This document shows, in pieces, positions 1 through 36,931 of a stretch of DNA of 36,931 nucleotides. Where the stretch lies: positions 1 to 36,931 of the IMG/VR virus record IMGVR_UViG_3300037245_001824; one strand, 5' to 3'. The stretch is from a virus. The notes beneath the pieces were generated by a model. The model saw only the letters and a program-made list of their open reading frames with translations. It ran no database searches and was not told the origin of the DNA. Numbering within the stretch: position 1 is the first letter of the stretch; each line of letters begins with the position of its first letter. The translations under genes were made by a program, and so were the position numbers.

Positions 1-127
1 AATCCACCGGTGAAGGATTGCGTGCCGCCCGTAACATTCGTAAACTTTCCCATCAAGCCTAATGGTACTTTGTAATTACCTTCTTTTAGTGCTGAACTCA
101 GATTTCTAAAACCACCTTCTTTCGAGC
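1..127. repeat. Direct terminal repeat, left copy
   Basis: These 127 bases are identical to the last 127 bases of the window. An exact overlap of this size at both ends is what a k-mer assembler leaves on a circular or circularly permuted molecule (127 is a common maximum k). It is more likely an assembly signature than a biological terminal repeat, because a coding frame reads through the join without interruption. The genome unit is then about 36,804 bp. Confidence 0.95.
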
Positions 128-1040
128 CAGACATAAAACGCTTCCACACTTTCTGAGTGGTTCGACCTGCTTTTTCGAAATTCCTTAAATCATCATCTGT
201 TATTTTGGAGCCATCCAGGTATTTACCTACAATACCCTGATAAACTGATTCAGCACTTTTTTGTAAAGTAGCTTCAACTTCCCCCAATAAAACGGCTGAG
301 TCAGGATCAACAGATTTAGTTATATCCACCGCCGCCTGTCTTCTTTGCTCAGCATTTACAGGCAACCCAGCTTTTGAGTTTTTCAACTCAGATTTTATGC
401 GCTCTATAGCGGATGCAACAAAGGCCAATCGTTTTTCAGCCTTATCAACATCTTTTTTGTAATTACCAAGAGAACCTTCAATTAATTTTTGTCGATTTCT
501 CAAGCGTTCATCTTTGAACTTTTCCCCGGCGCGAATATCGGCACCCTCTTTAATCGCCATTTCGCGTTCTTTCAAAAGCTTTTTTGCAAACTCTGTAGCT
601 TGATCTTTGTACTGTCTGCCTGGGTAGATAGAGCTATATCGCCCTTGCAACATTGCAATTTCATCTTCTAAACCATCTACATTGGCATTAGAGTCCTGGC
701 GCATAGCCTGAACTATTTGTTGGGATTTTAAAGTTATTTGTTCAATTACTCCACCGGCTAATTGTCTTTTAGCTTCATCAGCCGCATAATTACCAGACAC
801 GCCACGAGATTGTACACCGTAACCGGCCATTTTCATGGCATTAGTTGGATCAATCATACTCATTGCAGAAAGAAGATTTTGTTTTGACGGGTCAGCCATT
901 CCTAATTCATTAGTAATCATTTGGCCGCCCTCCATTGCTCTTTGCTGCTGCTGGGCTCTCATGGCTTGATTCTGAACATCATAAACAGAAGCGTGAGGCG
1001 CGTTAGCCCTTGCCCCTAATTGACTTAATATACCAGCCAT
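1..1040 (-). CDS. Putative DNA ejection/internal virion protein, N-terminal 346 codons (gene crosses the contig join)
   Basis: An open frame starts with ATG at 1040 (MAGILSQLGARANAPHASVY...) and runs off the left edge. When the circle is closed it continues in frame from 36804 to a TAA at 36719-36717, giving about 375 residues. The start overlaps the stop of the upstream gene (TAATG). The protein is rich in Ala, Gln, Lys and Glu, and its middle (about residues 150-215) is charged and probably coiled-coil. No enzymatic motif is seen. It lies between two other genes of the same character after the tail accessory genes, the place where P22-like phages encode the proteins injected with the DNA (gp7, gp20, gp16). 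The function is inferred from position and composition, not from a recognised domain. Confidence 0.75.
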   Translation of the reverse strand, partial: MAGILSQLGARANAPHASVYDVQNQAMRAQQQQRAMEGGQMITNELGMADPSKQNLLSAMSMIDPTNAMKMAGYGVQSRGVSGNYAADEAKRQLAGGVIEQITLKSQQIVQAMRQDSNANVDGLEDEIAMLQGRYSSIYPGRQYKDQATEFAKKLLKEREMAIKEGADIRAGEKFKDERLRNRQKLIEGSLGNYKKDVDKAEKRLAFVASAIERIKSELKNSKAGLPVNAEQRRQAAVDITKSVDPDSAVLLGEVEATLQKSAESVYQGIVGKYLDGSKITDDDLRNFEKAGRTTQKVWKRFMSGSKEGGFRNLSSALKEGNYKVPLGLMGKFTNVTGGTQSFTGG

Positions 1041-1969
1041 TACATACCCCCGGTTGCTAACTGAGGTAATTGTGGGCTTAAGTTTTGCGCATAAGGCATT
1101 TGCATAGAGTAATCACTTGGCATTTGTCCCGGAGATGGTGCCGCAAATTGCCCCATAGGTGGCGCGCCCAATTGAGATGATGCATCCACATTGCCACCGC
1201 CGAAACTTCCGGCATATTTCGCAATAGGCATAGTAATATCTGGGTCAGTTATTGTATTCAAAGCACTTGCGCCAGCCATATAAGGCCCGGCCGCTCTTGC
1301 ACCTTCAGCCTGTCCCTGCTGTAATCTTAAATCTGATACACCTTGCGCTAGTCCGGTTCTCGCACCGGTTAATTGAGACGCTGCACCGGTTCCGATATTA
1401 GTCATTCCACTCGCTATACTTGCCAGCTTATTAAACCTTTCATTGTTCGAAGCCCTGGTATTGGTGATATGGTCTAAATATTGAGTATATCCAAATTGTT
1501 TATCTCTTTCCATTGCACCTTGTGCGGCTCCATATCCACCTCTTGCAATATTTGAAGATCTATCTTGTAGTGTCGCCACTGCTTCACCAGACAATAAACC
1601 GCCTTGTGCAGCCGCCGAACTCTGAACAGCATCAGCCATTTGAGCCTGTTCGTAAGCCATTGAAGGGTCAAGAAAATCCTGAACATTTCTACCATAGGCA
1701 AATTGCCCTAAATCTTGATCAAATGATCCAGCGTCTACCATGCCGCCCAAGTCAGATAAACGACCTCTCCCCGCCTCACCATAAGCCAATGAAGGCTCCC
1801 AATATGGTTTAATATCTTCAAAGCCTTGACGCCTTTCGTCAATCCCTAACTGAATACCTTCTAAATTCGCTGCTGATTGCCTGTCTAGGGCCTGCCCTTG
1901 CATATAGGCGCTTCCAAGCTGTCCCAATGCAGAAAGTCCCGCCCCGGCTGCTAATAATCCTATTGCCAT
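1040..1969 (-). CDS. Putative DNA transfer (ejection) protein, gp7-like position
   Basis: A 309-residue protein with a small-residue-rich, apolar N-terminus (MAIGLLAAGAGLSALGQLGS) followed by a Gln/Glu/Ala/Gly-rich body. This opening is common in podovirus internal virion proteins, which start with an amphipathic or membrane-active segment. The part around residues 45-75 (ERRQGFEDIKPYWEPSLAYG) resembles the repeated '...PW..AG' segment of phage DNA transfer proteins. It is 4 bases downstream of the 134-residue gene, and its stop overlaps the next start. Expected role: packaged in the capsid and ejected into the host with the DNA. The family is inferred; the frame itself is clear. Confidence 0.75.
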   Translation of the reverse strand: MAIGLLAAGAGLSALGQLGSAYMQGQALDRQSAANLEGIQLGIDERRQGFEDIKPYWEPSLAYGEAGRGRLSDLGGMVDAGSFDQDLGQFAYGRNVQDFLDPSMAYEQAQMADAVQSSAAAQGGLLSGEAVATLQDRSSNIARGGYGAAQGAMERDKQFGYTQYLDHITNTRASNNERFNKLASIASGMTNIGTGAASQLTGARTGLAQGVSDLRLQQGQAEGARAAGPYMAGASALNTITDPDITMPIAKYAGSFGGGNVDASSQLGAPPMGQFAAPSPGQMPSDYSMQMPYAQNLSPQLPQLATGGM

Positions 1970-1973
1970 AATT

Positions 1974-2378
1974 CTAAACCTTAATCAAATTGCCCGTGAT
2001 AATTATATCCTGGCCAGTTAATAAAGGGAGCGTTATTTTAGCGTTTTCCGCTTTGCATCCACCAATTAAGGTGTTAGAACCGTTATCCCATACCATCAAT
2101 ATAGTTTCTTTAACTTCATATGGTAATTCTATTTCACCAGCTCCTACTACTTCATTATACCAGGCGTTTATAATAGAGGTTGCCCCCGTTTCTTGTAATA
2201 CCAATTCACCATCTGAAAACGTTGCAACTCTCATTGCATCAGGTGGTATTTGCTCACCCCAATCACCTTTTAAAGAATCGGCTAAGGTGGTGAAGAATGA
2301 AGACCACACCATTTCGGTAGGTCCTGAATTCTTTGCCAACATATTTTGAATTGGCGCTATTCCAATATTTCTAACCAT
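1974..2378 (-). CDS. Virion-associated hypothetical protein
   Basis: A 134-residue protein that I do not recognise. It has no signal peptide, membrane segment or cysteine motif. The C-terminal half looks beta-rich (ETILMVWDNGSNTLIGG, then alternating hydrophobic strands), which would suit a small beta-sandwich or decoration-like virion protein. Its start shares one base with the stop of the gp10-like gene, and it is followed 4 bases later by the first ejection gene, so it belongs to the tail-machine/ejection operon. In P22 the neighbouring slot holds the tail needle gp26, but this protein is shorter and lacks the long coiled coil, so I do not call it a needle. Confidence 0.7.
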   Translation of the reverse strand: MVRNIGIAPIQNMLAKNSGPTEMVWSSFFTTLADSLKGDWGEQIPPDAMRVATFSDGELVLQETGATSIINAWYNEVVGAGEIELPYEVKETILMVWDNGSNTLIGGCKAENAKITLPLLTGQDIIITGNLIKV

Positions 2379-3859
2379 TATCTCCCTACACCTTTGCTTA
2401 CCGTGGCATCACCACTAAGCATTATAAACTTTGTTGGTTCAGAGTACCAAATCCTGAAAACTCTTTCCCTTGATCTTCCAAGCCTTAGCCATCTGCAGCG
2501 CGTTTTATACTTTCCAACCTTACCAGCTGAAACCCATCTTTCACTTGACCAGGTGGCACCGCCATCATCTGAATACTGAAGCATGACCTGCGGGTCCTCA
2601 CCTTGCCCAGAAGTCAATCCTACACCGGTCTCAATATCTATTTGGAACTCAGTATAGAATAGAGTTTTTAGCTCATTCCAATACACTGGTGATTGTCTAA
2701 ACCTTACAATTGGGTTGCCATCCCACTCTAAATATGTATCAAGATCTAATTCAATTATTTGCGCACCACGGGAATTTCCCACCAAAACCTTACCGAAAGC
2801 ATAAGTTGAAAAAATAGGATCCCAGCGTCTTAATATATTTGTGTTTCGGTCCCGGCTACTTCTTTCATGCCATTGCTTATTTGTGGTATCGTAAACATGT
2901 GTTACGTCCGCTGATATAAAAGTAAGTACATAGAAAACATGACCTTCCTGTTGATAGGTCCACCCTACCGCATCAGAAGTATTTTCATATTTGCCCAGCT
3001 GATATTCTAAAGCATGGTTTGATATTCTTTTGGCATTATACCCTTCGGACATATAAACTTTGTTAGTTCCGGCGGTTGATGATCCAAGCCAAAAAACCCG
3101 GTCTTCTATAACAGCCGTTGAGTACCTAGCACCGCAACCTATTTCTGAAGCAGATCCACCAACAGGATTTAATGGCCTTAATCGATTTGTGCTAATACTG
3201 TGAACTTCAAAAGATCTATCACCGAAAAGCCACGCATGGCCGTGCGCTATTTCTAAAGAAATTATAGCGTCAGCACTTGATTCAGCTGAAGCCCATGCTA
3301 TACCGCCCCATGTCAAGGGGCCTTCAGGTCCTAAATCAGACCAATAAAACTTATTATTTTGTGGCGCTTCCCCTGGGTCATTTTCCGCCGCTGGGTCCGC
3401 ATTAGTCGCAACTATTCGCTGAGCAATGTAGCGAACCACTGTGGGATTATCAAAGGGTAGAGTTGGCTTTGTAAGCTGCCCACCATTCAATAAATCATAT
3501 ATGTACATTTCGTAACCATCAACAATAACAAGCTTATAACCGTTATCTGTCATTGACACACGGGTGCTAAAATTCGCTACTGAATCAATAGCCGAACTAT
3601 CACCCTGAGAATCACTTTCCCAAAGCTTATCACCGAAAACTCCAAATAATCTTCCAGTACTGGTAAACCATAAACCGCGACAATCCCCAACAATATCAAC
3701 ATTGGAGAATAATTTACTGCCGGGGGTTCCTATCAATATTGCTGAAACTTTTGTGTTATAGACTTGGCTTTCATATTCAGGGTACATATTCATAGATCTT
3801 TGGACCGATTGATCCATTGCTCTATGTTGAAAACTACCACCTACAAAAGGGACTTTCAC
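2378..3859 (-). CDS. P22 gp10-like packaged-DNA stabilisation / tail accessory protein
   Basis: A 493-residue protein. The opening (MKVPFVGGSFQHRAMDQSVQ, followed by RSMNMYPEYES) and the repeated beta-blade segments (CRGLWFTSTGRLFGVFGDKL, HVFYVLTFISADVTHVYD, then Q-W-H-E-R-S) match the gp10 family, which forms a ring below the portal and plugs the DNA channel. P22 gp10 is about 470 residues, so this is full length. It overlaps the upstream gp4-like gene by four bases and the downstream gene by one, which indicates translational coupling. Gp4 then gp10 is the order seen in P22. Confidence 0.85.
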   Translation of the reverse strand: MKVPFVGGSFQHRAMDQSVQRSMNMYPEYESQVYNTKVSAILIGTPGSKLFSNVDIVGDCRGLWFTSTGRLFGVFGDKLWESDSQGDSSAIDSVANFSTRVSMTDNGYKLVIVDGYEMYIYDLLNGGQLTKPTLPFDNPTVVRYIAQRIVATNADPAAENDPGEAPQNNKFYWSDLGPEGPLTWGGIAWASAESSADAIISLEIAHGHAWLFGDRSFEVHSISTNRLRPLNPVGGSASEIGCGARYSTAVIEDRVFWLGSSTAGTNKVYMSEGYNAKRISNHALEYQLGKYENTSDAVGWTYQQEGHVFYVLTFISADVTHVYDTTNKQWHERSSRDRNTNILRRWDPIFSTYAFGKVLVGNSRGAQIIELDLDTYLEWDGNPIVRFRQSPVYWNELKTLFYTEFQIDIETGVGLTSGQGEDPQVMLQYSDDGGATWSSERWVSAGKVGKYKTRCRWLRLGRSRERVFRIWYSEPTKFIMLSGDATVSKGVGR

Positions 3860-4584
3860 GAGCTACTACCTTTAAATGTATCGGTTCTTGTGTTGTAGCC
3901 TGGCCCACGTCCGCGCCTTGGTAATCCTTTGTGAGTAAGTACTCCTACAGTTACATTTTGCTTTTTAACCCGGTCTTTCCTGGTTTCTGCCACTGCAGCG
4001 AGTGGACCCATAACATGAAAAGCCTGATAAACCAAAGCCAGTACTGCAGCCAATCCAGACCTAAGCGCCGATCTATAACCGGGAGGTAAATCTATAGTAT
4101 CGTTTTTCCCGTACTCAATAATCAACGTTTGCACCGTCATTCTCATCTCATAGATTCTTGACGGTATAGGGTATAATTCAATCCGGCCATTTGGAAATGT
4201 AGGGCGGTAAATAAAGAATTCCGGCTGTCCAACTGTGGCTTCATCATTTTTCAGATAATGAACCCAATTAGAATCTTCCTTTTGCACTAAGGGGATATAT
4301 GTTCCACCCTCAATAAGTGCCAGCGCTTCAATTTGAAGCGGTCTATTCTTATCTATTTCGGCACCGATTCCAATTTCATAAAATTTTTGATTAACTACTG
4401 AATTCCATACAATAGTCTCATTAGTATAAGGCCAAAAGTTCTCAGTGTTCCATTGTTCAATTAAATCATTTAATTCAAGAACACCTCTATTTAAATCACC
4501 ATCCGGTAATGTATCTTCAGCTGCAAATAATCCAGCATCTTCAAAAGCATACCTTATCAAATCTTTAACGCTTATACTTGCCAT
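3856..4584 (-). CDS. P22 gp4-like head completion / tail accessory factor
   Basis: A 242-residue protein whose N-terminal region (VKDLIRYAFEDAGLFAAEDT, then LNDLIEQWNTENFWPYTNET) has the helical pattern of the gp4 family, including the '...L..LNDLIDQW...' segment. Gp4 assembles on the portal after packaging and starts tail construction. P22 gp4 is about 166 residues; this one has a longer C-terminal part that ends in a basic tail, as in many marine relatives. It is the first gene after a strong terminator at 4596-4633 and overlaps the gp10-like gene. Confidence 0.8.
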   Translation of the reverse strand: MASISVKDLIRYAFEDAGLFAAEDTLPDGDLNRGVLELNDLIEQWNTENFWPYTNETIVWNSVVNQKFYEIGIGAEIDKNRPLQIEALALIEGGTYIPLVQKEDSNWVHYLKNDEATVGQPEFFIYRPTFPNGRIELYPIPSRIYEMRMTVQTLIIEYGKNDTIDLPPGYRSALRSGLAAVLALVYQAFHVMGPLAAVAETRKDRVKKQNVTVGVLTHKGLPRRGRGPGYNTRTDTFKGSSS

Positions 4585-4595
4585 TTTAAACCTTT

Positions 4596-4633
4596 AAAAA
4601 AAGGGAGAAGCAGCGCTTAAGCATGCTTCACCC
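4596..4633 (-). terminator. Rho-independent terminator between the coiled-coil gene and the gp4-like gene
   Basis: On the minus strand, GGGTGAAGCA and TGCTTCTCCC form a ten-pair stem with one T-T mismatch and an 11-base loop, followed at once by seven T. It lies just after the stop of the 4641-5027 gene and before the gp4-like start. It would reduce read-through from the capsid genes into the tail genes. Confidence 0.8.
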
Positions 4634-4640
4634 TCTTAGA

Positions 4641-5027
4641 TTACTTACCAGGAACCGAAGTTTGGTAGTTTTTCTTAATCGTTTCCCACTGTTCAGCATT
4701 TTCACAGATAAGATATTCCAAATCCATGGCATCTTTTCCGTTCCACTTCTGATCTTTTTTATAGACCATCTTTGGGTAAACTACAGCAGCAGCCATTTCT
4801 TTTTCAACAGCATTAGCTTCAGCGAGTTCTTTCACAAGCTTATTGATTTCTGCCCTTTGATCATTGATAGTGTTTTGCATCACTGCTTCGATCTTCTGGC
4901 CGGTCTTAACTGTTTCTTCCAGCTTATCCACTGCTTTTTCAAGAGCTTTTTTTTCAGAAATAAGCTTTTTTTCAGCATCAGTTACTTTTTCAGTAGCTTT
5001 TGCATTTTCTTTCTTTTCATCGGGCAT
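4641..5027 (-). CDS. Coiled-coil protein next to the coat gene
   Basis: A 128-residue protein that is unrecognised at family level. Residues 1-85 are almost entirely charged heptads (Lys/Glu/Ala/Leu) and should form a long coiled coil. The C-terminal 40 residues are a compact domain with aromatic residues (VYPKMVYKKDQKWNGKDAMD) and no catalytic motif. It is isolated by hairpins on both sides (5058-5087 and 4596-4633). Position right after the coat gene suggests a head-associated protein such as a decoration or head-tail joining protein; this is inference. Confidence 0.75.
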   Translation of the reverse strand: MPDEKKENAKATEKVTDAEKKLISEKKALEKAVDKLEETVKTGQKIEAVMQNTINDQRAEINKLVKELAEANAVEKEMAAAVVYPKMVYKKDQKWNGKDAMDLEYLICENAEQWETIKKNYQTSVPGK

Positions 5028-5057
5028 TTAAGCCTCCGAGTTAAATTAAAAAGTTGG

Positions 5058-5087
5058 TAAACCGGCATAATCTCTCATGCCGGTTTA
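5058..5087 (-). terminator. Hairpin terminator after the coat protein gene
   Basis: The plus strand reads AAACCGGCAT, eight bases, then ATGCCGGTTT: a perfect ten-pair stem, eleven with the flanking T-A pair. On the minus strand the stem is followed about six bases later by five T. It sits six bases after the coat protein stop. The T-run is not directly adjacent, so it may be a partial terminator or an RNA-stabilising structure on the abundant coat mRNA. Confidence 0.65.
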
Positions 5088-5092
5088 ATTAA

Positions 5093-6295
5093 TTATGCAG
5101 CCTGAATGCCACGCGCCGCCCATTCATGATACAATGGAGCATTACCATAGAGCACATCAAAACGAGAAATAAATTCATCCGAATTAATGTCATATCCACG
5201 GTGAAAGCGCATACTGACTCCATCCATTACTTGACGTGAAGCCATATCAAGACCTTTCGCCAAAGGAAGATCCACAAAAGCAGCCGTGAAAGCGTCTTTG
5301 TGATAAGCAATTATTTGGGAATAACTTTGATCTACAGCACCAACAAATACAATCGCAGCGCCAGAAACCGGCAAAGCTGTTATATTCTGGCGAGGGTCAC
5401 CACCTGCAGCACCAAAAATAGGTTTGATTTTTACGGTAACAGTTGTTCCAGTTGAAATAACGTCTTCCAAAATCGCAAATTGATATAAGCGGTTTTTAGT
5501 TTCACGAGTTTCAGGATGAACAAATTCAACACCAGCAACAGTAAACACCATTCCAGCCTTAAATTCATCATCAGAAACAACGTCACCCAGCAACATAGTT
5601 ACATCACCATCAACAGAGTTTGCACCCACCGTAACGCCAACAACTTTGTTTCCAACGGTATAGTTAGGTAAATGTTCACATTCCATGAAATCAAACCCAG
5701 CAGTACGACCCATATAACCTTCACGGTTTTGCATGGCTGTATCAGCTTGAGGATTGAAGCGGCCCTGTAACTCAGTAACTAGTTCTTCTGAAACTTCAGA
5801 AGGCAATAGTATTGTCCGGTCAGTTTTTGGCGCAAGATTCTGATTCAACAGAGTTCTAAGCGTATTAACCTGGCGAAACAGCAAAGGACTAACATTGACA
5901 TTGTTACCAACGTTAAAGACCATTTTGGCAATATCGTTATCGATATATGTAGCCAACTGTGACATAGCAGGTTTGATAAATTGATCAGAAAAGCTATTTA
6001 GCTCCATGGCCAATTCTGCTGAGTCAAAATCACAATCCACACCGCGCTGTTTGCCTACAGTCAAAGGTAGACTATCGTCAACAACGTCCTGAATTACAAC
6101 AACTTTGCCTTCACGCACTTTGTAACGTGGGGGCTTACGGATTTGAATAGTTTCACCAACCTTGGCACCATCACGCGCGAATTTCTTCTCGTATTGACGG
6201 TTAATGGTTGGTAGGAAGCACGATTGCTCGTGCAAAATCATTAATGCTTCTTTAGTGATAATATCATCAGTTAAGAGCGTATTAGAAGTAGGCAT
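5093..6295 (-). CDS. Major capsid (coat) protein, P22 gp5-like
   Basis: A 400-residue protein directly downstream of the scaffold gene. Its N-terminus (LTDDIITKEALMILHEQSCF, then KFARDGAKVGETIQIRKPPR and YKVREG) matches the P22 gp5/coat family pattern, including the '..GDTI.IRKP..Y.V..G' segment. HK97-fold coat protein forms the icosahedral shell with the scaffold. P22 coat is about 430 residues, so the size fits. It is flanked upstream by the scaffold (12-base gap) and downstream by a hairpin. Confidence 0.88.
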   Translation of the reverse strand: MPTSNTLLTDDIITKEALMILHEQSCFLPTINRQYEKKFARDGAKVGETIQIRKPPRYKVREGKVVVIQDVVDDSLPLTVGKQRGVDCDFDSAELAMELNSFSDQFIKPAMSQLATYIDNDIAKMVFNVGNNVNVSPLLFRQVNTLRTLLNQNLAPKTDRTILLPSEVSEELVTELQGRFNPQADTAMQNREGYMGRTAGFDFMECEHLPNYTVGNKVVGVTVGANSVDGDVTMLLGDVVSDDEFKAGMVFTVAGVEFVHPETRETKNRLYQFAILEDVISTGTTVTVKIKPIFGAAGGDPRQNITALPVSGAAIVFVGAVDQSYSQIIAYHKDAFTAAFVDLPLAKGLDMASRQVMDGVSMRFHRGYDINSDEFISRFDVLYGNAPLYHEWAARGIQAA

Positions 6296-6307
6296 TTTAG
6301 GCCCCTT

Positions 6308-7357
6308 TTATCGTGGTCTCCTGGTTCCGGCCCGTTGTTTGTTTCGGATTTCTCGGAATTTTTCAGTAGATACACTGTTTAAATTAACCTGTCTTGGTTT
6401 CCCCCCATTACCACTTGGAACTACTGAAGGTCTAACCGCTGTAGGTTGAGCTACAGGTATCACCGGGGCCACTGCTGGCGCTGGTTGCGATTGTTCAGTA
6501 TTCGGAATTGGTGTTGGGTTTACCAGGGGTGCAGCGGTTTGAGCTGCCACGCATTGAGCGCGTAGGTTAACATAATATTGATTTATGGCCGGAGCCGGCA
6601 AACCTCTCAACTGAGACATTTCACCGGGATTCTTAGCCATATGTAACAACATTTGGGGACCAACTTCAGCATCCAGCATAGCAGAATTAAAAACTTCAAC
6701 CGGCGGGTCCACCTGTGAAGCCGAGATTACTTTAAAATAGTCTTCAGGTAGTCTCTTATCAGAAACCATTTCCTTAGCCACATCAATAAAGTCTTCCCTA
6801 GTTTCCTGCTCTGTCTGTGTAAGCTGTACCTGTTGAGGTACTTGCTGTTGTTGTGTTTGTGGTTGCAATTGTTGTGACTGCTGCTCAACCGCCCCCTGTG
6901 GAGGTTGATTAGCAAACACTTGCTGTATTCTTTCATCTACAAAAGCCGAATCTTCACTAGAATAATTAGGGTTTACCTGATTATCAATGGGAGCCGCCGC
7001 CGGCCTAAGAGCCGGTGAAGATGGTACTTGCTGGGCATTTTGTCTTAAAAGGGCAATTTCTTGCGTCTGTTCTTGGATTACTTTGTCATTGGCTTTAATT
7101 ATATCATCACGATCATAAACGCGTTTTGTTAATTTGGCAATCTTTTTTTCAATTCCTGTCTTTTTTGGTGCAACGGGTTCAACTACTGCAGCGGGTTCAG
7201 CCGGTTCAGCAGGGGCTTTGTAATCTGGATCATCTACCAGGTAAGTAGGTTCTTCAACTACTGGCGCCACTGGTTCTATTACTGGTGCTGGTTGCGCATC
7301 AATTGGGGCCACTGGTTGAAGCGCTGGCGCTGGTACTAATGGTTGTTGTCCGGGCAT
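6308..7357 (-). CDS. Scaffolding protein
   Basis: A 349-residue, low-complexity, charged protein between portal and coat, the fixed position of the scaffold in P22-like phages. Residues 10-70 are a Pro/Ala/Val/Glu repeat region (PVAP, PAEPAEPA), residues 70-110 a Lys-rich coiled coil, and residues 155-190 a Gln-rich stretch encoded by a CAA/CAG run. The C-terminus is short, basic and arginine-rich (RKQRAGTRRPR after similar residues), as expected for the coat-binding helix-turn-helix of gp8-type scaffolds. A good Shine-Dalgarno (GGAGG) precedes the ATG. Sequence identity to P22 gp8 is not obvious; the call rests on position and composition. Confidence 0.75.
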   Translation of the reverse strand: MPGQQPLVPAPALQPVAPIDAQPAPVIEPVAPVVEEPTYLVDDPDYKAPAEPAEPAAVVEPVAPKKTGIEKKIAKLTKRVYDRDDIIKANDKVIQEQTQEIALLRQNAQQVPSSPALRPAAAPIDNQVNPNYSSEDSAFVDERIQQVFANQPPQGAVEQQSQQLQPQTQQQQVPQQVQLTQTEQETREDFIDVAKEMVSDKRLPEDYFKVISASQVDPPVEVFNSAMLDAEVGPQMLLHMAKNPGEMSQLRGLPAPAINQYYVNLRAQCVAAQTAAPLVNPTPIPNTEQSQPAPAVAPVIPVAQPTAVRPSVVPSGNGGKPRQVNLNSVSTEKFREIRNKQRAGTRRPR

Positions 7358-7391
7358 TTAGAGCCTCCGTTGGCTTTGTTGGTGGTTGAAT

Positions 7392-9563
7392 TTATTCTGT
7401 TTCAATTTCAATATCTTCATTATTACTTGTATTGGGAACTACTGGACCGCCTACAACAGGGAAGAATTCACCCGGCGCTTTAGCGTCCTTTAGCGGTATA
7501 GTCTGCTGCCTTCCAGCTTCAGCCGTCTTTTGCACCGCTCCTATAGCAGTTTTTTCAAGCTCTGTAATGTTTTTACCGTTCTGAACTTCACCCTTCATAA
7601 TTTCTTGGGTAAGCGTAGTATCATTATCTTCGTTTACCTTTTTCATTTCGGTATTAGCCTTAAGATTTGCCCGGTAATTTTCACCCGCTTGTTTTAAGCG
7701 CTCTTTGGAAATATCAGCTATTCCTTTCATTTCTTGAAGGGTGATATCGGTATCACGATCTTTTTCATTATCAATCAATGAAGTTTGAAGCTGAACAATA
7801 TAGCCTTCAGCTGAATCAATTGTTTGTTGCAGCTCATCAACCGTTACTTTATATTGCTCTAAAGCTTCCCGCGCCTGTTCAGGTATTTCTTCATCTTCAT
7901 CACCGATTTCAGGAACTTGGAAGGCTTTTCTTAATATCGCGGCGTTATCATCTTCACCAAGCTTTTCCATTATGCTAGGAGCAATATAAGGCATTGCAGC
8001 CGGTAACTTCTCACCGAAGTGCATTAGAAGCATTGCTGATTCTTTGCGCCGGTTCTCATAAGCCGGACCTGCATCAGTCGAAACTTCAAATTCTTCAGGG
8101 TCAAGATTTAAATCTTTAATATTCAGGTCTGGAATCTTCTTTGTTTTTCCGTCCTGAAGTCTTACAGTAATGGTTCTATTGGTGTCATATGAGCGGCATA
8201 TAAGCTGTACAACAATCTTTCCCATCTGAACTATGCTCTTACCCATGTTATCCATATAATGAGCTGTGGCAATTTCTCCGGTAGATCCTTTTAATGCCTG
8301 AGCTATTCCACTTTGTCCGGCGTGTTGTTCTATGCCAAAATTAGGATCATGCATACCTATTGCTCTGGCCATGTTATCAAAAGCATTTTGGGCAGAAGCA
8401 ATTAAATGATTTGTTTGGGCGGTATTATCGGCCCTTTGTGGTTTTTCAAGAGCAACACCATGCTTTACTATGGTGTCATATGGTAAATAAGCATGATTTT
8501 CACCATTTATATTATCCCAAATGTCTTTGTACGGTTCTATTTGCTGGGGATCAAGAATATAAGGCTGCCTTGGAGCCTGAGAAGCCAGCTCAGCTTCAGA
8601 GCTTACATAGTAATTAGCCATTAAAGCCGAGTCTTTTGATGGTCTTACAATACCACCATACATCAATTTCCCATCTTCTGAAACGTATCTTTCACCATAA
8701 ACGGGAACAATTGGAATATAATCTATTGGTAGTTTGGTTTCATTTACGAGTAAACCACCTACCCAGCGCTGACAAATAACATGTTTATCCGATACCGTGC
8801 GGTAATCTTCAAATTCAATATCTTCAGCTAATTCTTCATTTTCTTCAACTTCAAAAGGGTCTTGATCTTTGAAGAAGTATTTTTTCTTTTTCGACTCGAC
8901 TATTTTATAGAAGTATATGATACTCAAAGAATCATCTTCCATTTGAGTCATTTCATCGGTTTCAAATGCAGATGATCCGTTGGCAACTTCTTCACCGAAT
9001 TCAGCTATAGCATCATCTCTATTGATATATTCTTTGAAGTACCCCCATGATGCATCAGAGCCGTCTATCATATTGGTAGATGGTTCTAGCTTGACCATAG
9101 TGGAATCATTTACTTGCTTGATAAAAACTTTCAGATCCATTGAAGAATTATCAGAATAATCCAGGGCCACACACATAGCGCCAAATCCGCATGATATTTG
9201 AGACTCAGCAGCTACTTCATAAACTTCATCAGCGCGGGAATAATATTCAATATCATTTACAACCCCCCGCATGAAGTCTTCTTTGTCGGGATCATCATGG
9301 GAAATTTTTATACCGAAGTTGTTCATTCTCATCGGGTTCAGGATTCTATTTAGGAAAGCTCTATAATAATTTACTGTTAAAGTCGGGCGATCTCCACGAT
9401 TCTTTCTCACTTCAGGGTCCCACATGTGGCCGGAAATGATTTTTAATTCATCTTCATAAATAGGGTAGATTTCGCTATAATGACCTTCAGCGCGAACAAC
9501 AAGTTTTCCCGTTTCGGTTCGCTTCTCAGCCATTACTTCAGGACTAAACGTTTGTTTCTTCAT
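7392..9563 (-). CDS. Portal protein, P22 gp1-like
   Basis: A 723-residue protein, almost exactly the length of P22 portal (725). Early segments such as VRAEGHYSEIYPIYEDELKI and the tract around residues 55-80 (TLTVNYYRAFLNRILNPMRM) fit the gp1 family. The last 130 residues are helical and charged, matching the long C-terminal barrel of P22-type portals. Twelve copies form the channel for DNA packaging and exit. The start overlaps the terminase stop by four bases (ATGA), so the two are translationally coupled. Confidence 0.9.
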   Translation of the reverse strand: MKKQTFSPEVMAEKRTETGKLVVRAEGHYSEIYPIYEDELKIISGHMWDPEVRKNRGDRPTLTVNYYRAFLNRILNPMRMNNFGIKISHDDPDKEDFMRGVVNDIEYYSRADEVYEVAAESQISCGFGAMCVALDYSDNSSMDLKVFIKQVNDSTMVKLEPSTNMIDGSDASWGYFKEYINRDDAIAEFGEEVANGSSAFETDEMTQMEDDSLSIIYFYKIVESKKKKYFFKDQDPFEVEENEELAEDIEFEDYRTVSDKHVICQRWVGGLLVNETKLPIDYIPIVPVYGERYVSEDGKLMYGGIVRPSKDSALMANYYVSSEAELASQAPRQPYILDPQQIEPYKDIWDNINGENHAYLPYDTIVKHGVALEKPQRADNTAQTNHLIASAQNAFDNMARAIGMHDPNFGIEQHAGQSGIAQALKGSTGEIATAHYMDNMGKSIVQMGKIVVQLICRSYDTNRTITVRLQDGKTKKIPDLNIKDLNLDPEEFEVSTDAGPAYENRRKESAMLLMHFGEKLPAAMPYIAPSIMEKLGEDDNAAILRKAFQVPEIGDEDEEIPEQAREALEQYKVTVDELQQTIDSAEGYIVQLQTSLIDNEKDRDTDITLQEMKGIADISKERLKQAGENYRANLKANTEMKKVNEDNDTTLTQEIMKGEVQNGKNITELEKTAIGAVQKTAEAGRQQTIPLKDAKAPGEFFPVVGGPVVPNTSNNEDIEIETE

Positions 9564-10939
9564 CCAACAAATTTTCCCGTTCTCTCATGAACATTTTGAA
9601 CAATGGTGTTTTTCCTATTAGGATTTTTCTTTGAGTAACCGCCGAAAAATGTCATTGCCCATGCGTCCCCGTAATCCGGTGACCTACCAAGTTTAATCTT
9701 GATAGCGTCTTTACCTTCTAAAATTTTTCTATTCGTCTTCTTTTCATAAAAATAATCAATATTTGTCAAATCTTCTTTTATTTCTTTGTGTTTCAACAAA
9801 TAGCCGTCTCTAAGCCACTCTTTACCCTTGTAATAACATTCTACCCGTGCATTGGTGAAAGAGTCGTCTTCAGCCGCATAGGATGAATTATACTCTACCA
9901 CTTCACAAATACCTTTCTGCTGAAGTTTTCGCTTCAACATGTCATGTATCCCGTTACCATGGCCGCCGGTGCAGTCAATTATTACAACATCAACCCCGTC
10001 TTCAATCACCATCTCAATTACAAAGTCAACAACTTCCACATTATCCAGTTTACCGCGCACTTCAGTTCTCAGGTGAATATTTCCCTGCCTTAAGAAGTAA
10101 ACGGTGTTATCATCACCAAAACGAGCCACATCTACACCGGCAACCTTAACAGCATCATTTTTAACCGGGATTCTTTCAAAAGCTTCATCCACCAATTGAG
10201 GGGAAATAAGATTTGATGAACCGGCCCTGGGGAATTGACCTTTTACTTTTACTCTCACAAAGTCGGAATCATCACCATAGGTTTGAATCCACTCAGCAGC
10301 CAATTCCTTATCAGCCATTTTTGCGGTTCGGCTGTCTACCTGTTGTGTGGCCCAAAGGTGCTTATGATCATGGAAGGCTTTGTGAAATTCTCCATCTGTT
10401 CTTGTGGGATTACCCAGCATTGCAATTCTACTTTCAGGAGTAGTTAATGATCCATAAGCAGCTTCAAAGATATTGGTTGCTATTGCGCTGGCTTCATCGA
10501 ATACCATTAATACATCACCATGCAGACCTTGAAAGGCTTCAGGTTGGGCTTCATTCCATGGGACGGCTTCAGCAAACCAATCATCATCACCACCAACAAC
10601 CATCAATCTAGTTTTAGTAGCTATCAAAGCATCTTTAAGTAATGACTCCCGGCCCCACATAACTAATTCAGCCCAAAGGCGGGTCTTAAGTTGGGTAGCC
10701 GTGTTACTGGTTGCTATAATCCTTGATCCAGGCCTGGTTAAGAGAAACCAGCTTATTACCCATGAAGTTGCTGCTGTCTTTCCTATACCGTGACCTGAAG
10801 CAACTGCCGTTCTTTTATGATCACGAACATTTTCGAGAAATTCAATCTGCCAATCATCAGGCTCAACACCAAAAATGTCCCGCACGAATTGTACGGGATC
10901 ATCATAGTAGTTGATTATTATGTATTGGCCGTCAGTCAA
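9560..10939 (-). CDS. Terminase large subunit
   Basis: A 459-residue packaging motor. The ATPase domain has a Walker A-type loop SGHGIGKT (residues 48-55) and a Walker B segment DVLMVFDE (D148, E149). The C-terminal RNase H-like nuclease shows acidic residues at VAGVD (D270), VVIID (D322) and PDYGD (D422, D425). It translocates DNA into the procapsid and cuts the concatemer. It is followed by portal, as in most tailed phages, but its small-subunit partner is 5.5 kb upstream (16492-16959). Circular permutation of the genome suggests headful (pac) packaging. Confidence 0.95.
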   Translation of the reverse strand: MTDGQYIIINYYDDPVQFVRDIFGVEPDDWQIEFLENVRDHKRTAVASGHGIGKTAATSWVISWFLLTRPGSRIIATSNTATQLKTRLWAELVMWGRESLLKDALIATKTRLMVVGGDDDWFAEAVPWNEAQPEAFQGLHGDVLMVFDEASAIATNIFEAAYGSLTTPESRIAMLGNPTRTDGEFHKAFHDHKHLWATQQVDSRTAKMADKELAAEWIQTYGDDSDFVRVKVKGQFPRAGSSNLISPQLVDEAFERIPVKNDAVKVAGVDVARFGDDNTVYFLRQGNIHLRTEVRGKLDNVEVVDFVIEMVIEDGVDVVIIDCTGGHGNGIHDMLKRKLQQKGICEVVEYNSSYAAEDDSFTNARVECYYKGKEWLRDGYLLKHKEIKEDLTNIDYFYEKKTNRKILEGKDAIKIKLGRSPDYGDAWAMTFFGGYSKKNPNRKNTIVQNVHERTGKFVG

Positions 10940-10948
10940 TAATTAATC

Positions 10949-11524
10949 CTATAGCCTTGGTTCTTCAGGACCTTTATTTGGTGCTACCGCGTCCAATTCT
11001 TTATAAGTATTTCTTTGGACTTCTGCCACCTGCCTTAAGCACAGAACAATAGTATTATTATTATTCCAAATCATATCCCGTTGCGCATGCTCAGAATCTT
11101 TGATTAATTCAGTCTTTGCTTCTACTTCCAAGCATAACTTATCAAGCAAATCTTCCAGTTTCCACCCTTCGTGGTTGTCACGGCCCATTAGAATGTTGCC
11201 ATTTCTTTTGGCTGGCGACACTCCACTACATACTTCATTCAGGGTTGGTTCTGGTGTGGTTACACCTTGGAAAGCGGCTATTTTATCCATAGCTTTTATT
11301 CCGGCAAGCAAATCATTAGCCGCGAAATTAGCGTTTTCAAATACCACTTTTGGAGACCACGAAACGTAACCTTTGCGATCAGGCATTGGGTCGTTGTATT
11401 CTACCAAATAACCTTCATCATCACCATTTTCATCTGCTGGTAAATCCCAGCCGCGATAATCATTGTATTCTTTTCTGGTCATTGGTTCACCAGTTACCAG
11501 CTTTACGCCTATGTACTTTGTCAT
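10949..11524 (-). CDS. Phage accessory protein with N-terminal 'GYLVEY...SWSPK' module
   Basis: A 191-residue protein. Residues 1-65 (MTKYIGVKLVTGEPMTRKEY, NDYRGWDLPADE, EGYLVEYND, GYVSWSPKVVFE) carry a module seen at the N-terminus of many small phage proteins of unknown function, including relatives of the N4 Gp49/Sf6 gene 66 group. The rest is helical and unrecognised. The ATG is preceded by AGGAAAAG, part of a leader (TCAAACACTAACAGGAAAA) nearly identical to the one before the gene at 26759-27217. It sits just upstream of the terminase large subunit. Confidence 0.75.
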   Translation of the reverse strand: MTKYIGVKLVTGEPMTRKEYNDYRGWDLPADENGDDEGYLVEYNDPMPDRKGYVSWSPKVVFENANFAANDLLAGIKAMDKIAAFQGVTTPEPTLNEVCSGVSPAKRNGNILMGRDNHEGWKLEDLLDKLCLEVEAKTELIKDSEHAQRDMIWNNNNTIVLCLRQVAEVQRNTYKELDAVAPNKGPEEPRL

Positions 11525-11552
11525 TTACTTTTCCTGTTAGTGTTTGAATGTA

Positions 11553-11658
11553 TTGGATAGCTTGGAATCGAACCAAGAACCCCCCTTCAGGTATTGAAGG
11601 ATTGTAAACTACAATTACAAGAGCCTTCAAATACCGGGAGCCACCCAGGACCTATCCA
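11553..11658 (-). tRNA. tRNA-like gene with an atypical, extended anticodon arm
   Basis: The ends are those of a tRNA. A seven-pair acceptor stem forms from TGGATAG and CTATCCA with discriminator A (CCA is not encoded). A perfect T arm follows the rule: CTTGG, loop TTCGATT, CCAAG. The middle is abnormal and the total is 106 nt. A six-pair stem TTGTAA/TTACAA holds a seven-base loop TTGTAGT, in which U33 and anticodon GUA (Tyr) can be read. This stem is extended outward by GGTATTTGAAGG with CCTTCAATACC (11 pairs, one bulge). An alternative fold gives a class II variable arm CCTTCA-ATACC-TGAAGG. The D arm is unclear (CTGGG-TGGCT-CCCGG). It may be an unusual tRNA-Tyr, a decayed tRNA or a tRNA mimic. 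Confidence 0.5.
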
Positions 11659-11687
11659 GGTGAATTATTTTGGGCAGGTCTTCCGAC

Positions 11688-12008
11688 CTAGAAACGTCTA
11701 TTATCAACCCATGGCCCACAATCTGAACGGCTAACTCGTTTATCAAGAACTAAGTTAGAATATTGTGATTTGGTTGGGTCTTGCGCTACATCAAAGGTAA
11801 CGCCGTCTACCCTCGCCTCTACTGGTTGCATAAATAAACTTATAGTGTTAGCTTCTTCTCGTTGTTCAAACGAGCCAGCAAACGCATTCTGAATATCTAG
11901 CGAATCAATAAAGGACTTTTCAGATTCAGATTCAAATGGTGGATGCTGAGCCCATGAGAATAGAGCTCCCACCATTAAAATCAAGAACGAAAGAATGAAA
12001 TGCTTCAA
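11688..12008 (-). CDS. Small exported protein with signal peptide
   Basis: A 106-residue frame that starts with TTG at 12008; an AGGAG box eight bases upstream favours this start, and no ATG is placed as well. Residues 1-20 form a signal peptide (KHFILSFLILMVGALFSWAQ), probably cut after Ala-Gln or nearby. The mature part of about 85 residues has no recognised domain and one cysteine. Export by a phage protein suggests a periplasmic role such as lysis (spanin-like), superinfection exclusion or host interaction; I cannot choose between these. It lies between the FtsK-gamma-like gene and the tRNA-like gene. Confidence 0.65.
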   Translation of the reverse strand: MKHFILSFLILMVGALFSWAQHPPFESESEKSFIDSLDIQNAFAGSFEQREEANTISLFMQPVEARVDGVTFDVAQDPTKSQYSNLVLDKRVSRSDCGPWVDNRRF

Positions 12009-12066
12009 TTACTTTCTCCTTTTATTTGTTTTGCGCTCACTTATGGTAGAGCACTTCACCTGCCAT

Positions 12067-12804
12067 TTATTCGGGAAGGTCAACTTCTTCCTGTTTTTCG
12101 GCTGCTTCAGTTTCTACTTCTTCACCTTCAATTACTTCATCACCAGGGTTTAAACCCTGAGTAGTTTCATTTTCTTCAGCTAAAGTATCATGGACTAATT
12201 CCTGTTCATCATCTTCAGATTCTTCTTCAATCTGGAAAACCGCGCGCGGCATTGCTCCACGACTAATACCAACCACACCAATTTTTTCCAATTGATCCAT
12301 GATTCTACAGGCTCTATTATAACCAATACCGCCTTCCCTTTGCAATTCTGATATAGTTAGAGTTGAGCAAGACTCCTTCACTATATGAGCCCTTATACTA
12401 TCAAGCATTGGGTCTAATTCTTCTTCATCCTCTTCTATGGGCTCGGTTCTTACATCATTTAATTCAAGATCTTCCTGATATTCTTTCTCTGTTAGATCAC
12501 GAGCAGAAACTTCTTCCCCGGTATCCAAACGAACAACGCGAAACAATTTTAAATCAAAGTCATGTATTTCACGGCACTCCACCTTTTTAGGTATTCCGTT
12601 TTCTAGCTGTTCTGCCAGTTCTGAAATATATGAAGACTTTTGATCAATTTCACCTTTGAACATTTTAGCCTTGGCTTTTTTCTGCAACTCAAGCACTTTG
12701 AGCGCCTTCAGTTCTCCCAGTAAAATGTCAGTCACTTCGGCCTTTTGAGTTTGAGTCAAAGGAACCGGCAACATCCGTTCAACATCTTTTTCCTTGTTTT
12801 CCAC
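12067..12804 (-). CDS. Phage protein with an FtsK gamma-type winged-helix domain
   Basis: A 245-residue protein from a GTG start, with AGGGAAAG about four bases upstream. Residues 131-192 (DPMLDSIRAHIVKESCSTLT, ISELQREGGIGYNRACRIMD, QLEKIGVVG) closely follow the FtsK/SpoIIIE gamma domain, including the diagnostic IGYNRA.R.MDQLE..G.V core. In FtsK this winged helix reads the KOPS sequence and contacts XerD. No FtsK ATPase is present. Residues 20-115 are a charged helix and a small strand-rich segment (DLKLFRVVRLDTGEEVSARD). The C-terminal 50 residues are very acidic. It probably binds DNA sequence-specifically; whether it targets host KOPS sites or phage DNA is not shown. Confidence 0.85.
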   Translation of the reverse strand: MENKEKDVERMLPVPLTQTQKAEVTDILLGELKALKVLELQKKAKAKMFKGEIDQKSSYISELAEQLENGIPKKVECREIHDFDLKLFRVVRLDTGEEVSARDLTEKEYQEDLELNDVRTEPIEEDEEELDPMLDSIRAHIVKESCSTLTISELQREGGIGYNRACRIMDQLEKIGVVGISRGAMPRAVFQIEEESEDDEQELVHDTLAEENETTQGLNPGDEVIEGEEVETEAAEKQEEVDLPE

Positions 12805-12824
12805 TTTGCTTTCCCTGTTGGTGA

Positions 12825-13301
12825 TTAACGTATGATTACAGCTTGGCTTTCTGAGCCTATAACATCGGGCCGGAAATCTGTCTTTCTGGTATAAATACCT
12901 TCATCTTCTAGCTCTTGGTAGAAGTTATCAATATGCCGGCCATCTCTGATTTTAAACTTTTTGCGCTTTGGAACCTTATTTGTGAACAAACCCTTAGCGT
13001 TCTTTCTATAGGAATTATCAGCAACAAAGCCCGGGTACTTTTTTGTTATTCTGGCATCTCTTTTTATTGAAGCCCTTTTTGAACGTCTTTCCATGGCTAC
13101 TTCCTTTGAAGGTCTTCTGTCTGGATCACAGTACTGGAACTTGCATCCCTTTGCGTGATTAAGAAAGCCTTGGCAAACCATGTTTATATTACCTGGGGAC
13201 CCGTCCACTGATTCAGCAGCCGCTTTTATGGAAGGATACTGTTGAACAAAATTACCCTCCATATCAAGCTTGTTCACTGGTGTTTCGTGACCTTTAGGCA
13301 T
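12825..13301 (-). CDS. Protein with an IENR1/NUMOD1-type DNA-binding repeat
   Basis: A 158-residue protein beginning MPKGHETPVNKLDMEGNFVQ. Residues 8-57 (NKLDMEGNFVQQYPSIKAAA through ...KGCKFQY) fit the intron-encoded nuclease repeat pattern (V..LD..GN....Y.SI..A......I..V..G....A.G..W/F.Y). This motif normally sits beside GIY-YIG or HNH nuclease domains in homing endonucleases. No nuclease motif is seen in the remaining basic region (residues 65-125). It may be a remnant or a stand-alone DNA-binding protein. The ATG shares one base with the stop of the upstream gene; an upstream in-frame TTG at 13307 is less likely. Confidence 0.7.
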   Translation of the reverse strand: MPKGHETPVNKLDMEGNFVQQYPSIKAAAESVDGSPGNINMVCQGFLNHAKGCKFQYCDPDRRPSKEVAMERRSKRASIKRDARITKKYPGFVADNSYRKNAKGLFTNKVPKRKKFKIRDGRHIDNFYQELEDEGIYTRKTDFRPDVIGSESQAVIIR

Positions 13302-13489
13302 TACCAACCCCCAGGGTGAAAGATGGCTGATAGTTCACGCTTTGATTCTTTGGGTCGAATATCGAGCAATAGAGCCAATGAACGAGCAGCCTTTGAAAGC
13401 ATGAAAAGCAATGATGATGCAATAGATCCCGATATTACAAAAGGAGCCAGTAGAGCAAATAACGCTATTTTAAGTTTTCTCTTTTTCAC
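13301..13489 (-). CDS. Small single-pass membrane protein
   Basis: A 62-residue frame with a GTG start at 13489 preceded by GCGAGG, the Shine-Dalgarno-like leader used by several genes here. The N-terminus is strongly basic (KKRKLK) followed by one or two apolar stretches (IALFALLAPFVISGSIASSL, LFML), then a short basic-acidic tail. This looks like an inner-membrane peptide with its N-terminus inside. The function is unknown. It is first in the operon that follows the AT-rich palindromic motif at 13513-13539, and it is coupled to the IENR1-type gene. Confidence 0.6.
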   Translation of the reverse strand: MKKRKLKIALFALLAPFVISGSIASSLLFMLSKAARSLALLLDIRPKESKRELSAIFHPGGW

Positions 13490-13512
13490 AATGACCTCGC
13501 TTTGTTAACACT

Positions 13513-13539
13513 GTATTATCTATTATATATATTTAATAC
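13513..13539. promoter_or_regulatory. AT-rich palindromic motif upstream of the 13489-12067 cluster
   Basis: GTATTA and TAATAC are separated by 15 bases of TA-rich sequence that contains ATATATATTTAA. Related palindromes around TAAATATATA occur at other gene-cluster boundaries (16132-16157, 19636-19652, 21337-21357, 27241-27271), each just before a downstream minus-strand gene. This makes it a candidate promoter and/or operator. In this copy the core runs in the opposite orientation, which its dyad symmetry would allow. Confidence 0.45.
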
Positions 13540-13542
13540 ACA

Positions 13543-13896
13543 TTAATCAAGCAGTATCTTAACTTTTAGTCTTTTACATTCTTTTACAACACATTTGACC
13601 ACCCATCCACATAGGTATGCCCTGGCTTCAGAACTTCCTAGATCGCCAGTAACTATTTCAACTCTGTCGAGAACATGTTGAGCCTCATGAGCCATTGTGC
13701 TCATTTTCGGGTTATCCAATATTAAAAATATTTCATGATCATGGGAACCTATCGTAACAAGTCCGCTTTGATAAATAGCCTCTTTGCTTGGCTTTGATTC
13801 GCTAACATGAATATGGAGGACGAACGGGTAAATCTCGTTCCTATACTGCTTGCACTGGTAATTCTTAGGTGTTGAACCGTATTGGAGAATACTCAC
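13543..13896 (-). CDS. HExxH zinc metalloprotein (putative phage peptidase)
   Basis: A 117-residue protein with a zincin motif, HEAQH (H70, E71, H74), in the context STMAHEAQHVLDRV. A downstream glutamate in SSEARAYL (E90) is placed as a third zinc ligand. The DxxG..EARAYLCGW pattern is like small phage and host metallopeptidases of the ImmA/SprT-like size class. It may cleave a host or phage protein, but the substrate is unknown. Its start overlaps the stop of the 13893-14498 gene by four bases. Confidence 0.7.
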   Translation of the reverse strand: MSILQYGSTPKNYQCKQYRNEIYPFVLHIHVSESKPSKEAIYQSGLVTIGSHDHEIFLILDNPKMSTMAHEAQHVLDRVEIVTGDLGSSEARAYLCGWVVKCVVKECKRLKVKILLD

Positions 13897-14498
13897 TTTT
13901 TAATTTCCTTTACAGGATCTGCCCATTCGCCTTGGTCGTTTAGGTACTTGCCAACTCTTGAGACATCATGCCAGCCTTGAGCGGTGCAAATAGTATTAGT
14001 TTCCGGTTTTATGGCAGCTACAAGGTACTCGCTCCCCTCTGCTATTGGTCCAAGCTTAACCCATTTACCGCGTAAGTCTTCAGCGTTCATATACTCAGGC
14101 TTAGGTTTTGGTGCTTCTATAGGCGGGTTGTTTGTGATTTTTATAAAATCTGAAAACAAAACAACTTCATCTTCATCGAACACACTAGCACTCTGAAGAT
14201 GTTTATTTATGTAATGAGGGAAGAAATCACCAATAACATTGAAATTAGTCCAACCTAAAGCTTTTTTAATTGTATTGAGCTCACCTACATTTTCACATTT
14301 AACTTGCTTTCCCTCAATAGCCTCTAATGGAGACACGCATAATACGACCTTATCATAAAATCGCCCAGCTTCGTCAATGTATCTTCTTCCAGGTTCATTA
14401 CCTAAAATCATACTCTTAGGGGTGCTCTCGTCAAGCGTGTCACCACTCGACAAGCAAAAGCATTCTACACTTTTCAGACTTGGTATTTCTTTGTTCAT
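13893..14498 (-). CDS. Hypothetical protein with C-terminal small beta domain
   Basis: A 201-residue protein that I do not recognise. The N-terminal 110 residues contain three cysteines and no known motif. The C-terminal part (LRGKWVKLGPIAEGSEYLVA, then a second strand-rich segment with TAQGWHDVSRVGKYLNDQG) looks like a small beta-rich domain. It overlaps both neighbours and lies in the accessory cluster between the terminase subunits. Some resemblance to small 'surface/valency' phage domains is too weak to call. Confidence 0.65.
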   Translation of the reverse strand: MNKEIPSLKSVECFCLSSGDTLDESTPKSMILGNEPGRRYIDEAGRFYDKVVLCVSPLEAIEGKQVKCENVGELNTIKKALGWTNFNVIGDFFPHYINKHLQSASVFDEDEVVLFSDFIKITNNPPIEAPKPKPEYMNAEDLRGKWVKLGPIAEGSEYLVAAIKPETNTICTAQGWHDVSRVGKYLNDQGEWADPVKEIKK

Positions 14499-14803
14499 TA
14501 CTTAACCCTCTTGTTTACTTTGTAGGTTGGAATGCAGGGGTTTTTAGGTTCAAAAAATGCCGGTTCCTTGTATTCAATCACTGTCGGCGCGAGAAATGGA
14601 ACCAACCCCTTTGCAGCGTCCTCTATTGGACTGGGCTCAAATATAAACTTTGAACCACATGAGCTACATATAAACGTATCACCGATTTTAATCTCACTAC
14701 ATATGAGAAACGAAAAACAACAGTTGTTAAGTATCGGCTCTTTTGCTTCTTCTGGAATAACTGCAGCAGCTTCAGCTTCTTCGGTTAAGTCTTTATAGTT
14801 CAT
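14498..14803 (-). CDS. Small zinc-ribbon-like protein
   Basis: A 101-residue protein, start taken at the ATG at 14803; an in-frame GTG lies two codons upstream. Residues 25-55 contain a Cys cluster (NNCCFSFLIC, then FICSSCGSKF) in which C-x2-C pairs could hold a zinc ion. The start overlaps the end of the kinase-like gene by 11 bases. No family is recognised. Confidence 0.6.
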   Translation of the reverse strand: MNYKDLTEEAEAAAVIPEEAKEPILNNCCFSFLICSEIKIGDTFICSSCGSKFIFEPSPIEDAAKGLVPFLAPTVIEYKEPAFFEPKNPCIPTYKVNKRVK

Positions 14804-15206
14804 GATCACTCGCCTTTATGATTCTTTCAGCAGCCCAAGATTCAAAGCGGTTTGACATATCCAAATAAACTTCCTCCGGCACATTGTGGATGCTTTGGAT
14901 TTTATTATCCATCCTTATAACTTCAAATTCATCAACATTAGGATACATTAATAGTATTTCAAAATACGGCTGCATATCCTTCACCGTTGTGAAAGTATTT
15001 GAAACAACACAATCCATATTCCTTCTTGCGCAGTCCCTCGCCTGATCAAGGCAATAGGTTTTTCTAAGCAAATCAAAATTTTGATCAAACTTGTACACCC
15101 CGTTAGAGACGCAAAACATATCGTTCTCTATGTGCATACAGTTTAATTTCTTGGCTTCGGTTGACTTACCAGAACCAGGTAAACCTCTAATTAGTGTTAA
15201 TTTCAT
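14793..15206 (-). CDS. P-loop polynucleotide-kinase-like protein
   Basis: A 137-residue protein with a clear Walker A loop, RGLPGSGKST (residues 7-16), followed by the conserved acidic segment IENDMF (D29), as in the T4 Pnk/PNKP kinase family (AAA_33). There is no phosphatase domain. It probably transfers phosphate from ATP to a 5'-OH nucleic-acid end or a small substrate. In combination with the RtcB ligase at 21937-23031 it raises the idea of nucleic-acid repair, although RtcB does not need 5'-phosphate, so a direct link is not shown. Four-base overlap with the upstream gene. Confidence 0.8.
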   Translation of the reverse strand: MKLTLIRGLPGSGKSTEAKKLNCMHIENDMFCVSNGVYKFDQNFDLLRKTYCLDQARDCARRNMDCVVSNTFTTVKDMQPYFEILLMYPNVDEFEVIRMDNKIQSIHNVPEEVYLDMSNRFESWAAERIIKASDHEL

Positions 15207-15478
15207 GAGTCTTTCTCCATTTCACGGTCCATAAATATCTGAATTACAAACAAATCACCATCATTAGGATACCAGTTGTCACCACCATAAGTACAATACG
15301 TTATAAACTTTTTGACATTTTCGGTTGAATCACGCCTGGACGCGCGCCGGAATACTAAAACCCTTGTGGGAATATCTGTAATATCATGCCAACATTTGTT
15401 AACCCTTGATTTGTCTTGAGAAGGTATTACTTCGTAAATTGGGTTTCCGTGCCTTTCTAACACTCTGGACAACTTCAT
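15203..15478 (-). CDS. Hypothetical small protein
   Basis: A 91-residue basic N-terminal, acidic C-terminal protein with no recognised motif (MKLSRVLERHGNPIYEVIPS...). A mixed alpha/beta fold is likely. It starts 3 bases after the stop of the 45-residue gene and overlaps the kinase-like gene by four bases, so it is co-translated with it. Confidence 0.6.
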   Translation of the reverse strand: MKLSRVLERHGNPIYEVIPSQDKSRVNKCWHDITDIPTRVLVFRRASRRDSTENVKKFITYCTYGGDNWYPNDGDLFVIQIFMDREMEKDS

Positions 15479-15480
15479 AC

Positions 15481-15618
15481 TTACACCCCCGCGTAAAAGT
15501 CTACAAAACCATCAATATTTATTTCATACCAATCAGGGTACACATAAGGTAAGCAGCCTAATTTGGTTTCAGTACCCCACTCAATAAGTTCATCGTCTTT
15601 ATTAACTATTGTAAACAT
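15481..15618 (-). CDS. Very small hypothetical protein
   Basis: A 45-residue frame (MFTIVNKDDELIEWGTETKL...YAGV) with a good ribosome binding site (GGGAG, seven bases before the ATG). It packs tightly between its neighbours: its stop is 3 bases before the next start. The composition is acidic and aromatic. No function can be given. It fills what would otherwise be the only gap in this cluster. Confidence 0.55.
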   Translation of the reverse strand: MFTIVNKDDELIEWGTETKLGCLPYVYPDWYEINIDGFVDFYAGV

Positions 15619-15620
15619 CT

Positions 15621-15842
15621 TTATACTCCCTGAGTGAATAAATCTTGTTGGTTTTTGTCGGGCTCAATCTTCTCGGCTGGCTCTGTATGATGTACTTCAT
15701 GGTAATCGGCGGTTGCTTCATGGGCGCATTGTGGACACCAATTGCAAACTATCTTAGTCACGTTTGGCGCTATCTCAGAAGTTCTAGCCACTTCTATTTC
15801 ACTTTTACATGAAATGCATATTGTTAATATCTTATTTGCCAC
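15621..15842 (-). CDS. Small zinc-ribbon protein
   Basis: A 73-residue protein with two Cys pairs, CISCKSE (residues 8-11) and CNWCPQC (about 33-39), spaced as in a zinc ribbon. The C-terminus is acidic and glutamine-rich. Such proteins are common in phage accessory regions and often bind nucleic acid or host polymerase, but nothing more specific is visible. Its start overlaps the upstream gene by 11 bases. Confidence 0.65.
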   Translation of the reverse strand: MANKILTICISCKSEIEVARTSEIAPNVTKIVCNWCPQCAHEATADYHEVHHTEPAEKIEPDKNQQDLFTQGV

Positions 15843-16113
15843 TACTCAACCCTTTGAATGCTGGTATTTCACCTATAGAGTCAATTGCTACATCTAAAAA
15901 CATTGTATTTAGATGTGTTTCGCTGACATTGGAATTTGCTAGACGCTCACTAGATAGATCCACTTGCAACACATAATCATCAGGGGCGGGGTCATAACCA
16001 TATATAAGCCTTATATAGCCGTGATCAGGGTGGGCCTTTACAATTTCAGCAATCTTTAGAACTTTGCTTTCATTAGACTCTAATGAAAAAAGATCTATTC
16101 TAGTTCTGTTCAT
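15832..16113 (-). CDS. Hypothetical protein, possible distant paralogue of 16160-16495
   Basis: A 93-residue acidic protein. Its core (HGYIRLIYGYDPAPDDYVLQ, then VD) resembles the core of the nearby 111-residue protein (KFFRIATVYDIATDEFTLGV): both show an aromatic-I/R-x-hydrophobic-Tyr-Asp-x-Ala-x-Asp-aromatic strand pattern. This may be an old duplication. The function is unknown. It starts after the AT-rich motif at 16132-16157, with GCGAG just before the ATG. Confidence 0.6.
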   Translation of the reverse strand: MNRTRIDLFSLESNESKVLKIAEIVKAHPDHGYIRLIYGYDPAPDDYVLQVDLSSERLANSNVSETHLNTMFLDVAIDSIGEIPAFKGLSSGK

Positions 16114-16131
16114 CTCGCACCTACTTTTTTA

Positions 16132-16157
16132 ATACATATTAAATATATATTAATTAC
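16132..16157. promoter_or_regulatory. AT-rich palindromic motif upstream of the 16113 gene
   Basis: The plus strand reads ATACATATTAAATATATATT followed by AATTAC. It shares the TTAAATATATA core with motifs at 19636-19652, 21337-21357 and 27241-27271, and is flanked by imperfect inverted arms. It lies in the 46-base gap between the 16160-16495 stop and the next start, so it is a candidate promoter/operator for the genes that follow. Confidence 0.4.
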
Positions 16158-16159
16158 AC

Positions 16160-16495
16160 TTATAAAGCAATTTTTTGACATCTTGCTTGCCATTCTTCAT
16201 CAGTGAACTTTTTAGATACATCTATTCCGGTTACGTATTTCACAGCGTCCCAAACAATCCTAACATCTTTTATTTCATCGGAGCATTCAATATGATGCAT
16301 CATTGGTATTTCTTTAATATCAGCAAGGACACCCAAAGTAAATTCATCTGTAGCAATATCATATACAGTTGCTATGCGGAAGAACTTATTAGGCAGCCTT
16401 GTTATTTCTCTAACCAATTCACGAAACCTATTTATTTTCTTTTTATCAGTTTCTTTCATAGCTATTGTAGCTTTTCTTCTGGTTATCTCATTCAT
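16160..16495 (-). CDS. Hypothetical protein after terminase small subunit
   Basis: A 111-residue basic protein. The N-terminal 35 residues are a charged helix (KETDKKKINRFRELVREITR). The middle is a strand-rich segment like that of the 15832-16113 protein, and the C-terminus is a short helix with DEEWQARCQK. The start overlaps the end of the terminase small subunit gene by four bases. An internal ATG at residue 13 is possible. No known family. Confidence 0.6.
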   Translation of the reverse strand: MNEITRRKATIAMKETDKKKINRFRELVREITRLPNKFFRIATVYDIATDEFTLGVLADIKEIPMMHHIECSDEIKDVRIVWDAVKYVTGIDVSKKFTDEEWQARCQKIAL

Positions 16496-16959
16496 TTCGC
16501 GTCCCTTTCCTTTTTGGCTTCCATTATTTGTTCAGCCAGTGATAAACTTCCAGTTACTTTGTGCTCTTGCTTGTCTCGCCACATTTCCTCTTGACGGTTC
16601 TTTAGCCAATTCAAGGCCGCACCAGGCTCAGGAGGATAATATTTGTTTACTTTCAGCCTTACAACTTTTGCCGGTCTTCCTCTGCCCTGGGAAACTACTC
16701 TAATTTCTTCAATATCTTCTTTTATAAATCCGGCAGCTCTTTCATAAAAACCATGCGCAACTTTTCCATCGGCCACAACTCCACCCTGATCTAACGCCTG
16801 TCTGAAAGTGGAATGTCTTCTACACCAATTGTAAAATGTCACTTCAGTTATTCCAAATACGTCCGCTATTTGAATATTTGTTTTACCTAAAAGCGCCAGA
16901 TTTCTACAAATTTCATCGGTTTGCTTATTGTATCGGGTTCTTGGTCCCCTTTTTGCCAT
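16492..16959 (-). CDS. Terminase small subunit
   Basis: A 155-residue protein. Residues 18-50 hold a helix-turn-helix (LALLGKTNIQIADVFGITEV, then TFYNWCRRH) typical of terminase small subunits of the HTH type; the 'F..AL..GG..AD..VA..LY.RA.G' pattern follows (FRQALDQGGVVADGKVAHGF, YERAAGF), and then PPEPGAALNWLKNR, which also recurs in this family. It recognises the packaging site and loads the large subunit. A Shine-Dalgarno GAGGGA precedes the ATG. The large subunit is not adjacent: about a dozen small genes lie between. Confidence 0.88.
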   Translation of the reverse strand: MAKRGPRTRYNKQTDEICRNLALLGKTNIQIADVFGITEVTFYNWCRRHSTFRQALDQGGVVADGKVAHGFYERAAGFIKEDIEEIRVVSQGRGRPAKVVRLKVNKYYPPEPGAALNWLKNRQEEMWRDKQEHKVTGSLSLAEQIMEAKKERDAK

Positions 16960-17018
16960 TTATCCCTCATTAGTGAGTAATTGAATTCCAGGACTAGCAA
17001 TTAATGCCTGTATGTATA

Positions 17019-17047
17019 AATGTACTCTCTGTAAGGGTTTACGACAA
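17019..17047 (-). promoter_or_regulatory. Candidate sigma-70-like promoter for the terminase/late operon
   Basis: The minus strand has TTGTCG, a 17-base spacer, then TACATT: four of six matches to each consensus box with ideal spacing. It lies 60-90 bases before the terminase small subunit start and downstream of a terminator, where a new transcript is needed. It is a pattern match only. Confidence 0.4.
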
Positions 17048-17210
17048 TTAAGAGGGGACGATTTGTGTATTTGATTGAGTTCCAAATAGTCTTCCTTGGC
17101 TATCTACTGAGTGAATGGTAAATGATTCTAATAGGAGGGCTTTTTTAGGGGTTTGGGGGGCCGATTTTTGATTATGGTCTTTGTCTAGTGTGGTGAATAA
17201 ACAATCATGC

Positions 17211-17244
17211 TTAAAAACCACCGAAACGCCTTGTTTCAGTGGTT
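17211..17244 (-). terminator. Rho-independent terminator at the end of the upstream operon
   Basis: On the minus strand AACCACTGAAAC, loop AAGGC, then GTTTCGGTGGTT form a twelve-base stem with one mismatch, ending in a run of five T. It begins 27 bases after the stop of the 17271-18221 gene and separates the accessory operon from the terminase operon. Confidence 0.85.
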
Positions 17245-17270
17245 GAATTATTTTAGTCTGAGAATGTTTC

Positions 17271-18221
17271 TCAATCACTTGGTTTTTGATCCTTATCGGC
17301 CGAACTTTCACCTTCTTTTACTGGTTTATTTTCCTGAAGATCTTCAGGTGCTTCATCCATATCGCAAACACTACACCAAAACTTATCAGTAGCGATTGAG
17401 TAAGCCATGAATGCATCACATTTTTCACATCTTAAAGGTTTAGCTACTTCTTCCACTCTGGCTTCAGGGGTCTTTTTATCACGAACACTGTCAGTATCAA
17501 CCACTTTAGAACAATCATGGTTAAATTCAGGCTTTTTTTCAGCAGCGGCCAGCTTTTCAGCATGGAATTCATCAGCGCTTACTTCAGAACCACAAAACCC
17601 ACAGCAGAAGGCCAGTTTGTTTTCGCTAAAGTCCATTCTTGCCTTACAGTGATCGCATTGTATGAACCCCTTTAAGATAGCCGCTTCAATAGCTTTTGCT
17701 ACAGAAAAATCTTTAGAAGCGGGAAACTCGTTTTTTCCAGCTTCACAAACAGGGCAAGAGTATTCTTCTTTTTCCTGGTTATAGTCCATAACCTTATCAC
17801 ATATTTTACAAGGTTTTGGCTTAATACCTTTTTCCATTAGCACTACAAATCGCCCTAAATCACCCTCAAGATATTCCAGTTCTTCCAGGTATGAAACGCC
17901 TTTTTTTTCAGCGTGAAAGTGTACTTGTGCAAAGTATTGACTAGCTGCCCTCATGATCCCCTCTAGGAAACTATCAGGTAATCCGTCTTTCAATGCTTCT
18001 TTTGTTACCCTCATAAGCTCCAAAATAAGCTTATGGCACTTTATTTGATTAGTCGGATCGTTTTCAAGCTTAGCATGCCTGGCCTTTTCTTCATCTGATT
18101 CTTCACTATTCCCCATCATTGAATCCAGCATTTGTCCAAATGTAGGTTTCACGGCTTCAAGTGCTGATTTTTCTACTTCACCTTGGCTACCAGTTTTTAC
18201 TTCTTCATTCTTCTCACTCAT
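17271..18221 (-). CDS. Protein with three zinc-ribbon repeats
   Basis: A 316-residue protein. The N-terminal 130 residues are helical and acidic. Then three related Cys4 units follow: C138/C141...C156/C159, C189/C192...C207/C210 and C265/C268...C283/C286, each of the form CxxC, 14-15 residues with 'xMxY/FxxxxxxFxC', then CxxC. Each unit should bind one zinc ion; the spacing suggests internal duplication. Such tandem ribbons often bind nucleic acid or partner proteins. No enzyme domain is visible. It is the last gene before the terminator, and it is coupled to the upstream membrane protein. Confidence 0.75.
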   Translation of the reverse strand: MSEKNEEVKTGSQGEVEKSALEAVKPTFGQMLDSMMGNSEESDEEKARHAKLENDPTNQIKCHKLILELMRVTKEALKDGLPDSFLEGIMRAASQYFAQVHFHAEKKGVSYLEELEYLEGDLGRFVVLMEKGIKPKPCKICDKVMDYNQEKEEYSCPVCEAGKNEFPASKDFSVAKAIEAAILKGFIQCDHCKARMDFSENKLAFCCGFCGSEVSADEFHAEKLAAAEKKPEFNHDCSKVVDTDSVRDKKTPEARVEEVAKPLRCEKCDAFMAYSIATDKFWCSVCDMDEAPEDLQENKPVKEGESSADKDQKPSD

Positions 18222-18832
18222 TATGAGCTCCTTTTGTCTGTTGGTTGAATTTGTTTTCTGTAATTTTCATCATGCATCTCGGCACGCTGGTTTATACTAA
18301 GCTGCTCACCTGTTTCACCCCAGGACCGAATAATACCCCTATGATCTTCCCACGCTTTCTTATAAGCTTCAAATTTTTCTTCTGGAATTTGCAGAACTAA
18401 CGGCCCACTCTTGACCCCCATAGCGTCAATCATATCTTCCATGGATTGGGCGGCGTCACCCCAATTTTGAAGATCACCCTTGGGATTGAATAACCGTACT
18501 CTATGGAAGAATTTACCGCAATTCTTACACTTTACCTTATCACTACCCATGAACTTTCTTACTAGTTCTATGTCATGGTTGCCTAATAAACATTTAAACT
18601 TTATAGAAGAAATCTTTTTTACCATATAGAGCACCAAAAACACCAATTCGTCAATAGCTAAACATAGCGCCAGCAACGGGCAAAGTACAAAAGCAATAAC
18701 TCTTTCTTCTGCCCCCATATCACCATATAGGCTTTTTTTGACCTTTTTGGATAGTAACGCATGAGCAAGCACAAATAAAACACTTACCAAATAAACCATA
18801 GCCATTGCTTCTACTTCTATAACGTAATTCAT
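18221..18832 (-). CDS. Two-TM membrane protein with a CxxC pair
   Basis: A 203-residue protein, start taken at ATG 18832 (after GGGGAAAG and overlapping the upstream TGA). Residues 10-27 (VYLVSVLFVLAHALL) and 48-72 (VIAFVLCPLLALCLAIDELV) are two membrane segments. A soluble C-terminal domain has a KCKNCGKFFHR zinc-like pair, with another Cys and His before it (CLLGNHD). This looks like an inner-membrane protein with a cytoplasmic metal-binding domain. Function unknown. Confidence 0.65.
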   Translation of the reverse strand: MNYVIEVEAMAMVYLVSVLFVLAHALLSKKVKKSLYGDMGAEERVIAFVLCPLLALCLAIDELVFLVLYMVKKISSIKFKCLLGNHDIELVRKFMGSDKVKCKNCGKFFHRVRLFNPKGDLQNWGDAAQSMEDMIDAMGVKSGPLVLQIPEEKFEAYKKAWEDHRGIIRSWGETGEQLSINQRAEMHDENYRKQIQPTDKRSS

Positions 18833-19179
18833 GATCTTTCCCCGTTTATTGGCTTCCACTTACTGCCTTTTTCGCAAATTCTACATGTACCCATTACATC
18901 ATAAGTGCTCATACTAGGTTTCCAATAACAAGTTTCACAGCTTACTTTTCTTATTTCAAATTTGGCTTTAGCTTGAAGAATCTCCATTACTTGATCACGA
19001 TCTTTTTCTACTTCAGTACATTCTCTTAAAATGTTTAGATAAGCATTAGCCACAGCTCCCATTTCTGCAACATGGGTTCCACTTGCAAAGGCAGCCATGA
19101 AATCAATCCTTATCTTTTCAGCCAAAAATTCAATGCGATCCCTGGTTTCCCGGATTTCTTTTTCCAATTCCTCAGACAT
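18829..19179 (-). CDS. Coiled-coil protein with a C-terminal Cys4 module
   Basis: A protein of about 116 residues from ATG 19179 (MSEELEKEIRE...); an ATG five codons upstream (19194) is also possible. The N-terminal two thirds is helical. The C-terminus has CETCYW and GTCRICEKGSKW, a Cys4 arrangement like the short zinc modules of many phage proteins. It overlaps the start of the two-TM protein by four bases. Confidence 0.65.
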   Translation of the reverse strand: MSEELEKEIRETRDRIEFLAEKIRIDFMAAFASGTHVAEMGAVANAYLNILRECTEVEKDRDQVMEILQAKAKFEIRKVSCETCYWKPSMSTYDVMGTCRICEKGSKWKPINGERS

Positions 19180-19181
19180 AG

Positions 19182-19286
19182 TTACCAACCCCATATTGGG
19201 AGCGTATTGAAAATAGCCGCCAAAAATTTATGAGTGAGAGCAGCGCCAGCACCGGCCACAATTAAAAATATCATCTTAGATTTCAT
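19182..19286 (-). CDS. Tiny single-span membrane peptide
   Basis: A 34-residue frame (MKSKMIFLIVAGAGAALTHK...) with an AAGGAG site nine bases before the ATG. Almost the whole peptide is one apolar span with a short basic start. It overlaps the upstream stop by four bases and reaches the next start, so it is packed like a real gene. It could be a small holin-like or regulatory membrane peptide; nothing else can be said. Confidence 0.5.
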   Translation of the reverse strand: MKSKMIFLIVAGAGAALTHKFLAAIFNTLPIWGW

Positions 19287-19573
19287 ACTTTTAACTCCTT
19301 TGCAATGCATTTAGCGGCTTCGGAGGCAAGTATTCTAAAATCACCTTTGCCTTTTTTCAATTCTTCCATCCTTTCAGAATTAAATTCCACTTCTACCCAT
19401 CCACTCCATCCCCAGGGAAGCCATCCAACATTTTTCCCAAACAGATTATAAGATTCAACATCTTGAACAGTTTTTATTTCAATAAAATCTTTCTTGAATC
19501 TTCTCAAAATCGCCTGAAGATCATCAGGCTTGAAATTATCAGCGTAATACTTTTTGGTTAGAATTTCGTTCAT
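19283..19573 (-). CDS. Hypothetical small protein
   Basis: A 96-residue alpha/beta protein of unknown family (MNEILTKKYYADNFKPDDLQ...). It has a tryptophan-rich middle (GWLPWGWSGWVEVEF) and a lysine-rich C-terminus. GCGAGG lies before the ATG, the same leader as at 21319 and 13489, and an AT-rich motif (19636-19652) is upstream, so it is probably first in a transcript. Confidence 0.6.
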   Translation of the reverse strand: MNEILTKKYYADNFKPDDLQAILRRFKKDFIEIKTVQDVESYNLFGKNVGWLPWGWSGWVEVEFNSERMEELKKGKGDFRILASEAAKCIAKELKV

Positions 19574-19635
19574 TTTAGCCTCGCATCTAAAAATTTTCCC
19601 TACTCTAAATATACATACTCAATCCCACCTTAGCG

Positions 19636-19652
19636 AATATTAAATATATATT
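19636..19652. promoter_or_regulatory. AT-rich palindromic motif upstream of the 19573 gene
   Basis: AATAT, TAAATAT, ATATT: an inverted repeat around the shared TAAATATATA core. It lies in the 93-base gap between 19667 and 19573. It is a candidate promoter/operator of the family also seen at 13513, 16132, 21337 and 27241. Confidence 0.4.
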
Positions 19653-19666
19653 TTATCACTCTTTTT

Positions 19667-19915
19667 TCACAATTTTAGTCTAAGTGACTGATTGACACCT
19701 TTCTCTTCTTCTTCCACTTCTGGCGCTTCTACCACGGCATTTTCATCATTATAGGCAGCACATTTTTGCAGTGAAGCACTTTTTTGCCTACAGCTTTGCA
19801 AGCCACCCCAAAACCCACATTCACAGTATGGAATTTCTATTTCAAGATCAATGAATTTCTTTACTTTGACCTTTGATCTAGTGCAAGAATTGCAAATTTT
19901 TGATGGAAGAATCAT
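19667..19915 (-). CDS. Small cysteine-rich protein
   Basis: An 82-residue protein with seven cysteines: CNSC near the N-terminus, CEC at about 31-33, and single Cys further on. The arrangement CxxC...CxC suits a zinc site. The C-terminal 25 residues are acidic then basic. It overlaps the upstream gene by four bases. The family is unknown. Confidence 0.6.
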   Translation of the reverse strand: MILPSKICNSCTRSKVKVKKFIDLEIEIPYCECGFWGGLQSCRQKSASLQKCAAYNDENAVVEAPEVEEEEKGVNQSLRLKL

Positions 19916-20343
19916 GATTTAGCTTTTTCTCTTGCCTTCATGATCAGCTCAAAAGTGTTCATCACCATTCTACCATCTTTATGGGGCCATGGGTCAACAC
20001 AATTCAACTCACAAAACCGTTTTCCGTCGACATAAGCAAAGATTTTCACCCCGCCTTTGCTGCCCACCTTCTTTTCAAATCGCTCCACTTTGGCACCCAG
20101 CAGCGTTAAAATTGGATACAAAACGTGGAAAGCGTAACTATCAGCATTTACTTGAACCACTGAATTTCCAGAGAAATATTCCTCTATCCCTTCGCACGGG
20201 TTTTTTATTACAAGCCTACCGGAATCAAGCCCTACTATTTCAAAGTTTGTATCATTGAAATTATCTTTCATGCCTTTTATCATCAGTCTTAAGCCTGGCA
20301 TTACACCAACAAAATCTTCAGGCTTTAAAGTTAAAATTTTCAT
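19912..20343 (-). CDS. Hypothetical protein
   Basis: A 143-residue alpha/beta protein without known motifs (MKILTLKPEDFVGVMPGLRL...). A Cys pair (FCELNC, about 115-120) is followed by VDPWPHKDGR. The ATG follows GGGAGAGTAGGGAAA; a near copy, AGAGTAGGGAAAAT, also precedes the 19573 gene. A large RNA hairpin (20366-20432) separates it from the nuclease gene upstream. Confidence 0.65.
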   Translation of the reverse strand: MKILTLKPEDFVGVMPGLRLMIKGMKDNFNDTNFEIVGLDSGRLVIKNPCEGIEEYFSGNSVVQVNADSYAFHVLYPILTLLGAKVERFEKKVGSKGGVKIFAYVDGKRFCELNCVDPWPHKDGRMVMNTFELIMKAREKAKS

Positions 20344-20365
20344 TTTCCCTACTCTCCCAAATAGA

Positions 20366-20432
20366 TAGTTCTTCCCGGAACTTTTAGATTTTCATAAATA
20401 GTTAAGCTAAGGTTAATCCCCAGGAAGAACTA
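20366..20432. ncRNA. Long-range hairpin between nuclease gene and 20343 gene
   Basis: TAGTTCTTCC at 20366-20375 and GGAAGAACTA at 20423-20432 are perfect ten-base inverted repeats with a 47-base interior that has its own partial symmetry (GTTAAGCTAAGGTTAA). It fills the whole gap between two genes. On the minus strand it lacks a T-run, so it is not a plain terminator; on the plus strand six T follow shortly. It may be an RNA processing or regulatory structure. Confidence 0.45.
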
Positions 20433-20437
20433 ATTTT

Positions 20438-21319
20438 TTATTTACAGCTTAGGCCGCGTTGATACTGGTGACAAAATGCTTTAGCGTTACAGTACTTGTG
20501 GCATTTAAAGAATAAATCACCATCACGTTCTTCAGTGTGGTATTCAGTACCGGGTTTAGGTGGGTTTTCTTTGATGTATTGCTTTGCATCTCCCATGCTA
20601 TCAAGCACTCTAACAGCTCTTTTGCCGCCTTTTTTCATTACAGCATACTTTGGTAACTTTCCCCAACGTTCTGCCACTGTACATTCTGGTAGACCGGCAT
20701 CAGGTGTTTTTTCATGCTCGATCACATTTGCAACTTTGCGAGTTAGAAAAAGCTTCTGCTGTTCTTCTGGCCAAATTGGAACCGGAATAGATAAGATGGG
20801 TACTTGTGGGTAATTTCCACCGGCTGAAGCTTTACTTTGAGCCCAATCACGCAGCACCGCCACGACTTCACCAACGCTTACTTCGAACCCCAGCAATCTA
20901 AACAGGTACGCATACATATTAATTTGCTGTTCCCATTCTGGTTTTAATGGTTCATCAGCGTAAATGATACCGTAGACGCCCGTTACTTTCCAATCAGTGA
21001 TCTTTTTCAAGAAACCATCATAAAGATCGCATGAGCCGGTAACTATGCGGCCCAAAATTTCGGTTGACATATATTCTTCTTTCAAAGAATTATCATGATC
21101 GGCCTTATCTAGTATTGCATGAACACCCTGACCTAATAAAGCCCAAACACGATCAGAAACATCTTCTTCAATTTCTGCATAGTGACGGCGAATCAATAGG
21201 ACCGCCTGAATTGATCCTAAAAGTTGTGTTACCGAATAATCACCCTGTTTGTGCTTGAATGAGCGGCAAGCTCTTACTAGCGTTTCAGGAAGATTGTACT
21301 TGTTTGTTAATTTCATCAT
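20438..21319 (-). CDS. PD-(D/E)XK nuclease, RecB/Cas4-like exonuclease family
   Basis: A 293-residue protein with the motifs of the RecB-type nuclease superfamily: GQGVHAIL (H67), GSCDLYD (D98), TDWKVT (D109, K111) and WEQQINMYAYL (Gln/Tyr motif, 129-139). A lone N-terminal cysteine (C18) and a C-terminal cluster (CHKYCNAKAFC, then LSC) suggest a Cas4/AddB-like iron-sulphur cluster. It probably acts on DNA ends in recombination or host DNA degradation. Its transcript likely begins at the AT-rich motif 21337-21357; GCGAGG precedes the ATG. Confidence 0.82.
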   Translation of the reverse strand: MMKLTNKYNLPETLVRACRSFKHKQGDYSVTQLLGSIQAVLLIRRHYAEIEEDVSDRVWALLGQGVHAILDKADHDNSLKEEYMSTEILGRIVTGSCDLYDGFLKKITDWKVTGVYGIIYADEPLKPEWEQQINMYAYLFRLLGFEVSVGEVVAVLRDWAQSKASAGGNYPQVPILSIPVPIWPEEQQKLFLTRKVANVIEHEKTPDAGLPECTVAERWGKLPKYAVMKKGGKRAVRVLDSMGDAKQYIKENPPKPGTEYHTEERDGDLFFKCHKYCNAKAFCHQYQRGLSCK

Positions 21320-21336
21320 TGCCTCGCTTTGTTTCA

Positions 21337-21357
21337 GTATATACTAAATATATATAC
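21337..21357. promoter_or_regulatory. AT-rich palindromic motif upstream of the nuclease gene
   Basis: GTATATA, seven bases, then TATATAC: a perfect seven-base inverted repeat around CTAAATA. It is the most symmetrical member of the TAAATATATA motif family and sits 18 bases before the nuclease start. It is a candidate operator or promoter element. Confidence 0.45.
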
Positions 21358-21363
21358 AATTCA

Positions 21364-21567
21364 TTAAATAAGGGGAATTCTTTTGCTTTTTTCTTTTCCG
21401 AGCCCGTTTTTTTCTCTTTTAAAGATCTTCATTACTCTTTGGGCTGTTCTCTTGCCGTTTTTAGTGTTTTTTGCCCGGCACAATTTATTTACATCTTCTT
21501 TTGTTATTAGACCGTTTTCAAAAGCTAGGGCTGCAGCATGGTATAGAACTGTTTTTCCGGTTTTCAT
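21364..21567 (-). CDS. Small basic protein
   Basis: A 67-residue protein from ATG 21567 (GAGGG five bases upstream); a TTG eight codons earlier is less likely. The N-terminus MKTGKT looks like the end of a P-loop but the protein is too short to be an ATPase. The C-terminal half is very basic with Arg/Lys repeats (RAKNTKNGKRTAQRVMKIFK), suggesting nucleic-acid binding. It lies directly after the last cassette of the array and may be the first resident phage gene behind it. Confidence 0.55.
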   Translation of the reverse strand: MKTGKTVLYHAAALAFENGLITKEDVNKLCRAKNTKNGKRTAQRVMKIFKREKNGLGKEKSKRIPLI

Positions 21568-21614
21568 ATTACCCTCAATTAAATAGATCAATCTTTTTAC
21601 ACTTCTATATGATT

Positions 21615-21621
21615 GTTATCG
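21615..21621 (-). other. R'' box of a sixth, incomplete attC site
   Basis: CGATAAC on the minus strand, exactly the reverse complement of GTTATCG, the R' box that opens the same cassette (21804-21810). The stop codon of the lipoprotein (TAA) lies inside the box, as is common in integron cassettes. No matching L''/L' arms or R' box follow, so the site is truncated or eroded. Confidence 0.6.
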
Positions 21622-21837
21622 GTAATACTCCCACACTATTACGGTATCACCATTTTGATACATCTCTCTAGGGTATAAGAATCTCCACGACTCTCCATAT
21701 CCACTTTGCCACTCAAGTTTCACTATATTACCCTCTTCGTCTTTTAAGATTTTACCGTCCAAAGTCTCCCACGGTATGTATTGGCTGCAAGACAATGTAC
21801 TACCGATAACAAGGGCTAGAAATAATTTGCGTAACAT
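21616..21837 (-). CDS. Cassette C6: small lipoprotein
   Basis: A 73-residue protein from ATG 21837 (AGGAAG upstream); an in-frame ATG at 21873 would add 12 residues. It begins MLRKLFLALVIGSTLSCSQY: basic start, apolar core and lipobox TLSC, so signal peptidase II should cut before Cys17. The mature part is short and polar. The signal peptide is encoded by the right half of attC site 5, including its R' box, and the stop codon lies in the R'' box at 21615-21621. A lipoprotein could alter the host surface (for example superinfection exclusion), but that is conjecture. Confidence 0.75.
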   Translation of the reverse strand: MLRKLFLALVIGSTLSCSQYIPWETLDGKILKDEEGNIVKLEWQSGYGESWRFLYPREMYQNGDTVIVWEYYR

Positions 21838-21930
21838 ATTGACACTTCCTTTTTGATTTTTACTTGTTTTCATTCTTCAATTTCCTTTTAAGTTTGTGAG
21901 GCAAACAATGTCTAGCCCCATTCGTTATCA
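21804..21930 (-). other. attC-like site 5 (after RtcB cassette)
   Basis: On the minus strand: R'' TGATAAC, spacer GAATG, L'' GGGCTAGACATTGTTTGC; then a long terminal region; L' GCAAATTATTTCTAGCCC, spacer TT, R' GTTATCG. L'' and L' are complementary at 15 of 18 positions. The spacers are unequal (5 versus 2), as in the unpaired central spacer of attC sites. Total length is 127 bases. It is the only site whose L'/R' half lies inside a coding sequence (the lipoprotein). Confidence 0.78.
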
Positions 21931-21936
21931 AGCATA

Positions 21937-23031
21937 CTACCCCTTTACGTTTATTATCGGGCGTATGTGGTTCAATACTTGCACTAGCTCTTTTTGTTGA
22001 TTCATCACATCAAAAATATTTTTGTACGCAAAAGGCGATTCGTCCAAGGTCTCTAAATCAACCTTAGCCTTTACGCTTACCATTTCAGACTTGAAGTCTT
22101 CTAGGTTAACCAGTTCCTTAGCCTGTCGCCTACTTAAAACCCTTCCTGCTCCATGAGATGAAGACCATAGAGAATCAGGATTTCCCTTTCCAGAAACAAT
22201 AAAGGAACCGTCACGCATATTCCCTGGAATAACACCTTTCATTCCATTTTCTGCGTGTGTAGCACCTTTTCTGTGTATCCACATATCATGTGAAAATTCA
22301 GCGTGGTTGTGATTTCTATTGATAAATTCACCAACTACACCACCATTAAAATATGAGTGCAATATATCGAATACATTGAAAATCATCCTTTTTCGGCTTT
22401 CTAAAGCAAAGTCAAGGCAATACGCTAAGTCTTTGATGTAGTTTTGACCGTCTTCAGAATCAACGCTTAACGGGTAATGACCTTCCCGACATTTTCCACC
22501 ACCTGCTATTTTCATATAGTTAGTAGCTGTCTTATGGCCTAAATTTCTTGAACCGCTGTGAATTATTATCCAAACAAAATCATCTTCATCAAAACCGATT
22601 TCAATAAAATGGTTTCCACCGCCAAGAGTTCCTATTTGATTTAGCCCGTTAATGTCGAATATTTCTTTTAGGAAATCACTAGGGATTGAATCGGTTTCAA
22701 ACTCTTTTTGCTTTTCTTGATGGCGCTTGAATCCAACAGGTATTTTTTTGTAAATATCGTTAAATATTTCGTCTTTAAATTCCTCGACTTCATGTTTTCT
22801 AAATGATGTCTGCAAAGCACACATGCCACATCCTATATCATAACCAACCCAAGAAGGCACTACTACATTACTAGTAGCCACTACTGCGCCTATTGGCAGC
22901 GCATAGCCTAAATGCGCATCAGGCATTAAAGCGCCTGCCACTACCCAATCATTATCAAGGGCGTTATCAAACTGGGCTAATGCTTTTGGGTCTAAAGTAT
23001 TAATATCTGCATATATGTATCTATTCATCAT
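21937..23031 (-). CDS. rtcB: Cassette C5: RtcB-type RNA ligase
   Basis: A 364-residue protein of the RtcB family, which joins RNA 3'-phosphate or 2',3'-cyclic phosphate ends to 5'-OH ends using GTP and Mn2+. The signatures are complete: MPDAHLGYALPIG (36-48), VGYDIGCGM with metal ligands D65 and C68, GGGNH (H141), HSGSRN (H158), RNHNHAEF, HRKGAT (253-258), and SSHGAGR with the guanylylated histidine H293. It is shorter than E. coli RtcB (408), like several phage and RtcB-2 forms. The gene fills a 1,260-base cassette between attC sites 4 and 5; GGAAGG precedes two adjacent ATGs (23031, 23028). A likely use is mending tRNA or rRNA cut by host ribonucleases. Confidence 0.93.
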   Translation of the reverse strand: MMNRYIYADINTLDPKALAQFDNALDNDWVVAGALMPDAHLGYALPIGAVVATSNVVVPSWVGYDIGCGMCALQTSFRKHEVEEFKDEIFNDIYKKIPVGFKRHQEKQKEFETDSIPSDFLKEIFDINGLNQIGTLGGGNHFIEIGFDEDDFVWIIIHSGSRNLGHKTATNYMKIAGGGKCREGHYPLSVDSEDGQNYIKDLAYCLDFALESRKRMIFNVFDILHSYFNGGVVGEFINRNHNHAEFSHDMWIHRKGATHAENGMKGVIPGNMRDGSFIVSGKGNPDSLWSSSHGAGRVLSRRQAKELVNLEDFKSEMVSVKAKVDLETLDESPFAYKNIFDVMNQQKELVQVLNHIRPIINVKG

Positions 23032-23063
23032 ATTTAAATCCTTCCGTTCGTAAATTCTACGTT

Positions 23064-23143
23064 TGATAACTCAGGCTAAGCGTAATTGCCACCCTAAGTA
23101 AAGTTCTGAACTAGGCAACAACGCCTAGCCTTTTATGTTATCA
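23064..23143 (-). other. attC-like site 4 (before RtcB cassette)
   Basis: Minus strand: R'' TGATAAC, spacer ATAAA, L'' AGGCTAGGCGTTGTTGCC; loop; L' GGCAATTACGCTTAGCCT, spacer GA, R' GTTATCA. R boxes pair 7/7, and the L arms pair except for a G/A mismatch and the bases opposite TTG. Length is 80 bases. The stop of the C4 gene is one base before R''. Confidence 0.82.
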
Positions 23144-23144
23144 G

Positions 23145-23318
23145 TCATTCATTTTTTGTTTTATGGCAAAATGGGCAAAAGTCTTTTCCATCTTTAGCCA
23201 GCCATCCGCAAGCTTCTGCTAGTTCTTTGGCATCATCAATATTTCCAGTGTCAAAATCATCTTCATTATGGCACATTATTGCGTCACATGATATTCTAGT
23301 TGTTATATCGTAACTCAT
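23145..23318 (-). CDS. Cassette C4: small zinc-binding-like protein
   Basis: A 57-residue protein from ATG 23318, chosen because AAGGAG lies just upstream; a frame extension to 23378 would run into attC site 3. It starts MSYDITTRISCDAIMCHNED and ends DFCPFCHKTKNE: C11, C16 and the CPFC pair could bind zinc. This form (cysteine pair, 'GW...DG.DFCP.C') is common in small phage and host proteins of unknown function. The stop is one base before the R'' box of site 4. Confidence 0.72.
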   Translation of the reverse strand: MSYDITTRISCDAIMCHNEDDFDTGNIDDAKELAEACGWLAKDGKDFCPFCHKTKNE

Positions 23319-23326
23319 TTTAATCT

Positions 23327-23359
23327 CCTTATGCCTCACGGCATCAAAAATAAACATCT
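23327..23359 (-). repeat. Shared cassette leader, copy in C4
   Basis: A 33-base stretch identical to 23680-23712. On the minus strand it follows directly after the R' box (GTTATCA), contains a small hairpin TGCC-GTGA-GGCA and ends in the Shine-Dalgarno region of the C4 gene. Cassette C2 has an analogous layout: GTTTATTTT, hairpin GGCG-GGAA-CGCC, then GGGAG. Confidence 0.85.
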
Positions 23360-23486
23360 GATAACTAGGGCTAAACACAATTTGCCCAACTATTAGGTAA
23401 TTCCGAATAGTTTGTTAGCCAGTTTCATAATTCAATTTACTCTCATTTTGCAGGGGGCAAACAATGTCTAGCCCCCTATGTTATAA
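23359..23486 (-). other. attC-like site 3
   Basis: Minus strand: R'' TTATAAC, spacer ATAG, L'' GGGGCTAGACATTGTTTGCC; a 60-base terminal region; L' GGGCAAATTGTGTTTAGCCC, spacer TA, R' GTTATCA. L'' is identical to that of site 5 over GGGCTAGACATTGTTTGCC. R''/R' of this hairpin mismatch at one position, but R'' matches the R' that opens cassette C3 at all seven. Length is 128 bases. Confidence 0.82.
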
Positions 23487-23487
23487 G

Positions 23488-23679
23488 TCATTTATTTCTG
23501 ATCTCTAAAACAGTTGAAAGTTCATGCCTTAAGTCACCGCTACCCTCACACTCACCTGTTTCGAAATCAACTGCAAGTAGATCAACCCATATTGGTTTTT
23601 TAGATACCCCCATGAGTGAAAATTCCATTCCAGGACCAAACTTTATTTTATTAAAATCATTCTTATTCGTTGTAATCAT
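23488..23679 (-). CDS. Cassette C3: hypothetical protein
   Basis: A 63-residue protein (MITTNKNDFNKIKFGPGMEF...) with no known motif. It appears to be a small beta-rich domain (FSLMGVSKKPIWVDLLAVDF) ending in a helix. The ATG immediately follows AAGG, with the TGCC-GTGA-GGCA hairpin just upstream. The stop is one base before the R'' box of site 3, and the cassette is 353 bases long. The gene is typical of the unknown short ORFs found in integron arrays. Confidence 0.65.
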   Translation of the reverse strand: MITTNKNDFNKIKFGPGMEFSLMGVSKKPIWVDLLAVDFETGECEGSGDLRHELSTVLEIRNK

Positions 23680-23712
23680 CCTTATGCCTCACGGCATCAA
23701 AAATAAACATCT
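23680..23712 (-). repeat. Shared cassette leader, copy in C3
   Basis: Identical over 33 bases to 23327-23359, including the TGCC-GTGA-GGCA hairpin. It lies between the R' box of attC site 2 and the C3 start codon. The identity stops at the gene start, so the leader is shared while the genes are unrelated. Confidence 0.85.
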
Positions 23713-23792
23713 TATAACAGCACCTACACGGCATTGCTATCATAATTTAAGTTCAAATCTTTGCAACATCGTGTAGCTGCAATACGTTACTA
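23712..23792 (-). other. attC-like site 2
   Basis: Minus strand: R'' TAGTAAC, spacer GTATT, L'' GCAGCTACACGATGTTGC; loop; L' GCAATGCCGTGTAGGTGC, spacer T, R' GTTATAA. The L arms differ in sequence from the other sites (CTACACG core instead of GGGCTAG) but keep the same length and the position of mismatches. This is a structure-conserving, sequence-varying pattern. Length is 81 bases. Confidence 0.75.
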
Positions 23793-23802
23793 ACAATTTA
23801 TT

Positions 23803-24006
23803 TTATTCATTACTGGTGAAAGTTAAATTTGGCAAGGATGATCCAGCTGTGTCCCTGCGTGTGCCAATGCAATAATGGTGGCCAGTTGCACCGCATTTTT
23901 TGCAAGTGTTTGATTTGATTTCGGCTATTTCTAACCTTAGGCTGATAATTTCACTTATCAATTTACCTTTGTCAAGTTTTTGTAACTCATCTAATTCTTT
24001 GAACAT
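23803..24006 (-). CDS. Cassette C2: coiled-coil protein with CxxC pair
   Basis: A 67-residue protein. Residues 1-32 are an amphipathic helix or coiled coil (MFKELDELQKLDKGKLISEI, then ISLRLEIAEIKS). Residues 34-48 carry a small metal-binding-like segment, CKKCGATGHHYCIG. The Shine-Dalgarno GGGAG lies 11 bases upstream, after a GGCG-GGAA-CGCC hairpin. The stop is 10 bases before the R'' box of site 2. The family is unknown. Confidence 0.65.
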   Translation of the reverse strand: MFKELDELQKLDKGKLISEIISLRLEIAEIKSNTCKKCGATGHHYCIGTRRDTAGSSLPNLTFTSNE

Positions 24007-24050
24007 CTTTCTAGTCTCCCAAGGCGTTCCCGCCTAATAAAATAAACAGT

Positions 24051-24104
24051 GAGTAACAAGGGCTAGACAGCATTAAAACGGTTGACTAGCCCCATTCGTT
24101 ATCA
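24051..24104 (-). other. attC-like site 1
   Basis: Minus strand: R'' TGATAAC, spacer GAATG, L'' GGGCTAGTCA; loop of 13 bases; L' TGTCTAGCCC, spacer TT, R' GTTACTC. It is the shortest site (54 bases), close to classical 59-base elements. R'' and spacer equal those of site 5, while R' fits the R'' of site 2 (6/7), as expected when a new cassette was joined here. Confidence 0.8.
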
Positions 24105-24105
24105 G

Positions 24106-24225
24106 TCATTTATTTAATTTGTAATCTTCTTTAGTCATGTAATGCCCGTACTTTGAACACCTCGCCCCATTTGGCCAAATAGAAATAAACGAGCCTTTGC
24201 AATGTTGAAATCTTGATTTATTCAT
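24106..24225 (-). CDS. Cassette C1 (first unit): 39-residue protein
   Basis: A short frame starting MNKSRFQHCKGSFISIWPNG; GGGAG lies seven bases before the chosen ATG, and another ATG two codons upstream is too close to it. It is basic with two cysteines. The TGA is one base before the R'' box of attC site 1, the same spacing as in C3 and C4, which supports it as a real cassette gene. It overlaps the end of the 58-residue gene by eight bases. Similar tiny 'CxxG.FI.IWPNG..C..YG' proteins are zinc-like, but I cannot name a family. Confidence 0.6.
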   Translation of the reverse strand: MNKSRFQHCKGSFISIWPNGARCSKYGHYMTKEDYKLNK

Positions 24226-24394
24226 TTTCATCTCCCAGTTCTTTAATATCTTCCATTAGGTTTTCATTAATTCCCGAATAGAGGCGTATCACTTCACCTT
24301 TTTTTACCGGGTCCATATTCGACTGAAGAACAAGCTGAATTCTATTTCTATTTCTATCCATCATGTTTACTAGACGCTCTCTTGTGCTGGACAT
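24218..24394 (-). CDS. Small helical hypothetical protein
   Basis: A 58-residue frame (MSSTRERLVNMMDRNRNRIQ...ELGDENE), acidic at the end and almost wholly helical. Its start region lies in an 18-base tandem duplication, so that an upstream copy of the start encodes only five codons (MSSTR) before a stop. It could be a partner or regulator of the upstream recombination gene. It is the last phage-type gene before the cassette array. Confidence 0.6.
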   Translation of the reverse strand: MSSTRERLVNMMDRNRNRIQLVLQSNMDPVKKGEVIRLYSGINENLMEDIKELGDENE

Positions 24395-24418
24395 TTATCT
24401 TGTGCTGGACATTTATCT
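24383..24418. repeat. 18-base perfect tandem duplication
   Basis: 24383-24400 and 24401-24418 are identical. The unit spans the stop of the NinB-like gene and the start of the 58-residue gene (minus strand AGATAAATGTCCAGCACA). It creates a five-codon mini-ORF (24412-24395) in front of the true start. Confidence 0.95.
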
Positions 24419-24856
24419 TTCCTCCCATTTCCATTCAGGTAAAGGTGGTTCACTTCCCCAGTTTTCCAGGCACCAATCACGAGCTAGGTCAACCAGGTTA
24501 GAGAATTCAATTTTATTTAAGGCGCTTGTTTCTAATGGTTGAAAATGTGTTTTTTCACCTTTAGGCCCAATACCGCGCACTTTTTTGCAGAAACCTATTG
24601 CAAGTTTAAACCAAAATTTGGCATCTTCTTCATTCCAATCATTCCCCCAATATTCTTTTTGGCAAGAATTCCACCATCTTATTATTACATGGATATAGGC
24701 GTTTTGGCGCAAAGTTCTATCATCAACATAAGGTTGAATCACGCAAACATACTTTCCATCTTTAAGGCTTTTTACCTTTTTAGCGGCGGTAATAGGATCT
24801 TCAGGGCGAAAATTCCCACCTTCTAATATTACCGGGTATCTAATTGAATGAGCCAC
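24413..24856 (-). CDS. Possible NinB-like recombination protein
   Basis: A 147-residue protein. The segment VCVIQPYVDDRTLRQNAYIH followed by VIIRWWNS, then W..EDAKFWFK, and a C-terminal ARDWCLENWG has the layout of lambda Orf/NinB ('...RS..QNR..W..L.....' then a helical C-terminus), a recombination mediator that acts with SSB and RecA. The match is by pattern only. It lies between a nuclease-containing cluster and the cassette array, and its start overlaps the upstream stop by one base. Confidence 0.6.
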   Translation of the reverse strand: MAHSIRYPVILEGGNFRPEDPITAAKKVKSLKDGKYVCVIQPYVDDRTLRQNAYIHVIIRWWNSCQKEYWGNDWNEEDAKFWFKLAIGFCKKVRGIGPKGEKTHFQPLETSALNKIEFSNLVDLARDWCLENWGSEPPLPEWKWEER

Positions 24857-25428
24857 TATAGCACCTCTTTAAGACCAATTTCAAAGGACCCATCTTTGCA
24901 ACTCACAACACCAACAGGAAGGCCGCGTTCTATTAATGGCCATGCAAATTTATTAGCCTCCAACTTTGAGGAATATTCGCCAGTCTTCCCAGCTGGTGCC
25001 ACATAGCCGAATAAAGATTTATTGATTTCTTTTTTCAATTCCCTCTCTAATTCTTGCCATTTAGAACACCTGTACCCTCTTTCGAAGCTCCCAAATGTTA
25101 CGCTAATATTTCCCAGCCTTTTATCATATTCCTCATCTATTGCATTATCAGAAAGAATTTCCATTATTTTTTCCATGAACCTTATTATATCACGATTCCC
25201 GGAATATGTTTTATAATAATTAACATGATCTACAATTAACCGCTGTGTTTCAATAAGCGTACCAAGCGCGTGCTCCTGCAGCAATATAGGCCCCGCATAA
25301 ACATGCGCAGCTAAAATACCGGCTTCATAGTAATAAAGCTTTATGTCCCAACCTTCATCTTTAGGAAAGGCATAGCCAATAGCAGCTTCCATGCTCGATA
25401 TTTTTTCTTTTGGATTCCAAAAATTCAT
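24856..25428 (-). CDS. Hypothetical protein in the recombination cluster
   Basis: A 190-residue protein of unknown family. It is mixed alpha/beta with several conserved-looking aromatic stretches (DIKLYYYEAGILAAHVYAGP). There is no metal or nucleotide motif. It is coupled at both ends: four-base overlap with the VRR-NUC gene and one-base overlap with the NinB-like gene. This suggests a role in DNA metabolism, by association only. Confidence 0.6.
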   Translation of the reverse strand: MNFWNPKEKISSMEAAIGYAFPKDEGWDIKLYYYEAGILAAHVYAGPILLQEHALGTLIETQRLIVDHVNYYKTYSGNRDIIRFMEKIMEILSDNAIDEEYDKRLGNISVTFGSFERGYRCSKWQELERELKKEINKSLFGYVAPAGKTGEYSSKLEANKFAWPLIERGLPVGVVSCKDGSFEIGLKEVL

Positions 25429-25916
25429 TTTAAAGTTCCCTCAACAAATTTTGATAAAGCCTCTTTGCATTCTCTTACTGAGTAAAAAATAGTAGGAACA
25501 ACACCTAGCCTTTCCCACCATTTAACTTGTGCAGAACTCAGGCCGCCATTTGGCAATTTCTTACACCATGGGCTTTTGACTTCAAAAAAGAATACTTCTA
25601 CAGGGTTGCAACCTCGTTTCATTGCCCCTATATCAGCCTGCCCACCCGAATACTCAGACATAAAATCCTTAGCTTCCTGGCTGCATTTTTCAATAATTTC
25701 TCTTTGTAATTCTTCCGGCCATCTAAGAGGGAAAAGCCCCAAGTCTTCTACATGCTTTTCTATAAGCGGCTGTATTACCGACCTTTCGCCTTCTTTTTTT
25801 TCTTTGGGAGTTAGCCCGGATAAATCAGCTGTTGGTTTTCTTTTTTTACGCTTTTTACCTCGCTGATCATTTAGCAAGCGTAATCTTTCTGCATTATGTT
25901 CTACTGAAAATAACAT
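25425..25916 (-). CDS. VRR-NUC family nuclease
   Basis: A 163-residue protein. Residues 89-132 contain the active-site pattern of VRR-NUC (PD-(D/E)XK) enzymes: YSGGQADIG (D95), FFFEVKSP (E112, K114) and LSSAQVKWWERL (Q130). Stand-alone phage VRR-NUC proteins act as structure-specific nucleases or Holliday junction resolvases. A very basic segment (GKKRKKRKP) near the N-terminus could bind DNA. It follows the hairpin at 25939-25983. Confidence 0.82.
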   Translation of the reverse strand: MLFSVEHNAERLRLLNDQRGKKRKKRKPTADLSGLTPKEKKEGERSVIQPLIEKHVEDLGLFPLRWPEELQREIIEKCSQEAKDFMSEYSGGQADIGAMKRGCNPVEVFFFEVKSPWCKKLPNGGLSSAQVKWWERLGVVPTIFYSVRECKEALSKFVEGTLK

Positions 25917-25938
25917 ATCTTAACCTCGCATTTAAGAT

Positions 25939-25983
25939 AGGAGCCAGCGCTTAGAGGATAGGGAGTATTAAGCGCTAGCTCCT
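25939..25983. ncRNA. Strong 15-base-arm hairpin upstream of the VRR-NUC gene
   Basis: AGGAGCCAGCGCTTA at 25939-25953 and TAAGCGCTAGCTCCT at 25969-25983 pair at 14 of 15 positions (one C/A mismatch), with a 15-base loop. It lies between the RHH-type gene and the nuclease gene. No T-run follows on the minus strand, so it is not a standard terminator. It may control translation or processing of the nuclease message. Confidence 0.6.
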
Positions 25984-26002
25984 GGTATAGAGCAAATCCC
26001 GT

Positions 26003-26224
26003 TTAAGGGGTTTTCGTAGCGTGCGAGGCCGGTTGCTCTGTACCGTTTTCGCGTTTTACTTTCTTCTGCATTTCTTCAATGGCTTTTCTGATCAAACCAT
26101 GGAAAGAATAATGTTGGCTTTTAGCGAAAGCAAACCATTCTTTTTTTTCTGCTGGGGTAACATGCAAGCTTATCCCAACTATTTTCTTTTCTTCTTCCGT
26201 TTTTTCAGCCATTACCAATTCCAT
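26003..26224 (-). CDS. Ribbon-helix-helix-type DNA-binding regulator
   Basis: A 73-residue protein. Residues 14-52 (KIVGISLHVTPAEKKEWFAF through HGLIRKAIEE) have the beta-strand, helix, turn, helix pattern of Arc/MetJ-like ribbon-helix-helix proteins: a short strand (VGISLHV), TPAEKKEW as helix 1, then 'YSFHGLIRKAIEEM' as helix 2. It is the first gene after the promoter/operator candidate at 26241-26274, so autoregulation is likely. It may be the switch for the accessory operon. The start is taken at ATG 26224; ATG at codon 5 is possible. Confidence 0.7.
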   Translation of the reverse strand: MELVMAEKTEEEKKIVGISLHVTPAEKKEWFAFAKSQHYSFHGLIRKAIEEMQKKVKRENGTEQPASHATKTP

Positions 26225-26240
26225 TTAATTTCACTTCCAT

Positions 26241-26274
26241 ATATCAAATGTATAATTTGTATATAGAAAGTCAA
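26241..26274 (-). promoter_or_regulatory. Promoter and operator candidate for the RHH regulator
   Basis: The minus strand carries TTGACT (26269-26274), a 16-base spacer and TACATT (26247-26252). The spacer and -10 region are occupied by an inverted repeat, TATACAAA, seven bases, TTTGATATA. A repressor bound here would cover the -10 box. An RHH protein encoded immediately downstream is the natural candidate. Confidence 0.5.
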
Positions 26275-26289
26275 CACATTAAATCGTTT

Positions 26290-26682
26290 TTATGGGCAAT
26301 TATGAATTGATAGGAATATTTGAGAATAACCCGAAAGCTCTTTTAATATTTCCCTCAGTTCTTTAGATGATCCCCAAATAACATCTTTCCCTTTATTGGT
26401 TCCTACTAAAATACAACCCTCTGTATTTTTTGCAAAGTTGCCACCGTGAATTCTTATGCCTGAAAAATTCGGCACATTGTCAATTATAGGGAGAACCCTT
26501 TTGAATCGATTTGACATTGTAAGCCGCACATTATAGCACCCTTCATCTATTGCGGTTTGCTTCTTTATCTTTATGCCTGGCGCTCTAACCACGTCTTCAA
26601 GGGTATAACAGATAAACCGCCCATTAATGAATAGGCGGCCTATAGTAGATTTTTCGGTAAAGGTTTCCCTTCTTAAGAGCAT
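26290..26682 (-). CDS. DUF5675-like protein, putative lysis enzyme
   Basis: A protein of about 130 residues (MLLRRETFTEKSTIGRLFIN...). The segments FICYTLEDVVR, GCYNVRLTMSNRFKRVLPII, FSGIRIHGGNFAKNTEGCIL and VG match the DUF5675 family. Its 'IRIH.GN...T.GC' segment is reminiscent of the catalytic HxxG..SxGC of L,D-transpeptidase-type enzymes, so a peptidoglycan role is plausible. It lies in a position typical of lysis genes, after a one-TM protein. A TTG start at 26703 is an alternative, with AGG upstream. Confidence 0.75.
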   Translation of the reverse strand: MLLRRETFTEKSTIGRLFINGRFICYTLEDVVRAPGIKIKKQTAIDEGCYNVRLTMSNRFKRVLPIIDNVPNFSGIRIHGGNFAKNTEGCILVGTNKGKDVIWGSSKELREILKELSGYSQIFLSIHNCP

Positions 26683-26758
26683 TTGCTTGGTTATATGTTC
26701 CAACTTAAAAACCTATTTGTTGAATTGAAAGCTTTGGGGCTTTTACACCCCGCCGCCT

Positions 26759-27217
26759 TTATTCTTCCACCAACAGGAAGATAATTTCTGTTCCATCGGC
26801 AAAATCCCAAGTTTTTGGCAAATTGTCCATTTTGATTGTAGGGAGCTTGATTTTGATAACTTCTTTCCCAAGCGCTTTTAGATCTTTGCTTAGGCTTTCA
26901 GTAGCTTCTTCTACATCAGCATATTTTTCATTAATAGAGGCTAGTTTTGCACCGGTCCCTATTTCCGAAGGTTTGCCAGCTTTGGCCAGTTCTTTGTCAC
27001 GCTCTACCGCGCGTTTTTCAATTTCTTCGGGTAATGTTGAGGCTTCAGCAATCGCGTTACACTGGTCTTTGATCTTTGCCAAAACCAATGAACGCCACAT
27101 TAGGGTCAATACAGGTAGATTTTTACCCGCCAACTGCCCCAAGTTTCTAAGATGCGCCCGTAACCCCATCAACTCATTATTAGTGAGTTCAACTTCTTTG
27201 AGTTGTTTTTTTGCCAT
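26759..27217 (-). CDS. Hypothetical helical protein
   Basis: A 152-residue protein, helical and rich in Lys, Leu and Glu (MAKKQLKEVELTNNELMGLR...), ending in a short beta segment (WDFADGTEIIFLLVEE). It resembles small phage proteins of the DUF1617 size and layout, but I would not assign that. It shares the leader TCAAACACCAACAGGAAAA with the gene at 10949-11524 (one difference). The palindrome at 27241-27271 lies just upstream. Confidence 0.6.
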   Translation of the reverse strand: MAKKQLKEVELTNNELMGLRAHLRNLGQLAGKNLPVLTLMWRSLVLAKIKDQCNAIAEASTLPEEIEKRAVERDKELAKAGKPSEIGTGAKLASINEKYADVEEATESLSKDLKALGKEVIKIKLPTIKMDNLPKTWDFADGTEIIFLLVEE

Positions 27218-27240
27218 TTCATTTTCCTGTTGGTGTTTGA

Positions 27241-27271
27241 ATTAAGTGAGTCTTAAATATATACACTTAAT
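27241..27271. promoter_or_regulatory. Perfect eight-base inverted repeat with AT-rich core
   Basis: ATTAAGTG at 27241-27248 and CACTTAAT at 27264-27271 are perfect inverted repeats separated by 15 bases that include CTTAAATATATA. It occupies the gap between the DUF1353-like gene and the 26759-27217 gene. It fits an operator or a promoter element of the same TAAATATATA family. Confidence 0.5.
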
Positions 27272-27718
27272 TTAAGTTTCCCAAGATGATTCACCCAATA
27301 AGCGTAAAAGCCCGTAACCCTGTCTATTTCTTCTCCAAAAATAAAACACTTTATACCACGGCACAATCTGGACAACTTCAATTTTATTGATAAAGCGCCA
27401 AATCTTATCAGCCGTTTCTCTGGTGATAAATAACATTGAACCCAATTTGTAGAGTATATCATGGAAGTTTGAGGCTGGTTCAAAATCATCGGCGCAAGGT
27501 AATTTTTGCAAAATGCCACGAATAAAACTGTTATTCTCTGGACCCATACCGTTAGATTGGCACTTAATACCAAACTTTGTCCCGCCATTATATGCGAAAT
27601 CACGGGATATAGAAACAACCACCTTTCCAAAATCATTCAGGAAATTAATGTGTGTTGTTATCCCTTTGTAGTAATACAGGATTGCGTTCCCAAACTTTTT
27701 CTTTTTTACTTTCGCCAC
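27272..27718 (-). CDS. DUF1353-like phage protein
   Basis: A protein of about 148 residues if the GTG at 27718 is used. The central part (LPCADDFEPASNFHDILYKL, then ITRETADKIWRFINKI) is like DUF1353, a family common in tail/lysis regions with the pattern 'DFAS.P......A.LHD.LY....R..AD..F'. The GTG start overlaps the upstream gene by 74 bases, which is long, and no good ribosome binding site is seen, so the true start may be further in. Role in the virion or lysis is not known. Confidence 0.65.
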   Translation of the reverse strand: MAKVKKKKFGNAILYYYKGITTHINFLNDFGKVVVSISRDFAYNGGTKFGIKCQSNGMGPENNSFIRGILQKLPCADDFEPASNFHDILYKLGSMLFITRETADKIWRFINKIEVVQIVPWYKVFYFWRRNRQGYGLLRLLGESSWET

Positions 27719-27971
27719 TTACAGTAACCCCGTTTTGTAAAATAAATCCTATAGTAAGGTCTAAACTTAGAACAGCTTTTTCTAGTGAAGTTATGGCTTT
27801 AGGAAGGTTATCAATTGTTTTTTCAATAACTCCCACCCTTACTTCTATTTTAGCTCTTTCAGCAGCTTTTTCATTAGAAGCTACCACATAGCCAGCGACC
27901 ACCGAGAAAAGCCCTACAACCAACGTTATGACTAGTTTTAAGTCTACTTTTAAACCTTCTTCCTTTTTCAT
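27645..27971 (-). CDS. Small one-TM protein, possible holin/spanin-type lysis protein
   Basis: A 108-residue protein from ATG 27971 (GGGG upstream, overlapping the previous stop). Residues 10-32 (LKLVITLVVGLFSVVAGYVV) form one membrane span. Residues 35-85 form a coiled-coil-like helix (RAKIEVRVGVIEKTIDNLPK...), and the tail is basic. Such N-in, single-span, coiled-coil proteins occur as class III holins or i-spanins beside lysis enzymes. This call rests on topology and neighbourhood only. Confidence 0.55.
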   Translation of the reverse strand: MKKEEGLKVDLKLVITLVVGLFSVVAGYVVASNEKAAERAKIEVRVGVIEKTIDNLPKAITSLEKAVLSLDLTIGFILQNGVTVSGESKKEKVWERNPVLLQRDNNTH

Positions 27972-27972
27972 A

Positions 27973-28911
27973 TTACCCCATCCATTCATTTACACGGGTT
28001 AAGTCATCACCTGTAAGATCTGCAGGGTAAACTAGTAATTGGGAGTCTCTGGTTCTAGCCCAAATTTTATCACCTTTAAAGGCTTGTAGTTGAGCATAAG
28101 TTAGTTCTGTGGCTCCCGTCCATCCTGTAGCGGCTATTATGGCGGCAACATCTTGGGGGTTTGGAAAAAGGATTGGGCTTGTAACGGTTGTACCTGTTCC
28201 GCTTGGGACTATAATAGTGTTTGAAACTGATTCGTAGGCGTTTCCGTCTGCTTGCATAATTATGTGTTTTCTTACCGCACCATTTACAGTTATTTTTAGA
28301 TAATACACGTCCCCTATCAAACTATTCCCAGCCCCAGAAAAGCCCTGCCCTATGCTATCAAGACTTATTGACGTAACTGTTTCCTGCTGTACACCTTGTG
28401 ATATAAATTCACCGTCCTCAAGTTTTGTCAACAGCTCAACGCAAAGGCTTGAATCTCCAATAAACTTAATAGTGTAGATATCATCAAAAAGAACTACTCC
28501 CGGATAATTAGAGTCACCAGTTGTAAATTTTATTCTCGTTCTTGTTGGTTCGCATTGGATAAAGTCAGCAGCAGTGTCCTTGTCACCTATAAACGCTTGG
28601 GAAGGCCTGGAGCTGTCTAGCTTGAATTTGCATTCTATCTCAAAATCGTCACCACTCTCTATGTTTACTTGGTTAAAATCATACCGACCATTCCCGTCCA
28701 TAGTTGCATAAATACTAGGATCACGCAACCCCATAGACGCGCCACCGTGAATATCTACATATTGACCAGGTATTGCAAGATCTGGGGAGCGCCAAATATC
28801 ACCGCCTTGATCTACACCTGTGTTTTGATTTCTCATTACTAGGTTATCACGGGGGATTCCACGCGCTGAGCCCCTAGAAGAAGTAATTCCTATGTAATTA
28901 CCTAATAGCAT
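27973..28911 (-). CDS. Tail-associated protein with lectin-like (LamG/concanavalin) region
   Basis: A 312-residue protein. Residues 70-225 (FEIECKFKLDSSRPSQAFIG ... YYLKITVNGAVRKHIIMQAD) have the alternating strand pattern of a concanavalin A-like/LamG beta-sandwich. The C-terminus resembles the ends of many phage tail proteins. It follows the two fibre genes and starts 3 bases after the 95-residue gene. It probably belongs to the receptor-binding complex or a tail tip, possibly binding a polysaccharide. The fold is inferred from pattern, not proven. Confidence 0.65.
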   Translation of the reverse strand: MLLGNYIGITSSRGSARGIPRDNLVMRNQNTGVDQGGDIWRSPDLAIPGQYVDIHGGASMGLRDPSIYATMDGNGRYDFNQVNIESGDDFEIECKFKLDSSRPSQAFIGDKDTAADFIQCEPTRTRIKFTTGDSNYPGVVLFDDIYTIKFIGDSSLCVELLTKLEDGEFISQGVQQETVTSISLDSIGQGFSGAGNSLIGDVYYLKITVNGAVRKHIIMQADGNAYESVSNTIIVPSGTGTTVTSPILFPNPQDVAAIIAATGWTGATELTYAQLQAFKGDKIWARTRDSQLLVYPADLTGDDLTRVNEWMG

Positions 28912-28914
28912 TAT

Positions 28915-29202
28915 TTACCCCAGGAATAATTTAATATTTCCGCTCTCGCATTTTGTATAAAGCGCATTCAACACATGGCCGCCCGGCGCATATGCAAAAT
29001 TACTTATTACTTGGTCAGATTTAGGGTTTTCACTATAGGGGTTATGGGTCACATTTGCCCCGGCGTCATCAGCCTCAAAACCTACAACCTTTCCAGTATG
29101 TTCCTCTCCGGTAGTTAGTACTTTTTCTCCTAACTTCCCAGTAGCACCAAGTATGGCTTCATCCGCACTTGGTAATTTTGAACGCCAATTTTTTTCAGGC
29201 AT
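28915..29202 (-). CDS. Small tail-region hypothetical protein
   Basis: A 95-residue protein (MPEKNWRSKLPSADEAILGA...) with a strong ribosome binding site, AGGAGG, five bases before the ATG. It is glycine- and asparagine-rich with no recognised domain. It sits between the 918-residue tail protein and the lectin-like protein, as a likely fibre accessory or assembly factor. Confidence 0.65.
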   Translation of the reverse strand: MPEKNWRSKLPSADEAILGATGKLGEKVLTTGEEHTGKVVGFEADDAGANVTHNPYSENPKSDQVISNFAYAPGGHVLNALYTKCESGNIKLFLG

Positions 29203-29242
29203 CTTGTCCTCCTGTGGACTGTATTAATTTTATTTTCATTAC

Positions 29243-31999
29243 TTACGCTCTATACTTAAGAAGTATGCTGTAAGGTTTATTTTGTAAAGTAGCATCTATA
29301 CTATCCATTACTATAGTGAGATCATCTTTTAAGTATGCACGGAAAAACGAACTAGAAGATTCACCGAATCCTCCCGCATCTATTTTTAATCCACCAACTA
29401 TTATTGATGCGTCTATTATCCACGCATCCTCATAGTCACTCACTAGGCTGGATATGTCTCTTATTGTTATAGAGGTGGCATTTGCGGTTGTTCCTGTCAG
29501 CTCTTTTTCTTTTGTAGCAAGATTCCCAGAGCCGTGAGATGTGTACCCGCCTACATCAAGATTTCCGGCTATATCCGCAAACCCGCCTATAGTTATGTTA
29601 TTGACGATAGGGTTGGCATCCATATTTATAGTTATGGTATCAGGAGCCGTTACCGCTGTATTTATATTAATTCCACCGGCTATTAATAAAGTATCACCGT
29701 TTGAAATTGTTTCAATGGTTCCAATATCAGCATTTAGCGAGAAAGCCCCACCACCAGCCGAACCACCACCACCTGCTCCGGTATCGTTTCGCTTATCTTG
29801 GGTTGCATTTCCAGCCAATACATTGGTTATCGTCCCGTTTCCAGCATTTTGATAGTGCACTACCGATCTACATACACTAGCTAAATACGCCTGTTCATCT
29901 AATGTAAACCTAGTCCCACCGTAATTAAAGGCGTCTTGTTCTGCAGCGTCAGCGCTATTATAAGATCCATCCGGTAGGTACACATAAAAGCGCGCCTCAC
30001 TACCCTCAGAACTCACCGATATAGCAAAATTTAATCCGTAATAAGTATTGTTACCCCTTAATGACCCACCTTTAGCGTCAGTATCAATTTCGTTTAAATT
30101 TGTAATTATTTTGTAAGGGGTTACCGGGTCATTGGCCACAATATATTCATTAGGCTTTGGGTGTCCTGGCACTATTTGTTGGTGCAATTGATAAGCGATA
30201 CCCGTTAAAAATGATACTTCTAAATCATCTATATCACCGGCGTTAATAGTAATTTCTGTAGTAGCTTCAAGTCCTGATACAATTCTAATTCCGTCAATTC
30301 TGGCGCGTTCTGCCAGCTCAGAAATAATCCCTCTTTCTGAAAGCCCATGGCCGCTACTATCGTTAAATCTTTGGTAGTAGTTTGCGCCGTAAGTGATAGT
30401 ATAGGCATCATCGAAAAATATTAACAACCCACAATTAGCATATGGTACACTGGCACCAGGTATTACCGAAGTGCATAATTGAGGTTCACCGCCAACGTCA
30501 AGGTTTATAAATACAAATTGATTGCTTTTTGTTGTTGCAGTCCCCAAGGTGATCGGGTCAATTGATCTAGCTTTTCCATCTGTACCCGAATTCGTTGTAC
30601 AGTTTAATAGATGATATTTTGAACCTATGTTACATATCAGATCACCGCCGCCGGTCGCCTCAACCTCAGCGTACCAATTGCCACCATCTTTTACAATAGT
30701 TATGGATTGCTCTGTAAGAATAACTCCCGCTTGTATTTCAGCCCCGGTGAAGCTCATCCAAGTGTTTTGAGTGTATCCGTAAAAATCATTATCTATATGC
30801 TGTATAGTGCAATCGGCTGGGCTAATTTGAGATAAAGCTTCACCTAGCACCACCCCTTTAGCAAATATTGAATCTTCGGTGTTACTTAATGAAGTAATAC
30901 TGATCCCACCATCAGTTAAGACTAAAGGCAGGTTTCCGGCACTAGTATCTATCTCATTTCCATTATTATAGGCTATTTGTAGAGTTACATTGGAATTTAA
31001 ATATCCTGCAGTTATTAATGCATCATCAGAACTTGAAAAACCATCTGTGGAAATTAAAATATCATGTACTTGATTACCACCAAGTTCAAACCCATCTTGC
31101 GCTTGGAGATCCCCTACGGATACTATTCCATTCCCCCCATAGATTGACGCAATATTTCCACCTTCTACAAAAACCGAATAACTTGCATTATCACTATAAG
31201 CATATATAGCCCGTCCAGCTGCGGTTTGCACCTGAAGCGCATCCGTACCGGTTGCAGAAACATTACTCCTGTTTATTCTTAACCCATTCCCTAATCCAGC
31301 GGATTCTATATACGCTGTATCCCCGGCATAAGTGGTGCTATACTGTGCTATTTGAGATATAGGCTCTATTGGTTTTACATCACCATCATTTAACCGTAAT
31401 GTTTTACTAAATATTTTTCTGGTGAAATCACCAAAGGTAGAGGTTCCAATATCTCCATCAATTATAACACCTGTGGCCGAGTGTTTTATTTTAGAATCAC
31501 CTATTACACCATTAAGGCCATCCGTAAATACTGGCAGTGTTCCAGTTGTTCCGACTCCTGAAACAAAATCTTTTGTATTTACACTTATTCTAAACCCGCC
31601 TTCTTCGGGCGACAATATGGAAACGTCCATATTGTCGCCCCAAATGAATTTTGAGCTTAGGAATTCACCAATAGAATCTAGTGAGGAAACTTTTACCTGG
31701 TAATTTAAAGAACTTAGACCACTTCCACTTGTTGAAATATTATCTTGCGTATCAATCAAATTATCTGAAGAATCTTTTATTAGAAATTTATAGGCAAATT
31801 CATCATCAAGGTAAATATTTGCTTCACCGCTTGAATTTAAAATAACTGGATTTGCGTTAGGTGTACCTACATTATCCGAGAATGTTGAGGTTGGGGTATT
31901 TGTTCCAGCAATATAGGTGTAAATCTTCCCGCCCGACAACGGCAGTCCCAAGTTGTCTTCAAAGTGAGCCTTTAACAAAGGCATTCTTCCGTATCCCAT
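29243..31999 (-). CDS. Tail fibre/tailspike protein 1
   Basis: A 918-residue protein. The N-terminus (MPLLKAHFEDNLGLPLSGGK, IYTYIAGTNTPTSTFSD, NANPVILNSSGEANIYL, and then KFLIKDS) follows the widespread podovirus fibre opening, 'P.....F.D..G.PL.GGKIYTY.AGT..P..T..D..G....NP..L...G'. It attaches the fibre to the tail. The middle is a repetitive beta-rich shaft, and the C-terminus ends in a polar beta segment. It contains a perfect 15-bp hairpin in its coding DNA (31607-31640). It should bind or digest a host surface polysaccharide or receptor. Confidence 0.82.
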   Translation of the reverse strand: MGYGRMPLLKAHFEDNLGLPLSGGKIYTYIAGTNTPTSTFSDNVGTPNANPVILNSSGEANIYLDDEFAYKFLIKDSSDNLIDTQDNISTSGSGLSSLNYQVKVSSLDSIGEFLSSKFIWGDNMDVSILSPEEGGFRISVNTKDFVSGVGTTGTLPVFTDGLNGVIGDSKIKHSATGVIIDGDIGTSTFGDFTRKIFSKTLRLNDGDVKPIEPISQIAQYSTTYAGDTAYIESAGLGNGLRINRSNVSATGTDALQVQTAAGRAIYAYSDNASYSVFVEGGNIASIYGGNGIVSVGDLQAQDGFELGGNQVHDILISTDGFSSSDDALITAGYLNSNVTLQIAYNNGNEIDTSAGNLPLVLTDGGISITSLSNTEDSIFAKGVVLGEALSQISPADCTIQHIDNDFYGYTQNTWMSFTGAEIQAGVILTEQSITIVKDGGNWYAEVEATGGGDLICNIGSKYHLLNCTTNSGTDGKARSIDPITLGTATTKSNQFVFINLDVGGEPQLCTSVIPGASVPYANCGLLIFFDDAYTITYGANYYQRFNDSSGHGLSERGIISELAERARIDGIRIVSGLEATTEITINAGDIDDLEVSFLTGIAYQLHQQIVPGHPKPNEYIVANDPVTPYKIITNLNEIDTDAKGGSLRGNNTYYGLNFAISVSSEGSEARFYVYLPDGSYNSADAAEQDAFNYGGTRFTLDEQAYLASVCRSVVHYQNAGNGTITNVLAGNATQDKRNDTGAGGGGSAGGGAFSLNADIGTIETISNGDTLLIAGGININTAVTAPDTITINMDANPIVNNITIGGFADIAGNLDVGGYTSHGSGNLATKEKELTGTTANATSITIRDISSLVSDYEDAWIIDASIIVGGLKIDAGGFGESSSSFFRAYLKDDLTIVMDSIDATLQNKPYSILLKYRA
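31607..31640. other. Perfect 15-bp hairpin inside the fibre gene
   Basis: GGGCGACAATATGGA (31607-31621), loop AACG, TCCATATTGTCGCCC (31626-31640): fifteen perfect pairs. It encodes WGDNMDVSILSPE of the 918-residue protein. No T-run follows. Such a perfect palindrome is unexpected in coding sequence and may be a protein or packaging signal, an RNA element or a trace of a small insertion. Confidence 0.9.
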
Positions 32000-32011
32000 A
32001 CTAAACCTTTA

Positions 32012-34825
32012 TTAAGTTAATGGTAAAATTGTCCAGGCATCATTACTTTGAATGTTTACCTGGGAAAAAACTAAATCTAACAACACAGTACCCCAAACCG
32101 TTTTCTCGTCTGATACCGTCCCACCATGCCATTGAAATTCAATGGTCACTTCTGGAAGCTCTTTTGGTTGGTCTCCACTTCCCGGAGGAATAGGGAGCGG
32201 CAACACTGTTTCAAATGTTTCGGGTGGCCCGGTAAGTACTTTAAAAGGTGGTGAGGTATAAACTTTCATTCTTGAGAAATAACGATCTAAAATAGAGATA
32301 TAGTCAGCCCCGTCAAATATCCAATGACCACCGTCACTAATCCCTCCACGAATAGCTATACCATTGTAGGGTAGGATATAATCATCAGATGATAGCAATA
32401 AATCTCTGCGTTCTAAATGACCATCCCCGGAAGATGTAACTGTAACAGATGTTTTGATTTCAGTACTTGGAATTATAATTCTATTCCCTTTGAAATCGTC
32501 AGCATTGCCTATTGTAAAATTGTCTTTTACCGTGGCCTTATGTCCGTATTTAGCAAGCGTTCCGCTTTCAGCTATGACAGCCTCAACAGCTGCAACATTA
32601 GGCGCATACCAGCTATTTTTAGTAATTTCTAAACCTAATGCAGGGGTTCCAGCGCCATCAATAAGTATAGCCGGTATTCCTCCAAGTATTGAATTTCCTT
32701 CTGATTCAAACCTATTGAAACTTACTTGGCATCCGGTTACTTCATCTAATTTTAATATTGTAAAATCCCCAAATCTATTATGATCTATGCTTACATTATT
32801 AGGGTTTTCCACTATTATCTGACTGCTTTCGAAATCACCATTTGTTATTCTTCCCGACAATGCTGACCCTGAAAAGTTTAACTCCCCAGTCCCACTGGAT
32901 CTACCCTTTAAGCCGTTTATTTCGATTTTCTTAGCATTTACCAATAAAAAAGGATTTCCCGTTGCGTAGACAAATGTGTCTTTTATTACAATATCATCAT
33001 GGCCATTCATAAAAACAGCGTCTTTAGAGCTTCCATCATATCCGGCGATTAAGCAATTTTTCATTACAGCAGCAGAAGCACCCGCTGGCGCTATAGCCTC
33101 AAAAACAGCGTTAGTTTCTACCGTTCCATTGTATTCTATTATAAAGTCTCTGAATTCAAATGATGAAAAACTCAACCGCAACATTCTTTGAGCTGGGGTA
33201 TTGTTAGCGTATAGATTCATATTTCTTATTGATACCACGGCGCCCGCAGAATTCAAAGCCACAGGCATACTAAAAACAATTCCAGTGTGCAAACTAAATG
33301 TTTCACCGTCTCCATTTACAAATGATCTTGAAGCATTTGCAAAACCCGGCTTATTAGGGAAGCTGTAAACTTGGCAATTTATTGCGTTCAATATTGCCAC
33401 ATCATTTTGACTATCTTCTAAATATTTATTTCCAACAGCTCCGAACCATTGAGGGTAAACGTCACCCGATATAATAGGCCAATCAGAACCTTCTAAGCAT
33501 TTTGTTTTTGTTTCGATTTTACCGAAATACACACGAGCGTTAAATTCAGCTATCGCTTCACCATCAAAAACATGTGTTAAATTCATTGAGATTTCATCAG
33601 CAGTGTTGATTAAATCATTATCGAATACCGCTCTTGATTTGTTCCAATGCAAAACAGGCTTTAGAGTGCCGAAAAACGTCAACCCTAATACAACATTTCT
33701 CCAATTTACATCTACTATGGTTCCAAATAGATTAAAATTATGCGCGAAAAACTTCCTTTCCTTAGTAAAGGATATGGTTATTCCGAAATTAGGCTGGTCT
33801 ATTCTGGCCCCTGGCTCCCATTCTACCGCATCAGGCATAACTACCGCATCAGTATCTATTACATATGGAACCTCTTGAATGAATTTTAAAGTATTTCCAT
33901 TAGCATTTAGAGAGGCTTTTAATGCAGCTTCATTTGTTGTTTTATGACCAACACCAAACCAATCAACTACAGCCGTTAAATTTGTTGTAGGATTCCAAAT
34001 AAGATCAATATCAACACCCACTAACGATGTGCGGCTACTTATTTCTATTTCGCAATTTATGGTAACAGATCCTACATCTTCATTTTCTGAAGTAAACAAA
34101 ACCCCATCTTCCATAATTAGAAGATAATCACCGGTAAAATTAAGATCACCACTTATGTAGTAATCGGCACGAGTAACATTTATTGTATTGTCTTTGTTTG
34201 AGCCATCATCAGCCCATGTGATCATTGCCTCAAAATTACCTCTTACGTCCAAACCAGGGCCAGGCAAAGCGCCGAACATTTCAGGACGCAAAGGGCCATA
34301 AACTAATCTTTGAAACCTTCCGGTTGCCGGGGCCCCATTTGGCGATATTATTGTTCCACCGTTATCATCTGTTGATAATGCAGCATTCCATTTAAACCAC
34401 CCACCGCCGCCATCTATTGCGGCGGTATAGCCGGCAACATAAACATAATCTGATTTATCTTGTAAAAGTCTTAATTCAGCGATTGTATTAACTACCGCAA
34501 AGCTGCTCGTTGCCCCAAACCCTGCATTACCTGGCACTTCGTCCATTGTCCACCATGGAGGACTGATAAAGCCGCCGCCACCATCTGGAAGCTCAACTTT
34601 TACCTTATATAGTCCTGAACCAAGCCAAACACCGCCATCTACCACCCAACCTTCTGCATCCAAAATTTGGGGGTTTTCCGCTAAAACACTTTGATCTCTT
34701 GACGTGTAAACATCTTTTTTGGTGCTCGTATTGGATTCGTAAAACGTAATCCTAGCGCCCGCAGCCGCGTTATCATTTCTATCAAAAAGCCTTGCACGAG
34801 GAAAAACAAAAGGTATTGCTGACAT
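32012..34825 (-). CDS. Tailspike protein 2, right-handed beta-helix type
   Basis: A 937-residue protein. The N-terminal 110 residues (FVFPRARLFDRNDNAAAGAR, ITFYESNTSTKKDVYTS) resemble head-binding domains with a 'GA.I.FYE..T.T...VYT' pattern. Residues 180-760 carry repeated 'N..I..N.F...' rungs (NVSIDHNRFGDFTILKLDEV, CQVSFNRFESEGN), typical of right-handed parallel beta-helix pectate-lyase-like tailspikes. The C-terminal 150 residues probably hold the trimerisation domain. It likely cleaves or binds a surface glycan. It overlaps the ejection gene by one base. Confidence 0.85.
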   Translation of the reverse strand: MSAIPFVFPRARLFDRNDNAAAGARITFYESNTSTKKDVYTSRDQSVLAENPQILDAEGWVVDGGVWLGSGLYKVKVELPDGGGGFISPPWWTMDEVPGNAGFGATSSFAVVNTIAELRLLQDKSDYVYVAGYTAAIDGGGGWFKWNAALSTDDNGGTIISPNGAPATGRFQRLVYGPLRPEMFGALPGPGLDVRGNFEAMITWADDGSNKDNTINVTRADYYISGDLNFTGDYLLIMEDGVLFTSENEDVGSVTINCEIEISSRTSLVGVDIDLIWNPTTNLTAVVDWFGVGHKTTNEAALKASLNANGNTLKFIQEVPYVIDTDAVVMPDAVEWEPGARIDQPNFGITISFTKERKFFAHNFNLFGTIVDVNWRNVVLGLTFFGTLKPVLHWNKSRAVFDNDLINTADEISMNLTHVFDGEAIAEFNARVYFGKIETKTKCLEGSDWPIISGDVYPQWFGAVGNKYLEDSQNDVAILNAINCQVYSFPNKPGFANASRSFVNGDGETFSLHTGIVFSMPVALNSAGAVVSIRNMNLYANNTPAQRMLRLSFSSFEFRDFIIEYNGTVETNAVFEAIAPAGASAAVMKNCLIAGYDGSSKDAVFMNGHDDIVIKDTFVYATGNPFLLVNAKKIEINGLKGRSSGTGELNFSGSALSGRITNGDFESSQIIVENPNNVSIDHNRFGDFTILKLDEVTGCQVSFNRFESEGNSILGGIPAILIDGAGTPALGLEITKNSWYAPNVAAVEAVIAESGTLAKYGHKATVKDNFTIGNADDFKGNRIIIPSTEIKTSVTVTSSGDGHLERRDLLLSSDDYILPYNGIAIRGGISDGGHWIFDGADYISILDRYFSRMKVYTSPPFKVLTGPPETFETVLPLPIPPGSGDQPKELPEVTIEFQWHGGTVSDEKTVWGTVLLDLVFSQVNIQSNDAWTILPLT

Positions 34826-36717
34826 TATCTATTCTCACTTCTTGCAGCTGTGGCATTTTCCAACGACCTCATAAGAGCCGCACCGGTGCCTTCAGGCGCT
34901 AAATTAGTTACATCTTGTGCCGCCGTTAGCATTGGCCAGTATAGATTCGCTGTCATTATAGGATGTTTAGCCCCGGTCATAGAAGACAGCATGCCGCCTT
35001 CACCTCTTCCGGTAAAATGCGCAGATCCAAATTCAGGAACACCAGTAGGCCCGAATTTTTTAGCCATGGCCGCAATTCTCGCCTGTTCTGAAGTTTTTGA
35101 GCCGAATACTCGATCAAATTCCCTTAAGACCTGTCTATCATGTGTTTTGCCAGCATTGTATAAATTGCTTATGAAGCTTTCAGATCTTTTTGCGGCCACC
35201 TCTTTATTGCTGCCTAATAATTTAAAAGCCTTATCTCTTGCTTGTAGCTTTTCGGCCAATGACCGCATAGCCTTAACGTATTCAGGTTTTCCACTTTTTA
35301 CAGCCGCCTCTTCCAAAGAGTTTTTTATAGCCGTCCTGGCCCCAAAGATTGCATCATTTACAACCTTTTCCATATCTTCATGACCTTGCTTACCTGTTGT
35401 AAAATCGCTATCAATAGCCTTTCTGAGATCATAGACGCCTTCAGCACTGTAGACATTTGCACCTTCTCCGGCCGGTGCATTTGCAAATTTTTGATCAACA
35501 TTTTCTAAAAACATTTTTTCAAGATCGTCAGTATATCCAAGCTCTTTAATTGCTTTTTTCTCTGAAACTGCGGCTGCCACCGCCTCCCCAGCTCTTCCCG
35601 CTGTTAAATCATTTATTTCATTATCAATTTGAATGTTAGCCTTTTTTTCCCATTCTTTTAACGGTCTTCCACCAACAGGAACTTTCTTTCCGGCCTCCAA
35701 GGCTTCGATTGCTGGCGTTATATCAATGTCCGGCATATCGCTTAGAGCTTCGAAAATTTCAGGTACTTCTTTTAATTTCTCATCAAAATTTACAAGATTA
35801 TAAACAAGCTCTTTACCTATTTTATCTTGTGTTCCAGCGTGCATTATTAACGCTTCTTTAGCGCCCGGAGTTTGATAGAATTCAAATGCCTCATCCATGT
35901 TAGGCCCCGAAGCCTTTGAAGCTCCTGACCTTATGCTTTTAAATAGTTGGGAGCCGAATCTTTTGGCTAGTTCACCGCCAACTTCGCCGCCACCGCTTGC
36001 GACTAATTCCACCATGGCTTGAGTAGGTGTCATTTCTTCACCACCCGCTAATTGAGAACCTATAGAAGCCATACCGCCGGCACCGCCAACAGCCAAGGCC
36101 CGTTTCATCATTGGAAAAGCTTTTACCTTTTTTAACAGGGAGGTTCCACCACTCGCCAAAGCTGAAGGTATTAATTCTGGATCTCTCACTATGGCTTGAC
36201 CTAATCCACCCATAAGGCTAGTGGATCTTTCAGCACCCTGGGTACCCAATCCTTCTACATAATTCTCATCACCAAACAAAGAACCAATAGCGCGCCCTGG
36301 CATACTCCAAATGTCTCTTGCACCTACACCAGCCGAAGCAATAGCGCTAGGATCTTGTTGAGCTAGTGCGTACTTTTGTGCTGATCTTGGCATTGTGGCA
36401 ATGTTTGACATTGCTGATCCAAACGGCATACCTTGTTTTTGACTAAGGAAAGAAGCCTTTTCAGGCAAGGTTTTTGCAGTCCATTCTTCTTCGGTTGGCT
36501 TGAAAACCTGCCTTCTTAGTTCGGCGGCCTGGGCTTGCCTGGCCGGGTTTGTGCCGCCGCTTTCTTGTTCTTTTACATAATCATCAAATCTTTGTGGATT
36601 CAGCTTTACAGCCTTTAGAAATAAACCTTCATCACCTATTAAAGCTAATTCAGGATTTTCTTCTTTTAGCTGCTGGGCATATAGAAATGCGTATTTTTTA
36701 AGTAGCTTCGGGTCCAT
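34825..36717 (-). CDS. Large ejection protein (gp16-like position)
   Basis: A 630-residue protein with no enzymatic motif. It has Gln/Ala/Glu-rich helical stretches, a glycine/alanine-rich, possibly membrane-active segment around residues 195-230 (KRALAVGGAGGMASIGSQLA) and a long coiled-coil C-terminal half. This combination fits the third injected protein of P22-like phages, gp16, which is about 609 residues. Its ATG overlaps the stop of the gene that crosses the join (TAATG), so the three ejection genes are one coupled block. Confidence 0.7.
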   Translation of the reverse strand: MDPKLLKKYAFLYAQQLKEENPELALIGDEGLFLKAVKLNPQRFDDYVKEQESGGTNPARQAQAAELRRQVFKPTEEEWTAKTLPEKASFLSQKQGMPFGSAMSNIATMPRSAQKYALAQQDPSAIASAGVGARDIWSMPGRAIGSLFGDENYVEGLGTQGAERSTSLMGGLGQAIVRDPELIPSALASGGTSLLKKVKAFPMMKRALAVGGAGGMASIGSQLAGGEEMTPTQAMVELVASGGGEVGGELAKRFGSQLFKSIRSGASKASGPNMDEAFEFYQTPGAKEALIMHAGTQDKIGKELVYNLVNFDEKLKEVPEIFEALSDMPDIDITPAIEALEAGKKVPVGGRPLKEWEKKANIQIDNEINDLTAGRAGEAVAAAVSEKKAIKELGYTDDLEKMFLENVDQKFANAPAGEGANVYSAEGVYDLRKAIDSDFTTGKQGHEDMEKVVNDAIFGARTAIKNSLEEAAVKSGKPEYVKAMRSLAEKLQARDKAFKLLGSNKEVAAKRSESFISNLYNAGKTHDRQVLREFDRVFGSKTSEQARIAAMAKKFGPTGVPEFGSAHFTGRGEGGMLSSMTGAKHPIMTANLYWPMLTAAQDVTNLAPEGTGAALMRSLENATAARSENR

Positions 36718-36931
36718 TATTTGCCGCCGCTTTTTTCATTTTCAAATATTTTTAATAACTGCGCTGAAGGGCTTCCTTCAACAATCTCACCCTTTCCTTT
36801 GCCAAATCCACCGGTGAAGGATTGCGTGCCGCCCGTAACATTCGTAAACTTTCCCATCAAGCCTAATGGTACTTTGTAATTACCTTCTTTTAGTGCTGAA
36901 CTCAGATTTCTAAAACCACCTTCTTTCGAGC
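36717..36931 (-). CDS. Putative ejection protein, C-terminal end (continuation of 1-1040)
   Basis: The last 29 codons, including TAA at 36719-36717, of the 375-residue gene that starts at 1040. The rest of this piece (36805-36931) repeats the first 127 bases. The frame joins through a codon made of 2-1 and 36804 (TTT) without a shift. The C-terminus reads GKGKGEIVEGSPSAQLLKIF and ends in SGGK. Confidence 0.75.
   Translation of the reverse strand, partial: SKEGGFRNLSSALKEGNYKVPLGLMGKFTNVTGGTQSFTGGFGKGKGEIVEGSPSAQLLKIFENEKSGGK
36805..36931. repeat. Direct terminal repeat, right copy
   Basis: Identical to 1-127. It marks the overlap at which the contig closes into a circle; bases beyond 36804 add no new sequence. 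Confidence 0.95.

Follow-up and report, generated by a model that had tools for sequence, protein, structure and literature searches.

A probable CALIN with five integron cassettes in the complete genome of a P22-like phage

Introduction

Whether a run of short genes separated by imperfect hairpins in a phage genome is an array of integron gene cassettes, and by which route such units could have come to lie among phage genes, are the questions raised by the locus described here. It belongs to an IMG/VR virus record of 36,931 nt, the whole of which was analysed and is referred to below as the window. Such a finding has precedents, since phage CALINs were first reported in 2023, with 17 cases that include some in virulent phages, and five of the six phage attC sites tested in E. 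coli were working with IntI1 (PMC9892861). A preliminary description of this DNA considered gene cassettes in a phage to be rare, which they are, but the 17 published cases mean that they are not new (PMC9892861).

Results

Phage genome and setting of the array

The window carries a 127-bp direct terminal repeat at the genome ends, which supports the completeness of the phage record. Regarding its affiliation, the proposal of a P22-like phage is borne out by family matches in the head module, namely portal, coat, head closure and terminase (phrog_156, phrog_283, phrog_578 and phrog_2, respectively). Nearly all genes of the phage are carried on the minus strand, and so are the five small gene units with attC-like ends, which have a NinB-like gene on one side and an exonuclease gene on the other (Table 1); the base composition of the array is no outlier within the genome. 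Elsewhere in the window, an FtsK gamma domain (PF09397, E 2e-13) is present in the phage protein encoded at 12067-12804, an 18-nt tandem repeat in two copies (TCTTGTGCTGGACATTTA) lies at 24380-24415, and family matches are nearly absent from the proteins of 918, 937 and 630 aa encoded at 29243-36717. A search with defence-system models gave no match.

Neither a tyrosine recombinase (intI included) nor a serine recombinase was found in the six frames of the genome, in agreement with the initial reading of the array as a CALIN without an integron integrase, and cassette recombination would thus need an integrase from the host. An HTH_3 repressor was likewise sought in six frames and not found. 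The apparently non-temperate nature of the phage, also put forward at the outset, is retained as a reading of these absences only, recombinases or repressors of unfamiliar families being possible.

Table 1. Positions of the array, its constituents and its neighbours in the window
Feature	Position	Strand	Description
NinB/Orf recombination mediator	24413..24856	-	upstream neighbour of the array; phrog_72, E 2e-11
ORF0	24106..24225	-	39 aa, upstream of attC1; start overlaps the stop codon of the phage gene before it
attC1	24051..24104	-	54 nt; R'' TGATAAC, R' GTTACTC; score 11.95, weak alone
Cassette A	23718..24056	-	339 bp; 67-aa ORF (23803-24006), zinc-knuckle-like CxxC motif
attC2	23712..23792	-	81 nt; R'' TAGTAAC, R' GTTATAA; CTACACG core; score 15.65
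Cassette B	23365..23717	-	353 bp; 63-aa orphan ORF (23488-23679)
Leader of cassette B	23679..23712	-	34 nt, identical to the leader of cassette C; Shine-Dalgarno preceded by a GNRA hairpin
attC3	23359..23486	-	128 nt; R'' TTATAAC, R' GTTATCA; score 17.35
Cassette C	23070..23364	-	295 bp; small orphan ORF ending at 23145
Leader of cassette C	23326..23359	-	34 nt, identical to the leader of cassette B
attC4	23064..23143	-	80 nt; R'' TGATAAC, R' GTTATCA; score 18.4
Cassette D	21810..23069	-	1260 bp; RtcB RNA ligase, 364 aa (21937-23031)
attC5	21804..21930	-	127 nt; R'' TGATAAC, R' GTTATCG; score 16.7
Cassette E	21615..21809	-	R' to R''; signal-peptide/lipoprotein-like ORF (21616-21873), start inside attC5
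Partial attC6	21542..21621	-	R'' CGATAAC (21615-21621), L'' TATAGAAGTGT, L' ACAGTTCTATA (21542-21552); R' absent
Phage exonuclease	20438..21319	-	downstream neighbour of the array; phrog_2139, E 3e-42

Anatomy of the attC-like sites

The layout claimed for these sites, R''-spacer-L''-loop-L'-spacer-R', is present at all five complete ones on the minus strand, with the unequal spacers that had been described (5 nt between R'' and L'' but 1 or 2 nt between L' and R', at every complete site), the mismatches in the L arms and the distinct core of attC2. In the folds, 1x1 and 2x2 mismatches occur in the L arms near the expected place, a clear extrahelical base or bulge being absent; the fold z-score is -3.3 for attC2 on the minus strand, and -5.1 (minus) and -4.5 (plus) for attC4. 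Gene stops had been placed 1-10 bases before R'', which is the case at sites 1 to 5 (1, 10, 1, 1 and 6 bases, respectively) but not at site 6, where the stop lies inside R''. Imperfect palindromes with AAC/GTT cores are what separates the genes, and this is the arrangement by which an attC cassette array is recognised. Rfam models run over the array, at gathering as well as E-value thresholds, returned nothing useful.

Sites were also scored with a scanner written for this analysis, which requires AAC and GTT cores, pairing of the R boxes and pairing of the L arms at set spacings; it was designed after the sites had been read and its scores depend partly on them, a dependence against which shuffles and control phages are only a partial guard. 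The scanner recovers sites in known integron-bearing phages, namely class 1 cassettes in P1, P12002L and TJE1. At scores of at least 14, attC2, attC3, attC4 and attC5 are its sole matches in the whole window, all on one strand and within about 2 kb, as against at most two same-strand matches per 2.2 kb both in 200 dinucleotide shuffles of the whole window and in 1.27 Mb of control phage DNA. The score of attC1 is at a level often reached by shuffles, and this site is accepted because of its near-identity to attC5, with which it has a 19-nt exact repeat in common, and because of its position in the array; attC3 and attC5 have a 20-nt exact repeat in common.

As for the borders of the array, five complete sites followed by a lone R'' box had been reported. 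The five stand, but the sixth site also possesses L'' and L', which pair over 10 of 11 bases, with the same 5 nt between R'' and L'' as elsewhere (a pair as good arose in 11 of 2000 shuffles), and only R' is missing, gone precisely at its expected start. An attC whose final box was lost, via decay or via a join at the cut, is the probable origin of the sixth site. At the opposite border, a cognate R' for ORF0 was sought in the 1.6 kb upstream and none was found.

Register of the cassettes

Integrons are cut in R' between the G and the first T of GTT (G/TT), and the six bases 3' of the G go with the next cassette; the R'' closing a cassette should consequently pair with the R' that opens the same cassette. 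In cassettes A to E, closing R'' and own opening R' agree at 19 of 20 variable bases (with 6/7 in register for A and 7/7 for each of B, C, D and E), while R'' and R' of the same site agree at only 13 of 20. The value of 19/20 was equalled in 2 of the 120 pairings (about 0.017), the second of which arises because two R' are identical, and with five cassettes the test is a modest one. This register is the feature that separates cassettes from plain hairpins; it would be expected if an integron integrase had inserted the cassettes as circles, and is the strongest new evidence for a cassette array.

Cargo of the cassettes and common leader

Cassettes A, B and C carry small orphan genes, the ORF of cassette C being 77 aa as listed and about 57 aa from an ATG with a Shine-Dalgarno before it. 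The RtcB of cassette D matches PF01139 (E 2e-85) and phrog_1075 (E 1e-109) and has intact motifs (GYDIGCG, GGGNHF, HSGSR, NHNHAE and SSHGAGR), with an N-terminus about 10 residues short of its relatives. It is 54% identical to the RtcB of the Proteus phage 3H10_20 group (PHROG 1075) and the catalytic motifs are kept in both, but in the present phage attC ends enclose the gene. The enzyme probably repairs RNA cut during infection; no literature linking integron, attC and RtcB was found among open-licence papers. In cassette E, the start codon and the hydrophobic LFLALVIG are encoded by attC5 itself (21804-21873, read by eye), which places the recombination point inside the signal-peptide-like sequence, and the predicted product would be a surface-directed protein. 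In class 1 integrons, signal peptides are known to be disturbed by fusions across attC (PMC3375312).

Besides, cassettes B and C have in common a leader that spans the R' region to just 5' of the start codon and is the longest repeat of the genome after the terminal repeat. Cassettes D and E are devoid of it, and an exact 24-mer of this leader is absent from IMG/VR. More broadly, A, B and C are each preceded by a hairpin with a GNRA loop and, after it, a Shine-Dalgarno, a combination found nowhere else in the genome. The ORFs of B and C are unrelated but their 3' ends are alike (AATGACT-R''). One reading of this pair, which is quite improbable, would be that an existing cassette frame, with its shared leader and similar stop/attC end, received new genes, perhaps by phage recombination, in which case phages would be a birthplace of cassettes.

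Relatives of the array and of its sites

No relative of the array was retrieved from IMG/VR, where the close relatives of the exonuclease, portal and RtcB came down to a single 14.9-kb near-identical contig that stops short of the array. A bacterial chromosomal integron with the same sites, for which the preliminary description proposed a search, did not emerge from a genome-wide attC motif search of an 84,980-genome collection, which gave one chance match only. This match, in Colwellia, was rejected, being an intergenic hairpin in surroundings devoid of an integron, and among 369 sampled genomes of the same class 6 matched, which is no more than the reversed-pattern control. Clusters of attC sites were found neither among 80 distant exonuclease-relative loci nor beside RtcB in 80 viral RtcB relatives.

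Discussion

The array is very probably a CALIN, and the five integron cassettes that form it would have entered this complete P22-like phage via a host integron integrase and been kept as accessory genes. Beneath this reading are the anatomy of the sites, the register of the cassettes, the absence of two recombinase families and the phage context. Counting against it are the lack of any relative of the array in the collections searched, the weakness of attC1 taken alone, and L arms with mismatches in place of a clear extrahelical base. The cassettes would have entered as circles through attC recombination, the integron integrase being supplied by the host cell, and most likely came from a host integron. 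They would then have been retained as accessory phage genes expressed together with the surrounding phage genes, and the sites may still be working.

A rather unlikely alternative is that the former attC sites are now mere blocks of homology, between which phage recombination by the exonuclease and NinB would swap ORFs at shared ends, free of any integrase today. The location of the array between these two genes is in favour of it, as are cassettes B and C with their common 34-nt leader, similar 3' ends and unrelated ORFs; yet this leader is not common to D and E, and the agreement of R'' with its own R' in every cassette, variable bases included, is what insertion by IntI predicts. Such swapping would be compatible with integrase-made cassettes exchanged later by homology, for which the register leaves room. 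Regarding the origin of the contig itself, a bacterial CALIN fragment joined into phage DNA by chimeric assembly is very doubtful: although the only near-identical contig retrieved covers 1775-16677 and not the array, the 127-bp terminal repeat at the genome ends, the cassette genes being co-directional with the phage genes, the ordinary composition of the array and the overlap of the ORF0 start with a phage gene stop all speak against it. Intergenic hairpins do occur in phages and Rfam gave no match here, but that these sites would be ordinary phage hairpins or terminators resembling attC by chance is scarcely credible given their clustering on one strand compared with shuffles and control phages, their AAC/GTT cores, their equal spacers and the cassette register.

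Taken as a CALIN acquired through a host integrase, the array is best compared with those of the virulent phages TJE1, P12002L and PH101 (PMC9892861), which likewise have attC sites, short genes and no integrase in a phage genome, the sites of P12002L having the same 5/2 spacer layout. It differs from them by the P22-like head, the five cassettes in one direction and the RtcB cargo, and no sequence relationship to these three CALINs was found. The Manatee Spring phage MW202573, which is listed with a CALIN (PMC9892861), also has a P22-like portal, 27% identical to the portal here; no attC cluster was detected in it by the scanner (whole record at 14.5, parts at a lower cut-off), and the present analysis does not confirm it as a precedent. 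Sedentary chromosomal integron arrays, e.g. in Vibrio or Shewanella, share the attC layout, the single small gene per cassette, the common orientation and the prevalence of orphans, whereas the present array is virus-borne, without intI and with no attI recognised.

Conclusion

The array is a clean and fresh example of an already reported phenomenon, the phage CALIN, and the few published phage arrays gain with it a well-formed case in a complete phage. The register of its cassettes points to a real insertion of cassette units, and the pair formed by B and C, alike at the ends but with distinct genes between them, offers a concrete place to test the open question of how cassettes are made. More generally, the array lends support to a role for phages in carrying cassettes from one host to another.
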